From positions 2,728,001-2,792,000 of the forward strand of contig NZ_CP094468.1 of NCBI RefSeq assembly GCF_023347275.1: 64,000 nucleotides of DNA, read 5' to 3'. The DNA comes from Faecalibacterium sp. I3-3-89 (GTDB taxonomy: Bacteria > Bacillota > Clostridia > Oscillospirales > Ruminococcaceae). Below, piece after piece: positions 1-64,000 of this stretch (positions are counted from its first letter, which is position 1; the number at the start of each line of letters is the position of its first letter). A program made the position numbers and the translations under genes. The notes beneath the pieces are model-generated. The model saw only the letters and a program-made list of their open reading frames with translations, ran no database searches and was not told where the DNA came from.

Positions 1-1508
1 CCGAGCTGGAAGGCTACGAGAAGGGTCAGGTCAGCGAGCTGGGCGCTGTCAACGTCATGACCGGCATCTACACCGGCCGCTCCCCCAAGGATAAGTTCAT
101 CGTCATGGACGAGAACTCCAAGGACACCGTGTGGTGGACTTCCGACGAGTACAAGAACGACAACCACCCCGCTTCTCAGGAAGCATGGGAGGCCGTGAAG
201 GAGATCGCCAAGAAGGAGCTTTCCAACAAGCGCCTGTACGTCGTCGATGCTTTCTGCGGTGCCAACAAGGACACCCGCATGGCCGTCCGCTTCATCATGG
301 AAGTGGCCTGGCAGGCACATTTCGTCACCAATATGTTCATCAAGCCCACCGCTGAGGAGCTGGCAAACTTCGAGCCTGATTTCGTGGTCTACAACGCTTC
401 CAAGGCCAAGGTCGAGAACTACAAGGAGCTGGGCCTGAACTCTGAGACTGCTGTCCTGTTCAACATCACCAGCAAGGAGCAGGTCATCGTCAACACCTGG
501 TACGGCGGCGAGATGAAGAAGGGTATGTTCTCCATGATGAACTACTTCCTGCCGCTGAAGGGCATCGCTTCCATGCACTGCTCTGCCAACACCGATATGG
601 AGGGCAAGAACACTGCCATCTTCTTCGGTCTGTCCGGCACCGGCAAGACCACCCTGTCCACCGACCCCAAGCGCCTGCTCATCGGTGATGACGAGCACGG
701 CTGGGACGACAACGGCGTCTTCAACTTCGAGGGCGGCTGCTACGCAAAGGTCATCAATCTGGACAAGGACTCCGAGCCTGACATCTACAACGCCATCAAG
801 CGCAACGCTCTGCTGGAGAACGTCACTCTGGACGCCGAGGGCCACATCGATTTCGCCGATAAGAGCGTGACCGAGAACACCCGCGTCTCCTACCCCATCG
901 ACCATATCCAGAACATCGTGCGCCCCATCTCTTCTGCTCCCGCTGCCAAGAACGTCATCTTCCTGTCTGCGGATGCATTCGGCGTCCTGCCCCCGGTCTC
1001 CATCCTGACCCCGGAGCAGACCCAGTACTACTTCCTGTCCGGCTTTACCGCAAAGCTGGCCGGCACCGAGCGCGGCATCACCGAGCCTACCCCCACCTTC
1101 TCTGCCTGCTTCGGTCAGGCCTTCCTCGAGCTGCACCCCACCAAGTACGCTGAGGAGCTGGTCAAGAAGATGCAGAAGAGCGGCGCCAAGGCTTATCTGG
1201 TCAACACCGGCTGGAACGGCACCGGCAAGCGCATCTCCATCAAGGATACCCGCGGCATCATCGACGCCATCCTGAGCGGTGCCATCAACGAGGCTCCCAC
1301 CAAGAAGATCCCCTACTTCGACTTTGAGGTCCCCACCGCTCTGCCCGGTGTTGACCCCGCCATCCTCGACCCCCGCGACACCTATGCAGATGCCGCTCAG
1401 TGGGAAGAGAAGGCCAAGGATCTGGCTGGCCGCTTCATCAAGAACTTCGCAAAGTACGAGGGCAACGAGCACGGCAAGGCTCTGGTCTCTGCCGGCCCCC
1501 AGCTGTAA
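1..1508 (+). CDS. pckA: Phosphoenolpyruvate carboxykinase (ATP), 5'-truncated by window edge
   Basis: Interconverts oxaloacetate + ATP with phosphoenolpyruvate + CO2 + ADP in the cytosol. The reading frame is already open at base 3, upstream of the first ATG at 57, so the true start lies outside the window. About 501 residues are visible, against about 530-540 for the family. Visible motifs are the substrate-binding [12 protein letters not shown], the P-loop [13 protein letters not shown] and the metal-binding [13 protein letters not shown], which together define the ATP-dependent (not GTP-dependent) family. In fermentative gut Firmicutes the enzyme often runs toward oxaloacetate and gains ATP; that direction is inference. 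The gene ends at TAA 1506-1508 and is followed by an intrinsic terminator, so it is probably monocistronic or last in its transcript. Confidence 0.97.
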
Positions 1509-1542
1509 GCTGACAGCGCCTCTTACATAAGGCCATAAAATC

Positions 1543-1590
1543 AAAACCCATCCGGTTTCCCGCAAAAAGGAAGTCGGATGGGTTTTTCTT
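1543..1590 (+). terminator. Rho-independent terminator of pckA
   Basis: A 12-bp stem (1543-1554 with 1575-1586) is followed by TTTTTCTT, 35 bases after the pckA stop. Confidence 0.9.
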
Positions 1591-1686
1591 GTAATTCATC
1601 TCGTTTTATGGTACTCTAATGCGATGTGAATGATCTCACGGGATGTCTTTCGGGACAGACCTCGAGCGAAACATTATTCCAAAAGC

Positions 1687-1735
1687 AAAAAAGATTGACC
1701 GCCTCTGTTCCCCAACGGATCGGTCAATCTTTTTT
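1687..1735. terminator. Bidirectional terminator hairpin
   Basis: A perfect 15-bp stem has A-runs on the left and T-runs on the right, so it can act on both strands. It separates pckA from the ABC gene and would end the minus-strand candidate RNA. Confidence 0.8.
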
Positions 1736-1786
1736 AACTAGATGCCGGTAAGGAGCTGACCATTTTGCAGGCAGTGCCTTTTCCTT
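1687..1786 (-). ncRNA. Candidate small RNA with own promoter and terminator
   Basis: On the minus strand a consensus promoter (1793-1821) would start a transcript near 1786. It would run about 100 nt into a strong hairpin (1721-1735 pairing with 1687-1701, 15 bp) that ends in a T-run. No protein gene lies on this strand between promoter and terminator. The only in-frame ATG gives a nine-codon reading frame without a good ribosome binding site. I do not recognise the RNA family. The hairpin could equally stop read-through from the + strand. Confidence 0.5.
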
Positions 1787-1792
1787 ATTTTT

Positions 1793-1821
1793 AGTATAGT
1801 GGCATCTCCCCTTTTTGTCAA
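1793..1821 (-). promoter_or_regulatory. Sigma-A promoter of candidate small RNA
   Basis: On the minus strand: TTGACA (1816-1821), a 17-bp spacer, then TATACT (1793-1798). It points away from the ABC gene toward the 1687-1735 hairpin. Confidence 0.65.
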
Positions 1822-1931
1822 GCATCTCTCTTCTCCAAAAAATGACCGATCCTATTTTTTTTTTGCAAAAATCTGTTATACTGAACCCAGCTTCTGCCCT
1901 GCGGCAGGAAGCATAGAGGGGGATATTGCAT

Positions 1932-3557
1932 ATGAAAAAAGCAACGGTCAACGACTACTTCCGACATCACTGGATGAAGCTCATGCTCTTCGCGCTCTTT
2001 ACGGCGGCGGTATCCTTTTTCGCGCCGCTGAAAAACTTCCAGCTCAAGTGGCTCATCGATTCTAGAAGCAAGCAGGAGGCGCTGGGCTATATGGGGCTGG
2101 TGTTCCTCATCACCTTCACCAGCTGGTTTTTCGAACGGCTGAGCCGCCGCTCCTTTACAAAACTCGCCTGCGGCGCAGTGGAGCAGGTACGGGGGCAGGT
2201 CATGGAGCGGGTGCTGCGCCGCCCGGTGTCCCAATATCAGCGGGAGGGCGATGCAGCCTATCTCTCCCTGCTGACCACCGACCTGCGCACTCTCTACGAC
2301 GACTATTATATGTCCCTCTTCAACATCGCGTTCTGGGGCGGCATCATGCTCTGTGCGCTGGGGATGTATCTTTACATCAGCCCGGTGATGCTGGCGGCCA
2401 TCCTGCTTGTGACCGTGCCGCCGCTGGTCCTGCCCCGGAAGATGAATGAACAGCTCAAAGCCTCCCGAGACGCTTTTTCGCTCCAGATGGCGGGCTACAC
2501 CCAGCAGCTCAAGGAGCTTCTGGGCGGGTTCGAGGTCATCCGGGGCTTTCTGCGGGAGGACGCCTATACCGCCCGCCACCGGGATGCTGCCCGGCAGGCC
2601 CGCGACAGCGAGCAGGCCTACCAGCAGAGCCTCAACGCCATGGTGGTCAACACCTCTCTCATCAGCAACCTCATCTTCCCCATCGTCATGCTGGTGGGCC
2701 TTTTTCTCGCTTTCGACGGGCGGCTGACGATGGGCACCGTCTCCACCGCCGCCAGCATGGCGAACTTCGTCATCACGCCCTGTAATCAAATCGCCCAGTG
2801 CTGGGCCAAGGTCAGATCCTCGAAGGGCATTCGTCAGCGGCTGGAAGCAGCCATGTCCGGCCCGGAAAAAGTTTCTGCGGGCCGGGCCATCGGTAAACTC
2901 GAGCACATCGAGTGCAAGGACACCGGCTTTGCCTACCCCGGAGCCGCTGCACCGGTGCTGCGCGGCGTCCGGCTGACGGTCTCCGGGCAGGAAAAGGCCG
3001 TCCTCGTGGGCGAAAGCGGCTGCGGCAAGTCTACACTGGCAAAGCTGCTGTTCCAGTACTACCCAGACTATACCGGCAGCATCCTCTTCAACGGCCAGCA
3101 GCTGCGGGACATCGACCGTCAGAGCCTCTACCAGCGGGTAGGCTACATTGCCCAGACAACCTATCTCTTCAATGACACCCTCCGCAGCAACATCTGCCTC
3201 GGCGCGGACTTCCCCGAGGCTCAGCTTTCCCACGCCATCGGGACGGCGGGCCTCACCGACTGGGTGAGCACCCTGCCCGACGGCCTCGACACCCTCATCA
3301 GCGAGAACGGCAAGAATCTCTCCGGCGGGCAGCGCCAGCGCATCGGCATTGCACGGCTGGCGCTTCGCCGGTACGACCTCATCATCGCCGACGAGATCAC
3401 CGCCAGCCTCGACCCCGACACCAGCGGACAGGTCATGGAAAATCTGCTCGCTCTCCCCTGCATGGTGGTGGCCATCACCCACGACGTATCGGGGGCGTTC
3501 ATGAAGCAGTTTGACAAGGTATACCGGGTGGAGCACGGAAGCGTCACACAAGCATAA
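1932..3557 (+). CDS. ABC exporter, fused permease and ATPase
   Basis: 541-aa half-transporter that presumably works as a homodimer in the cytoplasmic membrane. The N-terminal ~300 residues form a type 1 exporter membrane domain. The C-terminal nucleotide-binding domain has Walker A GESGCGKST, signature LSGGQRQR, Walker B LIIADE, D-loop SLDPD and the H-loop His in AITHD. ATG 1932 is preferred over TTG 1926 because AGAGGGGG lies about 9 bases before the ATG and too close to the TTG. An extended -10 (TGTTATACT, 1875-1882) lies upstream behind a run of ten Ts. Single-gene exporters of this layout move peptides, lipids or drugs; nothing here fixes the substrate. It is similar in layout to the exporter at 25615 but has a different context and a chromosomal base composition. 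Confidence 0.9.
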   Translation: MKKATVNDYFRHHWMKLMLFALFTAAVSFFAPLKNFQLKWLIDSRSKQEALGYMGLVFLITFTSWFFERLSRRSFTKLACGAVEQVRGQVMERVLRRPVSQYQREGDAAYLSLLTTDLRTLYDDYYMSLFNIAFWGGIMLCALGMYLYISPVMLAAILLVTVPPLVLPRKMNEQLKASRDAFSLQMAGYTQQLKELLGGFEVIRGFLREDAYTARHRDAARQARDSEQAYQQSLNAMVVNTSLISNLIFPIVMLVGLFLAFDGRLTMGTVSTAASMANFVITPCNQIAQCWAKVRSSKGIRQRLEAAMSGPEKVSAGRAIGKLEHIECKDTGFAYPGAAAPVLRGVRLTVSGQEKAVLVGESGCGKSTLAKLLFQYYPDYTGSILFNGQQLRDIDRQSLYQRVGYIAQTTYLFNDTLRSNICLGADFPEAQLSHAIGTAGLTDWVSTLPDGLDTLISENGKNLSGGQRQRIGIARLALRRYDLIIADEITASLDPDTSGQVMENLLALPCMVVAITHDVSGAFMKQFDKVYRVEHGSVTQA

Positions 3558-3604
3558 AAAGGAGGGCCTGTGCCGGGTTTCAGCACAGGCCCTCCTCTTG
3601 TTTT
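3558..3604. terminator. Bidirectional terminator between ABC gene and putP
   Basis: A 13-bp GC-rich stem (3561-3573 with 3583-3595) has A residues on the left and T residues on the right, between convergent genes. Confidence 0.85.
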
Positions 3605-3609
3605 ATTGG

Positions 3610-5127
3610 TTATTTTGCCGCGTCGAACTCGGCGAGGATGTCGGCCTCCGGGGCCGGGGTCACAAGGCTGACCACCACGCAGACAGCCAGCGAGACGAGG
3701 AAGGCGGGCAGCAGCTCATAGATGCCAAAGACGCCGCCCAGCGGGCTGACGAGGTACTTCCAGACGAAGACCATCAGGCCGCCGGAAAGCATACCGGCCA
3801 GCGCGCCCTGCCAGTTGCAGCGCTTCCAGAACAGAGCACAGAGGACGACCGCGCCGAAGGCGCCGCCGAAGCCGGCCCACGCGAAGCTGACGATGCCGAA
3901 GACGCTGGAGTTGGGGTCGCGGGCCAGCACCACGCCCACCACGCTGACGCAGACGATGGTCAGGCGGGCGGCGAAGAGGCTCTGCTTCTCGCTCAGCTTG
4001 AGGTGGGCGAACTCCTGCAGGATGTTCTGGGATACGCTGGACGCAGCGGCCAGCATCTGGCTGTCCGCCGTGGACATGGTGGCCGCAAGGATGCCTGCAA
4101 GAATGAGTCCGGCCAGAATGGCCGCCAGTACGCCGTGCTGGCTGATGAGGCTGGCGACGCGGACGATGAGGGTCTCACTGGTGGAGCCGCTGAGGAATTC
4201 CAGCGCACCGGCCTTGGTCATGCCGAGGCCCACCATGCCGATGAGGATGGATGCTGCCATGGCGATGACCACCCAGACGGTCGCAATGCGGCGGCTGAGC
4301 ACCAGTTTCTTCTCGTCCTCGATGGCCATGAAGCGGAGCAGGATATGGGGCATTCCAAAGTAGCCGAGGCCCCACGCCATCGTGGAGACGATGTCCAGCA
4401 GGCTGTAGGACGTCGCCCCGCCGGTCACGGCGTCGTGACTGGCGGTCATGGTCAGGTAGCCGGAAAGGCTCTGGGCGTTCTCCACCACAGCGCCCCAGCC
4501 TCCGGCCACGACGATGCCATAGCCCAGAACCGCCACGAGGGCCAGCGACATGACCACCGACTGGATGAGGTCGGTGGTGGTGACGGCCCGGAAGCCGCCC
4601 AGAATGGTATAGCCCACGATGACGAGGGCCGACACCAGCATGGCGGCCATGTAGTCCACCCCGAAAAGGCTGTGGAACAGCTTGCCGCAGGCCGCAAAGC
4701 CCGAAGCCGTGTAGGGCACGAAAAAGACGATGATGATGACCGCGCCCAGAGCGTTCAGCAGGTTGCGCTGGTCATGGAAGCGGAGCGACAAGAACTGCGG
4801 CACGGTGATGGCGTCGAGGTTGGCCGAGTAGCGGCGCAGACGCCGGGCCACGATGAGCCAGTTGAGCCATGTGCCCAGCGCAAGGCCGATGGCCGTCCAG
4901 CCCGGCGAGGCGATGCCGCTCAGGTAGGCCAGACCCGGCATACCCATCAGAAGCCAGCTGGACATATCGCTGGCCTCGGCGCTCATGGCCGTGACCAGCG
5001 GGCCCATCTTCCGCCCGCCGAGGTAGAAGTCGGTGCTGTCGTTGTTGGTCTTGCTGTAGGCGAAGCCCACCAGCAGCATGGCCGCAAGATAGACGATGAT
5101 GGTGACGATGATACAGATCTCACTCAT
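3610..5127 (-). CDS. putP: Sodium/proline symporter, SSS family
   Basis: 505-aa polytopic membrane protein of the sodium:solute symporter family, close to the usual length of PutP (about 500) and with about 13 hydrophobic helices. The segment FYLGGRKMGPLVTAMSAEASDMSSWLLMG-type near residues 35-60 and the GGFRAVTTTD loop are typical of PutP-like members. It imports proline, or a related solute, driven by Na+. Three ATGs lie close together; the one at 5127 is chosen because AAGGGGG sits 8 bases upstream, against 2 for the ATG at 5133. A promoter lies at 5172-5201. The gene is monocistronic, ending at a shared terminator. Other SSS substrates such as pantothenate are possible, but the best overall fit is proline. 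Confidence 0.88.
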   Translation of the reverse strand: MSEICIIVTIIVYLAAMLLVGFAYSKTNNDSTDFYLGGRKMGPLVTAMSAEASDMSSWLLMGMPGLAYLSGIASPGWTAIGLALGTWLNWLIVARRLRRYSANLDAITVPQFLSLRFHDQRNLLNALGAVIIIVFFVPYTASGFAACGKLFHSLFGVDYMAAMLVSALVIVGYTILGGFRAVTTTDLIQSVVMSLALVAVLGYGIVVAGGWGAVVENAQSLSGYLTMTASHDAVTGGATSYSLLDIVSTMAWGLGYFGMPHILLRFMAIEDEKKLVLSRRIATVWVVIAMAASILIGMVGLGMTKAGALEFLSGSTSETLIVRVASLISQHGVLAAILAGLILAGILAATMSTADSQMLAAASSVSQNILQEFAHLKLSEKQSLFAARLTIVCVSVVGVVLARDPNSSVFGIVSFAWAGFGGAFGAVVLCALFWKRCNWQGALAGMLSGGLMVFVWKYLVSPLGGVFGIYELLPAFLVSLAVCVVVSLVTPAPEADILAEFDAAK

Positions 5128-5171
5128 ATACATTTCCCCCTTTGCTGCTTTCTCTATAAAAGCATGGCACG

Positions 5172-5201
5172 ATTTTACCACACTAAAGCAGCAAAGTGCA
5201 A
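5172..5201 (-). promoter_or_regulatory. Promoter of putP
   Basis: On the minus strand: TTGCAC (5196-5201), an 18-bp spacer, then TAAAAT (5172-5177), about 45 bases before the start codon. Confidence 0.6.
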
Positions 5202-5277
5202 CCCTCTCCGACAGATTCTTCTCCTATGACCGAAAATTCGTCCTTTCCAGCGTCCAAAATCGCTCAATATGCCAACA

Positions 5278-5304
5278 GGCCGCCCCCTTTTCAGGGGACG
5301 GCCC
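5278..5304 (-). terminator. GC-rich hairpin after the GtrA-like gene
   Basis: An interrupted inverted repeat (GGCCG-CCCCC against GGGG-CGGCC) lies about 45 bases past the gene at 5350. There is no clear T-tract, so termination is only likely. Confidence 0.4.
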
Positions 5305-5349
5305 GCCGGTTTGGATGAAGAAAATGATGAAAATAGAGAGGATGTCAGT

Positions 5350-5901
5350 TTATTTTGCGGCCTCGCCCTCGGGGAAGATGATCTTGTTCACGAAGAAGAA
5401 GATCACCATCGAGATGCCGCCGTTGAGCACGGTGGTGCCGATGTTGTAGATGAAGTCGGGCACCAGCAGACCGGCCACCGCCACCCAGATGCAGTTGATG
5501 GAGTTGACGATGCAGGTGATGAGACAGAAGGCCAGCAGGTACCAGCCGATCTGTTTTGCCAGATCGCCCTTGCTGCGGAAGACGAGGCTGCGCTGGATGG
5601 GGAAATTGATGCACTCGCCGACGATCATGGCCACCATGTAGGCGCAGAAGTAGGGCAGGCCGCCGTGGGCCGCATCGTAGCCGAGGATGTTCCACTTGAA
5701 GGTCTCCCCGAAGAGGGTGATGTCGATGCCCGGCCAGCCGAAGTCCACCACCGGCAGACCGGCAAAAGCTTTGGGCAGAAATTGCAGCAGCAGGTACTTG
5801 AACACGGTGATGAGGTTGGACACGATAACGAACAGTCCGCCCTCCCGCACCCATTTGGCCGCAGCCGGATGCTTTTGGGCAAAGATATTCCAGAAATTCA
5901 C
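5350..5901 (-). CDS. GtrA-like family membrane protein
   Basis: 183-aa protein with four predicted membrane helices and the family-typical NFPIQRSLVF motif near residues 105-115. GtrA-like proteins (PF04138) are thought to help flip or position polyprenol-linked sugars for cell-surface glycosylation; the substrate here is unknown. The gene starts 15 bases after the family 3 glycosidase gene at 5917 on the same strand, so the two are probably co-transcribed. The ribosome binding site is AAGGAGG about 6 bases before ATG 5901. Confidence 0.82.
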   Translation of the reverse strand: MNFWNIFAQKHPAAAKWVREGGLFVIVSNLITVFKYLLLQFLPKAFAGLPVVDFGWPGIDITLFGETFKWNILGYDAAHGGLPYFCAYMVAMIVGECINFPIQRSLVFRSKGDLAKQIGWYLLAFCLITCIVNSINCIWVAVAGLLVPDFIYNIGTTVLNGGISMVIFFFVNKIIFPEGEAAK

Positions 5902-5916
5902 GGTCGTTCCTCCTTC

Positions 5917-8340
5917 TCAGCCCTGACGCAGCCGCTTTTTCAGCTGGGCGTTCAGGATGGCGTTCTTGATAAATTCGTAGATGACCCGGACGATGCCCAC
6001 CAGCCAGAATCCCTTCAGCTCCCAGACGAGGCCGTCCACCATCCCCATGCTGACCATGCCGTTGGTCATCTTAGCCAGCGCACGGAGGGGCATATTGTAC
6101 TGGAAGACGGTGTTCAGGTCGGGCTTGCCCTTTGCAAAGCTGGCGTCGAGACGGCTGCGCAGCACCTTCTGGGCCAGCCAGCCCAGCGGGCTGCGGCCAT
6201 GATCCATCTCGCCCAGCGTCATGTTCCGGTCAATGCGGACGACGTCCTCCGGGATGGGATGGCCCAGCAGGGCCTCGAACTCGGTGTCGGTCACATAGGT
6301 GATCTGACCGGAGACGTAGTGGGTCAGGCTCAGGCCCGCGTAGGGGTCGGGGGCATTGGTGCCCTTGACGGTGATGTCTGCCGTCAGGCGGATGTCCACG
6401 CTGGACGCGCCCACCCGGAGCTGGTAGCTGCCGCCCTCGACCTCCCATGCGTTGGTCTTGACGTTCCAGTAGCGGAACGCCTTATCGTCCAGCGCGATGG
6501 CCACGGTCTTGCTCTCGCCGGGGGCGAGAGAGACCTTTGCAAAGCCCTTCAGCTCCTGCTCGGGGCGGAAGACCTTCGCATCCGGCTTTGCGACGTAGAG
6601 CTGGACGATCTCGGCACCGGCGGCGCTGCCGGTGTTGGTGACGGTAAGGGTCACGCCCGTTTCGTCGGCCTTGAGGCCGCTGTATTCAAAGGTGGTGTAG
6701 CTCAGGCCGTAGCCGAAGGGGAAGGCAGGCTTCACACCGGCGGTCTGATAGTAGCGGTAGCCCACATACAGGCCCTCGCGGTACTCCACGTTCCGGCCCT
6801 CGCCGCCGAAGTTTGCCTTGGCGGGGGTGTCGTCGTAGGCCTTTGCCCACGTCTGGGACAGCTTGCCGCAGGGGCAGAGCTTTCCAGTGAGGATGTCCGC
6901 TGCCGCACCGGCACCCGCCTGTCCGCCCAGCGCGCCGTAGACCAGCGCCTTGCACCGGCCCACCCACGGGGTCTCCACCGGCGCACCGGCGCTCAGCAGG
7001 ACGACGACATTCGGGTTGACGGCGGCCACTGCGTCCAGAAGCTGCTGCTGGTTCTCGGCCAGCGCCATATCGGCGCGGTCAAGGCCCTCGCTCTCCCGCA
7101 GCTCGTCGAGGCCGAGGCAGAGCAGGACGGTGTCGGCCTGCTTTGCGAGGGAGACGGCCTCCTCCTGCTTTTTGGGGTCTGCGGCCCCCTGACGGTCGAA
7201 GCCGGAGGCGTAACCCACAAAGGCGATGCCGCGGTCGTCGGCTTTGATGCAGTCCAGCAGAGCATCTACTTGGAGCGCATTGACGGCGCTGGAGCCTGCG
7301 CCCTGATAGCGGGGCGTCTGGGCAAAGTCGCCGATGATGGCCAGCTTTTCGCCCGCCTTCAGGGGCAGGATGCCGTCCTCGTTCTTGAGCAGGACGATGC
7401 TCTCGGCGGCGGCGCGGCGGGCCAGTGCGTGGTGGGCAGCCGCGTCAAAGGTGCGGGGGGCTTTCTCCACTGCCGCGTGGGTGGAGAGCACCAGCTCCAG
7501 CAGCTCGTCGAGGCGGGCGTCGAGGTCGGCCTCGGCGACTTTGCCGTCCTTCACGGCCTTCATCAGCTCCCGGATGGAGTCGCCGCCGGGGCAGGGCATC
7601 TCGAGGGTGGAGCCGTTCTTCACGCCGAGGGCGTGGTCGTTGGAGCCGCCCCAGTCGGTGACGACCGCCCCGTCGAAGCCCCAATCCTTCCGCAGGATGT
7701 CCTGCAGGAGATGGGCGTTCTCGTTGGCGTAGGTGCCGTTGATGAGGTTGTAGGAGGTCATGATGGTCTTGGGCCGGGCCTCCTTGACCACGATCTCGAA
7801 GCCGGTCAGGTACAGCTCCCGCAGGGTGCGCTCGTCCACCACCGAGTCGGAGGCCATCCGGCGCAGCTCCTGACTGTTGACCGCGAAGTGCTTGGGGCAG
7901 GCCGCGATGCCTTTTTTCTGGATGCCCCGCACATAGGCCGCAGCCATTTTGCCTGCAAGGATGGGGTCCTCCGAAAAATACTCGAAGTCACGGCCGCAGA
8001 GGGGGCTGCGCTGGATGTTCAGGCCGGGGCCGAGGAGGACAGCCACCTCCTGTGCGGCGGCCTCCTCGCCCATCGCCTCGCCCACGGCCTCGCCGAGGGC
8101 CTCGTCCCAGCTGCACGCCGTGGCGGAGGAGGTCGGGAAGCAGGTGGCCGGGACGCTGGGGTTCAGGCCCAGATGGTCGGCCGCCCCCGCCTGCTTGCGG
8201 ACGCCGTTGGGGCCGTCCGACAGGGTAATGGACGGGATGCCCTTGCCGGGCAGGGCACGGGTGGTGAAGACCGTCTCGCCCGAGAGCAGGGCACATTTCT
8301 GTTCTAGGTTCAGTTTCCGGATGATGTCAGTGTGCTTCAT
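5917..8340 (-). CDS. Glycoside hydrolase family 3, cytoplasmic beta-glucosidase-like
   Basis: 807-aa family 3 enzyme in canonical order. First comes the TIM-barrel domain (SDGPNGVRKQ, then nucleophile Asp in VVTDWGGSND). The alpha/beta sandwich follows (AIIGDFAQTPRYQGAGSS), then a fibronectin-III-like domain (PEQELKGFAKVSLAPGES). About 120 extra residues at the C terminus end in a hydrophobic stretch. No signal peptide is seen, so the catalytic part is probably intracellular and acts on imported oligosaccharides. The start is ATG 8340, since GAGGA lies 7 bases upstream; an in-frame ATG at 8373 has no good ribosome binding site. Exact sugar specificity (glucosidase, xylosidase or other) cannot be read from sequence. 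It is the first gene of a pair with the GtrA-like gene. Confidence 0.92.
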   Translation of the reverse strand: MKHTDIIRKLNLEQKCALLSGETVFTTRALPGKGIPSITLSDGPNGVRKQAGAADHLGLNPSVPATCFPTSSATACSWDEALGEAVGEAMGEEAAAQEVAVLLGPGLNIQRSPLCGRDFEYFSEDPILAGKMAAAYVRGIQKKGIAACPKHFAVNSQELRRMASDSVVDERTLRELYLTGFEIVVKEARPKTIMTSYNLINGTYANENAHLLQDILRKDWGFDGAVVTDWGGSNDHALGVKNGSTLEMPCPGGDSIRELMKAVKDGKVAEADLDARLDELLELVLSTHAAVEKAPRTFDAAAHHALARRAAAESIVLLKNEDGILPLKAGEKLAIIGDFAQTPRYQGAGSSAVNALQVDALLDCIKADDRGIAFVGYASGFDRQGAADPKKQEEAVSLAKQADTVLLCLGLDELRESEGLDRADMALAENQQQLLDAVAAVNPNVVVLLSAGAPVETPWVGRCKALVYGALGGQAGAGAAADILTGKLCPCGKLSQTWAKAYDDTPAKANFGGEGRNVEYREGLYVGYRYYQTAGVKPAFPFGYGLSYTTFEYSGLKADETGVTLTVTNTGSAAGAEIVQLYVAKPDAKVFRPEQELKGFAKVSLAPGESKTVAIALDDKAFRYWNVKTNAWEVEGGSYQLRVGASSVDIRLTADITVKGTNAPDPYAGLSLTHYVSGQITYVTDTEFEALLGHPIPEDVVRIDRNMTLGEMDHGRSPLGWLAQKVLRSRLDASFAKGKPDLNTVFQYNMPLRALAKMTNGMVSMGMVDGLVWELKGFWLVGIVRVIYEFIKNAILNAQLKKRLRQG

Positions 8341-8368
8341 CGCATTTTCCTCATTGATCCCTGAGCGG

Positions 8369-8405
8369 GGCAAAGGCCCGCTGTTCGCTGCAGCGGGCCT
8401 TTGCC
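8369..8405 (-). terminator. Strong hairpin between the two family 3 glycosidase genes
   Basis: A 15-bp inverted repeat (GGCAAAGGCCCGCTG and its complement) lies about 40 bases past the stop of the gene at 8446. It lacks a long T-tract, so it may attenuate rather than end transcription into the next gene. Confidence 0.6.
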
Positions 8406-8445
8406 ATCGGTTTTGTTCAGGTGCTGCACGGAGAGTGCTTACGTC

Positions 8446-11391
8446 TTAGACTTCTTCCTCTTCCTTGCGCTTTTTGTAGTTCTTGATGGCGGTGTACTCC
8501 AGACCCACGATGAGCAGTGCGGCGACGACGTCTGCACCGATCAGGACGATCTTCCACTTTGCCATACCGGGGTTCAGGTTCTCCTCATCGTAAGCGCGGC
8601 TGTTGACCACGGTGTAGAGGATGTTCTTGGCAGCGGTGCGCATGGCCTGCTTGCTGCTGTTGGTCAGGACGGTCACGGTGTTGTAATCGTTGCCCGTGGT
8701 GCAGAGCATCAGGTCGCCGCCGTTGCGGACAGCCTGATCGGCGGTCATGTAGCCGTAGACGCCGAAGTAGTCGGTCTCGACGAAGCCGAGGAAGCCCCAC
8801 TCGCCGCGCAGGACGTTCTGCAGCAGCTCAGAGCAGCCGCCGGCCCAGCGATTGCCGATGTAGTTGAAGGAGGACATGACTGCGTGGCAGTCTGCATCCT
8901 TGACCGACATTTCGAAGGGCTTGAGGTAGATCTCACGGATGGCCTGCTCGTTGGACCAGGTGGCCGCCATGCAGTTGCGGTTGCCCTCCTGATCGTTCAG
9001 GGCAAAGTGCTTCATGTAAGCGTAGACGCCGTGCTCCTGTGCGCCTGCGATGGCACTTGCGGCCATTTCGCCGGACAGGACGCCATCCTCCGAGTAATAC
9101 TCGAAGTTGCGGCCGGAGAATGCGGTGCGGTGGATGTTCATGGCCGGGCCGTACCAGCCGGAGGTGTTCATCTCGTTGGCCATCTTGCCGATGCTGTCGC
9201 CGAAGTCATGGGCCAGATCCTTGCTCCAGGTCATGCCGATGAGGGTAGCAGCCGGGAAGCCGACCGAGCCGACGCCGGTGAAGTTGTTGTTGATGGAGGC
9301 GGGGCCATCGCAGTCGTTGGTGCGCACCTTGCCGACGCTGTCCACCGCTGCGGTCTGATAGCCGCCGAAGCCGATGGTCTGCTGCAGGTCGTCGATGCTC
9401 ATCTCGTCCAGCAGGTCATCCCACTTGGAGTCGTTGTAATCCACGTCGCGCAGGTCAGCCAGCTTGAGGCCGTTCTTTGCGCCGGTAGTAATGTCCTCTG
9501 CGTTGGGGTCCTCGTCCTTCTCGTAGCCGGACTCGGTGTAGGTGAAGCAGTTCTCGAAGCCGGCCTTGACCTCGTCGCTCATCTCGTAAGTGGCAGGAGC
9601 GGCAGTGGCTTCATCGTAGTTTGCGAAGCCGTCTGCACGGGACAGATAGGTGATCTCGCCCTCAGCGAAATCGAACTGGTTGGTGGCCACGACCTCATCG
9701 CTCCCGCGCTTGTTGGACTCGTTGTAGACGATGTCCGAAGCGAAGGTGCAGGTCTTGGAATCCAGAGCGGTGTGGGAGTCTGCGTTGGTGCTGATGACGT
9801 AGTCGCCAGCCTCCAGCACATAGCAGCCGTTGTTCTGGTAATCGTAGGAAGCCAGCTCCTCCACCGGGATGGTGAAGTCGATGGTCTCGCTCTCGCCGGG
9901 AGCCAGCTCGTCGGTCTTGGCGAAGTCCAGCAGGTTTGCGGAGGCCTTCTCGATGCCGCCGTTGGTATACGGAGGATCGCTGTAGATCTCGACAACATCC
10001 TTGCCGGCAACAGAGCCGGTGTTGGTGACAGTGACGGAGAACTTCAGGTCTGCGCCATCGTTGGTGATGTCGCTCATCTTCTGGGTGAAGGTGGTGTAGC
10101 TCAGGCCGTAGCCGAAGGGATAGACCACTTCCTTGTCGTAGTCGATGAGGCCCTCATCGGCAGCCGTCTCATAGAACTTGTAGCCGACGTAGATGCCCTC
10201 GACGTAGTTGACGAAGGAGGGAGTGGTGCCCTCGGGATCGAACATACTTGCATTGGAGTTGAACTCGGAAGCGTTGGTGTACTTGAAGTCGCCGAAGTTG
10301 TTCCACCACGGAGAGGCGGTCAGGTCGGTGACATAGGTATCTGCGGTGCGGCCGGAGGGGTTGACCTCACCGGCGACCACGCGGCCAAAGCCCTCAAAGC
10401 CGGACTGGCCGGTGCCGGGGCAGAGCAGAACGCCCTTGATCTGGGGGTAATCCTTGACCCAGCCCATCTCGAATGCGTTTGCGCCGTTGTAGACGACGAT
10501 GACGTTGTCGAAGTTGGAAGTGACCAGATCGATCAGCTCTTCCTCGCGGTTGGACAGCTGCAGGAAGTGGTCGCCTGCATCCCAGTCGTTGCCCTCGTTC
10601 AGGCTGTCGTCATAAGAGCCGTTGTAATAGCCAGCGCCGCGCTGAGAGCCGCGGTAGTCTGCCACACGGCGGACCCAGCTGCCGTCCACGACAGCAGCCA
10701 TATCGGTGGGAAGGTCTGCGCCCTCGCCGCCGACGCGGGTGATGACCACCATGGCGGTGTCAGAGTATTCCTTGGCGTTTGCCATCATCTCGTCGGTGTA
10801 CAGGCTGACATTCGGCTCGGGCAGGGTCCAGTCCTGCTGTGCCATGCCGACGCTGGGACGGGTAGCGCAGTAGTCGGTGTAGAACTTGCTCAGCTCGTCG
10901 TTGGTCTCGATGCCCGCATCGTGCAGGCCGGTGAGCAGGTCGGTGACGGGATAGGCGTCGTTCAGTGCGCCGGAGCCGGTGCCGCCGTAGCAGGGGCTGG
11001 TGGAGGCCCAGCCAAAGACGTTCAGCTTGGAGCCGGAGGCCACAGGCAGGATGTTGTCATCGTTCTGTGCCAGAACGATGCCCTCCTGCGTGATCTCGTT
11101 CACCAGCTCGGTCGCCTCTGCGGAGGTCTCCTCGCTGATGGAGCCTTCACCGGAGACCAGATCCAGCATGGTGGACATGGGGCCGATGCAGATGAGGTTG
11201 ACAACGATGACCAGTGCCAGCAGAATGGCGACACCAGACTGCGCACGGACCATCTTCTTCTTGGCTTTCGGCAGCTTCTTGGCCGCAAACATCGCAACGA
11301 GTGCGACCACGACCACGACGCCGAAGGCGATCAGGTAGTTTTGGATGTTGGAAACTACCTGCATTACATCATCCATATTGACGGACAACAT
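8446..11391 (-). CDS. Membrane-anchored glycoside hydrolase family 3 with permuted domains
   Basis: 981 aa. Two hydrophobic helices (about residues 18-38 and 51-71) come first and a third lies near the C terminus, followed by a basic-acidic tail (KKRKEEEEV). Between them the family 3 domains are in swapped order: the alpha/beta sandwich (EGIVLAQNDDNILPV), a fibronectin-III-like domain (PFGYGLSYTTF, VTVTNTGSVAGKDVVEIY), then the TIM barrel (DCDGPASINN, GRNFEYYSEDGVLSGE, KHFALNDQ). The candidate nucleophile Asp is in FVETDYFG. Such reversed family 3 enzymes are known from ruminal Clostridia such as Ruminococcus albus. Start ATG 11391 has AGGAGG 7 bases upstream. The catalytic part is probably held at the outer face of the membrane, but topology is inferred. 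Confidence 0.9.
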   Translation of the reverse strand: MLSVNMDDVMQVVSNIQNYLIAFGVVVVVALVAMFAAKKLPKAKKKMVRAQSGVAILLALVIVVNLICIGPMSTMLDLVSGEGSISEETSAEATELVNEITQEGIVLAQNDDNILPVASGSKLNVFGWASTSPCYGGTGSGALNDAYPVTDLLTGLHDAGIETNDELSKFYTDYCATRPSVGMAQQDWTLPEPNVSLYTDEMMANAKEYSDTAMVVITRVGGEGADLPTDMAAVVDGSWVRRVADYRGSQRGAGYYNGSYDDSLNEGNDWDAGDHFLQLSNREEELIDLVTSNFDNVIVVYNGANAFEMGWVKDYPQIKGVLLCPGTGQSGFEGFGRVVAGEVNPSGRTADTYVTDLTASPWWNNFGDFKYTNASEFNSNASMFDPEGTTPSFVNYVEGIYVGYKFYETAADEGLIDYDKEVVYPFGYGLSYTTFTQKMSDITNDGADLKFSVTVTNTGSVAGKDVVEIYSDPPYTNGGIEKASANLLDFAKTDELAPGESETIDFTIPVEELASYDYQNNGCYVLEAGDYVISTNADSHTALDSKTCTFASDIVYNESNKRGSDEVVATNQFDFAEGEITYLSRADGFANYDEATAAPATYEMSDEVKAGFENCFTYTESGYEKDEDPNAEDITTGAKNGLKLADLRDVDYNDSKWDDLLDEMSIDDLQQTIGFGGYQTAAVDSVGKVRTNDCDGPASINNNFTGVGSVGFPAATLIGMTWSKDLAHDFGDSIGKMANEMNTSGWYGPAMNIHRTAFSGRNFEYYSEDGVLSGEMAASAIAGAQEHGVYAYMKHFALNDQEGNRNCMAATWSNEQAIREIYLKPFEMSVKDADCHAVMSSFNYIGNRWAGGCSELLQNVLRGEWGFLGFVETDYFGVYGYMTADQAVRNGGDLMLCTTGNDYNTVTVLTNSSKQAMRTAAKNILYTVVNSRAYDEENLNPGMAKWKIVLIGADVVAALLIVGLEYTAIKNYKKRKEEEEV

Positions 11392-11453
11392 AATTCTTCC
11401 TCCTTATTCTGAATTCATATTTCCCGGGCACAGCTCCCGGACCATTGGCATCC

Positions 11454-11483
11454 ATTATAAAGGAATTCAATGAAAATTTACAA
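11454..11483 (-). promoter_or_regulatory. Promoter of the membrane-anchored glycosidase
   Basis: On the minus strand: consensus TATAAT (11454-11459) with a TTGTAA-like -35 about 17-18 bp upstream. The remaining 110 bases up to the next gene's terminator are AT-rich with no further feature seen. Confidence 0.6.
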
Positions 11484-11594
11484 AGATTTTCACAATCTGT
11501 CATTTCCGAGGCATATTTTGCAGAAGTTTCATTTTGGTTTCAAATTTTATTGTGCTTATCCACAAATACAGGCCCGGTTTTATTGTGCAAAACA

Positions 11595-11640
11595 GAAAAA
11601 ACCTCTCCGGCATTGCGAAGCAATGACGGAGAGGTTTTTC
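11595..11640 (-). terminator. Terminator of the two-component operon
   Basis: The stem AACCTCTCCG with its complement (11600-11609 and 11627-11636) is followed on the minus strand by a run of Ts, directly after the kinase stop codon at 11642. Confidence 0.88.
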
Positions 11641-11641
11641 T

Positions 11642-12922
11642 TTATTCCGGGATCGGCAGCAGGATCCGCAGCGTGAACCAGCCGTCGGCCCAGTGAAGGG
11701 TCATGGTGCCGTCGTGGTCCTGCGCTGCCGCCTGCACGCCCCGCAGGTCGTAGCCGCCGTGGGTGTTGTGGCGGGGCAGGCCGTCTGCGCCCAGTTCCAC
11801 GGGCTGGGCGCAGTAATTCTCGAAGCGGAGCATCACACAGCCGCTCTGGTCATAGACGGCCACCCGCAGCAGCCGCTTTTCGGGGTCCGGCTCTGCCGTG
11901 ACACACTCGATGGCGTTGTCCAGCGGCGCGCCCACGAGGGTGCACAGCTCCCGGGTCGTCAGGAACCCCAGCTTGCTGCCATCGGCCACGCTGGTCATGT
12001 TGATGCCCCGCTGCTGGCAGTCCATGCTCTTTGCGGTGAGCAGGGTGTCCAGCACCGGATTGCCGGTCTTGTTCTCGGCCTCATACCGGCGGATGCCGCT
12101 TTCCATCCGGGCCAGCGCGGCGTCCTGCTTGGCCCGGTCGCGCTCGGCACGGATGTCTGCGATCTGAATTTTCAACTCATGGTAGCGGCTGTTGATGAGC
12201 CGGATGCCCTCTTTGCTCCGCTTGTACTGCTCATACTGGCGGTGGAGCACCTCGTCCATCGCCGCAAGCTCGCTGTGGAGGGCCGCTTCCCGCAGCTGCT
12301 CGTGCTGGACGGTCAGGATGAGGACACCGCAGATGTCCACCAGCGTGCGGATGTAGTAGACGCTCATGTCCACCTCGCGGTCGCCCAAGAAGAGCAGGTT
12401 GCTCACCGCGAAGACCATCGCCGCCATGACGACGGCCACGAGGGCCGCTTTTCCGCTGATGACGATGCGGCCCTTGGGGCTGGCGTGCTTGTGCTCCAGC
12501 AGCCAGATGCAGCCGAAGACCCCGCTGTAGACCACCGCCAGCAGCGCCAGCGACAGGCCATCGGCCCCTCTGCGTTGAGGCCAGAGGAAACAGTGCAGCT
12601 GCCACTCGGCGCTGGCAGCCAGCTCGGCCAGAACAAAGGCCCGGGCGCAGACATACCCGGCCTCCAGCAGCGAGATGGTGCGGGTGAGCCAGAGGTAAAG
12701 GTACTGCATCGCCACCGCCGCCGCCATGCAGGGGATCCACCACGCCAGCGGGACGCTGCCCGTGGCCTGCAAAAAAGCGCAGAGGACCAGCGCCCACGCC
12801 GCGCTGACGGCGAGGGTGGCTTTCGGGCCGAAGCGGAGGCCCAGCGGCAGGGCGTAGATGCCCACGGCCAGACACTCGGCCAGCGCCGTGTAGAGGCGCG
12901 GGATATTGGGCAGCGCCGTCAT
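11642..12922 (-). CDS. AgrC-like sensor histidine kinase
   Basis: 426 aa. The first ~200 residues hold about six membrane helices. The rest is a cytoplasmic coiled segment and a GHKL ATPase. The likely phospho-acceptor His is in SRYHELKIQI. The N-box is in GAPLDNAIE, and the GHKL G-box region follows (HGGYDLRGV). The family (AgrC and relatives) senses small molecules or peptides and phosphorylates a LytTR regulator. The gene overlaps the regulator gene by four bases (ATGA), so the two are translationally coupled. No signal peptide precursor is seen nearby, so the ligand is unknown. The neighbouring glycosidase and S-layer genes are candidate targets, but that is only proximity. Confidence 0.85.
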   Translation of the reverse strand: MTALPNIPRLYTALAECLAVGIYALPLGLRFGPKATLAVSAAWALVLCAFLQATGSVPLAWWIPCMAAAVAMQYLYLWLTRTISLLEAGYVCARAFVLAELAASAEWQLHCFLWPQRRGADGLSLALLAVVYSGVFGCIWLLEHKHASPKGRIVISGKAALVAVVMAAMVFAVSNLLFLGDREVDMSVYYIRTLVDICGVLILTVQHEQLREAALHSELAAMDEVLHRQYEQYKRSKEGIRLINSRYHELKIQIADIRAERDRAKQDAALARMESGIRRYEAENKTGNPVLDTLLTAKSMDCQQRGINMTSVADGSKLGFLTTRELCTLVGAPLDNAIECVTAEPDPEKRLLRVAVYDQSGCVMLRFENYCAQPVELGADGLPRHNTHGGYDLRGVQAAAQDHDGTMTLHWADGWFTLRILLPIPE

Positions 12923-13629
12923 GCGCCTCCACCTCCGATGTGGTCGGCCAGCGCCGCGAGGAAAGCTTTCCGCCGGGGCCGGCTCAGCTGCAATTCATAG
13001 GGTCCTACCTGCACCATCCCCTGCTGCACCCCCTTCACCTGCGCCAGATTGACGAGGTAGCCGCTGTTGCAGCGGGCAAAGGGCCGCTCAGCCAGCTTCT
13101 CCTCGAAGGCTTTCAGGGTGCCCGCCGCCGCGAAGTCCCCCTCCTCGGTGTAGAAGTGGACGCGGTGGCCCTCGCTTTCCAGATAATAGATGAGGGAGGA
13201 GTCCAGCCGCCGAAGCCCGCCCTCCACCGGCAGGGCCAGATAGTGCCGCACCCGGCGGCGCAGCTGCTCCTCCACCTTCCGGAGCTGCTGCGAAAAGGCA
13301 AAGTAGGGCACCGGTTTGAGCACATAGTCCAGCGCACCCACCGCGTACCCGCCGATGGCGTACTGGGCCATATTCGTGATGAAGACGATGATGACGTCCT
13401 TGTCCAGCTCCCGCACCCGCCGGGCCGTCTCCATCCCATCCAGATGCTTCATCTCCACGTCCAGAAACAGGACATCGTACACCGGGCGGTAATCATCCAT
13501 CAGCTCCATCCCGTCGGCGAACTCCGTCACAGCAAACTCGGTGCCATACTGCCGGGTGTGCCGCTGCACATAGCCTTGCAGCTGCGCCCGCACCTCTGCC
13601 TCGTCCTCCACCAGAGCGATGCGTATCAT
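12919..13629 (-). CDS. LytTR-family response regulator
   Basis: 236 aa. The receiver domain (residues 1-120) has acidic residues in LVEDEAE, the phospho-acceptor Asp in FLDVEM and Lys in YVLKPV. A LytTR DNA-binding domain follows (residues 135-236, YYLESEGHRVHFYT, RCNSGYLVNL). Start ATG 13629 has AGGAGG 7 bases upstream; the frame stays open further upstream, but only the 236-aa form matches the family. First gene of the operon with the kinase at 11642. LytTR regulators of this type usually bind direct repeats near promoters of exported or surface products; targets are not identified here. Confidence 0.92.
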   Translation of the reverse strand: MIRIALVEDEAEVRAQLQGYVQRHTRQYGTEFAVTEFADGMELMDDYRPVYDVLFLDVEMKHLDGMETARRVRELDKDVIIVFITNMAQYAIGGYAVGALDYVLKPVPYFAFSQQLRKVEEQLRRRVRHYLALPVEGGLRRLDSSLIYYLESEGHRVHFYTEEGDFAAAGTLKAFEEKLAERPFARCNSGYLVNLAQVKGVQQGMVQVGPYELQLSRPRRKAFLAALADHIGGGGA

Positions 13630-13666
13630 TGCCGCACCTCCTTTTTCCGCAATTTCTCTGGTTTTT

Positions 13667-13695
13667 ATTGTAACACGAAACTGGGCCGGTGGCAA
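13667..13695 (-). promoter_or_regulatory. Promoter of the LytTR two-component operon
   Basis: On the minus strand: TTGCCA (13690-13695), a 17-bp spacer, then TACAAT (13667-13672). Confidence 0.68.
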
Positions 13696-13743
13696 ATGGG
13701 AAGGCCCTTTTTCTGCCGCGTCCCCCAGTCCAACAGCTAAACA

Positions 13744-13792
13744 CAAAAGCAGCAGCCTCACTCTGCGTTCGGTGAGGCTGCTGCTTTGTTCT
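13744..13792 (-). terminator. Terminator of the S-layer homology gene
   Basis: A 16-bp stem (AAGCAGCAGCCTCAC and complement) is followed on the minus strand by TTTTGTGTTT, just past the stop at 13806. Confidence 0.85.
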
Positions 13793-13805
13793 TTCAGGGA
13801 AGATC

Positions 13806-15953
13806 TCAGTTCGTCTTGACGGCCACGAGGATGCGGATCTTCTTTCCGCCTGCGCAGCCGAAGTTGTCGTACCAGCCGATGAGCTTGTAGTCCTCGGTGT
13901 TGACCTTGGGCAGCGAGGTGGCGAAATACTGGCCGTTCGACCACAGATAGACCTGCATATCGTCGGCGGTCTCATACCGCTTGTCCCCGCTCATGACCGA
14001 AGCCGCGCCCAGCCTGTCGATGACCACCGGCGAGAGCTGGAGCATCCGGTTGATGGCCTTGCCGTCGGCAGAGCGGCCGATGGCGATGCCGCCCGCCACG
14101 ATGGGATACTTGGTGGCGGTGCTGTAGGCCACCTGCTTGCCGCCGGTGTAGCAGACGTAGGTGGCACCCTCGCCCAGATAGTTGAGGAAATCGCCCAGCG
14201 TGCCGCCCACACTGTCACCGGTGCGGCGGAGCACATAGCTGAAGAGCTGGTCCGTCTTGCCGGTGAGGGTGTTCCAGGTAGAGCTGACGATGCTGCCGTC
14301 GATGAGGCCGTAGAGCACATCGCTGGTGCTGGGCACCAGAATGTTCTTCACGTCCTGAAAGGTCTCCTCGTCGGTCTTCTTCACCGTGGTGGTGGTCGTT
14401 GTCGTCGTGGGGAGGCCTGCGGCCTCCTTTGCGGCGTCCTGCGCCTTCTCGCTGATCTTCTTGTCGATCTTCTTAGCGGCTTCGTCCGTCAGGCGGCGGA
14501 CGGAATCCAGCGCGGCATACTCCCACAGGTCGCCGGTCACATCGTTGAGGATGACCCGGTCGATCTCACCGGCGGCGTTGGTGGTGTAGTAGCGGACGTC
14601 GTTCTCACTCAGCGTTACCCCCGATAGGCGGCTGGGGCGAACTGCCCCAGCCACACCCTCCGACGTCGTATCAAGGATCTGCACGTTGTCTGCAAACGGG
14701 GTGTCGCCCAGTGCGGTGCCGTCGGCGCGGATGGTGCCGCTGACCGGACGGGGCGAGATGGACTTAACGCTCTCGCCGCCCTCGTCCACGCGGACCTCCA
14801 CCAGCTTGCCCGCCGGGAAATTGAGCTTATTGTTTACGTTGACGGTGCGGGCCGTGCCGTCGGTGCACATGATGGAGACGGCCTGCTGCACCTCGGCGCT
14901 GTTGGTCTCCACGAGGGTGCGGGATGAGGACTGCACCACGCCGTAAAATACGGCGTCGGCCTCCTCCCCGGTGAGGACGGAGACTGCGGCGTCGTTCATG
15001 CCCAGCAGCAGCGTGACCACCTGACCCACGCCGCCGCCGGACAGGGAGGACAGCTGGTAGGCCACGGAGGGCGAGGCGATGGTGTAGCTGACCCCGGCCA
15101 CAGTCACAGAGGTCGGGGCGCTGGCCGAGGGCGAGACCGCCGTCACACGGCCTGCGGCACGCTTATTGTAGATCCACAGGGTGCGGGCGCTCTCATTATA
15201 ATAGTAGACATCATAGGGCGAGAGGGCCGCAGAGGTGGTGACTTCGTCGTTGCGGTAGATGGCCGCCGGGGCAAAGGGCAGGGCCGTGGCCGCATCGGCC
15301 ACGAAGGGGCCTTTGACGTTGTCCAGCAGGACGGAGGAGATGTCCACCTGACCGTTGCTCACCGCAAAGCCCAGCGTGGAGGCGTAGACCTGACCGCTGC
15401 CGTTCATGGCCGTGAGGGCATTGTAGAAGAGCACGGTGCCCTGCTCGAGGGTCAGCACCTCGCCCTGACGGGCGCTGATGTCATTGCGCAGGCCCAGTGC
15501 GCTCGCCTTATTGAGCTGGGCCGAGGGGAAGGTGCCGCCGAGGCTCGCCACATCGTAGCCCAGCAGGCGGAGGGCCATGGTGCAGGCCTCCTCCAGCGTA
15601 ACGGCATTGTCCGGGCGGAAGCTGCCATCGGAGTAGCCGGTCATCCAGCCGTTCTGGACGGCGGTGCGGATGTAGACGGCGTAGGGCGAATCGCTGTCCA
15701 CATCGCTGTACAGACGGCCGGTGCGGCCCTGTGCTGCGGCGGTGTCGCGGTAGGCCGAGAAAGCCGTCAGGAGACGGGCCGCCTGCCCACGGGTGAGGGG
15801 CGCGCCCAGAGAAGCGGACTGCTCGGCGGTCAGACCGCCCAGCGCCGTCGCCGTCTGGACTGCCGCATTGGAGCCGACCGCCGAGGCGGGCAGCACCAGC
15901 ATGGAAACCGCCACGCAGACGGCCAGCAGGAATGCGAGGAATCTTTTTTTCAT
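13806..15953 (-). CDS. S-layer homology domain surface protein
   Basis: 715 aa with a classic signal peptide (MKKR, hydrophobic core, cleavage near LPASA-VG). SLH repeats occupy about residues 40-190 (LTRGQAARLL, GYSDGSFRPDNAVTLEEA), which in this family bind cell-wall secondary polymers and hold the protein on the surface. The remaining ~500 residues match no family I recognise. They are rich in short beta strands and include a run of eight Thr near residue 520 that looks like a linker. The start is well supported: AAGGAG lies 6 bases before ATG 15953. A terminator follows the gene. It sits downstream of the efflux operon, separated by a palindromic repeat, so it is probably transcribed separately. 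Confidence 0.87.
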   Translation of the reverse strand: MKKRFLAFLLAVCVAVSMLVLPASAVGSNAAVQTATALGGLTAEQSASLGAPLTRGQAARLLTAFSAYRDTAAAQGRTGRLYSDVDSDSPYAVYIRTAVQNGWMTGYSDGSFRPDNAVTLEEACTMALRLLGYDVASLGGTFPSAQLNKASALGLRNDISARQGEVLTLEQGTVLFYNALTAMNGSGQVYASTLGFAVSNGQVDISSVLLDNVKGPFVADAATALPFAPAAIYRNDEVTTSAALSPYDVYYYNESARTLWIYNKRAAGRVTAVSPSASAPTSVTVAGVSYTIASPSVAYQLSSLSGGGVGQVVTLLLGMNDAAVSVLTGEEADAVFYGVVQSSSRTLVETNSAEVQQAVSIMCTDGTARTVNVNNKLNFPAGKLVEVRVDEGGESVKSISPRPVSGTIRADGTALGDTPFADNVQILDTTSEGVAGAVRPSRLSGVTLSENDVRYYTTNAAGEIDRVILNDVTGDLWEYAALDSVRRLTDEAAKKIDKKISEKAQDAAKEAAGLPTTTTTTTTVKKTDEETFQDVKNILVPSTSDVLYGLIDGSIVSSTWNTLTGKTDQLFSYVLRRTGDSVGGTLGDFLNYLGEGATYVCYTGGKQVAYSTATKYPIVAGGIAIGRSADGKAINRMLQLSPVVIDRLGAASVMSGDKRYETADDMQVYLWSNGQYFATSLPKVNTEDYKLIGWYDNFGCAGGKKIRILVAVKTN

Positions 15954-15984
15954 GGTAAACTCCTTATAAGTATAAACCTCTCAG

Positions 15985-16108
15985 TCTCGCATTCGCTCGA
16001 CAGCTCCCCTACCGAGGGGAGCCTCTGGCGAAGAGAGGAAGCTTTCCGGAATGCCAAGGCCTCTCCTCGATAGGAGAGGTGGCAGCGCGTCAGCGCTGAC
16101 GGAGAGGT
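15985..16108. repeat. Intergenic palindromic repeat cluster
   Basis: Several short inverted repeats are packed into about 120 bases. CTCCCCTACCGAGGGGAG is at 16004-16022. GGCCTCTCC pairs across TCGATA with GGAGAGG at 16059-16079. GTCAGCGCTGAC is at 16089-16100. A related CTCCCC-GGGGAG hairpin recurs at 39826-39845. This looks like a short interspersed element of the genome rather than a single terminator. Confidence 0.65.
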
Positions 16109-17310
16109 TAATCATACCTCAACGCCTCGATGGGGTTCAGGCGGGCGGCACGGCGGGCAGGCAGGAAGCCGAACAGGACGCCGATGCCGCAGGAGATGCC
16201 CACGGCGATGGCCGCTGCGTCCGCCGAGGGGGTGACGTTCAGGGTGATGTCCGTCAGGACGAACGGAAGGATCTGGTTGATGATGGCCGAGACGATGTAG
16301 CCCAGCACGATGCCGAAGCAGCCGCCCAGCGCCGACGTGACGCCGGCCTCCACGACGAACTGGGTCAGGATGGTGCTCTCCTGTGCGCCCAGCGCCTTCC
16401 GGATGCCGATCTCGCGGGTGCGCTCGGTGACGGACACCAGCATGATGTTCATGATGCCGATGCCGCCCACCAGAAGCGAGATGCCTGCGATGGCCGTCAG
16501 GACGCCCACCATAATATTGATCATAGAGGACATCTGCGACATTGCCGCACTCAGGCTCATGACGAAGACGTAGTCATCCTTACTGACCAGCTTCTTGAGC
16601 CGCGACTGCAAAAACTCCTGTGCCTCGTCCGAGTGGTCTGCATCCTGCAGCACGACGTAATACTGGCTGACGCTGCTTCCGCTGCTGAGGCTCAGCAGGG
16701 TGGTGTAGGGGACAAGGACAACGTCGTCGTTGCCGCCCTCGTACTGGGCGGCGGGCTTGGAGCGGCCTTCCAGCACGCCCACGATGCGAAACTCGTTTGC
16801 GCCCACCTTGAGGGTGCTGCCGAGGCCGTTGCCGCCGAAGATCTTGCGGTCCACATAGTCGCCGATGACGCAGATGTTCTTGTTGTCCATCAGGTCGGTG
16901 TACTGGATGCCCCGGCCCTTGGCCACCTTATAGTTGTTGATGGTCAGATAATCCTCATTGACGCCGCTGATGTAGGTGCGGCGGTACTTCTCCCCTGCCA
17001 CCCGCAGCGGATCCGTCCCGGCGCTGGCGATGGGCGAAAGGCCCCTGTAATACTCCGGCTTCTGGTTGATGATGTTATACACATCGCTGACCTCCACCGT
17101 GCGGGTGCTGGCGGTCATGACGTTGACCGACAGAATATCGCTGCCCATATCGGAGTAGAAGTCCTGCATCATGTGGGTCATGCCGTTGCCGAGGCCGACG
17201 ATGACGATGACGGCCATAACGCCGATGATGATGCCCAGCATGGTGAGGAAGGTGCGGACTTTGTTGCTCCACACGTTCTGGATGGCCTGCTTGAAGGTCT
17301 CCTTTATCAT
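16108..17310 (-). CDS. MacB-like ABC transporter permease
   Basis: 400-aa permease of the MacB/FtsX class. There is one N-terminal helix (about residues 20-42), a large extracytoplasmic MacB-type domain (about 45-260) and three C-terminal helices with the conserved loop VTERTREIGIRKALGA. It forms a tripartite efflux machine with the ATPase at 17307 and the adaptor at 18062; all three genes overlap by four bases or nearly so, in the order adaptor-ATPase-permease. In Firmicutes such systems export antimicrobial peptides, lipids or toxic compounds. The substrate is not indicated. It is the last gene of the operon, followed by a palindromic repeat. Confidence 0.92.
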   Translation of the reverse strand: MIKETFKQAIQNVWSNKVRTFLTMLGIIIGVMAVIVIVGLGNGMTHMMQDFYSDMGSDILSVNVMTASTRTVEVSDVYNIINQKPEYYRGLSPIASAGTDPLRVAGEKYRRTYISGVNEDYLTINNYKVAKGRGIQYTDLMDNKNICVIGDYVDRKIFGGNGLGSTLKVGANEFRIVGVLEGRSKPAAQYEGGNDDVVLVPYTTLLSLSSGSSVSQYYVVLQDADHSDEAQEFLQSRLKKLVSKDDYVFVMSLSAAMSQMSSMINIMVGVLTAIAGISLLVGGIGIMNIMLVSVTERTREIGIRKALGAQESTILTQFVVEAGVTSALGGCFGIVLGYIVSAIINQILPFVLTDITLNVTPSADAAAIAVGISCGIGVLFGFLPARRAARLNPIEALRYD

Positions 17311-18065
17311 GCGTGCGCTCCCTCCTCTCCGGCTTTCGGGGCCGACATCATGAGGTTCGGCTGCACGACCGCCTCGGGGGCGTGGGCGTCGCCGTCGTAG
17401 ACGACGACACCGTCCTCCAACCGGATGATGCGCTCTGCCTGCACGGCGATGGAGTTGTCGTGGGTGATGAGGACCACGGTGTGGCCCTGTTTGTGCAGTT
17501 CCTGAAGCATCCCCAGCACCTCCCGGCCGGTATGAGAGTCCAGCGCACCCGTCGGCTCGTCGGCCAGAATGATGGGCGGGTTGCGGACAAGGGCGCGGGC
17601 GATGGACACACGCTGCTGCTGGCCGCCGGAGAGCTGGTTGGGCTTGTTCCGGAGCTTGCTGCCCAGACCCACCTGTTCCAGCGCTGCGATGGCGCGGCGG
17701 CGGCGCTCGCTGCCGCCCACGCCTGCGTAGATGAGGGGGACTTCCACGTTTTCCAGCAGGGTCAGCTTGGGCAGCAGGTTGTATTGCTGGAAGATGAAGC
17801 CCAGCTTCTCGTTCCGGATGGCCGCCAGCTCACGGCGGTTCATCTTACCGACATCGCTGCCGTCCAGCAGATACCGGCCGTGGGTAGGCACATCCAGACA
17901 GCCGATGATGTTCATGCAGGTGGATTTGCCGGAGCCGGACTGGCCCACGATGGCCACGAACTCGCCCCGGTCTATCTTCATGGAGATGTGGTCTGCCGCT
18001 TTGACGAGGGTGTCACCCATCTGGTAGTATTTGCAGACCTCGTCAAACTCGATCAGGGCGCTCAT
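17307..18065 (-). CDS. MacB/LolD-like ABC transporter ATPase
   Basis: 252 aa. Walker [10 protein letters not shown], signature LSGGQQQR, Walker [13 protein letters not shown] and H-loop LITHD are intact. The sequence is of the MacB/LolD/FtsE type that powers mechanotransmission exporters with FtsX-like permeases. It overlaps the upstream adaptor gene and the downstream permease gene by four bases each. A C-terminal extension of about 25 residues past the usual ABC fold has no recognised domain. Confidence 0.94.
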
Positions 18066-19708
18066 TCGTCGCCTCCTTCGGCAGACACCATCATGTTGCT
18101 GTAGAAGTCGGTCGCGCTGACCGTCGAGGTGTCGTAAGCGATGGTGTCGCCCTCCTGCAGGCCGCTCTTCACCTCGATGTAATCATCGTCGCTGATGCCG
18201 GTGGTCACTTTGACGTAGACATAGCCCTCGGGGGCGGTCATGGAGGCCTCGGCGTTGGCAGCGCTGGGCGAATCCTTCGTCACCAGCACATAGCTGCCCC
18301 GGACGAGGGCGGCGTTGGGCAGGGCCAGAACATCCTTGACGCTGGCTGTGGTGATCTTGGCCGAGGCATTCATGCCGGGCAGCAGATCGCCCATCTCGTC
18401 GATGCGGACGGTGACGGGGTAGCTGGTGGAGCCGTTGGCAGTGGTGCCGGCCACGAGGATGCTGCTGATGGTGCCCTTGTAGGTCTCGCCCGGGACGGCG
18501 TCGGCGGTGATCTCCACCTCCTGTCCGACCTTCAGAGAACGAATTTTCAGCTCATCCACGTTGAGCTTCAGTTCCAGATAGCTCATATCGTAGATGGTGC
18601 AGAGGTTCTGCATGGCTGCGTCGTTGGCGCTGAGCTTATCGCCGGCTTTGACCTTTTTGTCCACGATGGTGCCGCTGATGGGCGCATCGATGGTGTAGTG
18701 GCTGATGTTCCGCTCTGCGGAAGACATCCGCAGCTCGGCAGAGCGAAGATTGTCGGCGGCGTTCTGGGCCTGCTTGTCCAGATCCTTGCCGGTGATGCGG
18801 AGGAGCACGTCGTCCTGACGGACGGTGCTGCCCTCCCTGACGCAAAGCTCGGACACGGTGCCGGAGGCAGCGGCCACGACGGTCTCCTCGCGCTGGTAGG
18901 CAAAATGGGCCGAGTTGAGGGAGCTGACGCCGTTCACCTGCGCCACTGCGGCCTGCGCGGTGGTCAGGCTGCCCGTGTTGGGCACCGCGATGGTGACGGT
19001 GCAGGTCATGAGGCTGGCGTCACCGGAGGGGTCTGCGCCCGATACCGAGCGGATGGTGCCGTTCAGCACCTCAAAGGTGGTGTCCGGCATGACCTGCGCG
19101 GCCTGACCGACGGCGAAGCTCTGGGCCTCGGCGGCGGGGAAATCCACGGCCAGCAGCATCACAGAGGTGTCGCGGACGGTGGCGACGGTCTGACCGGCCT
19201 GCACCGCGTCGCCAGCGGCCACAGCAAAGGAGCTGACCTCGCCGCTGATCTTCGTGCGGACATTCCGGGCGTCGGCGGCGTCATCGTAGCTGCGCTGGGC
19301 CTGAGACACCGAAAGCTGTGCGCTCTCGAGGTCGCCCTCCACATCCGAGCTGTCGATGACGTAGAGGACATCGCCCTTCTGGATGGTGTCGCCCAGCTCG
19401 AAGTCAGCGGTGAGCACCGTGCCGGTGACGAGGGACTTGACGGTGTAGGAATCGGCGGCATTGATGGTGCCGCTGCCGTCGTAGACGTTCACGATGTCGC
19501 GGCGTCCCAGCGCCTCCTGCACATACGCCATGTCTGCCGATGCACTGCGGCTCCTGCGGGGGATGACCACCACCGCCAGCACCGCCACGGCCACGACCGC
19601 CGCGATGCAGCGCTTTTTGTGGGTCCGGATAAAGTGGAGCACCTTATTTTCCCCGCCGGTGTTCTCCTGCGGAGAGGCGTCCTGTGTCTTTTTGTTGAAA
19701 CCTAGCAT
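18062..19708 (-). CDS. MacA-like efflux adaptor protein
   Basis: 548 aa. A basic cytoplasmic N terminus, one membrane helix (about residues 33-53) and an extracytoplasmic HlyD/MacA-type body follow in order. Two biotinyl-lipoyl-like segments are visible (VTGTVLTADFELGDTIQKGDVLYV-like and SGTIVDKKVKAGDKLSA-like), with coiled-coil between them and a beta-barrel region toward the end. It links the permease to the outside of the membrane. The start is taken at ATG 19708 with AGGAGG about 11 bases upstream; the frame is open up to 19810 without a better site. First gene of the operon. The adaptor is longer than most (350-450), because it seems to contain two lipoyl-type units. Confidence 0.85.
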   Translation of the reverse strand: MLGFNKKTQDASPQENTGGENKVLHFIRTHKKRCIAAVVAVAVLAVVVIPRRSRSASADMAYVQEALGRRDIVNVYDGSGTINAADSYTVKSLVTGTVLTADFELGDTIQKGDVLYVIDSSDVEGDLESAQLSVSQAQRSYDDAADARNVRTKISGEVSSFAVAAGDAVQAGQTVATVRDTSVMLLAVDFPAAEAQSFAVGQAAQVMPDTTFEVLNGTIRSVSGADPSGDASLMTCTVTIAVPNTGSLTTAQAAVAQVNGVSSLNSAHFAYQREETVVAAASGTVSELCVREGSTVRQDDVLLRITGKDLDKQAQNAADNLRSAELRMSSAERNISHYTIDAPISGTIVDKKVKAGDKLSANDAAMQNLCTIYDMSYLELKLNVDELKIRSLKVGQEVEITADAVPGETYKGTISSILVAGTTANGSTSYPVTVRIDEMGDLLPGMNASAKITTASVKDVLALPNAALVRGSYVLVTKDSPSAANAEASMTAPEGYVYVKVTTGISDDDYIEVKSGLQEGDTIAYDTSTVSATDFYSNMMVSAEGGDE

Positions 19709-19863
19709 GAAAAGCCTGACCTCCTGTGATTTTTTCCTGTAGACCTGTGATAAAGAAGAATGCATTCCTCCTGCGTTCATCGCTCTGCGCCCTTCCCGCC
19801 GCACCCGCAAAAATCATCCCACCTGCGAGTTCCTGCTCCGGGTCAGCTGCGCAAATCAATGTC

Positions 19864-19892
19864 ATGATACCATCTTATAAAACGGACTACAA
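19864..19892 (-). promoter_or_regulatory. Possible promoter of the efflux operon
   Basis: On the minus strand: TTGTAG (19887-19892), 17 bp, then TATCAT (19864-19869). The -35 is weak, as for a regulated promoter. The 19709-19960 region otherwise holds no gene. Confidence 0.35.
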
Positions 19893-19961
19893 GGAAGATT
19901 TCCTGCACGATTTGCAACTTTTTTGAAAATTTTTCCACTGTCCTGAATATCCCGGGAAATA

Positions 19962-20013
19962 AAGGCTCCCACCCGGGGCAGATCCTCCGGGCGGGAGCCT
20001 TGCTGTTTTTTTA
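19962..20013. terminator. Terminator hairpin between two minus-strand operons
   Basis: AAGGCTCCC and its complement, interrupted by one mismatch, form a GC-rich stem with T-rich flanks on both strands. It lies about 110 bases after the gene at 20121. Confidence 0.75.
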
Positions 20014-20120
20014 CGTCTGCTTACAGACAGCCGCATGGCAGGCGGAACAGGCTCATCTTGCAGGAAATGAAAAACAGGAAGCTCCCGCCGGGGAACTCCC
20101 TGTTGTACATATCGTAGAGG

Positions 20121-20873
20121 TTACCGCAGTATCCCATAGGTTTTCTCCGCCACCGGTTCGCACCACTCGTTAGAGGTGCCTTCGCCGGGCACTTCCACTG
20201 CCAGATGAGAGAACCAGCAATCGGGTGCAGCACCGTGCCAGTGCTTGACCTCTGGGGGAATGTTCACCACATCGCCCGGATGCAGCTCCAGCGGAGCTTT
20301 GCCCCATTCCTGATAGTAGCCCCGGCCTGCCACGCAGACAAGGATCTGCCCACCGCCCTTTGCGGCATGGTGGATGTGCCAGTTGTTCCGGCAGCCCGGC
20401 TCAAAGGTGACGTTGTAAATGCCAACCTGTGCGGTGGACAGGGGTGCCAGATAGCTTTTTCCGCTGAAATATTGTGCAAAGCCGTCGTTGGATGCACCGA
20501 TAGGGAACACCATTTCACTCTGGTGCTTTGCCTTGGCATCCTCTGCAGCGTCCTCTGCCCAGACTTCCTTGGCCATGCGGAAAGCCGCCCATGCCTTGGG
20601 CCAGCCTGCATAAAACGCCGCATGGGTCAGGATCTCTGCAATCTCAGTCCGGGTAATACCGTTGTTTTTCGCTGCCGTCAGGTGATACCGAAACGAGGAG
20701 TCCGTCAGTCCCTGCGCCATCAGTGCTACCACCGTCACAAGGCTGCGGTCCCGGAGGGAGAGTTTATCCTCTCGGCTCCACACCTGCCCGAATAGTACCT
20801 CATCGTTAAGTTCTGCAAATTTTGGTGCAAATTCGCCCAGAGCATCACGCCCTGCGGTCTGTTTTACTGCCAT
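20121..20873 (-). CDS. Carboxymuconolactone decarboxylase-like and cupin fusion protein
   Basis: 250 aa in two parts. Residues 20-120 form a carboxymuconolactone decarboxylase (AhpD-like) fold (DKLSLRDRSLVTVVALMAQG, HLTAAKNNGITRTEIAEI) without the CxxC that marks redox-active AhpD. Residues 150-245 form a cupin (NNWHIHHAAKGGG, GDVVNIPPEVKHWHG) whose His residues would bind a metal. Such fusions are common beside flavodoxins under MerR control in gut Firmicutes; their reaction is not settled. ATG 20873 lies two bases past the stop of the flavodoxin gene and uses GGGGAGG inside it, so the pair is one operon. Confidence 0.82.
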   Translation of the reverse strand: MAVKQTAGRDALGEFAPKFAELNDEVLFGQVWSREDKLSLRDRSLVTVVALMAQGLTDSSFRYHLTAAKNNGITRTEIAEILTHAAFYAGWPKAWAAFRMAKEVWAEDAAEDAKAKHQSEMVFPIGASNDGFAQYFSGKSYLAPLSTAQVGIYNVTFEPGCRNNWHIHHAAKGGGQILVCVAGRGYYQEWGKAPLELHPGDVVNIPPEVKHWHGAAPDCWFSHLAVEVPGEGTSNEWCEPVAEKTYGILR

Positions 20874-20874
20874 T

Positions 20875-21414
20875 TTACATATTCCTCCCCATCTCGTAAG
20901 CCTGTGCCATGGCAGGCGTACCGCACACTGCACCCGGCTCATAGACACCGCCTGCTACAAGGACTCCCTTTTCCACGGCACCTTTCACACAGTCTGCATA
21001 GCCCCGGAAGCAGGTCAGCGTAGTGTCCGCAGAGGCTTTTCCCTCGTCTGCCATGGTGGTGATGTAGTAAAATTCCTTGTCTTTGACCTCAAGCCACCGT
21101 GCCACGGTACGGTCGATCACTGCCTTCAACTGGGCACTGATGGAGTAGAAGTATACCGGGCTTGCCAGCACAATGACATCGGCATCGATCATCTTTTGCA
21201 GGATGTCTGCCATATCATCCTTGTGGACGCAGGCTCCACCGTGGGTGCTGCAGTAGTAGCAGCCGGAACAGGGAGCCACCTTTTTCTCAGCGACCCGGAT
21301 CTTTTCTGCTTTGTGCCCGGCATCCTGCGCTCCACGCAGAAATTCGTCGCATAGAATATCAGAGTTGCCGCCCTTCCGGGGACTGCCAGACAAAATCAAT
21401 ACCTTCTTGCTCAT
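20875..21414 (-). CDS. Flavodoxin-like NAD(P)H-dependent FMN reductase
   Basis: 179 aa with the flavodoxin-like fold. The N-terminal phosphate-binding loop is ILSGSPRKGGNSD. A Cys-rich segment CSGCYYCSTHGG (about residues 48-60) follows, then the substrate-side motif LASPVYFYSISAQLKAVIDR. The family (PF03358/PF12682-type) reduces quinones, azo compounds or disulfides with FMN. Start ATG 21414 has AGGAGG 5 bases upstream. It is the first gene after a MerR-type promoter and is followed two bases later by the CMD-cupin gene. It belongs to an inducible redox or detoxification response judged by context. Confidence 0.88.
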   Translation of the reverse strand: MSKKVLILSGSPRKGGNSDILCDEFLRGAQDAGHKAEKIRVAEKKVAPCSGCYYCSTHGGACVHKDDMADILQKMIDADVIVLASPVYFYSISAQLKAVIDRTVARWLEVKDKEFYYITTMADEGKASADTTLTCFRGYADCVKGAVEKGVLVAGGVYEPGAVCGTPAMAQAYEMGRNM

Positions 21415-21472
21415 AGGGACCTCCTTGACAGCAGAGTGCATCCGCATTATGATGTTGATAAAGTTTAATTTT

Positions 21473-21503
21473 ATCATACAACTTAAAGCGCACTTTAAGT
21501 CAA
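21473..21503 (-). promoter_or_regulatory. MerR-type promoter/operator with 19-bp spacer
   Basis: On the minus strand: TTGACT (21498-21503) and TATGAT (21473-21478) are separated by 19 bp. The spacer region holds an 8+8 bp inverted repeat (ACTTAAAG and CTTTAAGT, 21481-21500). A long spacer with a central dyad is the hallmark of promoters activated by MerR-family regulators that untwist the DNA. It drives the flavodoxin-cupin operon and lies beside the merR-like gene at 21532. Confidence 0.85.
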
Positions 21504-21531
21504 GGGCTTTTTGAAAAAACGGAGGTTTCAG

Positions 21532-21999
21532 ATGATCTATACCGTAGGTGAAATGGCACAAAAGCTGGGCGTACCTGCCTCCACCCTGCGCTACTACGAC
21601 AAAGAAGGGTTACTTCCCTTTGTGGAGCGTTCCTCCGGCGGCATTCGGATGTTCCGGGAAAACGACTTCGAGTGGCTGCAGGTCATCCGCTGCATGAAAA
21701 AAGCCGGAATGTCCATCAAGGATATCCGGCAGTATATTGAGCTTTCCATGCAGGGAGACGACACCATTGACACCCGGCTGGAGATGTTCCGGCATCAGCG
21801 GGAGGTGCTCACCCAGCAGATCCAGCAGTTACAGCATACGCTGGAGACTGTGGAGTATAAATGCTGGTTCTATGAAGCCGCCAAAGCCGCTGGGACAGTG
21901 GATGTCCCCGGTGCGATGACCGATGCGGATGTACCTGATCAGTTCCGTGCCATCCGGCAGGAGCTTCGGGGACAGAAGATGCCGAATATCGAAAGATAA
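21532..21999 (+). CDS. MerR-family transcriptional regulator
   Basis: 155 aa. The N-terminal winged helix-turn-helix (YTVGEMAQKLGVPASTLRYYDKEGLL) is followed by a coiled-coil dimerisation helix (about 80-115) and a short effector region of about 35 residues with one Cys (KCWFYEAAKAAG). Start ATG 21532 has GGAGG 6 bases upstream. It is divergent from the flavodoxin-cupin operon and its operator is visible at 21473-21503, so it is probably the activator of that operon and perhaps of itself. The inducer is unknown; the Cys may sense oxidants or electrophiles, which is inference. Confidence 0.9.
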   Translation: MIYTVGEMAQKLGVPASTLRYYDKEGLLPFVERSSGGIRMFRENDFEWLQVIRCMKKAGMSIKDIRQYIELSMQGDDTIDTRLEMFRHQREVLTQQIQQLQHTLETVEYKCWFYEAAKAAGTVDVPGAMTDADVPDQFRAIRQELRGQKMPNIER

Positions 22000-22002
22000 G
22001 AT

Positions 22003-22038
22003 ATGCCGTTCCAGTTGCTTTTGGAACGGCATTTCTCT
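22003..22038 (+). terminator. Terminator of the merR-like gene
   Basis: ATGCCGTTCC (22003-22012) pairs with GGAACGGCAT (22023-22032), then TTTCTCTT. Confidence 0.85.
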
Positions 22039-22173
22039 TAATCTTCTAACCCATGGCTCCCGGTTACGGTTTTCAAGTATTTCTCCGGGTCGCCGTTCAG
22101 AATCAAGTCCGCTTTGTTGATAAGGTTTTGAACACACAGCCGTCGGGAACAAGCCGGAATTGTCATTTCCGAA

Positions 22174-22224
22174 GAAAACGAAAAATCCGAACCCTTCTCC
22201 TATCGGAAAAAAGTTCGGATTTCG
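22174..22224 (-). terminator. Ancestral terminator of the tRNA-Lys transcript
   Basis: On the minus strand GAAATCCGAAC pairs with GTTCGGATTT, followed by TTCGTTTT. It stands just past the displaced 3' end of tRNA-Lys (22231), where the rRNA-tRNA transcript would have ended before the element inserted. The 130 bases between this and the merR terminator hold nothing else I can support. Confidence 0.65.
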
Positions 22225-22230
22225 TTGTTG

Positions 22231-22275
22231 TGGTGCACCTCCAGGGACTCGAACCCTGGGCCCACTGATTAAGAG
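22231..22275 (-). pseudogene. Left attachment site: displaced 3' half of tRNA-Lys
   Basis: These 45 bases are identical to 34340-34384 and correspond to the 3' part of tRNA-Lys including CCA. The 5' half and D-arm are missing, so this copy cannot make a tRNA. It marks the chromosomal junction of the element. Confidence 0.92.
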
Positions 22276-22416
22276 AGCAAGCCGCCGGTTCGTCTCAATT
22301 TCTGGAAGTTTCGAGTCATCGTTATTTTTAATCAAAGCAACGTGATTTTTCACCCGGTAATTTCTGCACCCTTTGTCGGATTTTGCAACGAAAAGCACCC
22401 TCTGCACGTTTTGAAA

Positions 22417-22445
22417 CCGTGCAAAATCCGTGCAGAAACCGTGCA
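22417..22445 (+). repeat. Integrase arm-type repeats, left end
   Basis: Three copies of CCGTGCA start at 22417, 22428 and 22439, exactly 11 bp apart, with an inverted TGCACG at 22403. The same triplet with the same spacing occurs at the right end (34244-34272). Arm sites of tyrosine integrases of the Tn916/lambda type have this look. Confidence 0.7.
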
Positions 22446-22585
22446 CTTACTCTCCGACAAATTAAAAATCACCCTATCCCCACCGACTTGACGGCATTGG
22501 TTTGGGTGGCCATTCTCTTATTTTTAGTACTTGCTGCATCACAAGCCGATTGGAAAGCATCTGACCTCATTCTCAGTATAACCCG

Positions 22586-22650
22586 TCGTTTTGTGTTAGA
22601 AAAAAGCAACACAGCACGATATGGTCTGTATGGCCTTGTAGTGGTATCCT
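22586..22650 (+). promoter_or_regulatory. Regulated promoter P1 of the RiPP cassette
   Basis: TCGTTTTGTGTTA (22586-22598) lies 31 bp (start to start) before CGATATG (22617-22623). A 21-bp gap then leads to the -10-like TATCCT (22645-22650). The same elements with the same spacings occur at P2 (23915-23979). There is no -35 consensus, as expected for an activator-dependent promoter. Confidence 0.6.
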
Positions 22651-22691
22651 TTTGCCAACAAGAAAACAACATAAAACGAAAGGAAAAACAA

Positions 22692-22907
22692 ATGATGAAA
22701 CGTATCTTTACCCTGATTACCTCTATTGTTCTGGCCACCAGTCTACTGGCTGTCCCCTGCTTTGCCGCTGAGCCTGAAGACTTGCCAGCACCGCAGCCTG
22801 GTGTGACCGAAACGGAACAACCTGACGGTTCTGATCAGCCTGAGAATCCGGACAGACCTTCTATCCAGCCATGTGATGCTATGCCGGGCGTTGGAGACAT
22901 GGGTTAA
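22692..22907 (+). CDS. Short secreted peptide, candidate pheromone precursor
   Basis: 71 aa. Residues 1-26 are a clear signal peptide (MMKRIF, hydrophobic core, likely cut after CFA). The exported part is about 45 residues, acidic and Pro-rich (PEDLPAPQPGVTETEQ), and ends CDAMPGVGDMG. ATG 22692 has AAAGGA 7 bases upstream. The gene is transcribed from P1, which shares its control elements with the precursor peptide promoter. It converges on the RNPP-type regulator gene, their stop codons overlapping. A small exported peptide beside such a regulator matches the PapR-PlcR layout, in which the C-terminal residues of the exported peptide are the signal. That role is inference; an immunity or accessory function is also possible. 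Confidence 0.72.
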   Translation: MMKRIFTLITSIVLATSLLAVPCFAAEPEDLPAPQPGVTETEQPDGSDQPENPDRPSIQPCDAMPGVGDMG

Positions 22908-23821
22908 CTCATAAAATCGATGTTCAAGTATTCTTTCGCTTCTTTTTTGACAACCTCTAACCCGATTTGATATCCAATGACTTTGCAGAGATAATACGAT
23001 TGGTAGTACAATTCTTTGCTGATTTCGTCATCGCCCATAAAATGTCGGCATTCCGCTTCAATTTCCAGACATCGGGGCAATACTTGGTAATGTCCATATT
23101 GAATACAGGCTTCTCGTCCTTCTTTAGCGAGTGCAGCTCCTTCCTCATAGCGACCGCACAAATCCAGTACCCGAGCATAATTATAAAGGACCAAAGGCAA
23201 CACCCCTATAGATGTTATGGTTTCCTTAAAATGCTTACGCACATACTTAAGCAGCTGATAGTAGATTTCAGCTGCTTTTTTATTTTGGCCAGCATCAGAG
23301 TAAGCAAGCCCAATCTGATTGATAATTGTGATTTCATCTCTTGTATAAAGGAAACTTTCTATACTCTCTAGGTCAAAGCGGGGCACAGTCAGCTGAATTG
23401 CCTGCATTAGCAGATCGATTTGTTCCAGCGGCGTGTAGCGTCCATCTAAGCGTCCCAGAAGTACCCTTGAACGCAGGGCAAATTGCTGCGCAATTTGATC
23501 ATCCGGATCTGCCAGCTTTTCAAATTGTGCAAGCTTCTCAAAGCCCTCCGGCACCTTTTCGGTCGCATTGCAGGCAACAATTTCTTTCTGAAGAGCTTCC
23601 ATCTCCAGTTCATTTTTACTCAGCAGAGCAAAATAGCGGTCATCCGGCAGGCCCAGACGCTGCAAAAGGGCATTGATCCGGTTGCGGCTGGGGGTCTGTT
23701 TCCCATTTTCCAGTCGGGAAAGAGTCATAGGCTCACAGATTCCATAGCAGAGCTGCTCCTGGGTCAAACCCAGATCCAGCCGCCGCTGCTTGACGTACTC
23801 GCCAAGAAAGACATTCTTCAT
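22904..23821 (-). CDS. RNPP/Rgg-like peptide-responsive transcriptional regulator
   Basis: 305 aa. An N-terminal XRE helix-turn-helix (residues 5-60, GEYVKQRRLDLGLTQEQLCYG and SRLENGKQTPS) is followed by about 240 residues of TPR-like helical repeats (IYYQLLKYVRKHF, ALAKEGREACIQYGHY). This is the architecture of Rgg, PlcR and PrgX regulators, which bind re-imported short peptides in the TPR groove. Start ATG 23821 has AGGAGG 8 bases upstream. It is divergent from the precursor peptide gene and convergent with the secreted peptide gene, and is the natural candidate to bind the shared elements in P1, P2 and P3. Codon use is AT-rich like the rest of the cassette. The ligand is unproven. Confidence 0.85.
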   Translation of the reverse strand: MKNVFLGEYVKQRRLDLGLTQEQLCYGICEPMTLSRLENGKQTPSRNRINALLQRLGLPDDRYFALLSKNELEMEALQKEIVACNATEKVPEGFEKLAQFEKLADPDDQIAQQFALRSRVLLGRLDGRYTPLEQIDLLMQAIQLTVPRFDLESIESFLYTRDEITIINQIGLAYSDAGQNKKAAEIYYQLLKYVRKHFKETITSIGVLPLVLYNYARVLDLCGRYEEGAALAKEGREACIQYGHYQVLPRCLEIEAECRHFMGDDEISKELYYQSYYLCKVIGYQIGLEVVKKEAKEYLNIDFMS

Positions 23822-23914
23822 CCCTAAACCCTCCTATAGAAGTAATATCTCTATTATTATAAAGGATGGCACAGCGGATTTCCAGTGAACGGTTCAACTT
23901 TTACTGAAAACTTA

Positions 23915-23979
23915 TCGTTTTGTGTTATTTTCAAGTAACTCGGCACGATATGTTGCCGGTCGGCAGGATGTGCTACAAT
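23915..23979 (+). promoter_or_regulatory. Regulated promoter P2 of the RiPP precursor
   Basis: TCGTTTTGTGTTA (23915-23927), then CGATATG (23946-23952; 31 bp start to start), then 21 bp, then TACAAT (23974-23979). The first two elements read roughly as ATCG...CGAT, that is, as inverted half-sites. The start codon follows at 24055. Confidence 0.7.
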
Positions 23980-24054
23980 ACAGTCACAGCAAGGGATACG
24001 AACAAACGAAAGCTCCCAAGCTGAATAAAACCAAAAAGAAAGGAGAAACAAATC

Positions 24055-24129
24055 ATGGAAGTCCTCGCTGAGAAGAAGCCCATTGAAGAACAGGTTGATT
24101 GCAATATCGACATTAATATCTTCTGCTAA
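24055..24129 (+). CDS. 24-residue RiPP precursor peptide with C-terminal NxxC
   Basis: A 24-codon gene with AAGGAG 9 bases before ATG 24055 and a stop at 24127-24129. The N-terminal 14 residues are charged and leader-like (MEVLAEKKPIEEQV). The last ten are D-C-N-I-D-I-N-I-F-C, with Cys at positions 16 and 24. The final NIFC fits the NxxC motif I recall for a class of streptococcal quorum-controlled radical-SAM peptides that carry a Cys-Asn thioether. It lies between a regulated promoter and a radical SAM gene, followed by an attenuator-like hairpin, the usual order for such clusters. Which residues are linked, and whether both Cys react, cannot be read from sequence. Confidence 0.82.
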   Translation: MEVLAEKKPIEEQVDCNIDINIFC

Positions 24130-24148
24130 CAGGGTTAATTACCACTTT

Positions 24149-24185
24149 AATAAGGGGTTCGGATTGTTCCGGGCCCCTTATTTCG
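24149..24185 (+). terminator. Leaky terminator/attenuator between precursor and maturase genes
   Basis: AATAAGGGG (24149-24157) pairs with CCCCTTATT (24174-24182), with an inner CGGA-TTGT-TCCG hairpin, followed by only a few Ts. It would let the short precursor mRNA accumulate above the maturase mRNA. Confidence 0.7.
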
Positions 24186-24234
24186 AACAATTATCCTGTA
24201 ATCAGGATTTTTATATAGATAAAGAGGAGCTAAT

Positions 24235-25485
24235 ATGTATACAGTACCCAGCTATGTGACCTATCGCACGGAAGAAGATGCTATTTATATTACATCAGAA
24301 TTGTATCGCAATACCGTCCGGCTGACCGATCATGGCCTGCAGAAGGAGTTCATCAATCTCACCCGTTGCGGCGGCTGTGCGGAACTGAATACGCCGTTGA
24401 CACGCTATCTGCATGAGCAAGAGCTTCTGGTAACCGAGGAAGAACTGGACCATGCGCTGCACCAGGTGAGATCTTTGCTGGATAATATCTTCATGGTAAC
24501 ATTGATGCCGACGGAAGGCTGCAATTTCCGCTGCCCATATTGCTATGAAGATCACCATGCGGTCAGTATGACTCGTGACACACTGGACCGAATTGAGGAG
24601 TATATAACTGCACAAGCGCCGCGCTATAAACAGGTCATACTTGCATGGTTTGGAGGTGAACCTACTCTTTGCAAAGACACTGTGCTGGAAGTGTCCAACA
24701 TTGTGCAAAATCTGCAGAAACAGTATGGCTTTCACTATGCTGCCAATATGACCACCAATGGTTATCTGCTGAATGACAAGCTATTTCGGCAGTTCTATCA
24801 GGCAGGGATCACCAGCTATCAAATTACAATTGATGGTTGGAATCACGACAAGACTCGGCCCCATGTATCCGGCAAAGGAACCCTGCAGACCATCATTAAC
24901 AATCTGGCCTCTCTTTCCAAGTTGCCGCCGGCAGAGTATTCCTTTCATATCACGCTGCGCCACAATATTCTGGCCGACGATGAGGACTACAGTTGGTATG
25001 ATTATCTGTACCGTCTGTTTGGGCATGACAAACGCTTCGCCGTACTTGTTCGTGCTGTTGGTGACTGGGGTGGTGAAGGCGTCCACAGTCTATCCATCCT
25101 TCATCAGGATACAAAAGATGTGTTGGTAGCAAAACATGTTGCATATCTGGATAAGATCGGGATGTCGTGTCATAACCACAGAAACGGAGCCCTTGCACAG
25201 GTGTGCTACGCTTCCTATCCACATAGCATGGTATTCCGGGCCAATGGAAAAATTGGCAAATGCACTGTGGCGCTTGACCACCCGCAAAACCAGTTAGGTT
25301 GGGTTGATCCCGAAAAAGGTATTGTGATCGACCCGGAGGTTAACTGCCGGTGGAGCTTTTCTGATCTGAAGCCCGAGTGTCGTAGCTGCCGGAATGTTTT
25401 GCGCTGCATGAATATGCAGTGCAAAAAGTCTGAAATTATTGATGGAAAGACAGTTTGCCTCTATAGAAAATCAGAATGTGTGTAA
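24235..25485 (+). CDS. Radical SAM/SPASM peptide maturase
   Basis: 416 aa. An N-terminal ~85-residue region resembles a PqqD-like peptide-recognition domain (AIYITSELYRNTVRL). The radical SAM core has the [4Fe-4S] motif CNFRCPYC (Cys 96, 100, 103) and the GGEPT motif. The C-terminal Cys-rich SPASM-type region (CRSCRNVLRCMNMQC) would hold auxiliary Fe-S clusters. The family installs carbon-sulfur or carbon-carbon crosslinks in small peptides. The 24-residue peptide encoded just upstream is the obvious substrate. ATG 24235 has GAGGAG 5 bases upstream. It is transcribed from P2 through an attenuator and is followed by an exporter gene with its own promoter P3. The crosslink type is inferred only from the NxxC motif of the precursor. 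Confidence 0.92.
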   Translation: MYTVPSYVTYRTEEDAIYITSELYRNTVRLTDHGLQKEFINLTRCGGCAELNTPLTRYLHEQELLVTEEELDHALHQVRSLLDNIFMVTLMPTEGCNFRCPYCYEDHHAVSMTRDTLDRIEEYITAQAPRYKQVILAWFGGEPTLCKDTVLEVSNIVQNLQKQYGFHYAANMTTNGYLLNDKLFRQFYQAGITSYQITIDGWNHDKTRPHVSGKGTLQTIINNLASLSKLPPAEYSFHITLRHNILADDEDYSWYDYLYRLFGHDKRFAVLVRAVGDWGGEGVHSLSILHQDTKDVLVAKHVAYLDKIGMSCHNHRNGALAQVCYASYPHSMVFRANGKIGKCTVALDHPQNQLGWVDPEKGIVIDPEVNCRWSFSDLKPECRSCRNVLRCMNMQCKKSEIIDGKTVCLYRKSECV

Positions 25486-25504
25486 TCAGTTAACTAACGC
25501 AAAA

Positions 25505-25538
25505 CGATATGTTTATTCCTCATCCTGTGTGCTACAAT
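25505..25538 (+). promoter_or_regulatory. Regulated promoter P3 of the RiPP exporter
   Basis: CGATATG (25505-25511), 21 bp, then TACAAT (25533-25538). This has the same spacing as P1 and P2, and GTGTGC or ATGTGC precedes the -10 in P3 and P2. The distal TCGTTTTGTG element is only weakly conserved here (around 25473-25485). Confidence 0.65.
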
Positions 25539-25614
25539 TTGAATCAGAAAGAGCAAAGCACACAATCCACTGTTCATAGAGACAGATGGAACGATCACAG
25601 AAGAGGTGGAAATC

Positions 25615-27228
25615 ATGAAGTATTATCTCAAAAAGTGCTGGCCCACTGTTACAGCGGCCTCCATCTGTATGGTTGTTGCCTATGGTTTGCAGGTCTGCAC
25701 CAGTCTGGTACAGATTCAGATCACCCAGGGACTGCTGGACGGTGATCTGCGGGCTTTCACCATTCGGATCATTCTTCTTCTGCTGACCTGGCTGGCCGTG
25801 GTCCTTTGCCTGATTGCAGAGACCTTCTTCCAGGGCCGGGCCGTGCGCCGGATGAACAACGCTCTGCGCCGGGATATGGCAGCGGGCCTGTTGCACAAGA
25901 CCCATCAGGAGTATCATAAGCAGGAGAGCGGCGAGTACCTCTCCCAGTTTACCAACGACGTGAACCAGATTGAGCAGATGGCCTGGACTCCGTTTTTCAC
26001 CATCATGGGTTCTGCGGCACAGGTGGTGTTCGGCATCGTTGCACTGGCATCCATTCATTGGCTGCTTCTGGTGATTTCTCTGGTCATCGCATTGGTTATG
26101 ATCTTCGTTCCTCGTCTGTTCAGCAAACGGTTGGGAACCGTTGGCACAGCCTGTGCCGCCAGCCAGGCTGACAGCGTCAGTAAAATCAAGGATCTGCTGG
26201 CAGGTTACGATGTGCTTCGCTTCTTTGGCAAGGATGAACGGTTTACCAGCGGAGTCGATGCAGCCAGCGACAGCATGGAGCAGGCCAAGTACAAACTGAC
26301 CATCAACAAGGACGGCATCGGCTGTGGTCTGGCCTATGTCAGCGCCGTCTGCCAAGTGGCCGTTGTCATCCTGCTGGGTGTCCTGATCCTCAATGATATG
26401 ATTCCTCTGGCCACCTTTATGGGCACCGGTACCATCTGCGCCGGCGTGTATAATGGACTGAACCAGGTGTCCAAACTTGCAGTGTCCTTCTCGGCCAGCA
26501 AGCCCTATTTCGATAAGATTACCATCCATGCCGGCGAGGCGCAGCTTCCTGATTTCGGTCTGCCTACCCTGCAGGAAGGCATTACGGTCAAGGATGTCTC
26601 TTTCGGCTACGATGAAAAGAAGCCGATCCTGGTCCACATGAACGCGGAATTCAAGAAAGGCGGCAAATACGCCCTCACCGGTCCCTCCGGCTGCGGCAAG
26701 AGCACCCTGCTGAAGATTCTTCTGGGCTGGCTGCCCGGCTACCAGGGCAAGGTCCTTTATGACGAGAGAGACGTGCGGGATTACACGCCCGAGCAGCTCC
26801 AGCAGAAAATGAGCTACATCGAACAGAATGTGTTCCTGTTCAATACCACCATCCGTGAGAACATTACCCTGGGTGAGCACTTTACCGACGAGCAGATGGA
26901 AAAGGCACTGCGTGACAGCGCCCTGGCAGGCGACCTTGCCAATATGCCCAAGGGTCTGGATACGCCGGTGGGCGAGGAAGGCAACGCCCTCTCGGGCGGC
27001 CAGAAGCAGCGCGTGGCCATCGCCCGTGCTCTGATCCATAACCGCAGCATCCTGCTGGTGGATGAGGGCACCAGCGCCCTGGACCAGAAGAACGCCGACA
27101 TCGTGGAGAAGAGCCTGCTGTCCAACCCTGACCTGACCCTGATCCTGATTAGCCATCACCTGAGCGACGAACGTAAAGCCCAGTTCGATCATGTGTACGA
27201 GTTGACGCCCGCATCTTCTATTGTCTGA
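25615..27228 (+). CDS. ABC exporter of the RiPP cassette
   Basis: 537-aa half-transporter. The membrane domain is about residues 1-310. The ATPase domain has Walker A GPSGCGKST (about residue 356), signature LSGGQKQR, Walker B ILLVDEGTSALD and a His in ISHH. There is no N-terminal peptidase domain, so leader removal, if any, needs another protease. ATG 25615 follows an AGAGG-type ribosome binding site by about 10 bases. Promoter P3 ties it to the precursor and secreted peptide genes, so its likely job is export of the modified peptide, perhaps with self-protection. Its base composition is nearer to the host than that of the radical SAM gene. Confidence 0.88.
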   Translation: MKYYLKKCWPTVTAASICMVVAYGLQVCTSLVQIQITQGLLDGDLRAFTIRIILLLLTWLAVVLCLIAETFFQGRAVRRMNNALRRDMAAGLLHKTHQEYHKQESGEYLSQFTNDVNQIEQMAWTPFFTIMGSAAQVVFGIVALASIHWLLLVISLVIALVMIFVPRLFSKRLGTVGTACAASQADSVSKIKDLLAGYDVLRFFGKDERFTSGVDAASDSMEQAKYKLTINKDGIGCGLAYVSAVCQVAVVILLGVLILNDMIPLATFMGTGTICAGVYNGLNQVSKLAVSFSASKPYFDKITIHAGEAQLPDFGLPTLQEGITVKDVSFGYDEKKPILVHMNAEFKKGGKYALTGPSGCGKSTLLKILLGWLPGYQGKVLYDERDVRDYTPEQLQQKMSYIEQNVFLFNTTIRENITLGEHFTDEQMEKALRDSALAGDLANMPKGLDTPVGEEGNALSGGQKQRVAIARALIHNRSILLVDEGTSALDQKNADIVEKSLLSNPDLTLILISHHLSDERKAQFDHVYELTPASSIV

Positions 27229-27518
27229 AACCGGGAAGCAACGCAATAGCCGGAAGAATCCAAAGAAACCGTGCCGGGGTTTCGTGACACACGACTTTGT
27301 TTGCAAAGTCTAGTGTGTTACACCTTGGTTCCGGCTGATGCGGAAAAGGGACTGCGAGCAGCTCCGGCAAGCACCTATTCTGCGGCAGAAGGATGCGCGG
27401 ATGGGGATGGCAGCTAATGGTTTCTGCCCACCCAGCGCAGGCTTGCAGAGGAACCAATGGTGTACGTTCTCCCGTCCTGCCGCAGCAGCGTTTTCCCTAT
27501 AAGGCGCAGGGCAAATGA
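27229..27518. other. Intergenic region between RiPP cassette and mobility module
   Basis: About 290 bases without a supportable gene. It holds two inverted repeats: GAAACC with GGTTTC at 27266-27284, and CACAC-ACTTTG with CAAAGT-GTGTG at 27287-27317. The second could end transcription from the exporter, although no T-tract follows. Confidence 0.5.
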
Positions 27519-28334
27519 TCAGCGTCTGTGCTTGCCCCGCATCCCTGCCTTTGTGCGGTGCTTCAGCATGGAGGATTTGTTGAACACCCGCAGCAGGGTC
27601 ATCTGTTCTTCTTTTGTCAGCTTGGAATAGTCGATGCCGATCTGTCCCATCAGGACATTCATCTTCTTTTCCAACGGAGAACCTTCAAACTTCTGTGCAT
27701 TTTCAAGCTGCTTCCTCGCTTGCTCGACCGCTGCGCCGTCCGACGTGGTCTTATCGGTCCCATGTGCCGCTTTGATCTGCTTCAGGATCGCCGCCAGCTC
27801 ATCATAGAGGATCTGCCCGAAATATTCGTCCTCGTTGATCTGCGCCGCCTTCAGCGTCCGCATGGTCAGGTCCTCTGCATCGGCATGGTATCGCTTTTCC
27901 AGTTCCTGCCGGGTGGCTTCCACCATGGCATTCATATCCCGGATGCGGTCACTGACCAGACCGTCCACACAGATCTCAAGGTCGGTCATCCACCGGGAAA
28001 AATCGGGATGTTCCAAAAGTTCACACAGCAGCCGATGATTGAAATTCCCATTCCTTAATACGTCCACTGCGCCATCGCTCAGATGCAAGTCCGAAAGGAC
28101 TGCATCTGGGCGTTTTTTGTTTTCCGTCACGCCCAACAGGTAGTCCGTGGTCACGCCATAGAACTCAGCCAGCGTTGTCACCGCATAAATGCTGAGGTCG
28201 GTCACATCGTCACTCTCGTATTTCGACAATGCCGATTTGGACAGACCCGTCTGCTCTGCCAGCGTTTCCAGCTTCAGACTCCGCTCCACACGCAGGTCTT
28301 TGAGCCGTTCTCCCAGTGTCAGCTTGATGTTCAT
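27519..28334 (-). CDS. XRE-family regulator of the mobile element
   Basis: 271 aa. Residues 1-65 are a helix-turn-helix of the XRE type (LGERLKDLRVERSLKLETLAEQTGLSKSALSKYESDD-like). The rest is helical and ends in a basic tail (KAGMRGKHRR). Proteins of this layout occur at the control end of many Clostridial integrative elements and probably repress or time replication and mobilization genes. Start ATG 28334 has GGAGG 7 bases upstream; the frame is open to 28370 without a better site. It has its own promoter (28361-28389) and is divergent from the replication genes. Confidence 0.8.
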   Translation of the reverse strand: MNIKLTLGERLKDLRVERSLKLETLAEQTGLSKSALSKYESDDVTDLSIYAVTTLAEFYGVTTDYLLGVTENKKRPDAVLSDLHLSDGAVDVLRNGNFNHRLLCELLEHPDFSRWMTDLEICVDGLVSDRIRDMNAMVEATRQELEKRYHADAEDLTMRTLKAAQINEDEYFGQILYDELAAILKQIKAAHGTDKTTSDGAAVEQARKQLENAQKFEGSPLEKKMNVLMGQIGIDYSKLTKEEQMTLLRVFNKSSMLKHRTKAGMRGKHRR

Positions 28335-28360
28335 GGTCGCACCTCCGATGTTTTTTGCAC

Positions 28361-28389
28361 AGTATACCACTTCCGGCGGTTCCTGTCCA
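28361..28389 (-). promoter_or_regulatory. Promoter of the element's XRE regulator
   Basis: On the minus strand: TGGACA (28384-28389), 17 bp, then TATACT (28361-28366). Confidence 0.65.
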
Positions 28390-28780
28390 TAAGCGTGGAA
28401 TTTTGCAGTTTCTGCACCTGTTTTCCGACATTATGGATATACGGCACAGCAGCCATGGAGGTGCTATCCTATAGACAGAAGGAAAACATATCACTCCCCA
28501 GCAGCGAACATATTAAGGGCTTCCCGTAAAAGCCCTCCCGAATCATATAACCGAACCTTGACAACAGAATGACCGTCCGAACTGCCCAGACCGCCAAGAC
28601 CTCCCATCGGGGGAGCGAGCGCCCTGCATAGGGCCGACACAGAGTCCAAAAAGATTTCCTGTCGGGAGGCAGCAAGGGAGACCGGCTTCACCGAAGTTCC
28701 CATTTGGGGGACCCCGGTGACTTTGAACGTGGCAGGGATCAAAACGATCCGTGCCAAAACCTTTGACCAAAGGAGAAATT
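28390..28780. other. Long non-coding region upstream of the replication genes
   Basis: About 390 bases. Short open frames here have no ribosome binding sites or coding character. It is rich in short GC palindromes (CCCATCGGGGG, GGGACCCC, GATCAAAACGATC) around 28605-28755. A TTGACA at 28558 has no matching -10. It may be the leader or control region of the replication operon; I see nothing more specific. Confidence 0.4.
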
Positions 28781-29383
28781 TTGAGTTTATATCAAAAGAT
28801 CAAGTCCGCCATCACCGTTCGGCAGGTGGGAGAGATGTACGGCATGAAGCCCGACCGCCATGGCATGGTGTGCTGTCCGTTCCATTCTGACAGCGACCCC
28901 AGCATGAAGCTGAACGACACCTATTATTACTGTTTTGGCTGTGGGGCCAACGGAGATGCCATCGACCTCACCGCCAAACTGTTCGACCTGAACCCCCGGC
29001 AAGCCGCCGAGAAGCTCGCAAGTGACTTCGGGCTTGACCCGGACAAGCCGCCCGCCAATGCCATCGCTCTGCCGCCGCCCAAGCGTGGCCTGACAGACGA
29101 GCAGTGGGCAGACATCGCCTACTGCCTGCGGGTGCTGACCGATTATCTCGACCTGCTGCACGACTGGCGAGAGCGCTACAAGCCCACCACCCCGGAGGAG
29201 CCGCTGGACGAGCGGTTCGTGGAAGCTCTCCACATGACCGAGACCGTCGAGCACCTGACGGACTGCGTTGCATTTGGGACACCCCAGCAGAAAGCCGCTG
29301 CCGCCGCACAGCTGCTGTCCGGGTCGTACCTGCTGATGCTGGAGGAGCGCACCGACCGCCTTGCTCTGGCAAAGTGCGCCTGA
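28781..29383 (+). CDS. CHC2 zinc-finger protein, DnaG-type primase fragment
   Basis: 200 aa. Residues 25-65 carry a DnaG-like zinc ribbon (CCPFHSDSDPSMKL, then CFGCGANGDAID), which binds DNA in primases. The catalytic TOPRIM part is absent; the rest is a helical tail. Start TTG 28781 is chosen because AAAGGAG lies 5 bases upstream; the frame is open further to 28751 without a ribosome binding site. Together with the P4-type protein at 29457 it forms the replication module of the element: the zinc ribbon and the helicase/primase are split over two genes. Confidence 0.83.
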   Translation: MSLYQKIKSAITVRQVGEMYGMKPDRHGMVCCPFHSDSDPSMKLNDTYYYCFGCGANGDAIDLTAKLFDLNPRQAAEKLASDFGLDPDKPPANAIALPPPKRGLTDEQWADIAYCLRVLTDYLDLLHDWRERYKPTTPEEPLDERFVEALHMTETVEHLTDCVAFGTPQQKAAAAAQLLSGSYLLMLEERTDRLALAKCA

Positions 29384-29456
29384 CGATTGATTCACCTGAA
29401 GTGGTGGGTCTCACGGTGAGACCTACCACTTCACTTTCCTAAAGGAGAACCACCAC

Positions 29457-30773
29457 ATGAAGAAAAACATTTCCCGCAACCCTTTATGGCCGGACTGGTA
29501 CAACGGTAAGAAGATCGATGAAGTCCAGTTTGGCCGTGCCTTTCTGGAACAATGGCCGCTGAAATGCGTCAACGGTACGCTGTACACGCTGGACGGCCCG
29601 GTAGAGGACGAAAGCGAGATCAAGCAGCGCATCTTGGAGAACATCGAGGAATATGTCACCTCCAGCTTGTCCAAAAAAGTCACCAACATTCTGGAGACCA
29701 TCAAGCTGCTGGCTTTTTCCGACCCGTTCCCCATCGAGCAGGACTGCATCCACCTCCAGAACGGCGTGTACCATCTGCCGGACGGCTCTTTTCAGGAGAG
29801 CCGCCTGTTCTGCCAGAACCGCCTGCCTGTGAGGTATGACCCCAAAGCCGCCACCCCTGACCGCTGGCTGACCTTTCTGCACGAGCTGCTGGACGATGCC
29901 GACATCCCCACCTTGCAGGAATATCTGGGCTACTGCCTGATCCCCAGCACCAAGGGGCAGAAGATGATGCTCATTGTCGGCAAGGGAGGCGAAGGCAAGT
30001 CCCGCATCGGGCTGGTGCTGAAACGGCTCATGGGGGATGCCGCCAGCAACGGCAGCGTCCAGAAAGTGGAGAACAACCGCTTTGCCCGTGCCGATCTGGA
30101 ACGCCGCCTGCTGATGATCGACGATGATATGGACATGAACGCCCTGCCCAAGACGAATTATATTAAGACCATCGTGACCGCCGAAGCCAAGCTGGACTTG
30201 GAGCGCAAAGGTGTCCAGAGCTACCAGCGGGACATTTATGCCCGGTTCCTCTGCTTCGGCAACGGTGCGCTGACCTCACTGTACGACCATTCGGACGGTT
30301 TCTTTCGCCGCCAGCTCATCCTGACCACCAAGAACAAGCCTGCTGACCGCACAGATGACCCCTTCCTTGTGGAGAAGATGTGCGCCGAGTTGGAAGGCAT
30401 CCTGCTCTGGTGTCTGGAAGGGCTGCACCGGCTGGTGCAGAACGATTTCCGCTTCACGGTCAGCAAACGAGCCGCGGCCAACGTGGACACCATCAAGCGC
30501 AGCAGCAACAATGTCATCGACTTCATGGAGTCCGAGGGCTATTTCCGCTTCAAGGCGGACTACTCCATCAGCTCCAAGGAGTTCTACGACATTTATAAGC
30601 AGTGGTGCGAGGACAACGCCTACCACAGCGTATCTGCCATCCGTTTCAGCGCGGAACTGCGACAGAACGACCGCCGCTATAACCTTGAAGCCACCAACAA
30701 CATCTACCTGCCCGGTGGCCGCAGGGTGCGGGGTTTTGTAGGCATCGAGCCGCTTGTCCACCCCTGCCCGTAA
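29457..30773 (+). CDS. P4-type primase/helicase (superfamily 3)
   Basis: 438 aa. The C-terminal two-thirds is a superfamily 3 helicase of the phage/plasmid primase P4 family: Walker A GKGGEGKSRIG (about residue 180) and Walker B LLMIDDDMD (about 220), followed by the usual C-terminal domain. The N-terminal ~120 residues are poorly conserved and I see no full primase site. Such proteins bind iterons, open the origin and drive replication of excised elements. Immediately downstream is a GTAC-repeat region (30802-30950), a good candidate for its binding site. It lies 73 bases after the CHC2 gene in the same direction. Confidence 0.88.
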   Translation: MKKNISRNPLWPDWYNGKKIDEVQFGRAFLEQWPLKCVNGTLYTLDGPVEDESEIKQRILENIEEYVTSSLSKKVTNILETIKLLAFSDPFPIEQDCIHLQNGVYHLPDGSFQESRLFCQNRLPVRYDPKAATPDRWLTFLHELLDDADIPTLQEYLGYCLIPSTKGQKMMLIVGKGGEGKSRIGLVLKRLMGDAASNGSVQKVENNRFARADLERRLLMIDDDMDMNALPKTNYIKTIVTAEAKLDLERKGVQSYQRDIYARFLCFGNGALTSLYDHSDGFFRRQLILTTKNKPADRTDDPFLVEKMCAELEGILLWCLEGLHRLVQNDFRFTVSKRAAANVDTIKRSSNNVIDFMESEGYFRFKADYSISSKEFYDIYKQWCEDNAYHSVSAIRFSAELRQNDRRYNLEATNNIYLPGGRRVRGFVGIEPLVHPCP

Positions 30774-30801
30774 AAAGTGTATTTTTTCACGGAAGAAGTT
30801 C

Positions 30802-30950
30802 GTACAACCTGTACGGTCTGTACTTGTACGCATCTGTACGGCGAGTTGAAGCGTTTTAAAACGTGTTATCGTTTATATTTCGCATTTCCGTACGTCGTAC
30901 GAACCGTACAGGTTATTTGAAGTCCGTACGCAATTTTTTCAGATGCGTAC
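30802..30950. repeat. GTAC iterons, putative replication origin of the element
   Basis: Ten GTAC tetramers, most as GTACGG, CGTAC or GTACAGG, lie in two groups of five (30802-30839 and 30890-30950). They flank an AT-rich core that holds the perfect palindrome CGTTTTAAAACG (30852-30863). AACCTGTACGGT on the left is the inverse of ACCGTACAGGTT on the right. Position directly after the primase/helicase gene suggests an origin. Confidence 0.62.
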
Positions 30951-30954
30951 GGAG

Positions 30955-30985
30955 CAATCAAGTTCGCATTGTGCGAACTTGATTG
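30955..30985. repeat. Perfect 14-bp hairpin beside the putative origin
   Basis: CAATCAAGTTCGCA (30955-30968) pairs with its exact complement (30972-30985) over a 3-base loop. There is no T-tract, so it may be part of the origin or oriT rather than a terminator. Confidence 0.6.
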
Positions 30986-31031
30986 TAGCTCTCCCGCAGG
31001 AGGCGTTCCCCCTCGGAGAGTCCTCGAAGAG

Positions 31032-31089
31032 CCCACTACACTTTGCAGCCCATAGGGATGAAAGTGTTATAGTGGGTTATTACACTTCC
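31032..31089 (+). other. Putative MobV-type origin of transfer (oriT)
   Basis: CCCACTACACTTT (31032-31044) and AAAGTGTTATAGTGGG (31061-31076) form an imperfect inverted repeat, followed by TTATTACACTT. The arrangement matches the pMV158 oriT that MobV relaxases cut, in which TAGTGTG is followed by TTA. By that analogy the nick would fall between 31076 and 31077. It lies about 60 bases before the mobV gene, as expected. Confidence 0.7.
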
Positions 31090-31149
31090 GAAGAAGTGCA
31101 TCTTCGTTCCCCGTCACCTTTCGATGAACCTTGAAAGGAGGGATGCCCT

Positions 31150-32415
31150 TTGGCAAGAAACGATGGCGTTGACCGCACCAGTGTCCGGAATCTCGCCGTT
31201 TCGGACAAGGCCGTTGGCAACACCCAGCAGCACAATGAGCGTGAAAAGGACAGCTATCGGAACCCCGACATTATCCCCCAGCGCACTGCATGGAACGTCC
31301 ACTTCAAAAAGCCAACTGCCAGCTACACCGACCTATTCGCCCAACTGGAAGCCGCCGGAACCATCTCCACGCGCGGCTTGAAGCCGGATGCTATCCACTA
31401 CTGTGAACTTGTCTTTGATGTCAACTCTGCCTACTTTGACAATCACGGCGGCTATGAGTTCGCCAAGCAGTTCTATGAGGATGCCTACAAAGCAGCCGTT
31501 CAAATCGTGGGCGGTGAGCAGTATATTCTCTCGGCTGTCATGCACGCCGATGAAATCAACCGCGCCATGACCGAAGCACTAGGCCGCGAAGTTTACCACT
31601 ACCACCTCCATGTGGTCTATGTACCTGTGGTGGAAAAGCAGATCCTGTGGTCGAAACGCTGCAAGGACAAGGCACTGGTCGGCACCGTCAAGGAGACCGT
31701 CATGCAGGTCAGCCGGAGCAAGAAGTGGGCATCCAAGCCCCTGCTGGACGATGCTGGAGAGCCCGTCCTGCAAAAGAACGGCAAACCAGTCCTGAAGAAG
31801 TCGTACAGCATCCTGCAAGACGATTTCTTCAACTATATGCACAATGCCGGGTACACCGATGTAGAGCGCGGCGAGCGCGGCAGCACCGAAGAACACCTGA
31901 CCGTCACCCAGTTCAAAGTCCAGCGGGAGCAGGAGCGTCTGGACAGCCTGACTGCACAAGCCGACGAACAAGCACAGTCGCTTGCTAAAACCAGTCAGAC
32001 CCTCTCCAAAAAGGAGAAGGAACTTGCCGCTGTGCAGAAAAAGGCCACACTCACGAAAGAAGCCCTCATTCATGCGCGTGATCTGGATTATATCGGCAAG
32101 CGCACCTTCCTCGGCAACTACTCGCTGACCGAAGAAGAATTTTCCAAACTGAAAAAACAGGCTGACCACGGCTATATGATGGACGTAGAGAACCGCCGCC
32201 TGAAAGAAGAACTTTCCACCGCCAAGAAGGAAGCCATTCATTGGAGCAACAAGTACCACGACCTGTGGTACGATGTAAAGCCCTATCTGGATGCGCTCCA
32301 CCGTGCTCCTGAACTGGTGCGCGGTTTTCTGGAAAAGATTCTTGCTCCCAAGCAGGAGCGCACCATGAATGTGCCACAGCGAAACCGCAAGCGTGGGCAG
32401 GATGTAGAACTTTAA
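31150..32415 (+). CDS. MobV-family relaxase (plasmid recombination protein)
   Basis: 421 aa. The N-terminal ~210 residues form the MobV/Pre catalytic domain, with the acidic/His motif MHADEINR (about residues 130-137) and the metal-binding HYHLHVVYV (about 150-158). A long coiled coil (about 250-330) and a C-terminal helical part follow. It would nick oriT (31032-31089) and carry one strand into a recipient using another element's mating apparatus. Start TTG 31150 has AGGAGG 8 bases upstream; an ATG at 31143 is out of frame. No coupling protein or mating-pore genes are present, so the element is mobilizable rather than self-transmissible. Confidence 0.9.
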   Translation: MARNDGVDRTSVRNLAVSDKAVGNTQQHNEREKDSYRNPDIIPQRTAWNVHFKKPTASYTDLFAQLEAAGTISTRGLKPDAIHYCELVFDVNSAYFDNHGGYEFAKQFYEDAYKAAVQIVGGEQYILSAVMHADEINRAMTEALGREVYHYHLHVVYVPVVEKQILWSKRCKDKALVGTVKETVMQVSRSKKWASKPLLDDAGEPVLQKNGKPVLKKSYSILQDDFFNYMHNAGYTDVERGERGSTEEHLTVTQFKVQREQERLDSLTAQADEQAQSLAKTSQTLSKKEKELAAVQKKATLTKEALIHARDLDYIGKRTFLGNYSLTEEEFSKLKKQADHGYMMDVENRRLKEELSTAKKEAIHWSNKYHDLWYDVKPYLDALHRAPELVRGFLEKILAPKQERTMNVPQRNRKRGQDVEL

Positions 32416-32457
32416 GCTGAATTTTTAGATGATATGACAATATAAGGAGCAATGCTT

Positions 32458-32772
32458 ATGGATTTTGACCGTAATTCTATGACCGTCCCTGTGCAATCTT
32501 CCGATTATACGAATAAGTTCTTGCAAAAGGACTCGAATCTCACTACAATGGAGGTGGTCACTCAAACCAATGCCGTCAAGTCTCCGACTGACAGCCCAGC
32601 AACCACGAAGCTGGTGTACACGGTGGAAGAGATCGCACGAATGCTGGCCATCAGCCTGCGCTCTGCTTACAACCTGTGCAACAGCACCACCGAATTCCGT
32701 GTCCTGCGGGTAGGCGGAAGCATCCGTGTACCGAAAGACAGTTTCGATGCGTGGCTCTACCGGGCAGCTTGA
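32458..32772 (+). CDS. Excisionase-like helix-turn-helix protein
   Basis: 104 aa. About 50 poorly structured N-terminal residues are followed by an excisionase-type winged helix (VYTVEEIARMLAISLRSAYN, RVGGSIRVPKDSFDAWL). It lies 16 bases before the integrase gene. ATG 32458 is preferred over ATG 32452 because AAGGAG is 8 rather than 2 bases away. It probably binds an attachment-site arm and steers the integrase toward excision. Its N-terminal extension is longer than in typical Xis proteins. Confidence 0.82.
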   Translation: MDFDRNSMTVPVQSSDYTNKFLQKDSNLTTMEVVTQTNAVKSPTDSPATTKLVYTVEEIARMLAISLRSAYNLCNSTTEFRVLRVGGSIRVPKDSFDAWLYRAA

Positions 32773-32788
32773 TAAGGAGGCAAACAGT

Positions 32789-34177
32789 ATGGCATATATT
32801 ACGAAGCGCGGCAACTCTTACAGCGTCCGATACACTTATGAAGATGAGCACGGCAAGAGCTGCGACAAATGGGAGAGTTTTCCCACAAAAGAGGAGGCAA
32901 CAAACCGAAAAAAGCAAATCGAGCATGAACTGGCGGCTGGTACTTTCCTGATTCCGTCCTCTGTGACGGTAGCAGAGTTCCTCATGGATTGGCTGCCCAA
33001 GCAGTGCAGCAAACACAAGTGGGCACCCAAAACCTACGAATCCAACCTTTCCACCATTCAGAACCTTATTATCCCCTATATCGGCAGCATGGAGATGCAG
33101 AAACTCAAGCCCTACCACATGGAAAACCTCTATACGACCCTGAGCAAAACGCCCTGCGGTTCGTATATCGAGGGAAAGAAGCAAGAACTGACCGAAAAGC
33201 AGAAACAGCGGTTTCTTTCCGGCACGACTATCCATGAGGTGCACCGGCTGCTGGGAACAGCGTTCCAGTATGCCGTGGAGTGGGGAATCCTGATTAAGAG
33301 TCCTGTTCCCGTGGACAGCCCCAAGAAGTCCACGCAGGAGCGCTCCATCTGGACGGTAGAGGAAATGCGGGCGGCTCTGGACAGCATGGATGACCCTATC
33401 CTGCATCTGGCAGTCCACCTCACACTGGTGGGCGCACTGCGAGAGGGCGAGATCGTAGGTCTGACCCCAGAGGATATTGACTTTGACGCTGCGGACGGCA
33501 TCGGAACATTCCGTATCAACAAATCCATGCAGCGAGTGCGTAAAGAAGCCCTGAATCAGGTAGACGACGGCTGCATCATCAAGGTATTCCCGGACAAGCT
33601 GGAACGCAGCACCACTTCTCTCATCCTGAAAAGCACCAAAACGGCGTCCTCCTGCCGTACCATCTTCATGACCTCTGCTCTGAAAGAGGAACTGAAGAAG
33701 TGGCTGAATCAGCTGGCGGCAGACGAGATGAAAGATCCGGCACGCTACCATGACAGCGGAATGCTGTTCCGTCTGCCCAACGGTCTGGCTGTGGAGCCTG
33801 TGCTGATTCGCAAAAAGTTCCTCAAATGGCAGGATGCACACCCGGAGTTCCCTCGTATTGTGTTCCACGGTCTGCGGCATTCCAGTGCGACCTATCAGCT
33901 GATGATCTCCGGCGGCGATGTGAAGGCCGTTCAAGGCACCACAGGACACGCTACGGCAGATATGCTGGTGAACACCTATGCCCATATCCAGCAGTCCTCT
34001 CGTGTAGAACTGGGCAGGAAGTTCGAGGAAGGGTTCTATGCTAAACAGGAAAGCCCCAGCCCGCAGGCTGTACCCGCCGCAGGCGAACCCACCATCTCCA
34101 TGACGGCTCTCTTGGAATTGCTGAAGAATGCAGACCCCGAAGTAAAGGCGCAGCTCCGTCTGGCACTGCTGACCTGA
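32789..34177 (+). CDS. int: Tyrosine integrase of the element
   Basis: 462 aa. The N-terminal arm-binding domain (residues 1-60, ITKRGNSYSVRYTYEDEHGK) is followed by a SAM-like core-binding domain (about 65-165) and the catalytic domain. Catalytic residues visible are Arg in ALREGE (about 217), His and Arg in HGLRHSS (about 360), His in TGHAT and Tyr in NTYAH (about 397). ATG 32789 has AAGGAGG 8 bases upstream. The gene ends 160 bases from the attachment site in tRNA-Lys, which it presumably targets. Repeats CCGTGCA near both ends are the likely targets of its arm-binding domain. Confidence 0.94.
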   Translation: MAYITKRGNSYSVRYTYEDEHGKSCDKWESFPTKEEATNRKKQIEHELAAGTFLIPSSVTVAEFLMDWLPKQCSKHKWAPKTYESNLSTIQNLIIPYIGSMEMQKLKPYHMENLYTTLSKTPCGSYIEGKKQELTEKQKQRFLSGTTIHEVHRLLGTAFQYAVEWGILIKSPVPVDSPKKSTQERSIWTVEEMRAALDSMDDPILHLAVHLTLVGALREGEIVGLTPEDIDFDAADGIGTFRINKSMQRVRKEALNQVDDGCIIKVFPDKLERSTTSLILKSTKTASSCRTIFMTSALKEELKKWLNQLAADEMKDPARYHDSGMLFRLPNGLAVEPVLIRKKFLKWQDAHPEFPRIVFHGLRHSSATYQLMISGGDVKAVQGTTGHATADMLVNTYAHIQQSSRVELGRKFEEGFYAKQESPSPQAVPAAGEPTISMTALLELLKNADPEVKAQLRLALLT

Positions 34178-34243
34178 TGCAAAATTTACCACGCATTTCA
34201 AAGCAATTCCAGCCTATGCAGAGGATTCCTACGAAAAAGCCGA

Positions 34244-34272
34244 CCGTGCAAAAATCGTGCATTGACCGTGCA
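34244..34272 (+). repeat. Integrase arm-type repeats, right end
   Basis: CCGTGCA at 34244, a one-mismatch copy TCGTGCA at 34255 and CCGTGCA at 34266 are 11 bp apart. They match the left-end triplet at 22417-22445 in sequence, phase and orientation. Confidence 0.7.
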
Positions 34273-34305
34273 GACCCCGATTTTTCGGGGTTACATAACA
34301 AAAAA

Positions 34306-34333
34306 GAACGCCAAATCTTACGATTTGACGTTC
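34306..34333 (-). terminator. Element-supplied terminator for tRNA-Lys
   Basis: On the minus strand GAACGTCAAATC pairs with GATTTGGCGTTC (one mismatch), followed by TTTTTTG, 7 bases past the tRNA 3' end. It replaces the chromosomal terminator now displaced to 22174-22224. A small CCCCGA-TTTT-TCGGGG hairpin at 34276-34291 lies beside it. Confidence 0.78.
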
Positions 34334-34339
34334 AAAATT

Positions 34340-34384
34340 TGGTGCACCTCCAGGGACTCGAACCCTGGGCCCACTGATTAAGAG
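34340..34384. repeat. Right attachment site (45-bp direct repeat)
   Basis: Identical to 22231-22275; covers tRNA-Lys from the anticodon loop to CCA. Insertion in the tRNA 3' half leaves the gene intact at this end. Confidence 0.92.
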
Positions 34385-34415
34385 TCAGTTGCTCTACCAA
34401 CTGAGCTAGAGGTGC
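34340..34415 (-). tRNA. tRNA-Lys(CTT)
   Basis: 76 nt with encoded CCA. The acceptor stem GCACCTC/GAGGTGC, D-arm, anticodon stem ACTGA/TCAGT around loop CTCTTAA (anticodon CTT) and T-arm GGTTCGAGTCC are all intact. It is last in the rRNA operon and is the insertion site of the mobile element, whose end rebuilds its 3' half. Confidence 0.95.
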
Positions 34416-34455
34416 ATATTGTCAAGATGCGGTTTCTTCATCCTGACAACTATGA

Positions 34456-34571
34456 GTCGGCGACTACCTATTTTCACAAGCCGTTTCCAGCTAACTATCT
34501 TGGGCACGAGTGAGCTTAACTGCTGTGTTCGGAATGGGAACAGGTGGAACCTCACCGTCATCGTCACCGAC
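34456..34571 (-). rRNA. rrf: 5S ribosomal RNA
   Basis: About 116 nt. Terminal stem GTCGGTG/CGCCGAC and the conserved CCCATTCCGAACAC core are present. It is separated from tRNA-Lys by about 40 bases. Ends are estimated from the terminal helix. Confidence 0.92.
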
Positions 34572-34696
34572 CATATGACTAGCTAAGTATATCATTTCTG
34601 ACTTACTTTGTCTAGTATTTCTAGAAGGACGTGCCTTCAAAACTGAATAATCACTGCTTACATTTTTTCGTTGACTCTAAGAGTCTCAAGCGAATT

Positions 34697-37535
<2,839 letters not shown>

Positions 37536-37795
37536 AAACTATTCTCTCTCGAGAATGGCTTGTATCCTCTTGATTCTCTCTTGCCAACGAAGATTATTGT
37601 TACCCTTCCTTTTGAAATTGTAATATTTCTTAAAAAGAACTTACTATAATCTTTGTTTCGCAGTTATTATTCAGTTTTCAAGGTACGTCTTTGAGTTCCC
37701 TTTTCAGGGCCCTCAAAATCGAACAATATCTAATCAACTTGTCTCTGTCACCTGTTCCAAGAACAAACCATCTTCGATGTTTCGTTCTTGCCTGA

Positions 37796-39314
<1,519 letters not shown>

Positions 39315-39510
39315 ATGATATTTATCACTTAAAAAGTGTTAAATCTCTCTTCGCTCAGCACGCAATCGCTTGCGTCCTGTGTGAATTACTTTGTTTGGAA
39401 TTGTTTAACGTGTTTTTCCAACACGAAAATAGGTTCCGTTACAAGTTTTTCGATATTGTTCAATTTTCAAGGTCCTGTAGCGCCTCAGCCAAGCGGCTGA
39501 CGACTTAATC

Positions 39511-39539
39511 ATTTTACCACAGAAGTGGTTTTTTGTCAA
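39511..39539 (-). promoter_or_regulatory. rRNA operon promoter P2
   Basis: On the minus strand: TTGACA (39534-39539), 17 bp, TAAAAT (39511-39516), about 200 bases before 16S. The leader between holds no gene. Confidence 0.85.
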
Positions 39540-39699
39540 GCTTTATTTTTTCGAAGTTTTTCGTTTCTTACCGAACTTGGAGCATATCGAAAGTCTCTCG
39601 CATTCCTGCCGGACTTTCTCGCGTCTATTGGTTCTTTTCGCTTTACTTCTAGCTGAGACTCGGAAGTCATTCTTTTGTCTCAGCGCTTGGCGCTCAAGT

Positions 39700-39728
39700 A
39701 TAATACCACATCACCGCCCGGATGTCAA
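39700..39728 (-). promoter_or_regulatory. rRNA operon promoter P1
   Basis: On the minus strand: TTGACA (39723-39728), 17 bp, TATTAT (39700-39705), 189 bp upstream of P2. Tandem promoters are usual for rRNA operons. Confidence 0.82.
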
Positions 39729-39831
39729 CACTTTTTTACTTCTTTTTTCAAGTTTTTTCTTTTCTCTTCAAAAATCATCTCCCGGCAGGCCCCCAACCCC
39801 TCCGCTGCGGCCACGGCCGCAGTGTCTCCCC

Positions 39832-39860
39832 TTGCCAAGGGGAGTCTATGGTGCTATATA
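39832..39860 (+). promoter_or_regulatory. Promoter of the pantothenate kinase-like gene
   Basis: TTGCCA (39832-39837), 17 bp, TATATA (39855-39860). A CTCCCCTT-GC-AAGGGGAG palindrome (39826-39845) overlaps the -35. Confidence 0.55.
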
Positions 39861-39898
39861 TTATATATACATTATATGCAAGCAGGGAGGCCCCAACC

Positions 39899-40672
39899 AT
39901 GATCCTTACCGTCAATCTCGGCAACACCCACATCACCATTGGCGGCTACGAGCACGATGACCTGATATTCTGCGGACGGCTCCACACAGACCCCGCCGCC
40001 ACCGTCGATGAATACGCACTGCGGCTGGTCAATCTGCTTTCGCTCCACAGGGCCGCACCTGAGCAGATCGAGGGCGGCATTCTGGGCAGCGTAGTGCCTG
40101 CGCTGACCGGACGGGTGCTGGCAGCATTGCAGATGCTCTGCCCGGTGCGCATCCTGACCGTCGGGCCGGGACTCAAGAGCGGCATCCGCCTCCGGCTGGA
40201 CAATCCCGCCCAGTTGGGTGCAGAGCTGCTCTGCGGCGCAGTGGCTGCACTGGCGGAAGGCTCCGGCCCGCTGGTGGTCATCTCAGCCGACACGGCCATC
40301 TCCCTGATGGCCGTCAACGGGAGGCAGGAGCTTGTGGGCGGCGTCATCCTGCCCGGGCCGCAGCTCTCGCTGGCCGCACTGGTGCAGAACACCGCTCAGC
40401 TTCCCCAGATCGACCTCTCTGCCCCCGCGCCCGCCTCTGTGCTGGGCAAAAACACCGCCGCCTGTCTGCAAAATGGCTTTGTGCTGGGCACTGCCGGGAT
40501 GCTGGACGGGCTGGCCAGCCGTTTCTGTGCCGAACTCGGCCCCGAAACAAAATTCTACGCCACCGGCAATCTGCCCCGGACCATCCGGGAGGCCTGCCGC
40601 ACCCCCATCCTCTACCGGGAGACTCTTATCACCGACGGCTTGTACCGCATCTGGCTGCGGAACCGCCGCTGA
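39899..40672 (+). CDS. Type III pantothenate kinase homologue with altered active site
   Basis: 257 aa, the normal length and overall fold of CoaX (acetate-kinase/hexokinase superfamily), which phosphorylates pantothenate in coenzyme A synthesis. Three family motifs are changed. The N-terminal DxGNT reads NLGNT. The GxD motif after NPAQLG reads GAE. The DxGTATT phosphate motif reads SADTAIS. Each loses an acidic residue that the family uses for metal binding or catalysis. The reading frame is intact and the gene has a promoter and GGGAGG 8 bases before ATG 39899, so it is expressed and conserved rather than decaying. It may be a weak kinase, a regulator or a changed enzyme. I therefore give no symbol. 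Confidence 0.82.
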
Positions 40673-40680
40673 AGTTTTAT

Positions 40681-40709
40681 TTGCATTTTTTGCGAGGCTG
40701 TGCTATACT
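40681..40709 (+). promoter_or_regulatory. Promoter of tRNA-Arg
   Basis: TTGCAT (40681-40686), 17 bp, TATACT (40704-40709), about 31 bases before the mature tRNA. Confidence 0.78.
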
Positions 40710-40739
40710 ATATTGTACTGGTTCACCAGTGCATATCGT

Positions 40740-40816
40740 GCGATCGTAGCTCAGCTGGATAGAGCGTTCGGCTCCGACCCGGAAGGCCAGAGGTTCGAAT
40801 CCTCCCGGTCGCACCA
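40740..40816 (+). tRNA. tRNA-Arg(CCG)
   Basis: 77 nt with encoded CCA. Acceptor stem GCGATCG/CGGTCGC (one G-T pair), anticodon stem TTCGG/CCGGA around loop CTCCGAC (anticodon CCG), T-arm GGTTCGAATCC. Confidence 0.95.
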
Positions 40817-40818
40817 AG

Positions 40819-40856
40819 AAAGGCCCATACACATTGTGTATGGGTCTTTCTTTATT
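40819..40856 (+). terminator. Terminator of tRNA-Arg
   Basis: GAAAGGCCCATACACA and its complement (one G-T pair) over a 3-base loop, then CTTTCTTTATT. Confidence 0.88.
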
Positions 40857-40924
40857 GCAGATGCAATTTCCAGCCTGTCGGAGCGTCTGCCGGGAGAACT
40901 CATTTTCAGAAGTCAAGAATCATA

Positions 40925-40952
40925 TTGCAAAAAAGTAAAACTCCTTTATAAT
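40925..40952 (+). promoter_or_regulatory. Promoter of the first MATE gene
   Basis: TTGCAA (40925-40930), 16 bp, TATAAT (40947-40952). Confidence 0.7.
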
Positions 40953-41010
40953 AGAGCTTGTGCCCCGGTGTGCGCGGGCACCGCTTCGGGATAAGAAAAA
41001 GGAAAAAAAC

Positions 41011-42375
41011 ATGAGTTCATCCACAAAGTCACTGACCGAAGGCCCTCTGGCCAAACAGATCCTTCTGGTCAGCCTGCCGCTGGTCCTGTCCAACCTGCTG
41101 CAGGTCCTCTTCAACATGTCGGACGTGGCCGTGGTGGGCCGCTTCGCAGGCTCTACCGCCCTCGGTTCGGTGGGTTCCACCAGCATCTTCGTCACCCTGT
41201 TCACCGGCTTTCTCATCGGCCTGAGCAACGGCATCAACGTGCTGGTGGCCCGGTTCTACGGCGCACGCCATGCCAGCGATGTGGAAAAGACCGTCCACTC
41301 GGCCCTGCTGGTCAGTCTGGCGGCGGGCATTCTGCTCCTGCTCGTCGGCCTGCTGGGTTCACCGGCCCTGCTCCACCTGCTCAACACCAAAGAGGACCTC
41401 TACCCCGGTGCAGTGCTCTACCTGCGGGTCTACTTCCTCGGTATGCCGGCGCTGGCCCTCTATAATTTCGGCAACGCCATCTTCAGTGCCATCGGTGAGA
41501 CGAAGAAGCCCCTCTATTACCTCTGCATCGCGGGCGTGCTGAACATCCTGCTCAACCTCTTCTTCGTCATCGTCTGCCGTCTGGACGTGGCAGGCGTGGC
41601 GCTGGCCAGCGCTATCTCCCAGTGCGTCTCGGCCTTCCTCGTCCTGCGGGCGCTGACCCGCGTGAAGGACTGCTACGCCCTCGACTTCCACAAAGCCGCT
41701 CTCGACCCTGCCACTACCCAGCGCATCCTTGCGCTGGGCATCCCGGCCGGACTTCAGAACGCCATTTTTGCCATCGCCAACCTCTTCATTCAGGCCGGTG
41801 TCAACTCCTTCGACTCCCTTATGGTCAAGGGCAACTCTGCCGCCGCCAATGCCGATAACCTGATCTACGACGCCATGGCCGCCTTCTACATGGCCTGTGC
41901 CAGCTTCATGAGCCAGAACTACGGCGCAGGCAAGCCCGACCGGGTGAAGAAGAGCTACTTCATCAGCCTCGTCTACTCCTTCGGCGTCGGCCTCGTGCTG
42001 GGCAGTGCCCTCTTCCTCTTCGGGCGGGAGTTCCTTGCCCTCTTCACCACCGAGAGCGCCGTTATCGACGCCGGTATGAAGCGTGTGGGCGTCATGGGCT
42101 TTGCCTATTGCATCTCGGCCTTTATGGACTGCACCATCGCCGCCTCCCGCGGCCTTGGCAAGACGGTGGTCCCCACCGTCATCGTTGTCCTCGGCTCCTG
42201 CGTGTTCCGGGTCATCTGGGTCTACACCATCTTCGCCCACTTCCACACCATCCCCTCGCTCTACCTGCTCTACCCCTGCTCCTGGGCGCTGACGGCCATC
42301 GCTGAGATCTTCTACTTCGCCCACTCCTACAAGGAGAGCATGAAGATCTTCTCCCAGCCTGCCGCTGAGCTTTAA
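41011..42375 (+). CDS. MATE-family multidrug/sodium antiporter
   Basis: 454-aa, 12-helix exporter of the multidrug and toxic compound extrusion family, of the usual length. The two halves are recognisable (PLVLSNLLQVLFNMSDVAVVG in the first, LGIPAGLQNAIFAIANLFIQ in the second), of the DinF/NorM-related Firmicute type. It exports cationic compounds in exchange for Na+ or H+. Start ATG 41011 is preceded by AAAGGA. Monocistronic, between its own promoter and a strong terminator. It is one of three MATE genes in the window (also 43512 and 53937), which are not close copies of each other. Confidence 0.9.
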   Translation: MSSSTKSLTEGPLAKQILLVSLPLVLSNLLQVLFNMSDVAVVGRFAGSTALGSVGSTSIFVTLFTGFLIGLSNGINVLVARFYGARHASDVEKTVHSALLVSLAAGILLLLVGLLGSPALLHLLNTKEDLYPGAVLYLRVYFLGMPALALYNFGNAIFSAIGETKKPLYYLCIAGVLNILLNLFFVIVCRLDVAGVALASAISQCVSAFLVLRALTRVKDCYALDFHKAALDPATTQRILALGIPAGLQNAIFAIANLFIQAGVNSFDSLMVKGNSAAANADNLIYDAMAAFYMACASFMSQNYGAGKPDRVKKSYFISLVYSFGVGLVLGSALFLFGREFLALFTTESAVIDAGMKRVGVMGFAYCISAFMDCTIAASRGLGKTVVPTVIVVLGSCVFRVIWVYTIFAHFHTIPSLYLLYPCSWALTAIAEIFYFAHSYKESMKIFSQPAAEL

Positions 42376-42382
42376 CAGACAG

Positions 42383-42417
42383 CAAAAATGCCATCGCCCC
42401 GCGGCGATGGCATTTTT
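42383..42417. terminator. Bidirectional terminator
   Basis: AAAAATGCCATCGCC and its exact complement over a CCGC loop; serves convergent genes at 41011 and 42430. Confidence 0.92.
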
Positions 42418-42429
42418 CATTTCCTGATC

Positions 42430-43446
42430 TTACTGATAATCGTGGTTGAGGAACATGGCCTTGATCTGGACGATCTCGTCGTACTCCTCCTGCTCCACCT
42501 GAACGTCGGCGTTGACCTCCTTGAGGCGGTTCTTTACCGCTGCAAGGGCCTCGGGCAGGGTCACGGCCCGGCCCTCCTGAATGGCGTCGGTCATCTGCTT
42601 GAGCACCACAGGGTGGGCGTAGATGTCCGGCACCGGGAAGCTGCCGCCGGGGTAAGCCCGGATGTACTCGGCCATGGCTGCTTCGGCCTTGTCGGCCCGG
42701 GCCATGATGGACTTGTGGTTGTTGTGGGCCGTGGGCATCATGTTGTAGCTGGAAAAGAGGAAGATGGCCGCAAAGCCGAACAGGGCAAAGTAGATGCCGT
42801 AGTTCCCGGTGTGGTTGAGGATGCTCTGGATGCCATAGGCCGCAGACACCACACCGAGAAGGCTGATGATGAGGGCTACATACTTATACACCGGCTTGCT
42901 CTGCAGCTGAGCACGCTTGCGGCGCTCGGCGGCGCTCAGTTCCTTGGCCAGTTCCGGCTTCTTGGCGAGGTAGTCCGCCGCACGCCTGAGCTGGCCCACG
43001 CTCTGCTCGGCCTCTTTCGAGAGCTGGGGCAGTCTGCGGGCAGCTTTCTCCGCCTTCTGACGGGCAAGCTCGGCCTCACCGGCAGTGCTCAGACGGGGGA
43101 TGTTCGGCTGTTCCTTCGCCAGAACTTCCAGCAGGGCGTCCACGTCCCGCTCATCCTTGAAGTTGCACTGCTTCTGCTTGCCGCCGTCGTACTCCACCAC
43201 GAGGTAAGCCATCGAGGCGAACATCCCCTTACCGGAGAAACCGCCCTCACTCATGGCGACCCGCTTGAACACCCGGCTGATGCTGCCGTAGGGCAGATAA
43301 TACCGACGGTCGATGTAGAAGCTGTTGAGATAGAGGGCTTTTTTGCCCACGCCGCAGGGGCCGATCTTTTTGCAGGCTTTCTTATCGGCTTCCAGCGTTG
43401 CCTTGTCCAGATGGGCAAGGCCCAGTTGTGCAGGATGAAACAGCAT
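42430..43446 (-). CDS. Membrane protein of unknown function
   Basis: 338 aa; I recognise no family with confidence. The N-terminal ~110 residues look like a small beta-rich domain (KKALYLNSFYIDRRYYLPYGSI). A charged helical stretch (about 115-185, likely coiled coil) follows, then two adjacent membrane helices (about 190-210 and 220-240). The cytoplasmic tail has Lys/Glu-rich helices (EEYDEIVQIKAMFLNHDYQ at the end). The AAGGGGA ribosome binding site lies 6 bases before ATG 43446. It is 65 bases downstream of the MATE gene at 43512 on the same strand and may be co-transcribed with it. Confidence 0.8.
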   Translation of the reverse strand: MLFHPAQLGLAHLDKATLEADKKACKKIGPCGVGKKALYLNSFYIDRRYYLPYGSISRVFKRVAMSEGGFSGKGMFASMAYLVVEYDGGKQKQCNFKDERDVDALLEVLAKEQPNIPRLSTAGEAELARQKAEKAARRLPQLSKEAEQSVGQLRRAADYLAKKPELAKELSAAERRKRAQLQSKPVYKYVALIISLLGVVSAAYGIQSILNHTGNYGIYFALFGFAAIFLFSSYNMMPTAHNNHKSIMARADKAEAAMAEYIRAYPGGSFPVPDIYAHPVVLKQMTDAIQEGRAVTLPEALAAVKNRLKEVNADVQVEQEEYDEIVQIKAMFLNHDYQ

Positions 43447-43511
43447 AGGAGATCCCCTTCTTTCTTTTCCCTCATTCTGCCACTCTGAGCAGAAAAAAGC
43501 AAGAGGCAGTT

Positions 43512-44870
43512 TCAGATGACCGTTTTTTCAAGCCATCTTCCCCGGACAAAGCGCACCGCAAAGCAGAGGGAGCGGAACACCCAGTCGAGATACATTCCCA
43601 TCCAGATGCTGAGCAGCCCACCGCCCATCCGCAGCACCCACAGGTAGCAGAAGCCCACCCGGAAGACCCACATGGACACGATGCTCACAGCCATGGTGAA
43701 GCTGGCGTCGCCGGCGGAGCGGAGGATGTTGGGCAGGGTGAAGCTGGAGGGCCAGAAGAAGAGGGAGACGATGTTGAACCACATCATGACCTCAAGGGCC
43801 ATGGCCGAAGCTTCCGGCGAAAGGTTGAACCACGACAGCGCCCAGCGGTCGGCAAAGAAGAAGCCCGACAGGTTCATGACCCACGCGCCGCAGTAGGCCA
43901 CCAGAAGCAGGCGGCGGGCATACCAGACCGCCTGCTCCTTCTCGCTCGCGCCGAGGCACTGGCCCACCACCGTGAGCACCGCCATGCTGACGGCGTTGGC
44001 CGGGATATTCAGGAAGGTGCTGGTGGTGTTGGCCACGGCGTTGGCGGCGATAGCGGCGGTGCCGAGGGTACTGGTGAGGCTGGCCACCGACAGCTTGCCG
44101 ATCTGGAACATCCCATTCTCGATGCCCGCCGGGATGCCCACCCGCAGGATGCGCCGGATCAGCCCGCCGTCCGGCCGGAGGGCCGACAGACCGGTGATGC
44201 GGAGCATACAATCCGGCTTCTGCAGCAGGAAGAGGACGGCGCAGCAGGCCACCGCACGGGAGATGAGGCTGGCCAGCGCCGCGCCCATGACCCCCATCCC
44301 AAAGCCGAAGATGAGGATGGCGTTGCCGCCGATGTTGACCACATTCATCACGAGGCTGGACATCATGCTGATCTTGCTGTTGCCCTGCGCCCGGAAGAGG
44401 GCCGCGCCCGCATTGTACAGACCGATGAAGGGGTAGCTCAGGGCCGACAGCAGGAAATACGTCTCGGCGTACCGCATAACGTCGGCGTCGATGGCGCCGA
44501 AGATGCCCCGCAGGATGGCGTGGCGGCCCACCACGACCACCGCCGCCACCAGAACACTGAAGCTGGACATGATGAACAGGATCTGTGCGGCCGCGGCCCG
44601 GGCGTTCTTCTCCTCCCGGTGGCCGATGTACTGGCTGGCGACCACCGCACCGCCGGTGGCCAGCGCCGTCATGATCTGGATCATCAGGGTGTTGAAGGTG
44701 TCCACAAGGCTCACGCCCGACACCGCCGCCTCGCCTACCGACGACACCATGAGGGTATCGGCCAGACCGATGGTGACGCTCAGGGCCTGCTCCGCGATGA
44801 GCGGCAGCAGCAGCGCCGTCAGCTGCTGGCGGGTAAACAAAGGCTTCGACTCGAATTTTGTGCTGGTCAT
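43512..44870 (-). CDS. MATE-family efflux transporter
   Basis: 452-aa, 12-helix protein of the MATE family (LLPLIAEQALSVTIGLADTLMVSSVGEAAVSGV at the first helices, PAGIENGMFQIGKLSVASL in the second half; both motifs are typical). ATG 44870 has GGAGG 5 bases upstream. The 5' untranslated region is unusual: between the promoter (44930-44958) and the ribosome binding site lies a short stable hairpin (GCCCCC-CGA-GGGGGC). Substrate unknown. The membrane protein gene at 42430 follows on the same strand. Confidence 0.9.
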   Translation of the reverse strand: MTSTKFESKPLFTRQQLTALLLPLIAEQALSVTIGLADTLMVSSVGEAAVSGVSLVDTFNTLMIQIMTALATGGAVVASQYIGHREEKNARAAAAQILFIMSSFSVLVAAVVVVGRHAILRGIFGAIDADVMRYAETYFLLSALSYPFIGLYNAGAALFRAQGNSKISMMSSLVMNVVNIGGNAILIFGFGMGVMGAALASLISRAVACCAVLFLLQKPDCMLRITGLSALRPDGGLIRRILRVGIPAGIENGMFQIGKLSVASLTSTLGTAAIAANAVANTTSTFLNIPANAVSMAVLTVVGQCLGASEKEQAVWYARRLLLVAYCGAWVMNLSGFFFADRWALSWFNLSPEASAMALEVMMWFNIVSLFFWPSSFTLPNILRSAGDASFTMAVSIVSMWVFRVGFCYLWVLRMGGGLLSIWMGMYLDWVFRSLCFAVRFVRGRWLEKTVI

Positions 44871-44929
44871 TCGTTCCTCCGCGCTGCCCCCCGAGGGGGC
44901 TTTTCTTAAAAGTAGACAGACATATTCCT

Positions 44930-44958
44930 ATGATACAGCGTCCTCTCCGAAAAGGCAA
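44930..44958 (-). promoter_or_regulatory. Promoter of the second MATE gene
   Basis: On the minus strand: TTGCCT (44953-44958), 17 bp, TATCAT (44930-44935). The leader holds a GCCCCC-GGGGGC hairpin at 44885-44900. Confidence 0.55.
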
Positions 44959-45013
44959 GGAGATGTATACAAGAATCTCTCAAAATTTTAAGATTTCCGC
45001 TCTTCTGCACCAC

Positions 45014-45042
45014 TTTACCCCCCTTCTATCTTGTGTTACAAT
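45014..45042 (+). promoter_or_regulatory. Promoter of the pyrophosphatase operon
   Basis: TTTACC (45014-45019), 17 bp, TACAAT (45037-45042). The 115-base leader to the start codon holds a GC-rich GCGCCGTGCAGGGGCGC hairpin. Confidence 0.45.
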
Positions 45043-45156
45043 GAAAGCTGCCAGAGTGCCGCCCTTTTCTGCGCCGTGCAGGGGCGCAGAAAAATCGGGC
45101 CGACGCTCCGGCATGACGGATAAGAAGGACAAGACCCATAAAGGGGGAAGGAATCC

Positions 45157-46812
45157 ATGCCAAAGACAGCCCATAAGGTCGTGGTCATCGGGCATCGCAA
45201 CCCGGACACCGACTCCATCTGCTCTGCCATCGCTTACGCAGAGCTGAAAAATAAGACAAGCTCCCTCGTCTGCGAGGCCCGCCGGGCCGGACGGATGAAT
45301 CAGGAGACTGAATTTGTGCTCAGGCGGTTCGGCGTCCAGCCGCCCCGGATGTGCACCGACGTCAACCCCAAGATCCGTGACGTAGACTACCGCGAGATGC
45401 CCGGCATCCCCGGCTCCACCAGCCTGCGCAAGGCGTGGCAGATCATGCGCGACCAGCAGATCGACACCCTGCCCATCACCAGCGCCGACAACGAGCTGGA
45501 GGGCGTCATCACCGTGAAAGACATCGCCACGGCCAACATGGACATCTTCGATACCGGTGTCCTCGCCAAGAGCAAGACCACCTATAAGAATATCCTCGAC
45601 ACCCTTGGCGGAACCATGGTGGTGGGCGACGAGAGCGCCGTCTGCACCACTGGACACATCAAGATCGGCACCGCCACCCCCGAGATGCTGGAAAGCAACG
45701 TCGAAAAGGGCGACATCGTCATCCTGACCAACCGCTACGAGAGCCAGCTCTGCGCCATCGAGAAGGAGGCCTCCCTTCTCATCATCTGCAACGGGGCCAA
45801 GGTGGGCCGCACCATCCAGCGCATCGCCGAGGAGACGGGCGTGGCCATCATGACCGCCCCCTGCGACACCTACGCCGCCGGCAAGCTCGTGAGCCAGTGC
45901 GCCCCCATCTCCTACTATATGACCCGCGACGATATCATGAAGTTCACCCTCGTCACTCCGGTGGCCGATGTCACCCGCGTGATGGCCAAGGTGCGCCACC
46001 GCTACTTCCCCATCCTCGACGAGGAAGGCAAGTACTGCGGCATGGTCAGCCGCCGCAACATCATCGCGCTGCGCAAGCGCCGCATTATCCTCGTGGACCA
46101 CAACGAGGCCACGCAGGCCGTCGAGGGCTTCGATCAGGCCGAGATCCTCGAAATCATCGACCATCACCGCATCGGCAGCCTCGAGACCAGCGGCCCGGTC
46201 TACTTCCGCAATCAGCCTGTGGGCTGCACCGCCACCATCATCACCCAGATGTACGACGAGAACGGCGTCGAGATCCGGCCCCAGATCGCCGGTCTGCTGC
46301 TGGCGGCCATCCTCTCCGATACACTGGTCTTCCGCAGCCCCACCTGCACTCCCGTCGATGTCTCCACCGCCAACCGCCTCGCCAAGATCGCAGGTGTCGA
46401 GATCGATGCCTTTGCCTCTGAGATGTTCGAGGCCGGCGAGAAGCTGGACGGCAAGACCGCCGAGGAGGTCTTCCTGCAGGACTTCAAGGTGTTCATGTGC
46501 GGCGACGTCCGCTTCGGCGTGGCGCAGGGCAGCTATATGACCCGCAAGAACCTCAAAGCCGCCCAGCAGCTGCTCACCCCCTATCTGCCCGAGGCCTGCG
46601 GCAAGCAGAACGTGGAAGACCTCTATATGCTGCTGACCGACGTGCCCAAGGAGGAGAGCGTGGTCATCTGCACCGGCCGTCATGCCGACGAGATGCTGCG
46701 CAGCGGCTTCGAGAAGGAGCCGGAAGAGGACGGCAGCTGGACGCTGCCCGGCGTCGTCAGCCGCAAAAAGCAGTTCATCCCCGCTCTGATGAGCGCATAT
46801 CAGGAGCTGTAA
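45157..46812 (+). CDS. ppaC: Family II inorganic pyrophosphatase with CBS and DRTGG regulatory domains
   Basis: 551 aa. The N-terminal DHH catalytic part starts with GHRNPDTDSI. A regulatory insert follows, made of CBS (about 75-125), DRTGG (about 130-245) and a second CBS (about 250-300) unit. The catalytic part then resumes with DHNEATQAV and DHHRIGS, ending in the DHHA2 domain (SYMTRKNLKAAQQLL). It hydrolyses pyrophosphate using Mn2+ or Co2+. In characterised CBS-pyrophosphatases AMP and ADP inhibit and ATP or diadenosine polyphosphates activate through the insert. ATG 45157 has GGGGGAAGG upstream. It is followed seven bases later by the acylphosphatase gene, so two phosphoanhydride hydrolases share a transcript. 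Confidence 0.95.
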   Translation: MPKTAHKVVVIGHRNPDTDSICSAIAYAELKNKTSSLVCEARRAGRMNQETEFVLRRFGVQPPRMCTDVNPKIRDVDYREMPGIPGSTSLRKAWQIMRDQQIDTLPITSADNELEGVITVKDIATANMDIFDTGVLAKSKTTYKNILDTLGGTMVVGDESAVCTTGHIKIGTATPEMLESNVEKGDIVILTNRYESQLCAIEKEASLLIICNGAKVGRTIQRIAEETGVAIMTAPCDTYAAGKLVSQCAPISYYMTRDDIMKFTLVTPVADVTRVMAKVRHRYFPILDEEGKYCGMVSRRNIIALRKRRIILVDHNEATQAVEGFDQAEILEIIDHHRIGSLETSGPVYFRNQPVGCTATIITQMYDENGVEIRPQIAGLLLAAILSDTLVFRSPTCTPVDVSTANRLAKIAGVEIDAFASEMFEAGEKLDGKTAEEVFLQDFKVFMCGDVRFGVAQGSYMTRKNLKAAQQLLTPYLPEACGKQNVEDLYMLLTDVPKEESVVICTGRHADEMLRSGFEKEPEEDGSWTLPGVVSRKKQFIPALMSAYQEL

Positions 46813-46819
46813 GCCGCTT

Positions 46820-47149
46820 ATGTTCGATTTTCTGAATGAAAAGGACCGCCAGCCCCCCACCCTGCCCGAGGGCACCGTCCGACGGCGGTACTCCATCGAA
46901 GGGCAGGTGCAGGGCGTGGGCTTCCGCTACCGCGCCCGGTACGCCGCCCAGAGCCTCGGCCTCACCGGCTGGGTGGAGAACGAGGACGATGGCTCGGTCA
47001 CGCTGGAGGTGCAGGGCGACCCGGCCCTCTTCCTCAAGCTGTTCGCCCTCATCCAGCGCAGCGACTATATCCAGATCACCTCGCTCCGCCAGCGCGACCT
47101 CGCCCCCGACCCATGGGAGCGGGATTTCCGGGTGCGCGGCTGCTGGTAA
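46820..47149 (+). CDS. acyP: Acylphosphatase
   Basis: 109 aa, with about 18 extra residues before the usual ~90-residue domain. The substrate-binding loop GQVQGVGFRYRA with its catalytic Arg and the Asn-containing LTGWVENEDDGSV are intact, followed by the VEGP-like EVQGDP. It cleaves acyl phosphates such as acetyl phosphate or carbamoyl phosphate. Only a weak ribosome binding site (AGGAG 13 bases upstream, inside the preceding gene) is seen, so translation is probably coupled to the pyrophosphatase gene ending at 46812. Confidence 0.9.
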   Translation: MFDFLNEKDRQPPTLPEGTVRRRYSIEGQVQGVGFRYRARYAAQSLGLTGWVENEDDGSVTLEVQGDPALFLKLFALIQRSDYIQITSLRQRDLAPDPWERDFRVRGCW

Positions 47150-47168
47150 ACGCCTCTTATAAACACGA

Positions 47169-47199
47169 AGCCCCCCGGAGTCCTGCATTCCGGGGGGCT
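47169..47199 (+). terminator. Terminator of the pyrophosphatase operon
   Basis: AGCCCCCCGGA pairs with TCCGGGGGGCT over a 9-base loop, followed by GTTGTG; strong stem, weak T-tract. Confidence 0.75.
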
Positions 47200-47363
47200 G
47201 TTGTGCATCTATCAGGAGTAGTTCCGCCTTGTATTACGAACGAGTACATTGTCGGGGAGTTCTTCTGAAAATAAAGCTATCACAAATTCGTGGAAAATGT
47301 GTGTAATTTCAGGAAAAGATTGGAGAAATCCTTCCGCACATCTTACTTTTTTTCACGTTCCGG

Positions 47364-47392
47364 TTGACAGAGCACCAAGGTTGTGCTATCAT
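47364..47392 (+). promoter_or_regulatory. Strong promoter of candidate small RNA
   Basis: TTGACA (47364-47369), 17 bp, TATCAT (47387-47392). The preceding 160 bases (47200-47363) hold no feature I can support. Confidence 0.75.
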
Positions 47393-47398
47393 CGAGTC

Positions 47399-47508
47399 AA
47401 TCATTGTCAAGCCTTTCCGCGGCTCTGCCGCTCGGCTTGGGAATAAGGGAGCGCCGCACGGGCCGGCAAAGGGGTTTTATACCGCTTTGCCGGCCTGTGT
47501 TTTTATTT
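47399..47508 (+). ncRNA. Candidate structured small RNA
   Basis: A consensus promoter and an intrinsic terminator (GGCCGGCAAAG with CTTTGCCGGCC, then TGTGTTTTTATTT, 47462-47508) frame about 110 bases without a plausible gene. Between them is a long hairpin, CAAGCC-GCGGC with GCCGC-GGCTTG (47408-47440), then an unpaired GGGAATAAGGGAGCG segment. I do not recognise the family; it is not an obvious SRP, 6S or known riboswitch motif. Confidence 0.55.
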
Positions 47509-47570
47509 GCCCCACCGGAGGATGGTATACTTTTCCCAAAAAGCGGGAGTGAATTTTGTCATTTTGCTGA

Positions 47571-47600
47571 TTGACAAACTCATACGGGGGGGGGTAAAAT
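47571..47600 (+). promoter_or_regulatory. Lipoprotein promoter with a G9 tract in its spacer
   Basis: TTGACA (47571-47576) and TAAAAT (47595-47600) are separated by 18 bp, nine of which are a continuous run of G (47586-47594) touching the -10. Change of tract length would change the spacer. Confidence 0.75.
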
Positions 47601-47642
47601 TGCATTGTATAGTGTTTCCAGTAAAACAAAGGAGACTTGACG

Positions 47643-48218
47643 ATGAAAAAGTTCAAAAAGCTCACAGCCCTTCTGTTGGCGGGTGCAATGACGATGCTGC
47701 TGCTCGCTTCTTGCAACGGCGGCGGTGGCGGCGGCAATCCTGCAAGCTTCGAGCAGCAGGTGGAGGACGCTTTCTTTTCCGTTTATAGCAAAGACGTCGG
47801 CATGACGACCAATGACCCTGAAGCCAAGGCTCTGGCCGAAACTTCCTTTGATTGTATCAAACCGGCTGATGGCAATTTCCATCTTAATATGGAAGACGAA
47901 AACCACAATGTTCTCACAAACAAGTGGTCAAAGGTCGATAAAGCGCAGGGCATCATGATGTATGCGCTCCCCCTGCCTGAGGACTCCAACGTGGATTTGA
48001 TGCGTGGCTATCATTACAAGGTGCGGGAAATCACCTCGGAAATGCTGAGAAACATGGACATTTCCTCGGTCACATCCGCATACAAGAGTGCTCTCAAAGG
48101 CTTCACGGATAAAGGCGCCGAAGTCACCGCTATCGGCGTCGCGGCAAAGACCATCAACGGAAAGACCTACGTTTCGCTGGGCGTCAAAATGAAAATATCT
48201 CTGAGCGATTCCAACTGA
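47643..48218 (+). CDS. Small lipoprotein of unknown function
   Basis: 191 aa. The lipoprotein signal has Lys-rich start, hydrophobic core and lipobox LLASC, followed by a six-Gly linker. The ~160-residue mature part is a mixed alpha/beta fold I do not recognise (VDAFFSVY-type start, KVREITSEMLRNMD, ITVGVAAKTINGKTYVS-like end). It would be anchored to the outer face of the membrane. ATG 47643 has AAAGGAG 8 bases upstream; an in-frame TTG at 47637 is too close. Monocistronic, between its own promoter (with the G9 tract) and a strong terminator. Length and lipobox are clear; the function is not. Confidence 0.85.
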   Translation: MKKFKKLTALLLAGAMTMLLLASCNGGGGGGNPASFEQQVEDAFFSVYSKDVGMTTNDPEAKALAETSFDCIKPADGNFHLNMEDENHNVLTNKWSKVDKAQGIMMYALPLPEDSNVDLMRGYHYKVREITSEMLRNMDISSVTSAYKSALKGFTDKGAEVTAIGVAAKTINGKTYVSLGVKMKISLSDSN

Positions 48219-48232
48219 ATAAAAGCCTGACC

Positions 48233-48275
48233 AGCCCCGGAAGTGCGGCGTCCCCGCCGCTTCCGGGGCTTTTTG
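48233..48275 (+). terminator. Terminator of the lipoprotein gene
   Basis: AGCCCCGGAAG-GCGGCG pairs with CGCCGC-TTCCGGGGCT, followed by TTTTTG. Confidence 0.92.
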
Positions 48276-48348
48276 CAGTTTTATGGCAAAAACGCAAACT
48301 CTGTGGTACAATAGAAGTCGATATTTACCGATTGAAAGGGGCATACGG

Positions 48349-49782
48349 ATGCAGTTGTTTGAACTGGTCAGCCCGCGGCTGTTCCGCCCGCTGGCGGGGC
48401 CGAACCGGGCATTTTATGCGGAGCTGCTGCTCCTGCTGTGGGAGGAGTGCCGCCATACGGCAGATTACAGCATCCTGCGGGCCGAGGCCGTGTCCCGGGC
48501 CGAGGACTATTTCGCCGCGCTGGCAAAGCCTCTGGCGCTGGACGCGGACGACGCGGGCGATGAGGCCGAGCAGCCCACCCGCGACCCCCACACGCTGGCG
48601 CTGGGCTTTCTGCTCCGGCTGCGGCGCACCGGCTGGCTGACCGAACAGCCCGGCAGCTACGAGGAAGAGCCTGCGCTGGCCTTCGTGCCCGAGGTGACAC
48701 CCCTTCTCGAGGCGCTGGAAGAGATCCTCAACCCCCGGGTCGTCACCTATACCGGCAAGCTCTACAAGGCGTGGCAGTTGCTGCAGAATGTGGGCGAAGA
48801 GAAAAGCCCCTACGAAAACGTGCTGCGGGAGGTGGCAGGCGACCTTGAGGCGCTGAATCGCTCTCTCCGCGCCCTCAACGCCTCCATCGGCCACTACATC
48901 GACCGCCTCACCCGCAACCGCACCCCGCAGGAGGTGCTGGAGCTGTTCGACCAGTACGAGGAGAAGGTGGTGGCTGCGGCCTACCACCGCTTCAAGACCA
49001 GCGACAACCTCTTCAACTACCGTGCCTTCCTCGAAGAAGGGCTGGACAACTGCGAGGCCAACTACCTGCCCCAGCTGGCTCTGGACTACGCCCGGGTAGA
49101 GCGCTGCGCCCCCGGCGAGGCAGCCCCCGCCGTCCGCGCCCTCATCCAGAAACAGCGGGATGCACTGGAAGAGATGAGCACCCTCATCCGGGAGATCGAC
49201 GCCAGTCATGTCCGCTACCGCAAGCGGGCCGTCCAGCGGGCGCAGTTCCTGCTGTTAAGCGACCGTTCAGCGCAGGGCAGCGTCACCGCCCTGCTGCGTC
49301 GGTACGCCGAGGAGATCAAAACGCCGGACCAGCTCTTCGAGCCGGACGACGGCCCGCTGGCCGGGCGGCTCCATCTCTGGCCGGTGCAGGTCTTCGGCGA
49401 AAAGCCCCTCTACCCGCCCGCCGCGCCCCGCACCGACACGCCGCTGGCCCCGGTGCAGGCCGGGCAGCTGGACGAAGCGCAGCTGCGCCGGGAGCAGAAG
49501 CTTCTTCTCGACTACGCCCGGATGGCCGTCACCGAGGAGAATGTGGACATCCTCGCCCGACAGGCACTGGCCGCGCGGCCCCGGGTCGCAGCCTCCACCC
49601 TCGCCGACGAGTACCCCGGCGACTTTGCACGCATCATCGGGCTGCACACCTACTCCCAGTCGCCCCGGCGCTGCTATGACATCCGGCTCACCGGCGAGTG
49701 GACCCAGCGGGGCGGCTTCCGGTTCGAAGAATTTATCCTGACACCCCGCAAGGAGGAGGCCGAAGATGACCGAAACGAATAA
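48349..49782 (+). CDS. jetA: JetA-like (MukF/kleisin-type) subunit of a Wadjet/MukBEF-like system
   Basis: 477 aa, alpha-helical. It matches the JetA family (DUF5716, Wadjet type) in length, gene order and sequence character: an N-terminal winged-helix-like region (RPLAGPNRAFYAELLLLLWEE) and a helical middle (ALNASIGHYIDRLTRNRTPQEVLELFDQYEEKVV-type). It acts as the kleisin that closes the SMC-like dimer. A TACAAT -10 (48307-48312) lies upstream. ATG 48349 has AAAGGGG 7 bases before; the frame is open to 48283 without a better start. It overlaps the jetB-like gene by 17 bases. Confidence 0.87.
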   Translation: MQLFELVSPRLFRPLAGPNRAFYAELLLLLWEECRHTADYSILRAEAVSRAEDYFAALAKPLALDADDAGDEAEQPTRDPHTLALGFLLRLRRTGWLTEQPGSYEEEPALAFVPEVTPLLEALEEILNPRVVTYTGKLYKAWQLLQNVGEEKSPYENVLREVAGDLEALNRSLRALNASIGHYIDRLTRNRTPQEVLELFDQYEEKVVAAAYHRFKTSDNLFNYRAFLEEGLDNCEANYLPQLALDYARVERCAPGEAAPAVRALIQKQRDALEEMSTLIREIDASHVRYRKRAVQRAQFLLLSDRSAQGSVTALLRRYAEEIKTPDQLFEPDDGPLAGRLHLWPVQVFGEKPLYPPAAPRTDTPLAPVQAGQLDEAQLRREQKLLLDYARMAVTEENVDILARQALAARPRVAASTLADEYPGDFARIIGLHTYSQSPRRCYDIRLTGEWTQRGGFRFEEFILTPRKEEAEDDRNE

Positions 49783-50374
49783 AATGCTGGAAGAATGCGC
49801 AAATTATCTGCTCAACCACTGCTTTGTGCTGGGCGGCGTGGAAGACCAGCGCGCAAAATATCTCTACGTCCAAGACCACCTCAGCGAGGTGCGGGCCGTG
49901 TTTGCACCGCTGGGCTATGCCGTGGTGCTCTACCCCGCCCCGCTGCAGGCGGCCGCCCTCGTCAACGAGCACGAGGGCAGTCAGGCCCGGCTCCTGAAAT
50001 ACGAGAGCATCCTGCTGCTGGTGCTGCGCCTGCTCTATCTCCAGAAGCGGGAGAGCCTTTCCGCCAGCGCCGATCAGGTGCTTGTGACCGTCGAGGAGGT
50101 GCAGGCCGAGCTTCAGAAGATGAACCTCCCCCGCCGCCTCGACCAGCCCACCCTCGAGCGGCTGCTGCGCACCCTGCGCCGGTACAATCTGGCCCGGCCT
50201 GTGGGGCGGCTCTCCGGTCTGGACAGCCGCATCGAAGTATTTCCCACTGTATTGCTTGCTCTGCCGGACGCCGACCTCGCAGACGCTGCCGCTGAGGCAG
50301 GCCGCACCCGCAGCGAGCTTTCGCTTTATGAGCGGCCGGAGGACGGCGCAGCTGCCGTGGAGGTGGAAGAATGA
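49766..50374 (+). CDS. jetB: JetB-like (MukE-type, DUF4194) subunit
   Basis: 202 aa with two winged-helix-like halves (MLEECANYLLNHCFVLGGVEDQ at the start, AELQKMNLPRRLDQPTLERLL toward the end), as in MukE/DUF4194 proteins. It binds the kleisin JetA and possibly DNA. ATG 49766 follows GGAGG by 8 bases and lies inside jetA; the stop overlaps the jetC start by four bases, so stoichiometry is probably set by coupled translation. The last 25 residues are acidic and disordered. Confidence 0.87.
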   Translation: MTETNKMLEECANYLLNHCFVLGGVEDQRAKYLYVQDHLSEVRAVFAPLGYAVVLYPAPLQAAALVNEHEGSQARLLKYESILLLVLRLLYLQKRESLSASADQVLVTVEEVQAELQKMNLPRRLDQPTLERLLRTLRRYNLARPVGRLSGLDSRIEVFPTVLLALPDADLADAAAEAGRTRSELSLYERPEDGAAAVEVEE

Positions 50375-53300
50375 TCGAATTAAAGCGCCTGAAGCTCATC
50401 AACTGGCACAACTTCGAGAACGTGACCTTCGACTGCGCCCGCCTGACCTATATGATCGGCGTCAATGCCGTGGGCAAAACCACCATCCTCGACGCCATCC
50501 GCTACTGCCTGACCACCAACCGCAGCTTCAATGCGCTGGGCAATAAAAAGAGCGGACGCACCCTCCAAGGCTCGGTCCACGCCAAACAGCGCGGCGAGAA
50601 CGCCTACCGCCGCCCGGGCCGCACCGTTGCCTACATCGGCGCGGAGTTCTGGGACAGTGCCAAGCGCACCCCCTTCGTCATCGCCGTCCGGGTGGAGTCG
50701 GAAGGCCCCATGCAGGAGCTGCACCCCGGCGATCAGACATGGTATCTCTCTGAGGACGGCTGCACCCTCGAGCAGCTGCCCTTCATCGACCCCCGCACCG
50801 GTGCGCCCAGCTCCAAGGAGAACTTCAAGCCTGCCGTAGGGCGGCTCTCCTACACCCGCAGCCCCGGCGAGGCCCGGGACCGCATCTGTCGGGCGCTGGG
50901 CATCGGCCGGGCCGCAAGCCCGCTGGGCAAGAAGTTCAACGAAGTGTTCCAGATGGGCACCAGCATGGACGAGATCCCGAATTTCCGGGAATTTCTGTAT
51001 CAATACATCCTGCCCCAGCCCGAACTGGACCTAGAGGCCCTGCAGGGCGACCGCGTGGAGCTGGAGAACCTCCACGCCGTGCTGGCCGAGGCCCAGACCC
51101 GCGCCGCCGCGCTGGAACAGATCGTGGCCTATGGCCGCGAGGCCGCCCAGAAGGAGACGGAGGCCCTCGTCAACCGGGGCACCGCCCTGCTGGCCCGGGC
51201 CGAAGAAGCTGCCGCCGGGACGAGCCGCTGGCAGGAGCATCTTGCCGCCGGAAAGCGCCAGCATGAGGAGCTGACGGCCCGCTATGCCGCCGCCAAGGAC
51301 GCCGAAGCCGAAGCCCGCCGGGCCTATCTCACGGCCCACAGTGCCGCCGCCAGCGGCGAGGGCCGAGCGCTGGACGCCCTGAGCGAAGAGCTTTCCCGCA
51401 AGAAGACCGCACTGGACAAGGCCAGCCGCGCCGCCGCCAAGAGCGAAGCCGCCGCCGGAAAGGTGCAGACCCTCTTGCAGAGCCTCCACCGGAGCGGCTT
51501 CCCCGTGGAAAAAACGCTCTGGCCCGCCTCCCTGACCGCCGAGACCCTGCCCCAGCTCCAAGCCGCCCTTGCCGGACTGGAAAAGCCGCTGGAAGAGCAG
51601 TATTTCGCCGCGCGGCAGACTGCCGACGCCCTCACCGCCGAGGTGCAGGCGAAGCAGGCCGAGCTGGCCTCCGTCTCGGGCGGCCGGTGGGTCTACCCCC
51701 ACGGCGACGCCGCCACCAAGGTGCGGGACGCCGTGAACGCCGAGCTGCAGAGCCGGGGCATGACGCCGGACGCAAAGATCTTCTGCGAGCTGCTGAGTGT
51801 CGAGGACGAGAGCTGGCAGGACTGCGTGGAAGCCTGCCTCGGCGACCGCCGGTTCGACATCCTCGTGCCGCCGGCCCACTATGCCGCCGCCAAGAGCGCC
51901 TTCGTGGCCCTGCGGGACAAGGTCGGCCCCATCAGTCTGCTGGACACCCCCAGCATCCGCACCGCCAACCGGAAAGCCGACTCCGCCCCCGCCGACAGCC
52001 TCGCCGCGCAGGTCCGGAGCGAAAACCCGCTGGCTGCGCAGTATGCCGACACCATCCTGCGGCGCATCGTCTGCTGCGACACCCCCGACACGCTGGAAAA
52101 CTATCCCGACAGCGCCACCCGCGACCTGCTGCGCCATCATCCGTTCCGCCTCGAGCGTCTCCGCACGCCCCAGCGGTACATCGGCCTCGACGCACGCCGC
52201 GCCCGGGCCGAGGCGCTGGCCGAGGCGCTGGATGCGCTGTCTGCCCGCAGCAAGGAAGCGGCCCAGTCCGCCGCCGCCCTCAAAGCCGCCCGGGACAGCT
52301 ATCAGGATGTGCTGCACAGCAGCGTCATGGACGAGCTGGCCGGGCTGTGGGACGCCCGTGCCGCGCAGGAAGCGGCCCGGGCCGACTGCGCCGCACAGGA
52401 GCAGAAGCTGGCCGAGTGCCGGGAGAACCCGATGCTGCAGCAGCTCTACCGGGAGGACGAGACCCGGGAGGCTGCATGGGACGCCGCCCGCGCCGCCGTG
52501 GAGACGGCAGGCGGCGACATCCGGGTCTGCGAAAAGCAGCTGGCCTCCTGCGAGGCCGAACAGGCCAGGGCCGGGGAGACGGCCCGGCTGGCGAAGGAGG
52601 CTGCGGACCGGTTCTTCGGCCAGTATCCGCTCCTTGAGCCGCTGGCCCGGGAGCGCTTCGCCGCCCTCAGCAAAGAGAAGGGGGCGCACGCTGCGGCCCA
52701 GTCCGCCGAAAAGGCGCAGGCCCGGCTGGACGATGCGCTGGCCGTCTACCTCACCGGCACGCTGGAGCCTGCCCAGAAGGAATACAACGCCCGCTATGTC
52801 TGCGACTATCCGCTGGGCCTTGCGGGCATCGAGCAGTACCGCGCCCAGTATGAGAGCCTCGTGCGCATCGACCTTGAGCGGTACGCCGCCCGCCTCGAGC
52901 AGGCTCAGCGGGACTGCAAGGACCGCTTCCGCAAGGACATCCTCTTCCGGATGAAGGACGACATCTTCAACGCGCGGCGGCAGTTCCGGGAGCTGAACAA
53001 GGTGATGGAACAGCTGACCTACGGCGAAGAGGTCTACCGCTTCGAGCTTGGCCCCAGCCGCGACCCCCAGCTGGCCGCGTTCTATCAGGTCATCGTGGAC
53101 AAGGGCAACCAGCAGATGACCGACGGCGACTCGCTGGACAACCTCGCCGCCACCGCCGACCCCGTCTATGAGCGTCAGGTGGACGAGCTGATGGAAAAGA
53201 TCATGGCCGATGTGGACGAGAACACCCGCGCCCGTCAGGAGGGACGCCGCCCCGAGGGCGTGGCCCTCTCCGATTATGTGGACTACCGCACCTATCTCGA

Positions 53301-53694
53301 CTACGACATCAAAGTGACCAACACCGTCTCGGGCCAGCAGGCCTCCCTCTCCCGGGTCAGCCGGGATTCCTCCGGCGGCGAGAATCAGGCCCCCTTCTAT
53401 GTGGCCATCTGCGCGTCGCTGCTCCAGATCTATCAGAAGAGCGAGAACAGCATCCGTCTGGTGCTGCTGGACGAGGCCTTCAGCAAGATGACCAGCGACC
53501 GCATCCGCCCCATGATGGAGCTGTTCCGCCGGATGCAGTTACAAGTCCTGCTCATCTCCACCGTCGAGAAGAGCACCGCCATCCAGCCCTACTGCGACAT
53601 CACCTATTCCATCGTGCGCCACGGCGATGTGAACGCCATCGCGCCCTTTTACCGTCTGAATCCATCTGACAGCCGACAGGAGGCCGAACCTTGA
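50371..53694 (+). CDS. jetC: JetC-like SMC/MukB-type ATPase
   Basis: 1107 aa. The N-terminal head has Walker A GVNAVGKTTILD (Gly30 to Thr37). Long coiled coils (about 230-430 and 620-900) flank a hinge near 480-600. The C-terminal head has the ABC signature SGGENQ (about 1001) and Walker B LVLLDEAF (about 1030). This is the motor of Wadjet/MksB-type loop-extruding complexes, which act on circular plasmids when the JetD nuclease is present and on chromosomes in MukBEF. It overlaps jetB and the following small gene by four bases each. Codon use is host-like (very GC-rich), so there is no sign of recent transfer. Confidence 0.92.
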   Translation: MIELKRLKLINWHNFENVTFDCARLTYMIGVNAVGKTTILDAIRYCLTTNRSFNALGNKKSGRTLQGSVHAKQRGENAYRRPGRTVAYIGAEFWDSAKRTPFVIAVRVESEGPMQELHPGDQTWYLSEDGCTLEQLPFIDPRTGAPSSKENFKPAVGRLSYTRSPGEARDRICRALGIGRAASPLGKKFNEVFQMGTSMDEIPNFREFLYQYILPQPELDLEALQGDRVELENLHAVLAEAQTRAAALEQIVAYGREAAQKETEALVNRGTALLARAEEAAAGTSRWQEHLAAGKRQHEELTARYAAAKDAEAEARRAYLTAHSAAASGEGRALDALSEELSRKKTALDKASRAAAKSEAAAGKVQTLLQSLHRSGFPVEKTLWPASLTAETLPQLQAALAGLEKPLEEQYFAARQTADALTAEVQAKQAELASVSGGRWVYPHGDAATKVRDAVNAELQSRGMTPDAKIFCELLSVEDESWQDCVEACLGDRRFDILVPPAHYAAAKSAFVALRDKVGPISLLDTPSIRTANRKADSAPADSLAAQVRSENPLAAQYADTILRRIVCCDTPDTLENYPDSATRDLLRHHPFRLERLRTPQRYIGLDARRARAEALAEALDALSARSKEAAQSAAALKAARDSYQDVLHSSVMDELAGLWDARAAQEAARADCAAQEQKLAECRENPMLQQLYREDETREAAWDAARAAVETAGGDIRVCEKQLASCEAEQARAGETARLAKEAADRFFGQYPLLEPLARERFAALSKEKGAHAAAQSAEKAQARLDDALAVYLTGTLEPAQKEYNARYVCDYPLGLAGIEQYRAQYESLVRIDLERYAARLEQAQRDCKDRFRKDILFRMKDDIFNARRQFRELNKVMEQLTYGEEVYRFELGPSRDPQLAAFYQVIVDKGNQQMTDGDSLDNLAATADPVYERQVDELMEKIMADVDENTRARQEGRRPEGVALSDYVDYRTYLDYDIKVTNTVSGQQASLSRVSRDSSGGENQAPFYVAICASLLQIYQKSENSIRLVLLDEAFSKMTSDRIRPMMELFRRMQLQVLLISTVEKSTAIQPYCDITYSIVRHGDVNAIAPFYRLNPSDSRQEAEP

Positions 53695-53924
53695 ACGAAC
53701 ATCTTGTAAAATTCTGGCTCTTTGCCACCCACTGGACCGAGCTGGACACCTTTGACAACGAAGAAGAGCTGCGGGACGAGATGGAGCTGCTCCACCGCCA
53801 GAACCTGCCCACCAAGGTGCGTCAGCGCACCCGAAAGGACGGCAGCGAGGAGCTTGTGCTCTACGTCAAACAGGCCGACCGGGATTATGCCCGCTACTGC
53901 ACCGGCTGGCGGCCCGGAATGTAA
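53691..53924 (+). CDS. Conserved-position 77-aa protein of unknown function in the jet operon
   Basis: 77 aa, starting at TTG 53691 that overlaps the jetC stop (TTGA); AGGAGG lies 7 bases upstream. The N-terminal half is a probable helix (EELRDEMELLHRQN). The C-terminal half has two probable strands (TKVRQRTRKDGS, EELVLYVKQAD) and ends CTGWRPGM. It holds the place normally taken by the JetD nuclease (about 350-400 aa with a toprim domain) but is far too small to be JetD or a fragment of one that I can recognise. The next gene follows after 12 bases. Overlap and binding site support real translation; function is unknown. Confidence 0.72.
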   Translation: MNEHLVKFWLFATHWTELDTFDNEEELRDEMELLHRQNLPTKVRQRTRKDGSEELVLYVKQADRDYARYCTGWRPGM

Positions 53925-53936
53925 CAAGGAGCACCC

Positions 53937-55286
53937 ATGTCAAAGCAGAAAATACAGTTGTCCGACCATTTCAACTACAGCCGCCTTTTGCGATTCGTGC
54001 TGCCCTGCGTCGGCACCATGCTGTTCACCTCCATCTACGGCATCGTGGATGGCCTGTGCGTCTCGAACTTTGTGGGCAAGACGGCTTTTGCCGCCGTCAA
54101 CCTCATCATGCCCGTGCCGATGCTGGTCGGCTCGGTGGGCTTCATGCTGGGCACCGGCGGCAGCGCCATCGTGGGCATCACGCTGGGCGAGGGCGACCGG
54201 GAAAAGGCCGACCGCTATTTCAGCCTCTTCGTCTGGACGGCCCTCCTCGCGGGCATCGTCCTCGCCGCTGTCGGTGTTCTCATCGTCCGCCCGGCGGCGG
54301 CGCTGCTGGGCGCAGAGGGCGAGATGCTGGACTACGCCGTCCGGTATGGCCGCCTCCTGATGGCCAGCCTGCCCACCTTTATTTTGCAGAATCTGTTCCA
54401 GAGCTTCTTCGTCACCGCCGAAAAGCCCCATCTGGGCTTCGCGTTCACGGTGGCGGCGGGCGGCACCAACATGGTTCTGGATGTCCTGCTGGTGGGTATG
54501 CTCCACGGCGGCGTGGAGGGCGCAGCCATCGCCACCTTCATCAGTCAGGCCGTGGGCGGCGTGCTGCCCCTGCTCTACTTCCTCAGCAGGCGCTCCACCT
54601 CCTCCATCCATCTGGGCCGCACCCAGTGGAACGGCGGCGTCATCCGCAGCGCCTGCATCAACGGCTCCTCGGAGCTGATGACCAACCTGTCCATGTCTCT
54701 GGTCAACATCCTCTACAACTACCAGCTCCTCCGCTTCGCGGGCGAAAACGGTGTGGCGGCCTATGGCGTCATCATGTACGCGGCCTTCCTCTTCGTGGCC
54801 GTCTTCGTGGGCTATGCCGTCGGCAGCGCCCCCATCGTCAGCTACCACTACGGCGCACGCAACCATGCCGAGCTGAACAACCTCTACTCCAAGAGCCTTC
54901 GCCTCATCGGCGTGGTGGCCGTCCTCATGACGGCCCTCTCCATGGTCCTCATCCCCTATGTGGCCCGCATCTTCGTGGGCTACGACGCCGAGCTGCTGGC
55001 GCTGACCAGCCACGCCTTCCGCGTCTACGCCCTGAACTTCTTCCTCATGGGCTTCAACGTCTATGGCTCCTCCTTCTTCACGGCGCTGGGTGACGGCGTG
55101 ACCAGTGCGCTCATCTCCTTCCTGCGCACCCTGCTGTTCCAGCTGCTGGCCCTCATCCTCCTGCCCCTCGTGCTGGGCATCGAGGGCGTCTGGCTGGCTG
55201 TCACGGTGGCCGAGGCCGGTGCGCTCTGCGTCACCGTGCGGATGTTCGTCCGGAAAGACAAAGTTTTCCACTACCGCAAGGCATAA
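53937..55286 (+). CDS. MATE-family transporter at the end of the jet operon
   Basis: 449 aa, about 12 helices, MATE family (FVLPCVGTMLFTSIYGIVDGLCVSNFVGKTAFAAVN in helices 1-2 is characteristic of a Firmicute MATE group). AAGGAG lies 5 bases before ATG 53937 and only 12 bases separate it from the 77-aa gene, so it is probably co-transcribed with jetABC. There is no known link between MATE transport and Wadjet function; co-transcription may be accidental. It is followed by a terminator. Confidence 0.9.
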   Translation: MSKQKIQLSDHFNYSRLLRFVLPCVGTMLFTSIYGIVDGLCVSNFVGKTAFAAVNLIMPVPMLVGSVGFMLGTGGSAIVGITLGEGDREKADRYFSLFVWTALLAGIVLAAVGVLIVRPAAALLGAEGEMLDYAVRYGRLLMASLPTFILQNLFQSFFVTAEKPHLGFAFTVAAGGTNMVLDVLLVGMLHGGVEGAAIATFISQAVGGVLPLLYFLSRRSTSSIHLGRTQWNGGVIRSACINGSSELMTNLSMSLVNILYNYQLLRFAGENGVAAYGVIMYAAFLFVAVFVGYAVGSAPIVSYHYGARNHAELNNLYSKSLRLIGVVAVLMTALSMVLIPYVARIFVGYDAELLALTSHAFRVYALNFFLMGFNVYGSSFFTALGDGVTSALISFLRTLLFQLLALILLPLVLGIEGVWLAVTVAEAGALCVTVRMFVRKDKVFHYRKA

Positions 55287-55298
55287 TGTTGAAAAGAA

Positions 55299-55332
55299 AG
55301 GCCGCCGGGAAGTCCCCGACGGCCTTTTGCTG
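55299..55332. terminator. Terminator between MATE gene and histidine phosphatase gene
   Basis: AAGGCCG-CGGG pairs with CCCG-CGGCCTT (one bulge), followed by TTTGC; convergent genes share it. Confidence 0.78.
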
Positions 55333-55872
55333 TTATTCGAACCGATACTCCACCATCTCGCAGTTTTTGATACCTGCGGCGGCGTAATCCTCGTTGGTCA
55401 TGTCGTGGAAATAGGATTCCACCACCCGGGCGATGCCGTTATGGGCCACGAGAAGATAGGTCTTGTCCTCGTCCTGCCGCAGCTCGTCCAGCAGGTTATA
55501 GATGCGCTGGGCCAGCTGCATCATGCTCTCGCCGTCGCCGTAGCGGTCGGCGAAGTGGGTCTTGGAGATGCGGAACTCCGCGCCGTCCCGGGGCGTGCCC
55601 TCGTAGCGGCCGAAGCACTGTTCCCGCAGACGCGGCTCACAGCGGGCGGGCAGGCCGGTGGCCTCGGCCACGGCCTTTGCGGTGTCGGCGGCGCGGCTCA
55701 GGGGCGAGTAGAGGATCTCGTCGATACGGACGCCGCTCTCCCGGACCTTCCGGCCCAGCTCCCGGGCCTGCTGACGGCCCTTCTCGGTGAGGGGACTGTC
55801 GGTCATGCCGCAGATCTTATTCTCGACGTTCCAGACCGTCTCGCCGTGACGGGCGAAATAAATGTTGTGCAT
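55333..55872 (-). CDS. Histidine phosphatase family protein (phosphoglycerate mutase-like)
   Basis: 179 aa. The phospho-His motif YFARHGETVWN is at the N terminus, the second catalytic His is in VAHNG (about residue 140), and EQCFGRYEG follows the usual pattern. It is shorter than true phosphoglycerate mutases and fits the broad phosphatase branch (GpmB/PhoE/CobC-like); the substrate is unknown. AAGGAG lies 5 bases before ATG 55872, and the gene follows the reductase gene (ending at 55882) by nine bases, so they form an operon. Confidence 0.88.
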   Translation of the reverse strand: MHNIYFARHGETVWNVENKICGMTDSPLTEKGRQQARELGRKVRESGVRIDEILYSPLSRAADTAKAVAEATGLPARCEPRLREQCFGRYEGTPRDGAEFRISKTHFADRYGDGESMMQLAQRIYNLLDELRQDEDKTYLLVAHNGIARVVESYFHDMTNEDYAAAGIKNCEMVEYRFE

Positions 55873-55881
55873 GGCATCTCC

Positions 55882-57003
55882 TTATTCCTTGTGGTATCCG
55901 GCCTCGATCTCCCGGATCTTCTCGTAGAAGAAATCATTGGCCGGGGTGGGCATCCCGTGCTTTTTCGCCAGACGGCGGACGACGCCCGCAAACTCCTCCA
56001 CCTCGGTGGGACGCTGAGCGAGGACATCCTGCCGCATACTGGGCATCCCGTCGGGCTTGAAGGTGGGGGCCATAGACTCGAGGAAGGCCTTGTGGTTGTC
56101 GGCGGGCAGGTTGACTCCCTCCAGCACCGACAGGTCGATGACCTCCTGCATGGCCTCGAGCATCTTGTCGTAGGCCGGGCCGGGCTTGGTCAGGCCGCCG
56201 TAGGGCAGGTCGAAGGCTGCGGCGGCCTGATTCAGGCCGTCGTTGACCATCAGCTTGCTCCACTGTTTGAAAAGGATGTCGCTGCACGGCTCGCTGGCGA
56301 TGCCGCAGGCGGTGAGGTACTCATCCACGGCCCTGACGCGGTCGGTCATCTCGCCGTTCTTCTCGCCGAACTGGATGCGGCCCGGCGCGCCAAAGGTCAG
56401 GCTGCGGCCCACACGGGTGGCGTCCATACCGATGGCGACGCTCCACAGACAGTGTCCCGGGTAGACGTCCTCAATGTCCTCTTCGCTGGTGATGCCGTTG
56501 AGGACGCTGAGGATGATGGTATCCGGGCCGATGAACTTTTTCATGTCCCGGATGGCCTGTTCCAGCACAGTGGCCTTGACGGCCACCAGAAGGAGGTCCA
56601 CCGGCTGGCCCTGCTCGGGGGTGACGTAGTCAAAATGGCACTCCTCGCCGTTGCAGACCACCGGCTGGGCCGAGTAGCGGGCGATGCGCCCGGCGTCCGC
56701 AATGACCTTCACGCCGGGCATCTTCCGGCCAAAAAGAATGCCCAGTGCACCCAGACCGATGAGGGCCGAAGTCTCGATCTTTTTCATGCTGTTCCTCTCC
56801 TTTTTCAGTTCCATGCCGTCCCAGAGCACCCGGTCTCCCTCGCCGATGCCCTGCCGTATCAGCGCGGCGTCGGGGCAGGACAGGGTCTTCCGGGTGCCGT
56901 CCGCCGCCTCCACCGTCACATCACAGCAGACCTCGGCCCCTTCGGGCAGCTCTTCGCAGCCATACATCTGTTCTTCGATGCGCAGAACGCGGCAGCGCTC
57001 CAT
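55882..57003 (-). CDS. Ketopantoate reductase-like protein with N-terminal extension
   Basis: 373 aa from ATG 57003 (AGGAGG 8 bases upstream), or 301 aa from the internal ATG 56787 (GGAGAGG 6 bases upstream). The 301-aa part is a PanE/ApbA-type 2-dehydropantoate 2-reductase: NADPH motif ALIGLGALGILFG, then VAVKATVLEQA, catalytic Lys region FKQWSKLMVNDG and a helical C-terminal domain. The preceding 72 residues are in the same frame without a stop (MERCRVLRIEEQMYGCEE, GEGDRVLWDG) and look coding. They may be a separate small domain, or two overlapping starts may make two proteins. PanE in this position would supply pantoate, but ketopantoate-like hydroxyacid reductases of other specificity exist. 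Confidence 0.82.
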   Translation of the reverse strand: MERCRVLRIEEQMYGCEELPEGAEVCCDVTVEAADGTRKTLSCPDAALIRQGIGEGDRVLWDGMELKKERNSMKKIETSALIGLGALGILFGRKMPGVKVIADAGRIARYSAQPVVCNGEECHFDYVTPEQGQPVDLLLVAVKATVLEQAIRDMKKFIGPDTIILSVLNGITSEEDIEDVYPGHCLWSVAIGMDATRVGRSLTFGAPGRIQFGEKNGEMTDRVRAVDEYLTACGIASEPCSDILFKQWSKLMVNDGLNQAAAAFDLPYGGLTKPGPAYDKMLEAMQEVIDLSVLEGVNLPADNHKAFLESMAPTFKPDGMPSMRQDVLAQRPTEVEEFAGVVRRLAKKHGMPTPANDFFYEKIREIEAGYHKE

Positions 57004-57047
57004 CTGCTCCACCTCCTGCCCCGCTCCTGCGCGGGGCGTTTTCCTTT

Positions 57048-57113
57048 ATTATAAGCCGGGCGGTCCGGCCCGTCAACCACAGCTTGACACGTCTGCCGCC
57101 GGGCTGATAAAAT
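57048..57113. promoter_or_regulatory. Divergent promoters of the reductase operon and the LysR gene
   Basis: Minus strand: TTGACG (57071-57076), 17 bp, TATAAT (57048-57053). Plus strand: TTGACA (57084-57089), 18 bp, TAAAAT (57108-57113). The two -35 boxes are only 7 bp apart, so one bound regulator could control both. This fits LysR-type control. Confidence 0.78.
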
Positions 57114-57149
57114 AGAGGGGAATCTGCGTTGACAGGGGGAGGAAGGGCT

Positions 57150-58070
57150 TTGAACATCACGGAACTGCGTTATCTCGTTGCGATCAAGAAATGGGGGTCG
57201 GTGAGCGCTGCGGCAAAGCAGCTCTACGCCGCCCAGCCCAACGTCAGCAAGGCGCTGAAGAATCTGGAAGAGGAGTACGGCCTGCGCATCTTCGAGCGCT
57301 CCTCCACCGGCATGATCCCCACTGAGCAGGGACGTCGGTTCATCGAGCAGGCCGCGCGGGTGCTGGAAGAGGTAGACCGCCTTACCGAGGACGCCCACCA
57401 CGCCCGGGAGCGCTGCGCCGAGCTGCGGGTGATGATCCCCCACGCCACCTACGCCTCCTATGCGGCGGTGGATTTCCTGAAGGAGGCTGCCGGGGCCGAC
57501 CAGCTCCGCATCCACATCCGGGAAGGCGGCTCGATGGAGGCGCTGGACTTCGTGCTGCGCCGGGGCTATCATCTGGCGCTGCTGCGGTATGCCGCCGAGG
57601 ACGACTACCACTACACTCACTACTGTGCCCGCCGAGGCCTCAAGATGGAGCCGGTGATGGAGTTCGAGTACCGCCTGCTCACCAACCGGGACGGCCCGCT
57701 GGCCAGACACGAGGTGAAAGACCTCGCCGAGCTGAACCATTATATGGAGATCATGCACGACGACTTCCAGCTGCCCGGCGAGGACGGCGGCGACGGCGTG
57801 CGCTGGCACGTCAACGACAGCCGCCGCATCCATGTCTACGAGCGGTGCAGCCAGTTCTCCATCCTGCAGCAGCTGCCCTCGGCCTATATGTGGGCCTCTC
57901 CCATGCCCCAGCGGGCGCTGGACCAGTTCCATCTGGTGCTGCGGAAGTGCCCCGCCCAGCGTCAGGTCATGCGGGACGTGCTGGTCTGCCCCGACCACGG
58001 CGCACTCCGCCCCGAAGAGCAGACCTTTATCGACCTGCTCCACCGGGAAGCCGCCCTCACGGTAAAATAA
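57150..58070 (+). CDS. LysR-family transcriptional regulator
   Basis: 306 aa. N-terminal winged helix-turn-helix (MNITELRYLVAI, VSAAAKQLYAAQPNVSKALKNLEEE), linker helix and a periplasmic-binding-protein-like effector domain (about 90-300). Start TTG 57150 has GGAGG 7 bases upstream. It is divergent from the reductase-phosphatase operon over closely spaced promoters, so that operon is the likely target and its substrate or product the likely co-inducer. The effector is not identifiable from sequence. Confidence 0.92.
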   Translation: MNITELRYLVAIKKWGSVSAAAKQLYAAQPNVSKALKNLEEEYGLRIFERSSTGMIPTEQGRRFIEQAARVLEEVDRLTEDAHHARERCAELRVMIPHATYASYAAVDFLKEAAGADQLRIHIREGGSMEALDFVLRRGYHLALLRYAAEDDYHYTHYCARRGLKMEPVMEFEYRLLTNRDGPLARHEVKDLAELNHYMEIMHDDFQLPGEDGGDGVRWHVNDSRRIHVYERCSQFSILQQLPSAYMWASPMPQRALDQFHLVLRKCPAQRQVMRDVLVCPDHGALRPEEQTFIDLLHREAALTVK

Positions 58071-58186
58071 GCCCGCCGCTTTCGGCAGAAAAGCCACGAA
58101 AAGAGGCAAAAAAGCGGTTTTTCCTGGCACTCTGCACAAAAAAGAGCCGAAATTTTCGGCGATATGTCTCCCTCATCTTCCCGGGA

Positions 58187-58218
58187 GCGTTTCAAAGGGA
58201 AACGCCCTTCATTTTTTC
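58187..58218 (+). terminator. Terminator of the LysR gene
   Basis: GCGTTTC (58187-58193) pairs with GAAACGC (58199-58205), then CCTTCATTTTTTC. A GCCGAAA-TTTCGGC palindrome lies just before at 58146-58160. Confidence 0.75.
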
Positions 58219-58409
58219 TCTTATCTGCGTTAAAATATGGCATATTGCCTCACAAACAAGGTGATGTGCCATATATTTTTTGATATACAGCCCATACCAG
58301 AAGCATATTATCCATTTTATGAAGAATGTGTTAACATAAGGCCAAGGATGATTTTGGCAGCTGGCAGAATGGGGCCAGCTTGCAGAAAATCAAAAAGGAG
58401 GTTTCTGGT
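58219..58409 (+). other. cstA leader with inverted repeats
   Basis: ATATGGCA (58235-58242) and TGCCATAT (58267-58274) form an inverted repeat followed by a T-rich stretch. AGCTGGC (58359-58365) and GCCAGCT (58374-58380) form a second hairpin just before the ribosome binding site. Promoter elements are unclear (TTGATA at 58280, TATTAT at 58306, spacing too long). Confidence 0.45.
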
Positions 58410-59915
58410 ATGATTAGTTTCTTACTCTGTTTAGCGATCCTGATCGGCGGCTACTTCGTCTACGGCAAGATCGTTGACAACACGTTCGGACCCGATGACC
58501 GTGAAACTCCTGCTGTCCGCATCAACGACGGCGTTGACTACGTCGTGATGCCTCAGTGGAAGCTGTTTCTGGTCCAGCTGCTGAACATTGCGGGCCTCGG
58601 CCCCATCTTTGGCGCACTGCAGGGTGCTCTGTGGGGCCCTGTGGTGTTCCTGTGGATCACCTTCGGTACCATCTTTGCCGGTGGTGTGCACGACTACTTC
58701 TCCGGCATGATGAGCGAGCGTAATGACGGCGGCTCTATCGCAGAGATCACCGGCAAGTACCTCGGCCCTGTGATGCAGAACGTCATGCGTGTGTTCTCCG
58801 TCGTGCTGCTGATCATGGTCGGTACCGTGTTCGCAGTCGGCCCTGCCGGCCTGATCGTGACCCTGTGCAAGAACAGTGGTATGTCCGGCGTTCTGACCAC
58901 CACCCTGTTCTGGCTGATCATCATTCTGGTCTACTACTTCATCGCAACCTTCATCTCCATCGACGCCATCATCGGTAAGATCTACCCCGTCTTCGGCATC
59001 TGCCTGATCATCATGGCTGTCGGCGTTATCTTCGGCATCTTCACCAACCCCGCTTACACCATCCCCGAGATCTGGGAGCACTTCGGCAGCATGCATCCCT
59101 CCGGAACTCCGATCTGGAGCTTCATGTTCATTACCGTTGCCTGCGGTGCTATCTCCGGTTTCCACTCCACCCAGTCGCCTCTGATGGCTCGCTGCATGAA
59201 GAGTGAGAAGCAGGGCCACTTCGTCTTCTACGGCGCAATGGTCTGCGAGGGCATCATCGCTCTGATCTGGGCCGCAGCTGGCTGCTCTCTGTACGAGATC
59301 ACCGGCGGCCTGAACACCGGTCTGGCAGCTGCTCTGGCTGAGGGCCAGTCCGCCGCCATCTACGACGTCTGCTCCAAGACCATGGGCGGCGTGGGCATCG
59401 CGCTGGCTATGATCGGCGTCGTCATCTGCCCCGTCACCTCTGGCGATACTGCATTCCGTTCCGCTCGTCTGACTCTGGCCGACTGGTTCAAGATCGATCA
59501 GGACAGCTACGCAAACCGCCTGAAGCTCTGCGTGCCCGTTCTGGGCGTCGGCGCTTTCCTCGGCATCGGCAATGCACTGGGCTTCATCAACTACACCGTT
59601 ATCTGGCGCTACTTCAGCTGGACCAACCAGACTCTGGCCATGATCGTCCTGTGGGCTGCTTCCATGTACCTCTTCCAGGAGAAGAAGAACTACTGGATCA
59701 CCGCTGTTCCCGCTACCTTCATGAGCGCAGTCTCCTCTACTTACTTCGTTCTGGCTCCTGAGTGCCTCGGCAGCATCCTCAACAGCAAGACCGCTGAGGG
59801 CGCTACCATCTACAACACCGCTGTTGCGTATCCCTTCGGCGTCATCTTCGCCGTCGCAATGCTGGCCATCTTCCTGCACGCGACCAAGAAGAATACCCAG
59901 AAGAAGGCTGCATAA
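58410..59915 (+). CDS. cstA: CstA-family carbon starvation transporter
   Basis: 501 aa with about 14 hydrophobic helices, of the CstA/YjiY family (PF02554; DYFSGMMSERNDGGSIAEITG and PVTSGDTAFRSARLTLADW are family hallmarks). Members import pyruvate or peptides. It is shorter than E. coli CstA (about 700) but typical for Clostridial members. ATG 58410 has AGGAGG 8 bases upstream. Codon use is strongly biased toward the same codons as pckA, suggesting high expression. It is monocistronic between a structured leader and a strong terminator. No LytTR-type regulator, which controls some relatives, is adjacent. Confidence 0.92.
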   Translation: MISFLLCLAILIGGYFVYGKIVDNTFGPDDRETPAVRINDGVDYVVMPQWKLFLVQLLNIAGLGPIFGALQGALWGPVVFLWITFGTIFAGGVHDYFSGMMSERNDGGSIAEITGKYLGPVMQNVMRVFSVVLLIMVGTVFAVGPAGLIVTLCKNSGMSGVLTTTLFWLIIILVYYFIATFISIDAIIGKIYPVFGICLIIMAVGVIFGIFTNPAYTIPEIWEHFGSMHPSGTPIWSFMFITVACGAISGFHSTQSPLMARCMKSEKQGHFVFYGAMVCEGIIALIWAAAGCSLYEITGGLNTGLAAALAEGQSAAIYDVCSKTMGGVGIALAMIGVVICPVTSGDTAFRSARLTLADWFKIDQDSYANRLKLCVPVLGVGAFLGIGNALGFINYTVIWRYFSWTNQTLAMIVLWAASMYLFQEKKNYWITAVPATFMSAVSSTYFVLAPECLGSILNSKTAEGATIYNTAVAYPFGVIFAVAMLAIFLHATKKNTQKKAA

Positions 59916-59993
59916 CAGCCCGGCGTACTCGTCTGAGTTTCGCCGCCGTCTGAGTGTACCCATTCCGGACGGCACTGCTTGAATTTCAAGCGG

Positions 59994-60028
59994 CAAGCCG
60001 CTGCCAGCTGGCAGCGGCTTGTTTTTGT
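59994..60028 (+). terminator. Terminator of cstA
   Basis: CAAGCCGCTGCCAG is directly followed by its exact complement, then TTTTTGTTTG. Confidence 0.92.
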
Positions 60029-60102
60029 TTGTGGGCCAGAAACAGCCGACCATATGCACAATTTTTCGCGGCGTGTTTTAGTAAGATTGTCAGATTTTTG
60101 TC

Positions 60103-60131
60103 TTGTTTTCTTCCTGCTCAGGGCGTATAAT
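60103..60131 (+). promoter_or_regulatory. Promoter of the PAP2 gene
   Basis: TTGTTT (60103-60108), 17 bp, TATAAT (60126-60131). Confidence 0.68.
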
Positions 60132-60185
60132 GCTATGCTGCCGGGGTAAGTCCGAAACGTGTGCCCCAAAAAGGAAGTGTTATCG

Positions 60186-60845
60186 ATGCGCAGCTGGTTT
60201 GCACGCCATCCTGTCTCTTTCATGGCTCTTTATACGGTATTTTATCTGACCGCATTCCACTGGCTCGAGGTGAACGTCACCGTCCCCGCCATCTGGGTGC
60301 ACTGTCAGCTGGACGATGTCATCCCCTTCTGCAAATACGCCATCGTCCCTTATTTTGCTTGGTTTGCGTGGATTCCCTTCACCCTGTTCTATCTGCTGCT
60401 GCGGGGCGACCGCAGCGACTTCTGGCGGGTCTGCCTGTGCCTGTTCACCGGCATGACCATCGCTCTGAGCTGCTACGTCCTGCTGCCCACGGGGCTTGCC
60501 CTGCGGCCCTACCGGGTGTATGGCAGCGACATCTTCGCTCGTCTGGTGCGGATGCTCTACGCCGTTGACAGCTCCAAGAATGTCTGTCCTTCCATCCACG
60601 TCTTCAACTCGGTGACTCTGATGATCGGCTACCGCCGCAGCCGCTGCTTCGACGAGCCGCGCCGCCGCTGGATGCGGCCTGCCGCCAATGTGCTGGGCGT
60701 CGCCATCATCCTGTCCACCATGCTGCTCAAGCAGCACAGCTGCATCGACGTGGCGCTGGGCGCAGCGCTGGCCTTTGCGCTGGACGCCGCCGCCACGACC
60801 CTCGAGCGCTCGGGAGATGTGCGGAGAGTGCCGCAGCGGCTCTGA
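60186..60845 (+). CDS. PAP2-family membrane phosphatase
   Basis: 219 aa with about six membrane helices. The later PAP2 active-site parts are visible: PSIHVFNS (about residue 137, phosphatase motif with catalytic His) and HSCIDVALG (about 182). The first KxxxxxxRP motif is only loosely present. Enzymes of this family dephosphorylate phosphatidic acid, phosphatidylglycerol phosphate or undecaprenyl pyrophosphate; the substrate is not clear here. AAGGA lies 10 bases before ATG 60186. Monocistronic with own promoter and terminator. Confidence 0.85.
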   Translation: MRSWFARHPVSFMALYTVFYLTAFHWLEVNVTVPAIWVHCQLDDVIPFCKYAIVPYFAWFAWIPFTLFYLLLRGDRSDFWRVCLCLFTGMTIALSCYVLLPTGLALRPYRVYGSDIFARLVRMLYAVDSSKNVCPSIHVFNSVTLMIGYRRSRCFDEPRRRWMRPAANVLGVAIILSTMLLKQHSCIDVALGAALAFALDAAATTLERSGDVRRVPQRL

Positions 60846-60854
60846 GCCGTTGTT

Positions 60855-60895
60855 GACCCTCAGGTTTCTTTGGGAGAGACCTGAGGGTCTTTTTT
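60855..60895 (+). terminator. Terminator of the PAP2 gene
   Basis: GACCCTCAGGT and its exact complement, then TTTTTTG. Confidence 0.92.
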
Positions 60896-60939
60896 GTATC
60901 CTCAAGTTTTCTGCGCACTTGAAAAGAATTAGCGTATAC

Positions 60940-60979
60940 AAAAATACCCCTGATGCTGGGTGTCCCAGTATCAGGGGTA
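60940..60979 (-). terminator. Terminator of the aminopeptidase-tRNA synthetase operon
   Basis: TACCCCTGAT-CTGGG pairs with CCCAG-ATCAGGGGTA; on the minus strand TTTTTGTAT follows. Confidence 0.9.
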
Positions 60980-60987
60980 CCTATCAA

Positions 60988-61935
60988 TTATTCAAACAGC
61001 CCCTCCGGCAGGCAGATGTCCGCCTTCGGCACTTTCTCCCACGAGAAGTCCTTGATGAGGCTTTCCGGCGTCCGGGGTGCAGGCTCTTCCTGCAAGCCGT
61101 AGGCATAGGCCAGACGGCCCACGATGTCCTCGGCTGTATAGCGGGCGCGGAGGTTCTCAAGGCTCTGGTCGCCGTCCCGCTTCGACAGCCGCCGCCCGTC
61201 CGAAGCCAACAGCAGCGGACAATGGGCAAAATGCGGCGCAGGCAGGCCCAGCAGCCGGTAAAGATAGAGCTGCCGCGCCGTGGAGGAGAGCAGGTCGGCT
61301 CCCCGCACCACCTCGGTGACACCCATCCGGGCGTCGTCCACCACGACGGCCAGCTGGTAAGCAAACACGCCGTCGGCACGGCGGAGGTAGAAGTCGCCGC
61401 AGTCGTGCAGGAGATTCTCGGTGTGGACGCCCATACAGCCGTCGGTGAAGGTGACATCCTCGTCCGGAACCATGAGGCGGTAAGCAGGAGCTTTCTTTTT
61501 CCGCTTCTCAGCGATCTCCGCCGCCGTCAGACCCCGGCAGGTGCCGGGGTAGATGACATTGCCGTCCGAGGTGTGGGGCGCGCTGGCTGCGTGGAGCTGG
61601 CTGCGGGAGCAGAAGCAGGGGTAGACGAGGCCCATGGCCTCGAGCTTCCGGTAGCTCTCGGCGTAGATGCCGCTGCACTCGCTCTGGTAGTAGGGCGGGT
61701 GCGGCCCGCCCCGGCTGCCGCCCTCGTCCCAGACAAGGCCCAGCCATGCGAGGTCCTCTTCCAGCTGGTCGGCGTACCTGCGGGGGCAGCGCTCTGCGTC
61801 CAAGTCCTCGATGCGGAGGACGATGCGCCCGCCCTGACGCTTCACGCTCAGCCATGCAAGGAGGCTGCACGCCAGATTCCCCAGATGCAGCCGCCCGCTG
61901 GGGCTGGGAGCGAACCGCCCTACTGCTGCGCTCAC
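60988..61935 (-). CDS. gluQ: Glutamyl-Q tRNA(Asp) synthetase
   Basis: 315 aa, lacking the C-terminal anticodon-binding domain of glutamyl-tRNA synthetase as GluQ proteins do. HIGH-like HLGN follows RFAPSPSGR at the N terminus, and KMSKS-like RLSKRDG is near residue 235. CFC and TC pairs around residues 105-130 match the GluQ zinc site. It attaches glutamate to queuosine at position 34 of tRNA-Asp. The start is uncertain: GTG 61935 overlaps the aminopeptidase stop (GTGA) and gives the N terminus seen in homologues, while GTG 61950 gives five more residues. It is translated in tandem with the aminopeptidase gene. Confidence 0.88.
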   Translation of the reverse strand: MSAAVGRFAPSPSGRLHLGNLACSLLAWLSVKRQGGRIVLRIEDLDAERCPRRYADQLEEDLAWLGLVWDEGGSRGGPHPPYYQSECSGIYAESYRKLEAMGLVYPCFCSRSQLHAASAPHTSDGNVIYPGTCRGLTAAEIAEKRKKKAPAYRLMVPDEDVTFTDGCMGVHTENLLHDCGDFYLRRADGVFAYQLAVVVDDARMGVTEVVRGADLLSSTARQLYLYRLLGLPAPHFAHCPLLLASDGRRLSKRDGDQSLENLRARYTAEDIVGRLAYAYGLQEEPAPRTPESLIKDFSWEKVPKADICLPEGLFE

Positions 61936-63245
61936 AGGCCCAGCTTCCACTCCCCGTCCTTCGGCTGGAAGATGGGGGTGTTATAATACTCTGCCACGGC
62001 CTTTGCCATGTACTCGGCGTCGGCGCAGCTGGCCGTCTCCATGGCGGAGTGCATGGCCAGCTGGCCCAGACCGATGTCCACCATGGGCATCAGGATCTGG
62101 TGGCCCAGCAGATTGCCCAGCGTGGAACCGCCCGGCACGTCGGCGCGGTTGGCGAACACCTGCACCGGAACCCCAGCCTTCTTGCAGATGGCCGTGAAGG
62201 CTGCACCGGTGAAGCCGCTGGTGGTGTAGGTCTGGCGGGCGTTATACTTCAGCAGGACGCCGCCGCCCATGACGACGGGGTTGGCGGGGTCGCTCTTTTC
62301 AGGGTGGTTGGGATGGGTGGCGTGGCCGTTGTCGGCGCTGAGCACCAGAGCGTTGGTGCGGGCACGGATGCTCTGCTCCCGGCTGACGCCCATGCTCTCC
62401 TCGATGCGGGCCAGCACATCGGCCATGAGGGTGCCCTGAGCGCCCTGACGGCTGGACGAGCCGACCTCCTCGTTGTCGAACATCACCCAGATGTCGCCGC
62501 GGCCCTCTTCCTCGCCCCGGCCCTGCAAAAAGCCCCACAGGGTGGTGTAAGCGCACTCGAGGTCATCGATGCGGCCGGACATGAAATACTCGCCGTCCAG
62601 GCCCATGCGGACGGCTTTTTCGCGGGTGGCGAGGACGAGGTCGGCATCGAGGATGTCCTCGGCCTTCACGCCGGCTTCCTCCGCCAGAACGTCCTTCAGG
62701 CTGCCGCCCTTGCCGCCGAAGATGGGCTGCAGATCCACCTGCGGGTTGTACTTCATGCCGTTGTTGAGGTCGCGGTTGAAGTGGATGCAGAGGTTGGGGA
62801 TGCAGGCCAGCGCACGGTCAGGGCAGACCAGACGGCTCTCGATGCCGCTCCCGGTGCGCACCAGCAGGCGGCCCGCCACCGTCAGGGGACGGTCAAACCA
62901 GGAAGGCATGATCATGCCGCCGTAGCCCTCGACCTCCGCCTTGGCAAAGACTCCGTCCTCGGTATGGAACTGCTTGATGCGCCAAGTAGGCGAGTCACTG
63001 TGGCTGGCAGCGGCGTGCCAGCCGGTCAGCTCCCCCTTCGGCATCCGCCACGCCAGCACGGCAGAGCCGTTGCGGGTGGTGTAATACTTGCCGCCGGGGG
63101 CCAGCTCCCATGCGGCGCTCTCAGGGCAGTTCACATAGCCCTCAGCCTCCAGAATGGCCGCAGCGGCCGCCGTGGAGTGGAAGGCGCTGACGCCTGCGTC
63201 CAGAAAACGGAAAAGCTCTTCCATCGAAAAAGCTGCATTCTTCAT
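61932..63245 (-). CDS. apeB: M18-family aminopeptidase
   Basis: 437 aa, the usual length for M18 (aspartyl aminopeptidase family). Metal-ligand regions are visible: HSDSPTWRIKQ near residue 80, MFDNEEVGSSSRQGAQG near 255, ADNGHATHPN near 310 and the C-terminal MHSAMETAS. It is a cytosolic, probably dodecameric, zinc enzyme that removes acidic N-terminal residues from peptides. AAGGAG lies 8 bases before ATG 63245. First gene of the operon with gluQ. Confidence 0.93.
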   Translation of the reverse strand: MKNAAFSMEELFRFLDAGVSAFHSTAAAAAILEAEGYVNCPESAAWELAPGGKYYTTRNGSAVLAWRMPKGELTGWHAAASHSDSPTWRIKQFHTEDGVFAKAEVEGYGGMIMPSWFDRPLTVAGRLLVRTGSGIESRLVCPDRALACIPNLCIHFNRDLNNGMKYNPQVDLQPIFGGKGGSLKDVLAEEAGVKAEDILDADLVLATREKAVRMGLDGEYFMSGRIDDLECAYTTLWGFLQGRGEEEGRGDIWVMFDNEEVGSSSRQGAQGTLMADVLARIEESMGVSREQSIRARTNALVLSADNGHATHPNHPEKSDPANPVVMGGGVLLKYNARQTYTTSGFTGAAFTAICKKAGVPVQVFANRADVPGGSTLGNLLGHQILMPMVDIGLGQLAMHSAMETASCADAEYMAKAVAEYYNTPIFQPKDGEWKLGL

Positions 63246-63286
63246 AGTTATTTCTCCTTGATATTTTGACGATTCATGTATCCTTT

Positions 63287-63315
63287 ATTATAGCCCTCCG
63301 GGCAGGAAAGGTCAA
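63287..63315 (-). promoter_or_regulatory. Promoter of the apeB-gluQ operon
   Basis: On the minus strand: TTGACC (63310-63315), 17 bp, TATAAT (63287-63292). Confidence 0.82.
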
Positions 63316-63363
63316 TCCGGCCCCGCCGCGCCGGGGCAATAAATTTGTTCGTCCCAAGGCCGA

Positions 63364-63392
63364 TTGACAACCGCGCGGCAGAACAGTATACT
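63364..63392 (+). promoter_or_regulatory. Promoter of the terminal lipoprotein gene
   Basis: TTGACA (63364-63369), 17 bp, TATACT (63387-63392). Confidence 0.8.
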
Positions 63393-63454
63393 AGTCTCAG
63401 AGAGATATTTTTCCCGGCCCGGCGCCGGGCGCAGATAGAAGGAGGTCCTCCCTT

Positions 63455-64000
63455 ATGACTCAAAAGCGTATCCTTTCGCTCCTTGTGAGCGCGGCTTTGC
63501 TCTGCGGCCTGCTGGTCGGCTGCTCCGACACCAGCGATGACGCCTCCCACGCAAGCTCCTCGGCGTCCAGCCCGTCGTCGTCCAGCGCCAGCAGCGAGAG
63601 CGCACCCAGCAGCACCGTGCAGGCCGACACCTCCGGGCTGTTCAACAAGGACTTCGACGAGAACTCCCTGTTCAGCGTGGACGGCACCGCAGCCGCCTTT
63701 GCGCCGAGCCTCGGCTGGGGGCCGGGCGTGTCCGGCTGCTCCCTCAAGAGCGTGCAGGCCGCAGCCACCCTGCTGGTCTGGGCCGACGAGGCCAACCTCT
63801 CCGCCCGCACCGACGCGGCCATTGAGGACGCCTACACCCAGTGGTACGACAACCTCTCCGACCTCGAGCAGGAGGGCTTTGCCGAGGCATGGCCCATGAT
63901 AAAAGAGGATGCCGCCGCCCTGCTGGAAGATAAGGACGCCATGGCAGGCCGTCTTGACGATGTGGGCCTCGAGGCCGACAAGCTGACCTTCTCTGAGAAG
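63455..64000 (+). CDS. Lipoprotein, 3' end beyond window
   Basis: At least 182 codons, open to the last base of the window. The signal sequence has a lipobox ending LLVGC (Cys about residue 23), followed by a low-complexity Ser-rich linker (about residues 25-60). A helical domain rich in Ala, Asp and Trp then begins (SVQAAATLLVWADEA, DAAALLEDKDAM). AAGGAGG lies 9 bases before ATG 63455, inside a small GGAGG-CCTCC hairpin. The protein should be anchored outside the membrane. Family unknown; too little is present to judge function. Confidence 0.85.
   Translation, partial: MTQKRILSLLVSAALLCGLLVGCSDTSDDASHASSSASSPSSSSASSESAPSSTVQADTSGLFNKDFDENSLFSVDGTAAAFAPSLGWGPGVSGCSLKSVQAAATLLVWADEANLSARTDAAIEDAYTQWYDNLSDLEQEGFAEAWPMIKEDAAALLEDKDAMAGRLDDVGLEADKLTFSEK

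Follow-up and report, generated by a model that had tools for sequence, protein, structure and literature searches.

A putative pheromone-controlled NxxC-type RiPP cassette carried by an integrative mobilizable element at tRNA-Lys in Faecalibacterium

The PlcR-PapR system of the Bacillus cereus group has a secreted propeptide with a C-terminal signal and a palindromic operator. The SCIFF system combines an RRE and a SPASM enzyme with a non-alpha thioether in the product; the structures 5why and 5wgg we take to be CteB. An NxxC subfamily is described among the streptococcal RaS-RiPPs in the portion of PMC13361665 available, and NxxcA, in which Cys23 is joined to Asn20, in that of PMC8326336. 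Bernard et al. 2023 report 196 biosynthetic clusters that have an RRNPP system next to them, six of these clusters being plasmidic; the portion of this source available does not list the Oscillospiraceae, Ruminococcaceae or Lachnospiraceae among the families, and its main text as available nowhere uses the term "integrative" (PMC10075063). ICEs and IMEs are described as numerous in F. prausnitzii in the part of PMC6295017 at hand. No description in print was found of a pheromone circuit that drives an NxxC-type ranthipeptide on an IME.

The DNA analyzed here, referred to as the window, is a stretch of 64,000 nt from Faecalibacterium sp. I3-3-89 (GCF_023347275.1, contig NZ_CP094468.1, 2,728,001-2,792,000 of the forward strand), and coordinates are positions within it. 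The cargo of a mobile element in the window is a cassette in which a secreted propeptide and a convergent HTH-TPR receptor are followed by a precursor, a radical-SAM enzyme and an ABC exporter:

22695-22907, plus strand: secreted propeptide, 70-71 residues (signal peptide by hydrophobicity; homologues in relatives)
22904-23821, minus strand: PlcR-like HTH-TPR receptor/regulator (PF13560 and PF01381 above cut-off)
24055-24129, plus strand: 24-residue precursor MEVLAEKKPIEEQVDCNIDINIFC (RBS, leader motif common to relatives, NxxC)
24149-24182, plus strand: strong hairpin between precursor and enzyme gene (z -6.2 for 24126-24200)
24235-25485, plus strand: radical SAM peptide maturase; SPASM-type Cys pattern; N-terminal RRE-like domain predicted from the fold match (PF04055)
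25606-27228, plus strand: ABC exporter, membrane and ATPase domains (PF00664, PF00005)

This arrangement resembles that of the streptococcal RaS-RiPPs controlled by Rgg/SHP (NxxcA/NxxcB), which also have an RRNPP-type receptor, an adjacent pheromone gene, a radical-SAM enzyme and a short precursor. The likeness to NxxcA, including the same Asn-Cys spacing in the NxxC motif, is one of motif and layout. Unlike the streptococcal systems, however, the receptor is PlcR-like and not Rgg, the propeptide is a secreted protein of 41-90 residues and not a short hydrophobic peptide, the precursors have a common leader and a variable core, the hosts are Clostridia, and the cassette here is carried on an IME. 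With PlcR-PapR the locus has in common the predicted receptor fold (the top PDB match), the secreted propeptide and the palindromic operator, but it governs a local RiPP cassette, the identity is 18%, the operator is another one, and the two genes are convergent with overlapping stops. The SCIFF ranthipeptide system offers the closest solved fold of the enzyme (5why/5wgg), yet SCIFF has six Cys in 45 residues whereas the precursor here has 2 Cys in 24, and the cassette is accessory, not core. The element itself is similar to tRNA-integrating IMEs with Mob_Pre relaxases, having an integrase and a relaxase and no T4SS of its own, but its cargo differs.

We think it probable that an autoinducing pheromone circuit drives an NxxC-type ranthipeptide here, carried by a tyrosine-integrase IME at tRNA-Lys(CTT). 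The signal peptide would export the propeptide, whose C-terminal tail would be freed as a short pheromone. The pheromone would then re-enter the cell by a host oligopeptide permease and bind the PlcR-like receptor, which in turn would bind a 37-bp palindrome standing in place of the -35 element. Three promoters would thus be activated: those of the pheromone gene itself (positive feedback), of the precursor with the radical-SAM enzyme, and of the exporter. The hairpin after the precursor gene would favor precursor over enzyme mRNA. The RRE-like domain would hold the roughly 12-residue leader while the enzyme joins Cys to the Asn three residues upstream in the small core, forming a non-alpha thioether. 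The ABC protein would export the product, whose most likely role is to act against close relatives or to signal to them, and the relaxase, with a helper T4SS, would transfer the element. The basis of this description, all of it read from sequence, is the layout, the att repeats, the empty sites, the conservation of the family, the operator geometry, the motif enrichment and the predicted folds; activation, the identity and import of the pheromone, the cross-link, the activity of the product and relaxase transfer with a helper T4SS are what we infer.

Judged by its sequence, the cargo is one member of a family of clostridial RiPP cassettes. The view of the initial annotation that the cassette is complete and that its regulator is of the peptide-responsive type is upheld. 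Among 15 relatives (L039-L053), the regulator is found in 14, the ABC protein in 15 and the precursor in 13; the contig of L047 stops before the expected place of the regulator, and no precursor was found in L053. The enzyme search at E <= 1e-60 gave matches in 4/391 genomes of the class and 5/396 of the family, or 1/391 and 4/396 when distant enzymes without a cassette (L230-L233) are subtracted; the family search around G366 gave 0/14. At E <= 1e-20 the enzyme has matches in eleven plasmid records, the ten listed at 29-33% identity. As all of them are below 60%, there is no close plasmid copy, and plasmid carriage of the cassette was rejected. Viral contigs gave five hits, the best with E 2e-40 at 31%. 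The last block (25631-25700, 34%) of the comparison between the window and L039 reflects unequal segment ends and is artefactual.

The Pfam scan of the exporter gave no peptidase domain, and neither a leader peptidase nor a dedicated immunity gene is seen in the cassette. The latter point is consistent with the same circuit producing a modified peptide that is a social signal or regulatory molecule and not an antibacterial, as are the persistence of regulator and exporter without the maker in one congeneric genome (G013) and the link of SCIFF ranthipeptides to quorum sensing in solventogenic clostridia, drawn in work cited in the available parts of PMC8326336 and PMC11169845. The cores, however, are highly variable between loci, as is expected of weapons and their targets, and a separate propeptide already holds the signal role. 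That the product serves as a signal or regulator and not as an antibacterial is rather unlikely.

The family precursors are 23-37 residues long, with a leader in common and a variable Asn/Cys core. The leader motif is present in 11 of 138 small ORFs, and all 11 are those before the enzyme, which rules out chance for the 24-residue ORF. A TTG-started ORF (24083-24259), the first guess for the precursor, was dropped because the relatives showed the ORF at 24055. The NxxC motif is present in the window's own precursor and, across the family, in 11 of 13 (shuffled mean 3.7, P 0.0002). Among N-to-C spacings of 0-3 only N-x-x-C is enriched, with N....C weaker (P 0.006), and CxxC, CxxD and CxxxD are not enriched in the precursors. 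The hairpin, a candidate attenuator or RNA-stability element, is repeated in the relatives, with z from -2.2 to -5.7 in 12 of 13 loci and -1.4 in L048. The best NCBIfam match of the enzyme, TIGR04463 (RiPP maturase), reaches 134.7 of 525 bits, missing the equivalog cut-off, and membership was rejected; so was membership in SCIFF (TIGR03974, 59.3 of 425 bits; 2 Cys in 24 residues).

The closest fold to the enzyme is that of the thioether-forming maturases 5why/5wgg. That SuiB and SkfB are also among the fold neighbors, and that 3/14 precursors lack NxxC when L130 is added (11/14 have it), would fit a different cross-link, either an alpha-thioether as in sactionines or a C-C/C-O bond, with NxxC a by-product of Asn/Cys-rich cores. 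The enrichment of a single spacing and the presence of Clo7bot, PapB and SCIFF maturases among the NCBIfam neighbors speak against it, and we regard such a linkage as improbable, though not strikingly so.

The AF2 model of the regulator (pLDDT 91) finds its best PDB match in PlcR (3u3w, PlcR-PapR-DNA; E 1.1e-8, TM 0.60, 18% identity), with Rgg2 a weaker fold match; for both regulator and enzyme the TM-scores are moderate (about 0.6) and the rmsd is large. No Rgg family model is among its Pfam/NCBIfam matches at E <= 1e-3, so the proposed link to Rgg was abandoned in favor of PlcR, the better fold match. With an HTH domain, a predicted pheromone-binding TPR fold and an adjacent secreted propeptide, the regulator is, on its model, a PlcR-like RRNPP-type receptor that would bind a pheromone. 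The putative pheromone lies within the C-terminal tail of the propeptide, DAMPGVGDMG. The tail varies (DAMPGDGNLA, DAFPGGGEAL, DACPGRGDIA), and the stop codons of propeptide and regulator overlap by 4 nt in 12 of 16 peptide-bearing regulators (25 inspected).

The promoters of the cassette carry a palindromic operator:

22587-22623, plus strand: operator, propeptide promoter, predicted binding site (26/29 to dyad, shuffle maximum 19)
23916-23952, plus strand: operator, precursor/radical-SAM promoter, predicted binding site (25/29, shuffle maximum 19)
25474-25511, plus strand: operator with degenerate left half, exporter promoter, predicted binding site (23/29, shuffle maximum 18)

The respective -10-like hexamers are TATCCT (22645-22650), TACAAT (23974-23979) and TACAAT (25533-25538). 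The operator pattern occurs three times in the whole genome (2.8 Mb), and its reversed control not once. In the family the operator lies ahead of propeptide and precursor, and in the window ahead of the exporter too. With fixed geometry it stands at 17 of 22 promoters scored, and in 16 of these 17 a -10-like TANNNT hexamer follows at a distance of exactly 21 nt. Because the consensus derives from the very promoters that it scores, the dyad score is partly circular, a limitation that does not touch the 21-nt spacing. Three promoters, L041_pep, L044_pre and L044_pep, scored 20 (shuffle maxima 19), and the operator was not seen at L045 (2 promoters), L046 (2) and L047 (1). When promoters were tested against other segments of the same locus, L051 and L052 were left uncounted because their two promoter regions overlap; 82/86 segments were as good in L045 and 27/160 in L046, which is no signal, and some were equal or better in L041 (6/126) and L048 (2/160), where second regulator copies are suspected.

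No consensus sigma-70 site was found at the operator-bearing promoters, and its absence, together with the -35 position and fixed spacing of the operator, suits an activator. This argues against the regulator being a plain repressor or a sensor of something other than a pheromone, with the secreted protein serving immunity or as a chaperone, as do the match to PlcR-PapR-DNA and the variable tails of a conserved convergent propeptide (12 of 14 regulator-bearing relatives). In favor of such a reading are the RNPP_C match of the regulator (PF18768), below the curated cut-off at 24.1 of 26.5 bits, and the lack of a propeptide, by the filter used, in the other two relatives (L043, L049); we regard it as quite improbable.

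The element, 12.15 kb long (22231-34384), is confirmed as observed in the sequence, and its genes and sites outside the cassette are as follows:

22231-22275, minus strand: attL, 45-bp copy of tRNA-Lys 3' end (perfect direct repeat; empty-site junction)
22276-22511: left arm with GTGCA-type short repeats, probable integrase/Xis arm sites
27519-28370, minus strand: XRE-family regulator of the element (PF12844, PF01381)
28751-29383, plus strand: CHC2 zinc-finger primase-like protein (PF01807)
29457-30773, plus strand: P4-family primase/helicase (TIGR01613, 129.1 bits, cut-off 108.7)
30785-31110: iteron/inverted-repeat region, candidate oriV and oriT (inverted repeat, folding)
31150-32415, plus strand: Mob_Pre (MobV-like) relaxase (PF01076, 107.2 bits, cut-off 25.5)
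32452-32772, plus strand: excisionase-like HTH_17 protein (PF12728)
32789-34177, plus strand: tyrosine integrase (PF00589, PF14659)
34340-34384, minus strand: attR inside tRNA-Lys(CTT) (direct repeat and tRNA call)

Its limits are a perfect 45-bp direct repeat of the tRNA-Lys(CTT) 3' end, with 12,109 bp spacing, just as initially annotated; a chance origin of the repeat is not credible. The tRNA-Lys(CTT) gene (34340-34415, minus strand), whose 3' part is the right copy, adjoins a 5S/23S/16S operon. GTGCA-type repeats lie at 22405-22456 in the left arm and at 34243-34272 near the right end, and the candidate oriT region 30785-30930 is strongly structured (z -3.3). The integrase, the excisionase-like protein, the relaxase and both primases each exceed the curated cut-off for one or more Pfam/NCBIfam models. 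Profile matches thus bear out the annotated integrase, excisionase-like protein and P4-type replication, and the relaxase passes as Mob_Pre but misses the NCBIfam MobV equivalog (47.6 of 100 bits); the excisionase-like protein falls just short of TIGR01764 (27.3 of 28.8 bits). The ten element proteins scanned (Pfam, NCBIfam) contain no T4SS parts, and the host genome has matches to the T4SS coupling-protein family. Att repeats at a tRNA gene, a site-specific integrase, a relaxase without its own T4SS and empty sites in relatives together mark the element as an IME.

Single-copy tRNA-Lys sites that span the predicted junction at 85-98% identity are found in six congeneric genomes, at loci without the MerR-side flank of the window's exact locus. 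The element recurs in F. prausnitzii APC923/61-1 (G007), F. hattorii APC922/41-1 (G015) and G025, 93-99% identical where aligned. Both checks that had been suggested, for a clean empty site and for the element elsewhere, were positive. The genome of the window has a second IME (651952-660335) bounded by the identical 45-bp repeat. Two IMEs other than the element described here have the ends and the mobilization half in common with the element and carry different cargo; 22166-22511 is 94-95% identical in both, and the match limits, 22511 and 30699, are the same for both. Although the relaxase and excisionase matches fall below NCBIfam cut-offs and tandem arrays could be static, it is quite unlikely that the element is a non-mobile relic and its presence in several genomes reflects old insertions or recombination, given uninterrupted integrase, relaxase and xis frames, an integrase of 98% identity alongside different cargo at a second site, and different neighbors beside the same element in G007 and G015.

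Among congeneric genomes complete cassettes occur only in the window and G007; the remaining copies have lost precursor and/or enzyme or, in the case of G020, have no recognizable regulator. Since most congeneric cassettes are incomplete, the simple spreading of a working system is weakened, while the IME layout and the recurrence of the same element stand. Packaging on a mobile element holds in Faecalibacterium, but IMEs are not the only setting of the system: 20 cassette-neighbor proteins scanned from nine of them are mostly products of ordinary chromosomal genes, with one serine recombinase (L044) and no tyrosine integrase or relaxase. The initial annotation as a whole is partly supported.

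More tentatively, the loci could form an undescribed class of pheromone-gated mini-ranthipeptides across gut Clostridia. Their PlcR-like receptor, pheromone tail, hard-wired operator in place of the -35 element and core of 10-20 residues would evolve as a unit, with tail and core changing fast. In Faecalibacterium these loci would be carried on tRNA-Lys IMEs, and maker-less copies with receptor and/or exporter would be listeners or immune cheaters. If the proposed circuit is correct, a defined pheromone, a fragment of the 10-residue tail, switches on a defined 24-residue modified peptide, and both can be tested by synthesis. As its operator can be recognized in the sequence, the same switch might also serve to activate silent clusters of uncultured relatives. 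The communication system would then be owned by the mobile element, not by the host lineage.

As anatomy, an integrative mobilizable element (IME) carrying a RiPP cassette is close to certain. The position and gene set proposed in the initial annotation are borne out: a 45-bp perfect direct repeat bounds the integrase, an HTH_17 excisionase-like protein, a Mob_Pre relaxase and a P4-family primase, together with a CHC2 primase-like protein, an XRE regulator and the cargo.

22231-22275: left copy of the 45-bp repeat (att)
34340-34384: right copy, the 3' end of tRNA-Lys(CTT)
34340-34415, minus strand: tRNA-Lys(CTT), which comes after an rRNA operon
32555-32582: 28-nt stretch of xis, repeated inverted (93%) at 22485-22512, the end of the shared left arm and the point where IMEs of this type cease matching
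22037-22112 and 22166-22222: short palindromic REP-like sequences recurring widely across Faecalibacterium genomes

The predicted excised circle would measure 12,109 bp. The flank query matched in 29 of the 31 congeneric genomes, among the matches listed mostly to the two REP-like stretches; one REP-like palindrome directly adjoins tRNA-Lys att sites.

The empty junction was predicted by joining the flanks of the element computationally and was compared with all the gathered loci. The unoccupied site that had been proposed for related strains was found as a single att copy across this junction in six loci of six congeneric genomes (G005, G022, G026, G021, G008 and G019), at identities from 97.7% over 177 nt to 85% over 158 nt. 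These sites have the 65-bp att-adjoining flank in common with the window and lack the MerR gene farther left, so that no empty form of precisely the window's locus was observed. Other genomes have the MerR flank no farther than 0.5 kb from an att copy: there, G003 and G006 carry a different integrase-bearing element, F. hattorii APC922/41-1 (G015) carries another IME followed by the window's element, and no integrase was recognized in the DNA there in F. prausnitzii APC923/61-1 (G007). The element was also sought elsewhere, and cassette-bearing copies occur in G007 (93-98%), G015 (98-99%) and G025 (98%). The G015 copy sits behind the right end of a different IME; the att of the G007 copy is preceded by 63 nt resembling the right end (94%), which makes a tandem likely there also.

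A second IME in the window's own genome (G000:C1:651952-660335) occupies the other tRNA-Lys(CTT), bounded by the identical 45 bp. Its integrase is 98% identical to that of the window, and it has other cargo and no cassette. The two are alike over window positions 22166-22511 (94%) and 30699-34700 (91%), with no match longer than 60 nt between 22511 and 30699. Both match limits recur unchanged in a third IME, that of G010 (95 and 93%). As both IMEs match the element only outside its middle, sequence comparison presents it as a fixed frame, the left arm plus origin, relaxase, xis and int, around an exchangeable middle. The T4SS coupling protein family is matched at three places in the host genome, which makes a helper for transfer plausible. 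At G000:C1:46000-81000 (L125-L127), three related integrases lie in one orientation close to a tRNA-Arg; they probably belong to arrayed integrative elements, with the decayed second cassette among them. A diverged cassette in G020 (L130, 8600-11942; enzyme 45%), without a recognizable regulator, has, some 0.3 kb away, a perfect copy of the 45-bp att along with left-arm sequence (85%).

With moderate confidence, the cassette is a pheromone-activated ranthipeptide system of the NxxC type. Upstream of the enzyme gene lies a 24-aa ORF, MEVLAEKKPIEEQVDCNIDINIFC, with a ribosome-binding site. The best 80 of 191 enzyme relatives in named genomes were taken, and the fifteen with E <= 5e-83 (L039-L053) were examined, the next relative lying at 2e-58. 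Ahead of the enzyme, 13 of the 15 have a 23-37-aa ORF of like design; the precursor is lost in L040, and none was found in L053. The shared start M[EKQR][VI][ILV] is present in 11 of 138 small ORFs preceded by a ribosome-binding site in the thirteen loci L041-L053, and all 11 stand before the enzyme. The cores vary freely between loci. N-x-x-C occurs in 11 of 13 precursors, where shuffling gives 3.7 on average (P 0.0002), or in 11 of 14 when a fourteenth precursor, that of L130, is added. By shuffling of the 13, N-C, NxC and NxxxC are not enriched, and N....C is enriched more weakly (P 0.006). In the part of the source available, NxxcA has Cys23 joined to Asn20 (PMC8326336). The intergenic hairpin between precursor and enzyme has z-scores of -2.2 to -5.7 in 12 of 13 loci (-1.4 in L048) and -6.2 in the window.

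The structure model of the enzyme (pLDDT 82, built from 17 sequences) aligned best, over about 400 columns, with 5why/5wgg, a thioether-forming maturase (CteB), and next with SuiB, SkfB and TigE. Because of these alignments, the enzyme is likely to have an N-terminal RRE-like domain and a SPASM domain. Its best NCBIfam model is TIGR04463 (134.7 of 525 bits), and it reaches the cut-off of no named NCBIfam equivalog. Related proteins number 1350 at E <= 1e-3; close relatives (E <= 1e-100) are found in 5 of the 31 congeneric genomes (G000, G007, G015, G025 and G020). An ABC gene lies downstream of the enzyme in all fifteen examined loci.

The regulator had been described as peptide-responsive and set beside Rgg-linked systems. 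An RRNPP-type receptor fold agrees with the model (pLDDT 91), but PlcR with PapR and DNA is matched best (E 1.1e-8, TM 0.60), followed by ComR and Rgg2. Of the 15 loci, 14 have the HTH-TPR regulator (L047 ends at a contig edge; those of L051-L053 are longer, weak matches of 73-86 bits), as do 7 of the 31 congeneric genomes. A small secreted protein, convergent with the regulator, adjoins it in 12 of the 14 relatives and was not found beside it in L043 and L049. Such a protein lies beside 16 of 25 inspected regulators, a count that includes near-identical copies (window, L040, L129), and 12 of these pairs have stop codons that overlap within 4 nt. In Faecalibacterium cassettes the signal-peptide half of the propeptide is constant and the tails read DAMPGVGDMG, DAMPGDGNLA and DAFPGGGEAL; a cassette-less propeptide in G016 ends in DACPGRGDIA. 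Compared with F. prausnitzii APC923/61-1 in 100-nt blocks, the window's precursor and enzyme DNA is 96-100% identical, whereas identity falls to 76% in the tail block and to 33 and 69% in the blocks that separate regulator from precursor. This divergence looks like an exchange of pherotype.

The candidate operator is the dyad CGTTTTGTGTTA-N8-TAACACAAAACGATATG. Its consensus was derived from the window and its relatives, the source of the promoters scored, and it scores 20-28 of 29 at 17 of 22 promoters against shuffle maxima of 18-20; no dyad was found at L045 (2 promoters), L046 (2) and L047 (1). The two halves are 8 nt apart at 16 of these 17 promoters; at the window's exporter promoter, the sole one of its kind among the 22, they are 9 nt apart. 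A TANNNT hexamer, which stood outside the score, lies exactly 21 nt beyond the dyad at 16 of 17, the exception being the L041 propeptide promoter. When the promoters of precursor and propeptide were compared unguided, the same sites paired in the window, L039, L042, L044 and L050, with no equally good pairing elsewhere in these loci; L041 and L048 gave an ambiguous result and L045 and L046 a negative one. In the host genome, TCGTTTTGTGTTA-N5-10-AAC has three occurrences, two in the window's cassette and a third in the decayed second one; its reverse is absent. Since the operator occupies the -35 place and operator positions yielded no consensus sigma-70 site, the regulator is read as a putative activator.

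Neither the integrase nor the relaxase of the window has a phmmer match in L041-L053. Twenty neighbour proteins around nine of the other cassettes were scanned; several matched no family, and the others include aconitase (L046), a fakA-like protein (L047), tex (L050), transporters (L041) and kinases (L042). The L049 cassette (5972-13744), with two tandem regulators, lies between mnmE and jag/khpB, and that of L044 (7398-14459) beside a serine recombinase and RloB. Carriage by an IME is therefore seen in Faecalibacterium only.

Among the congeneric genomes, complete cassettes are those of the window and G007. The G015 copy is without promoter, precursor and enzyme start, at which place G025 has a 2.9-kb replacement; in the second copy of G000 and of G015, the enzyme is broken and little of the ABC gene is left. 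G013 retains regulator and exporter only, G002 the regulator and a tail remnant, and G016 the regulator and propeptide. Apart from one broken fragment in G013, the regulator frames of the decayed copies are uninterrupted. At L223 of G013 (4481-7293), exporter, operator half and promoter are retained beside the regulator; precursor and enzyme are gone. The pattern would be expected of costly production accompanied by listeners or immune cheaters, and equally of simple decay.

In the accessible parts of the sources, ranthipeptide clusters have been mined in most Faecalibacterium strains (PMC11169845, PMC12802319, PMC9846645), one paper equating them with SCIFF, and numerous ICE/IMEs are reported from F. 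prausnitzii (PMC6295017). The available text of Bernard et al. gives 196 RRNPP-adjacent clusters, 125 of them from Streptococcaceae, and does not list Oscillospiraceae, Ruminococcaceae or Lachnospiraceae (PMC10075063). The main text on RRNPPA evolution (PMC9765709) contains none of the terms Clostridia, Lachnospir-, Oscillospir-, Faecalibacterium, RiPP and radical SAM, and no published description of this cassette was found in open-licence PMC literature. Rgg-linked RaS-RiPPs comprise sixteen streptococcal subfamilies, NxxC among them, in the part of the source available (PMC13361665). The principle of an RRNPP receptor governing a radical-SAM RiPP is known from streptococci; new, as far as checked, are the kind of receptor, the family of precursors, the fixed operator, the hosts and the carriage by an IME.
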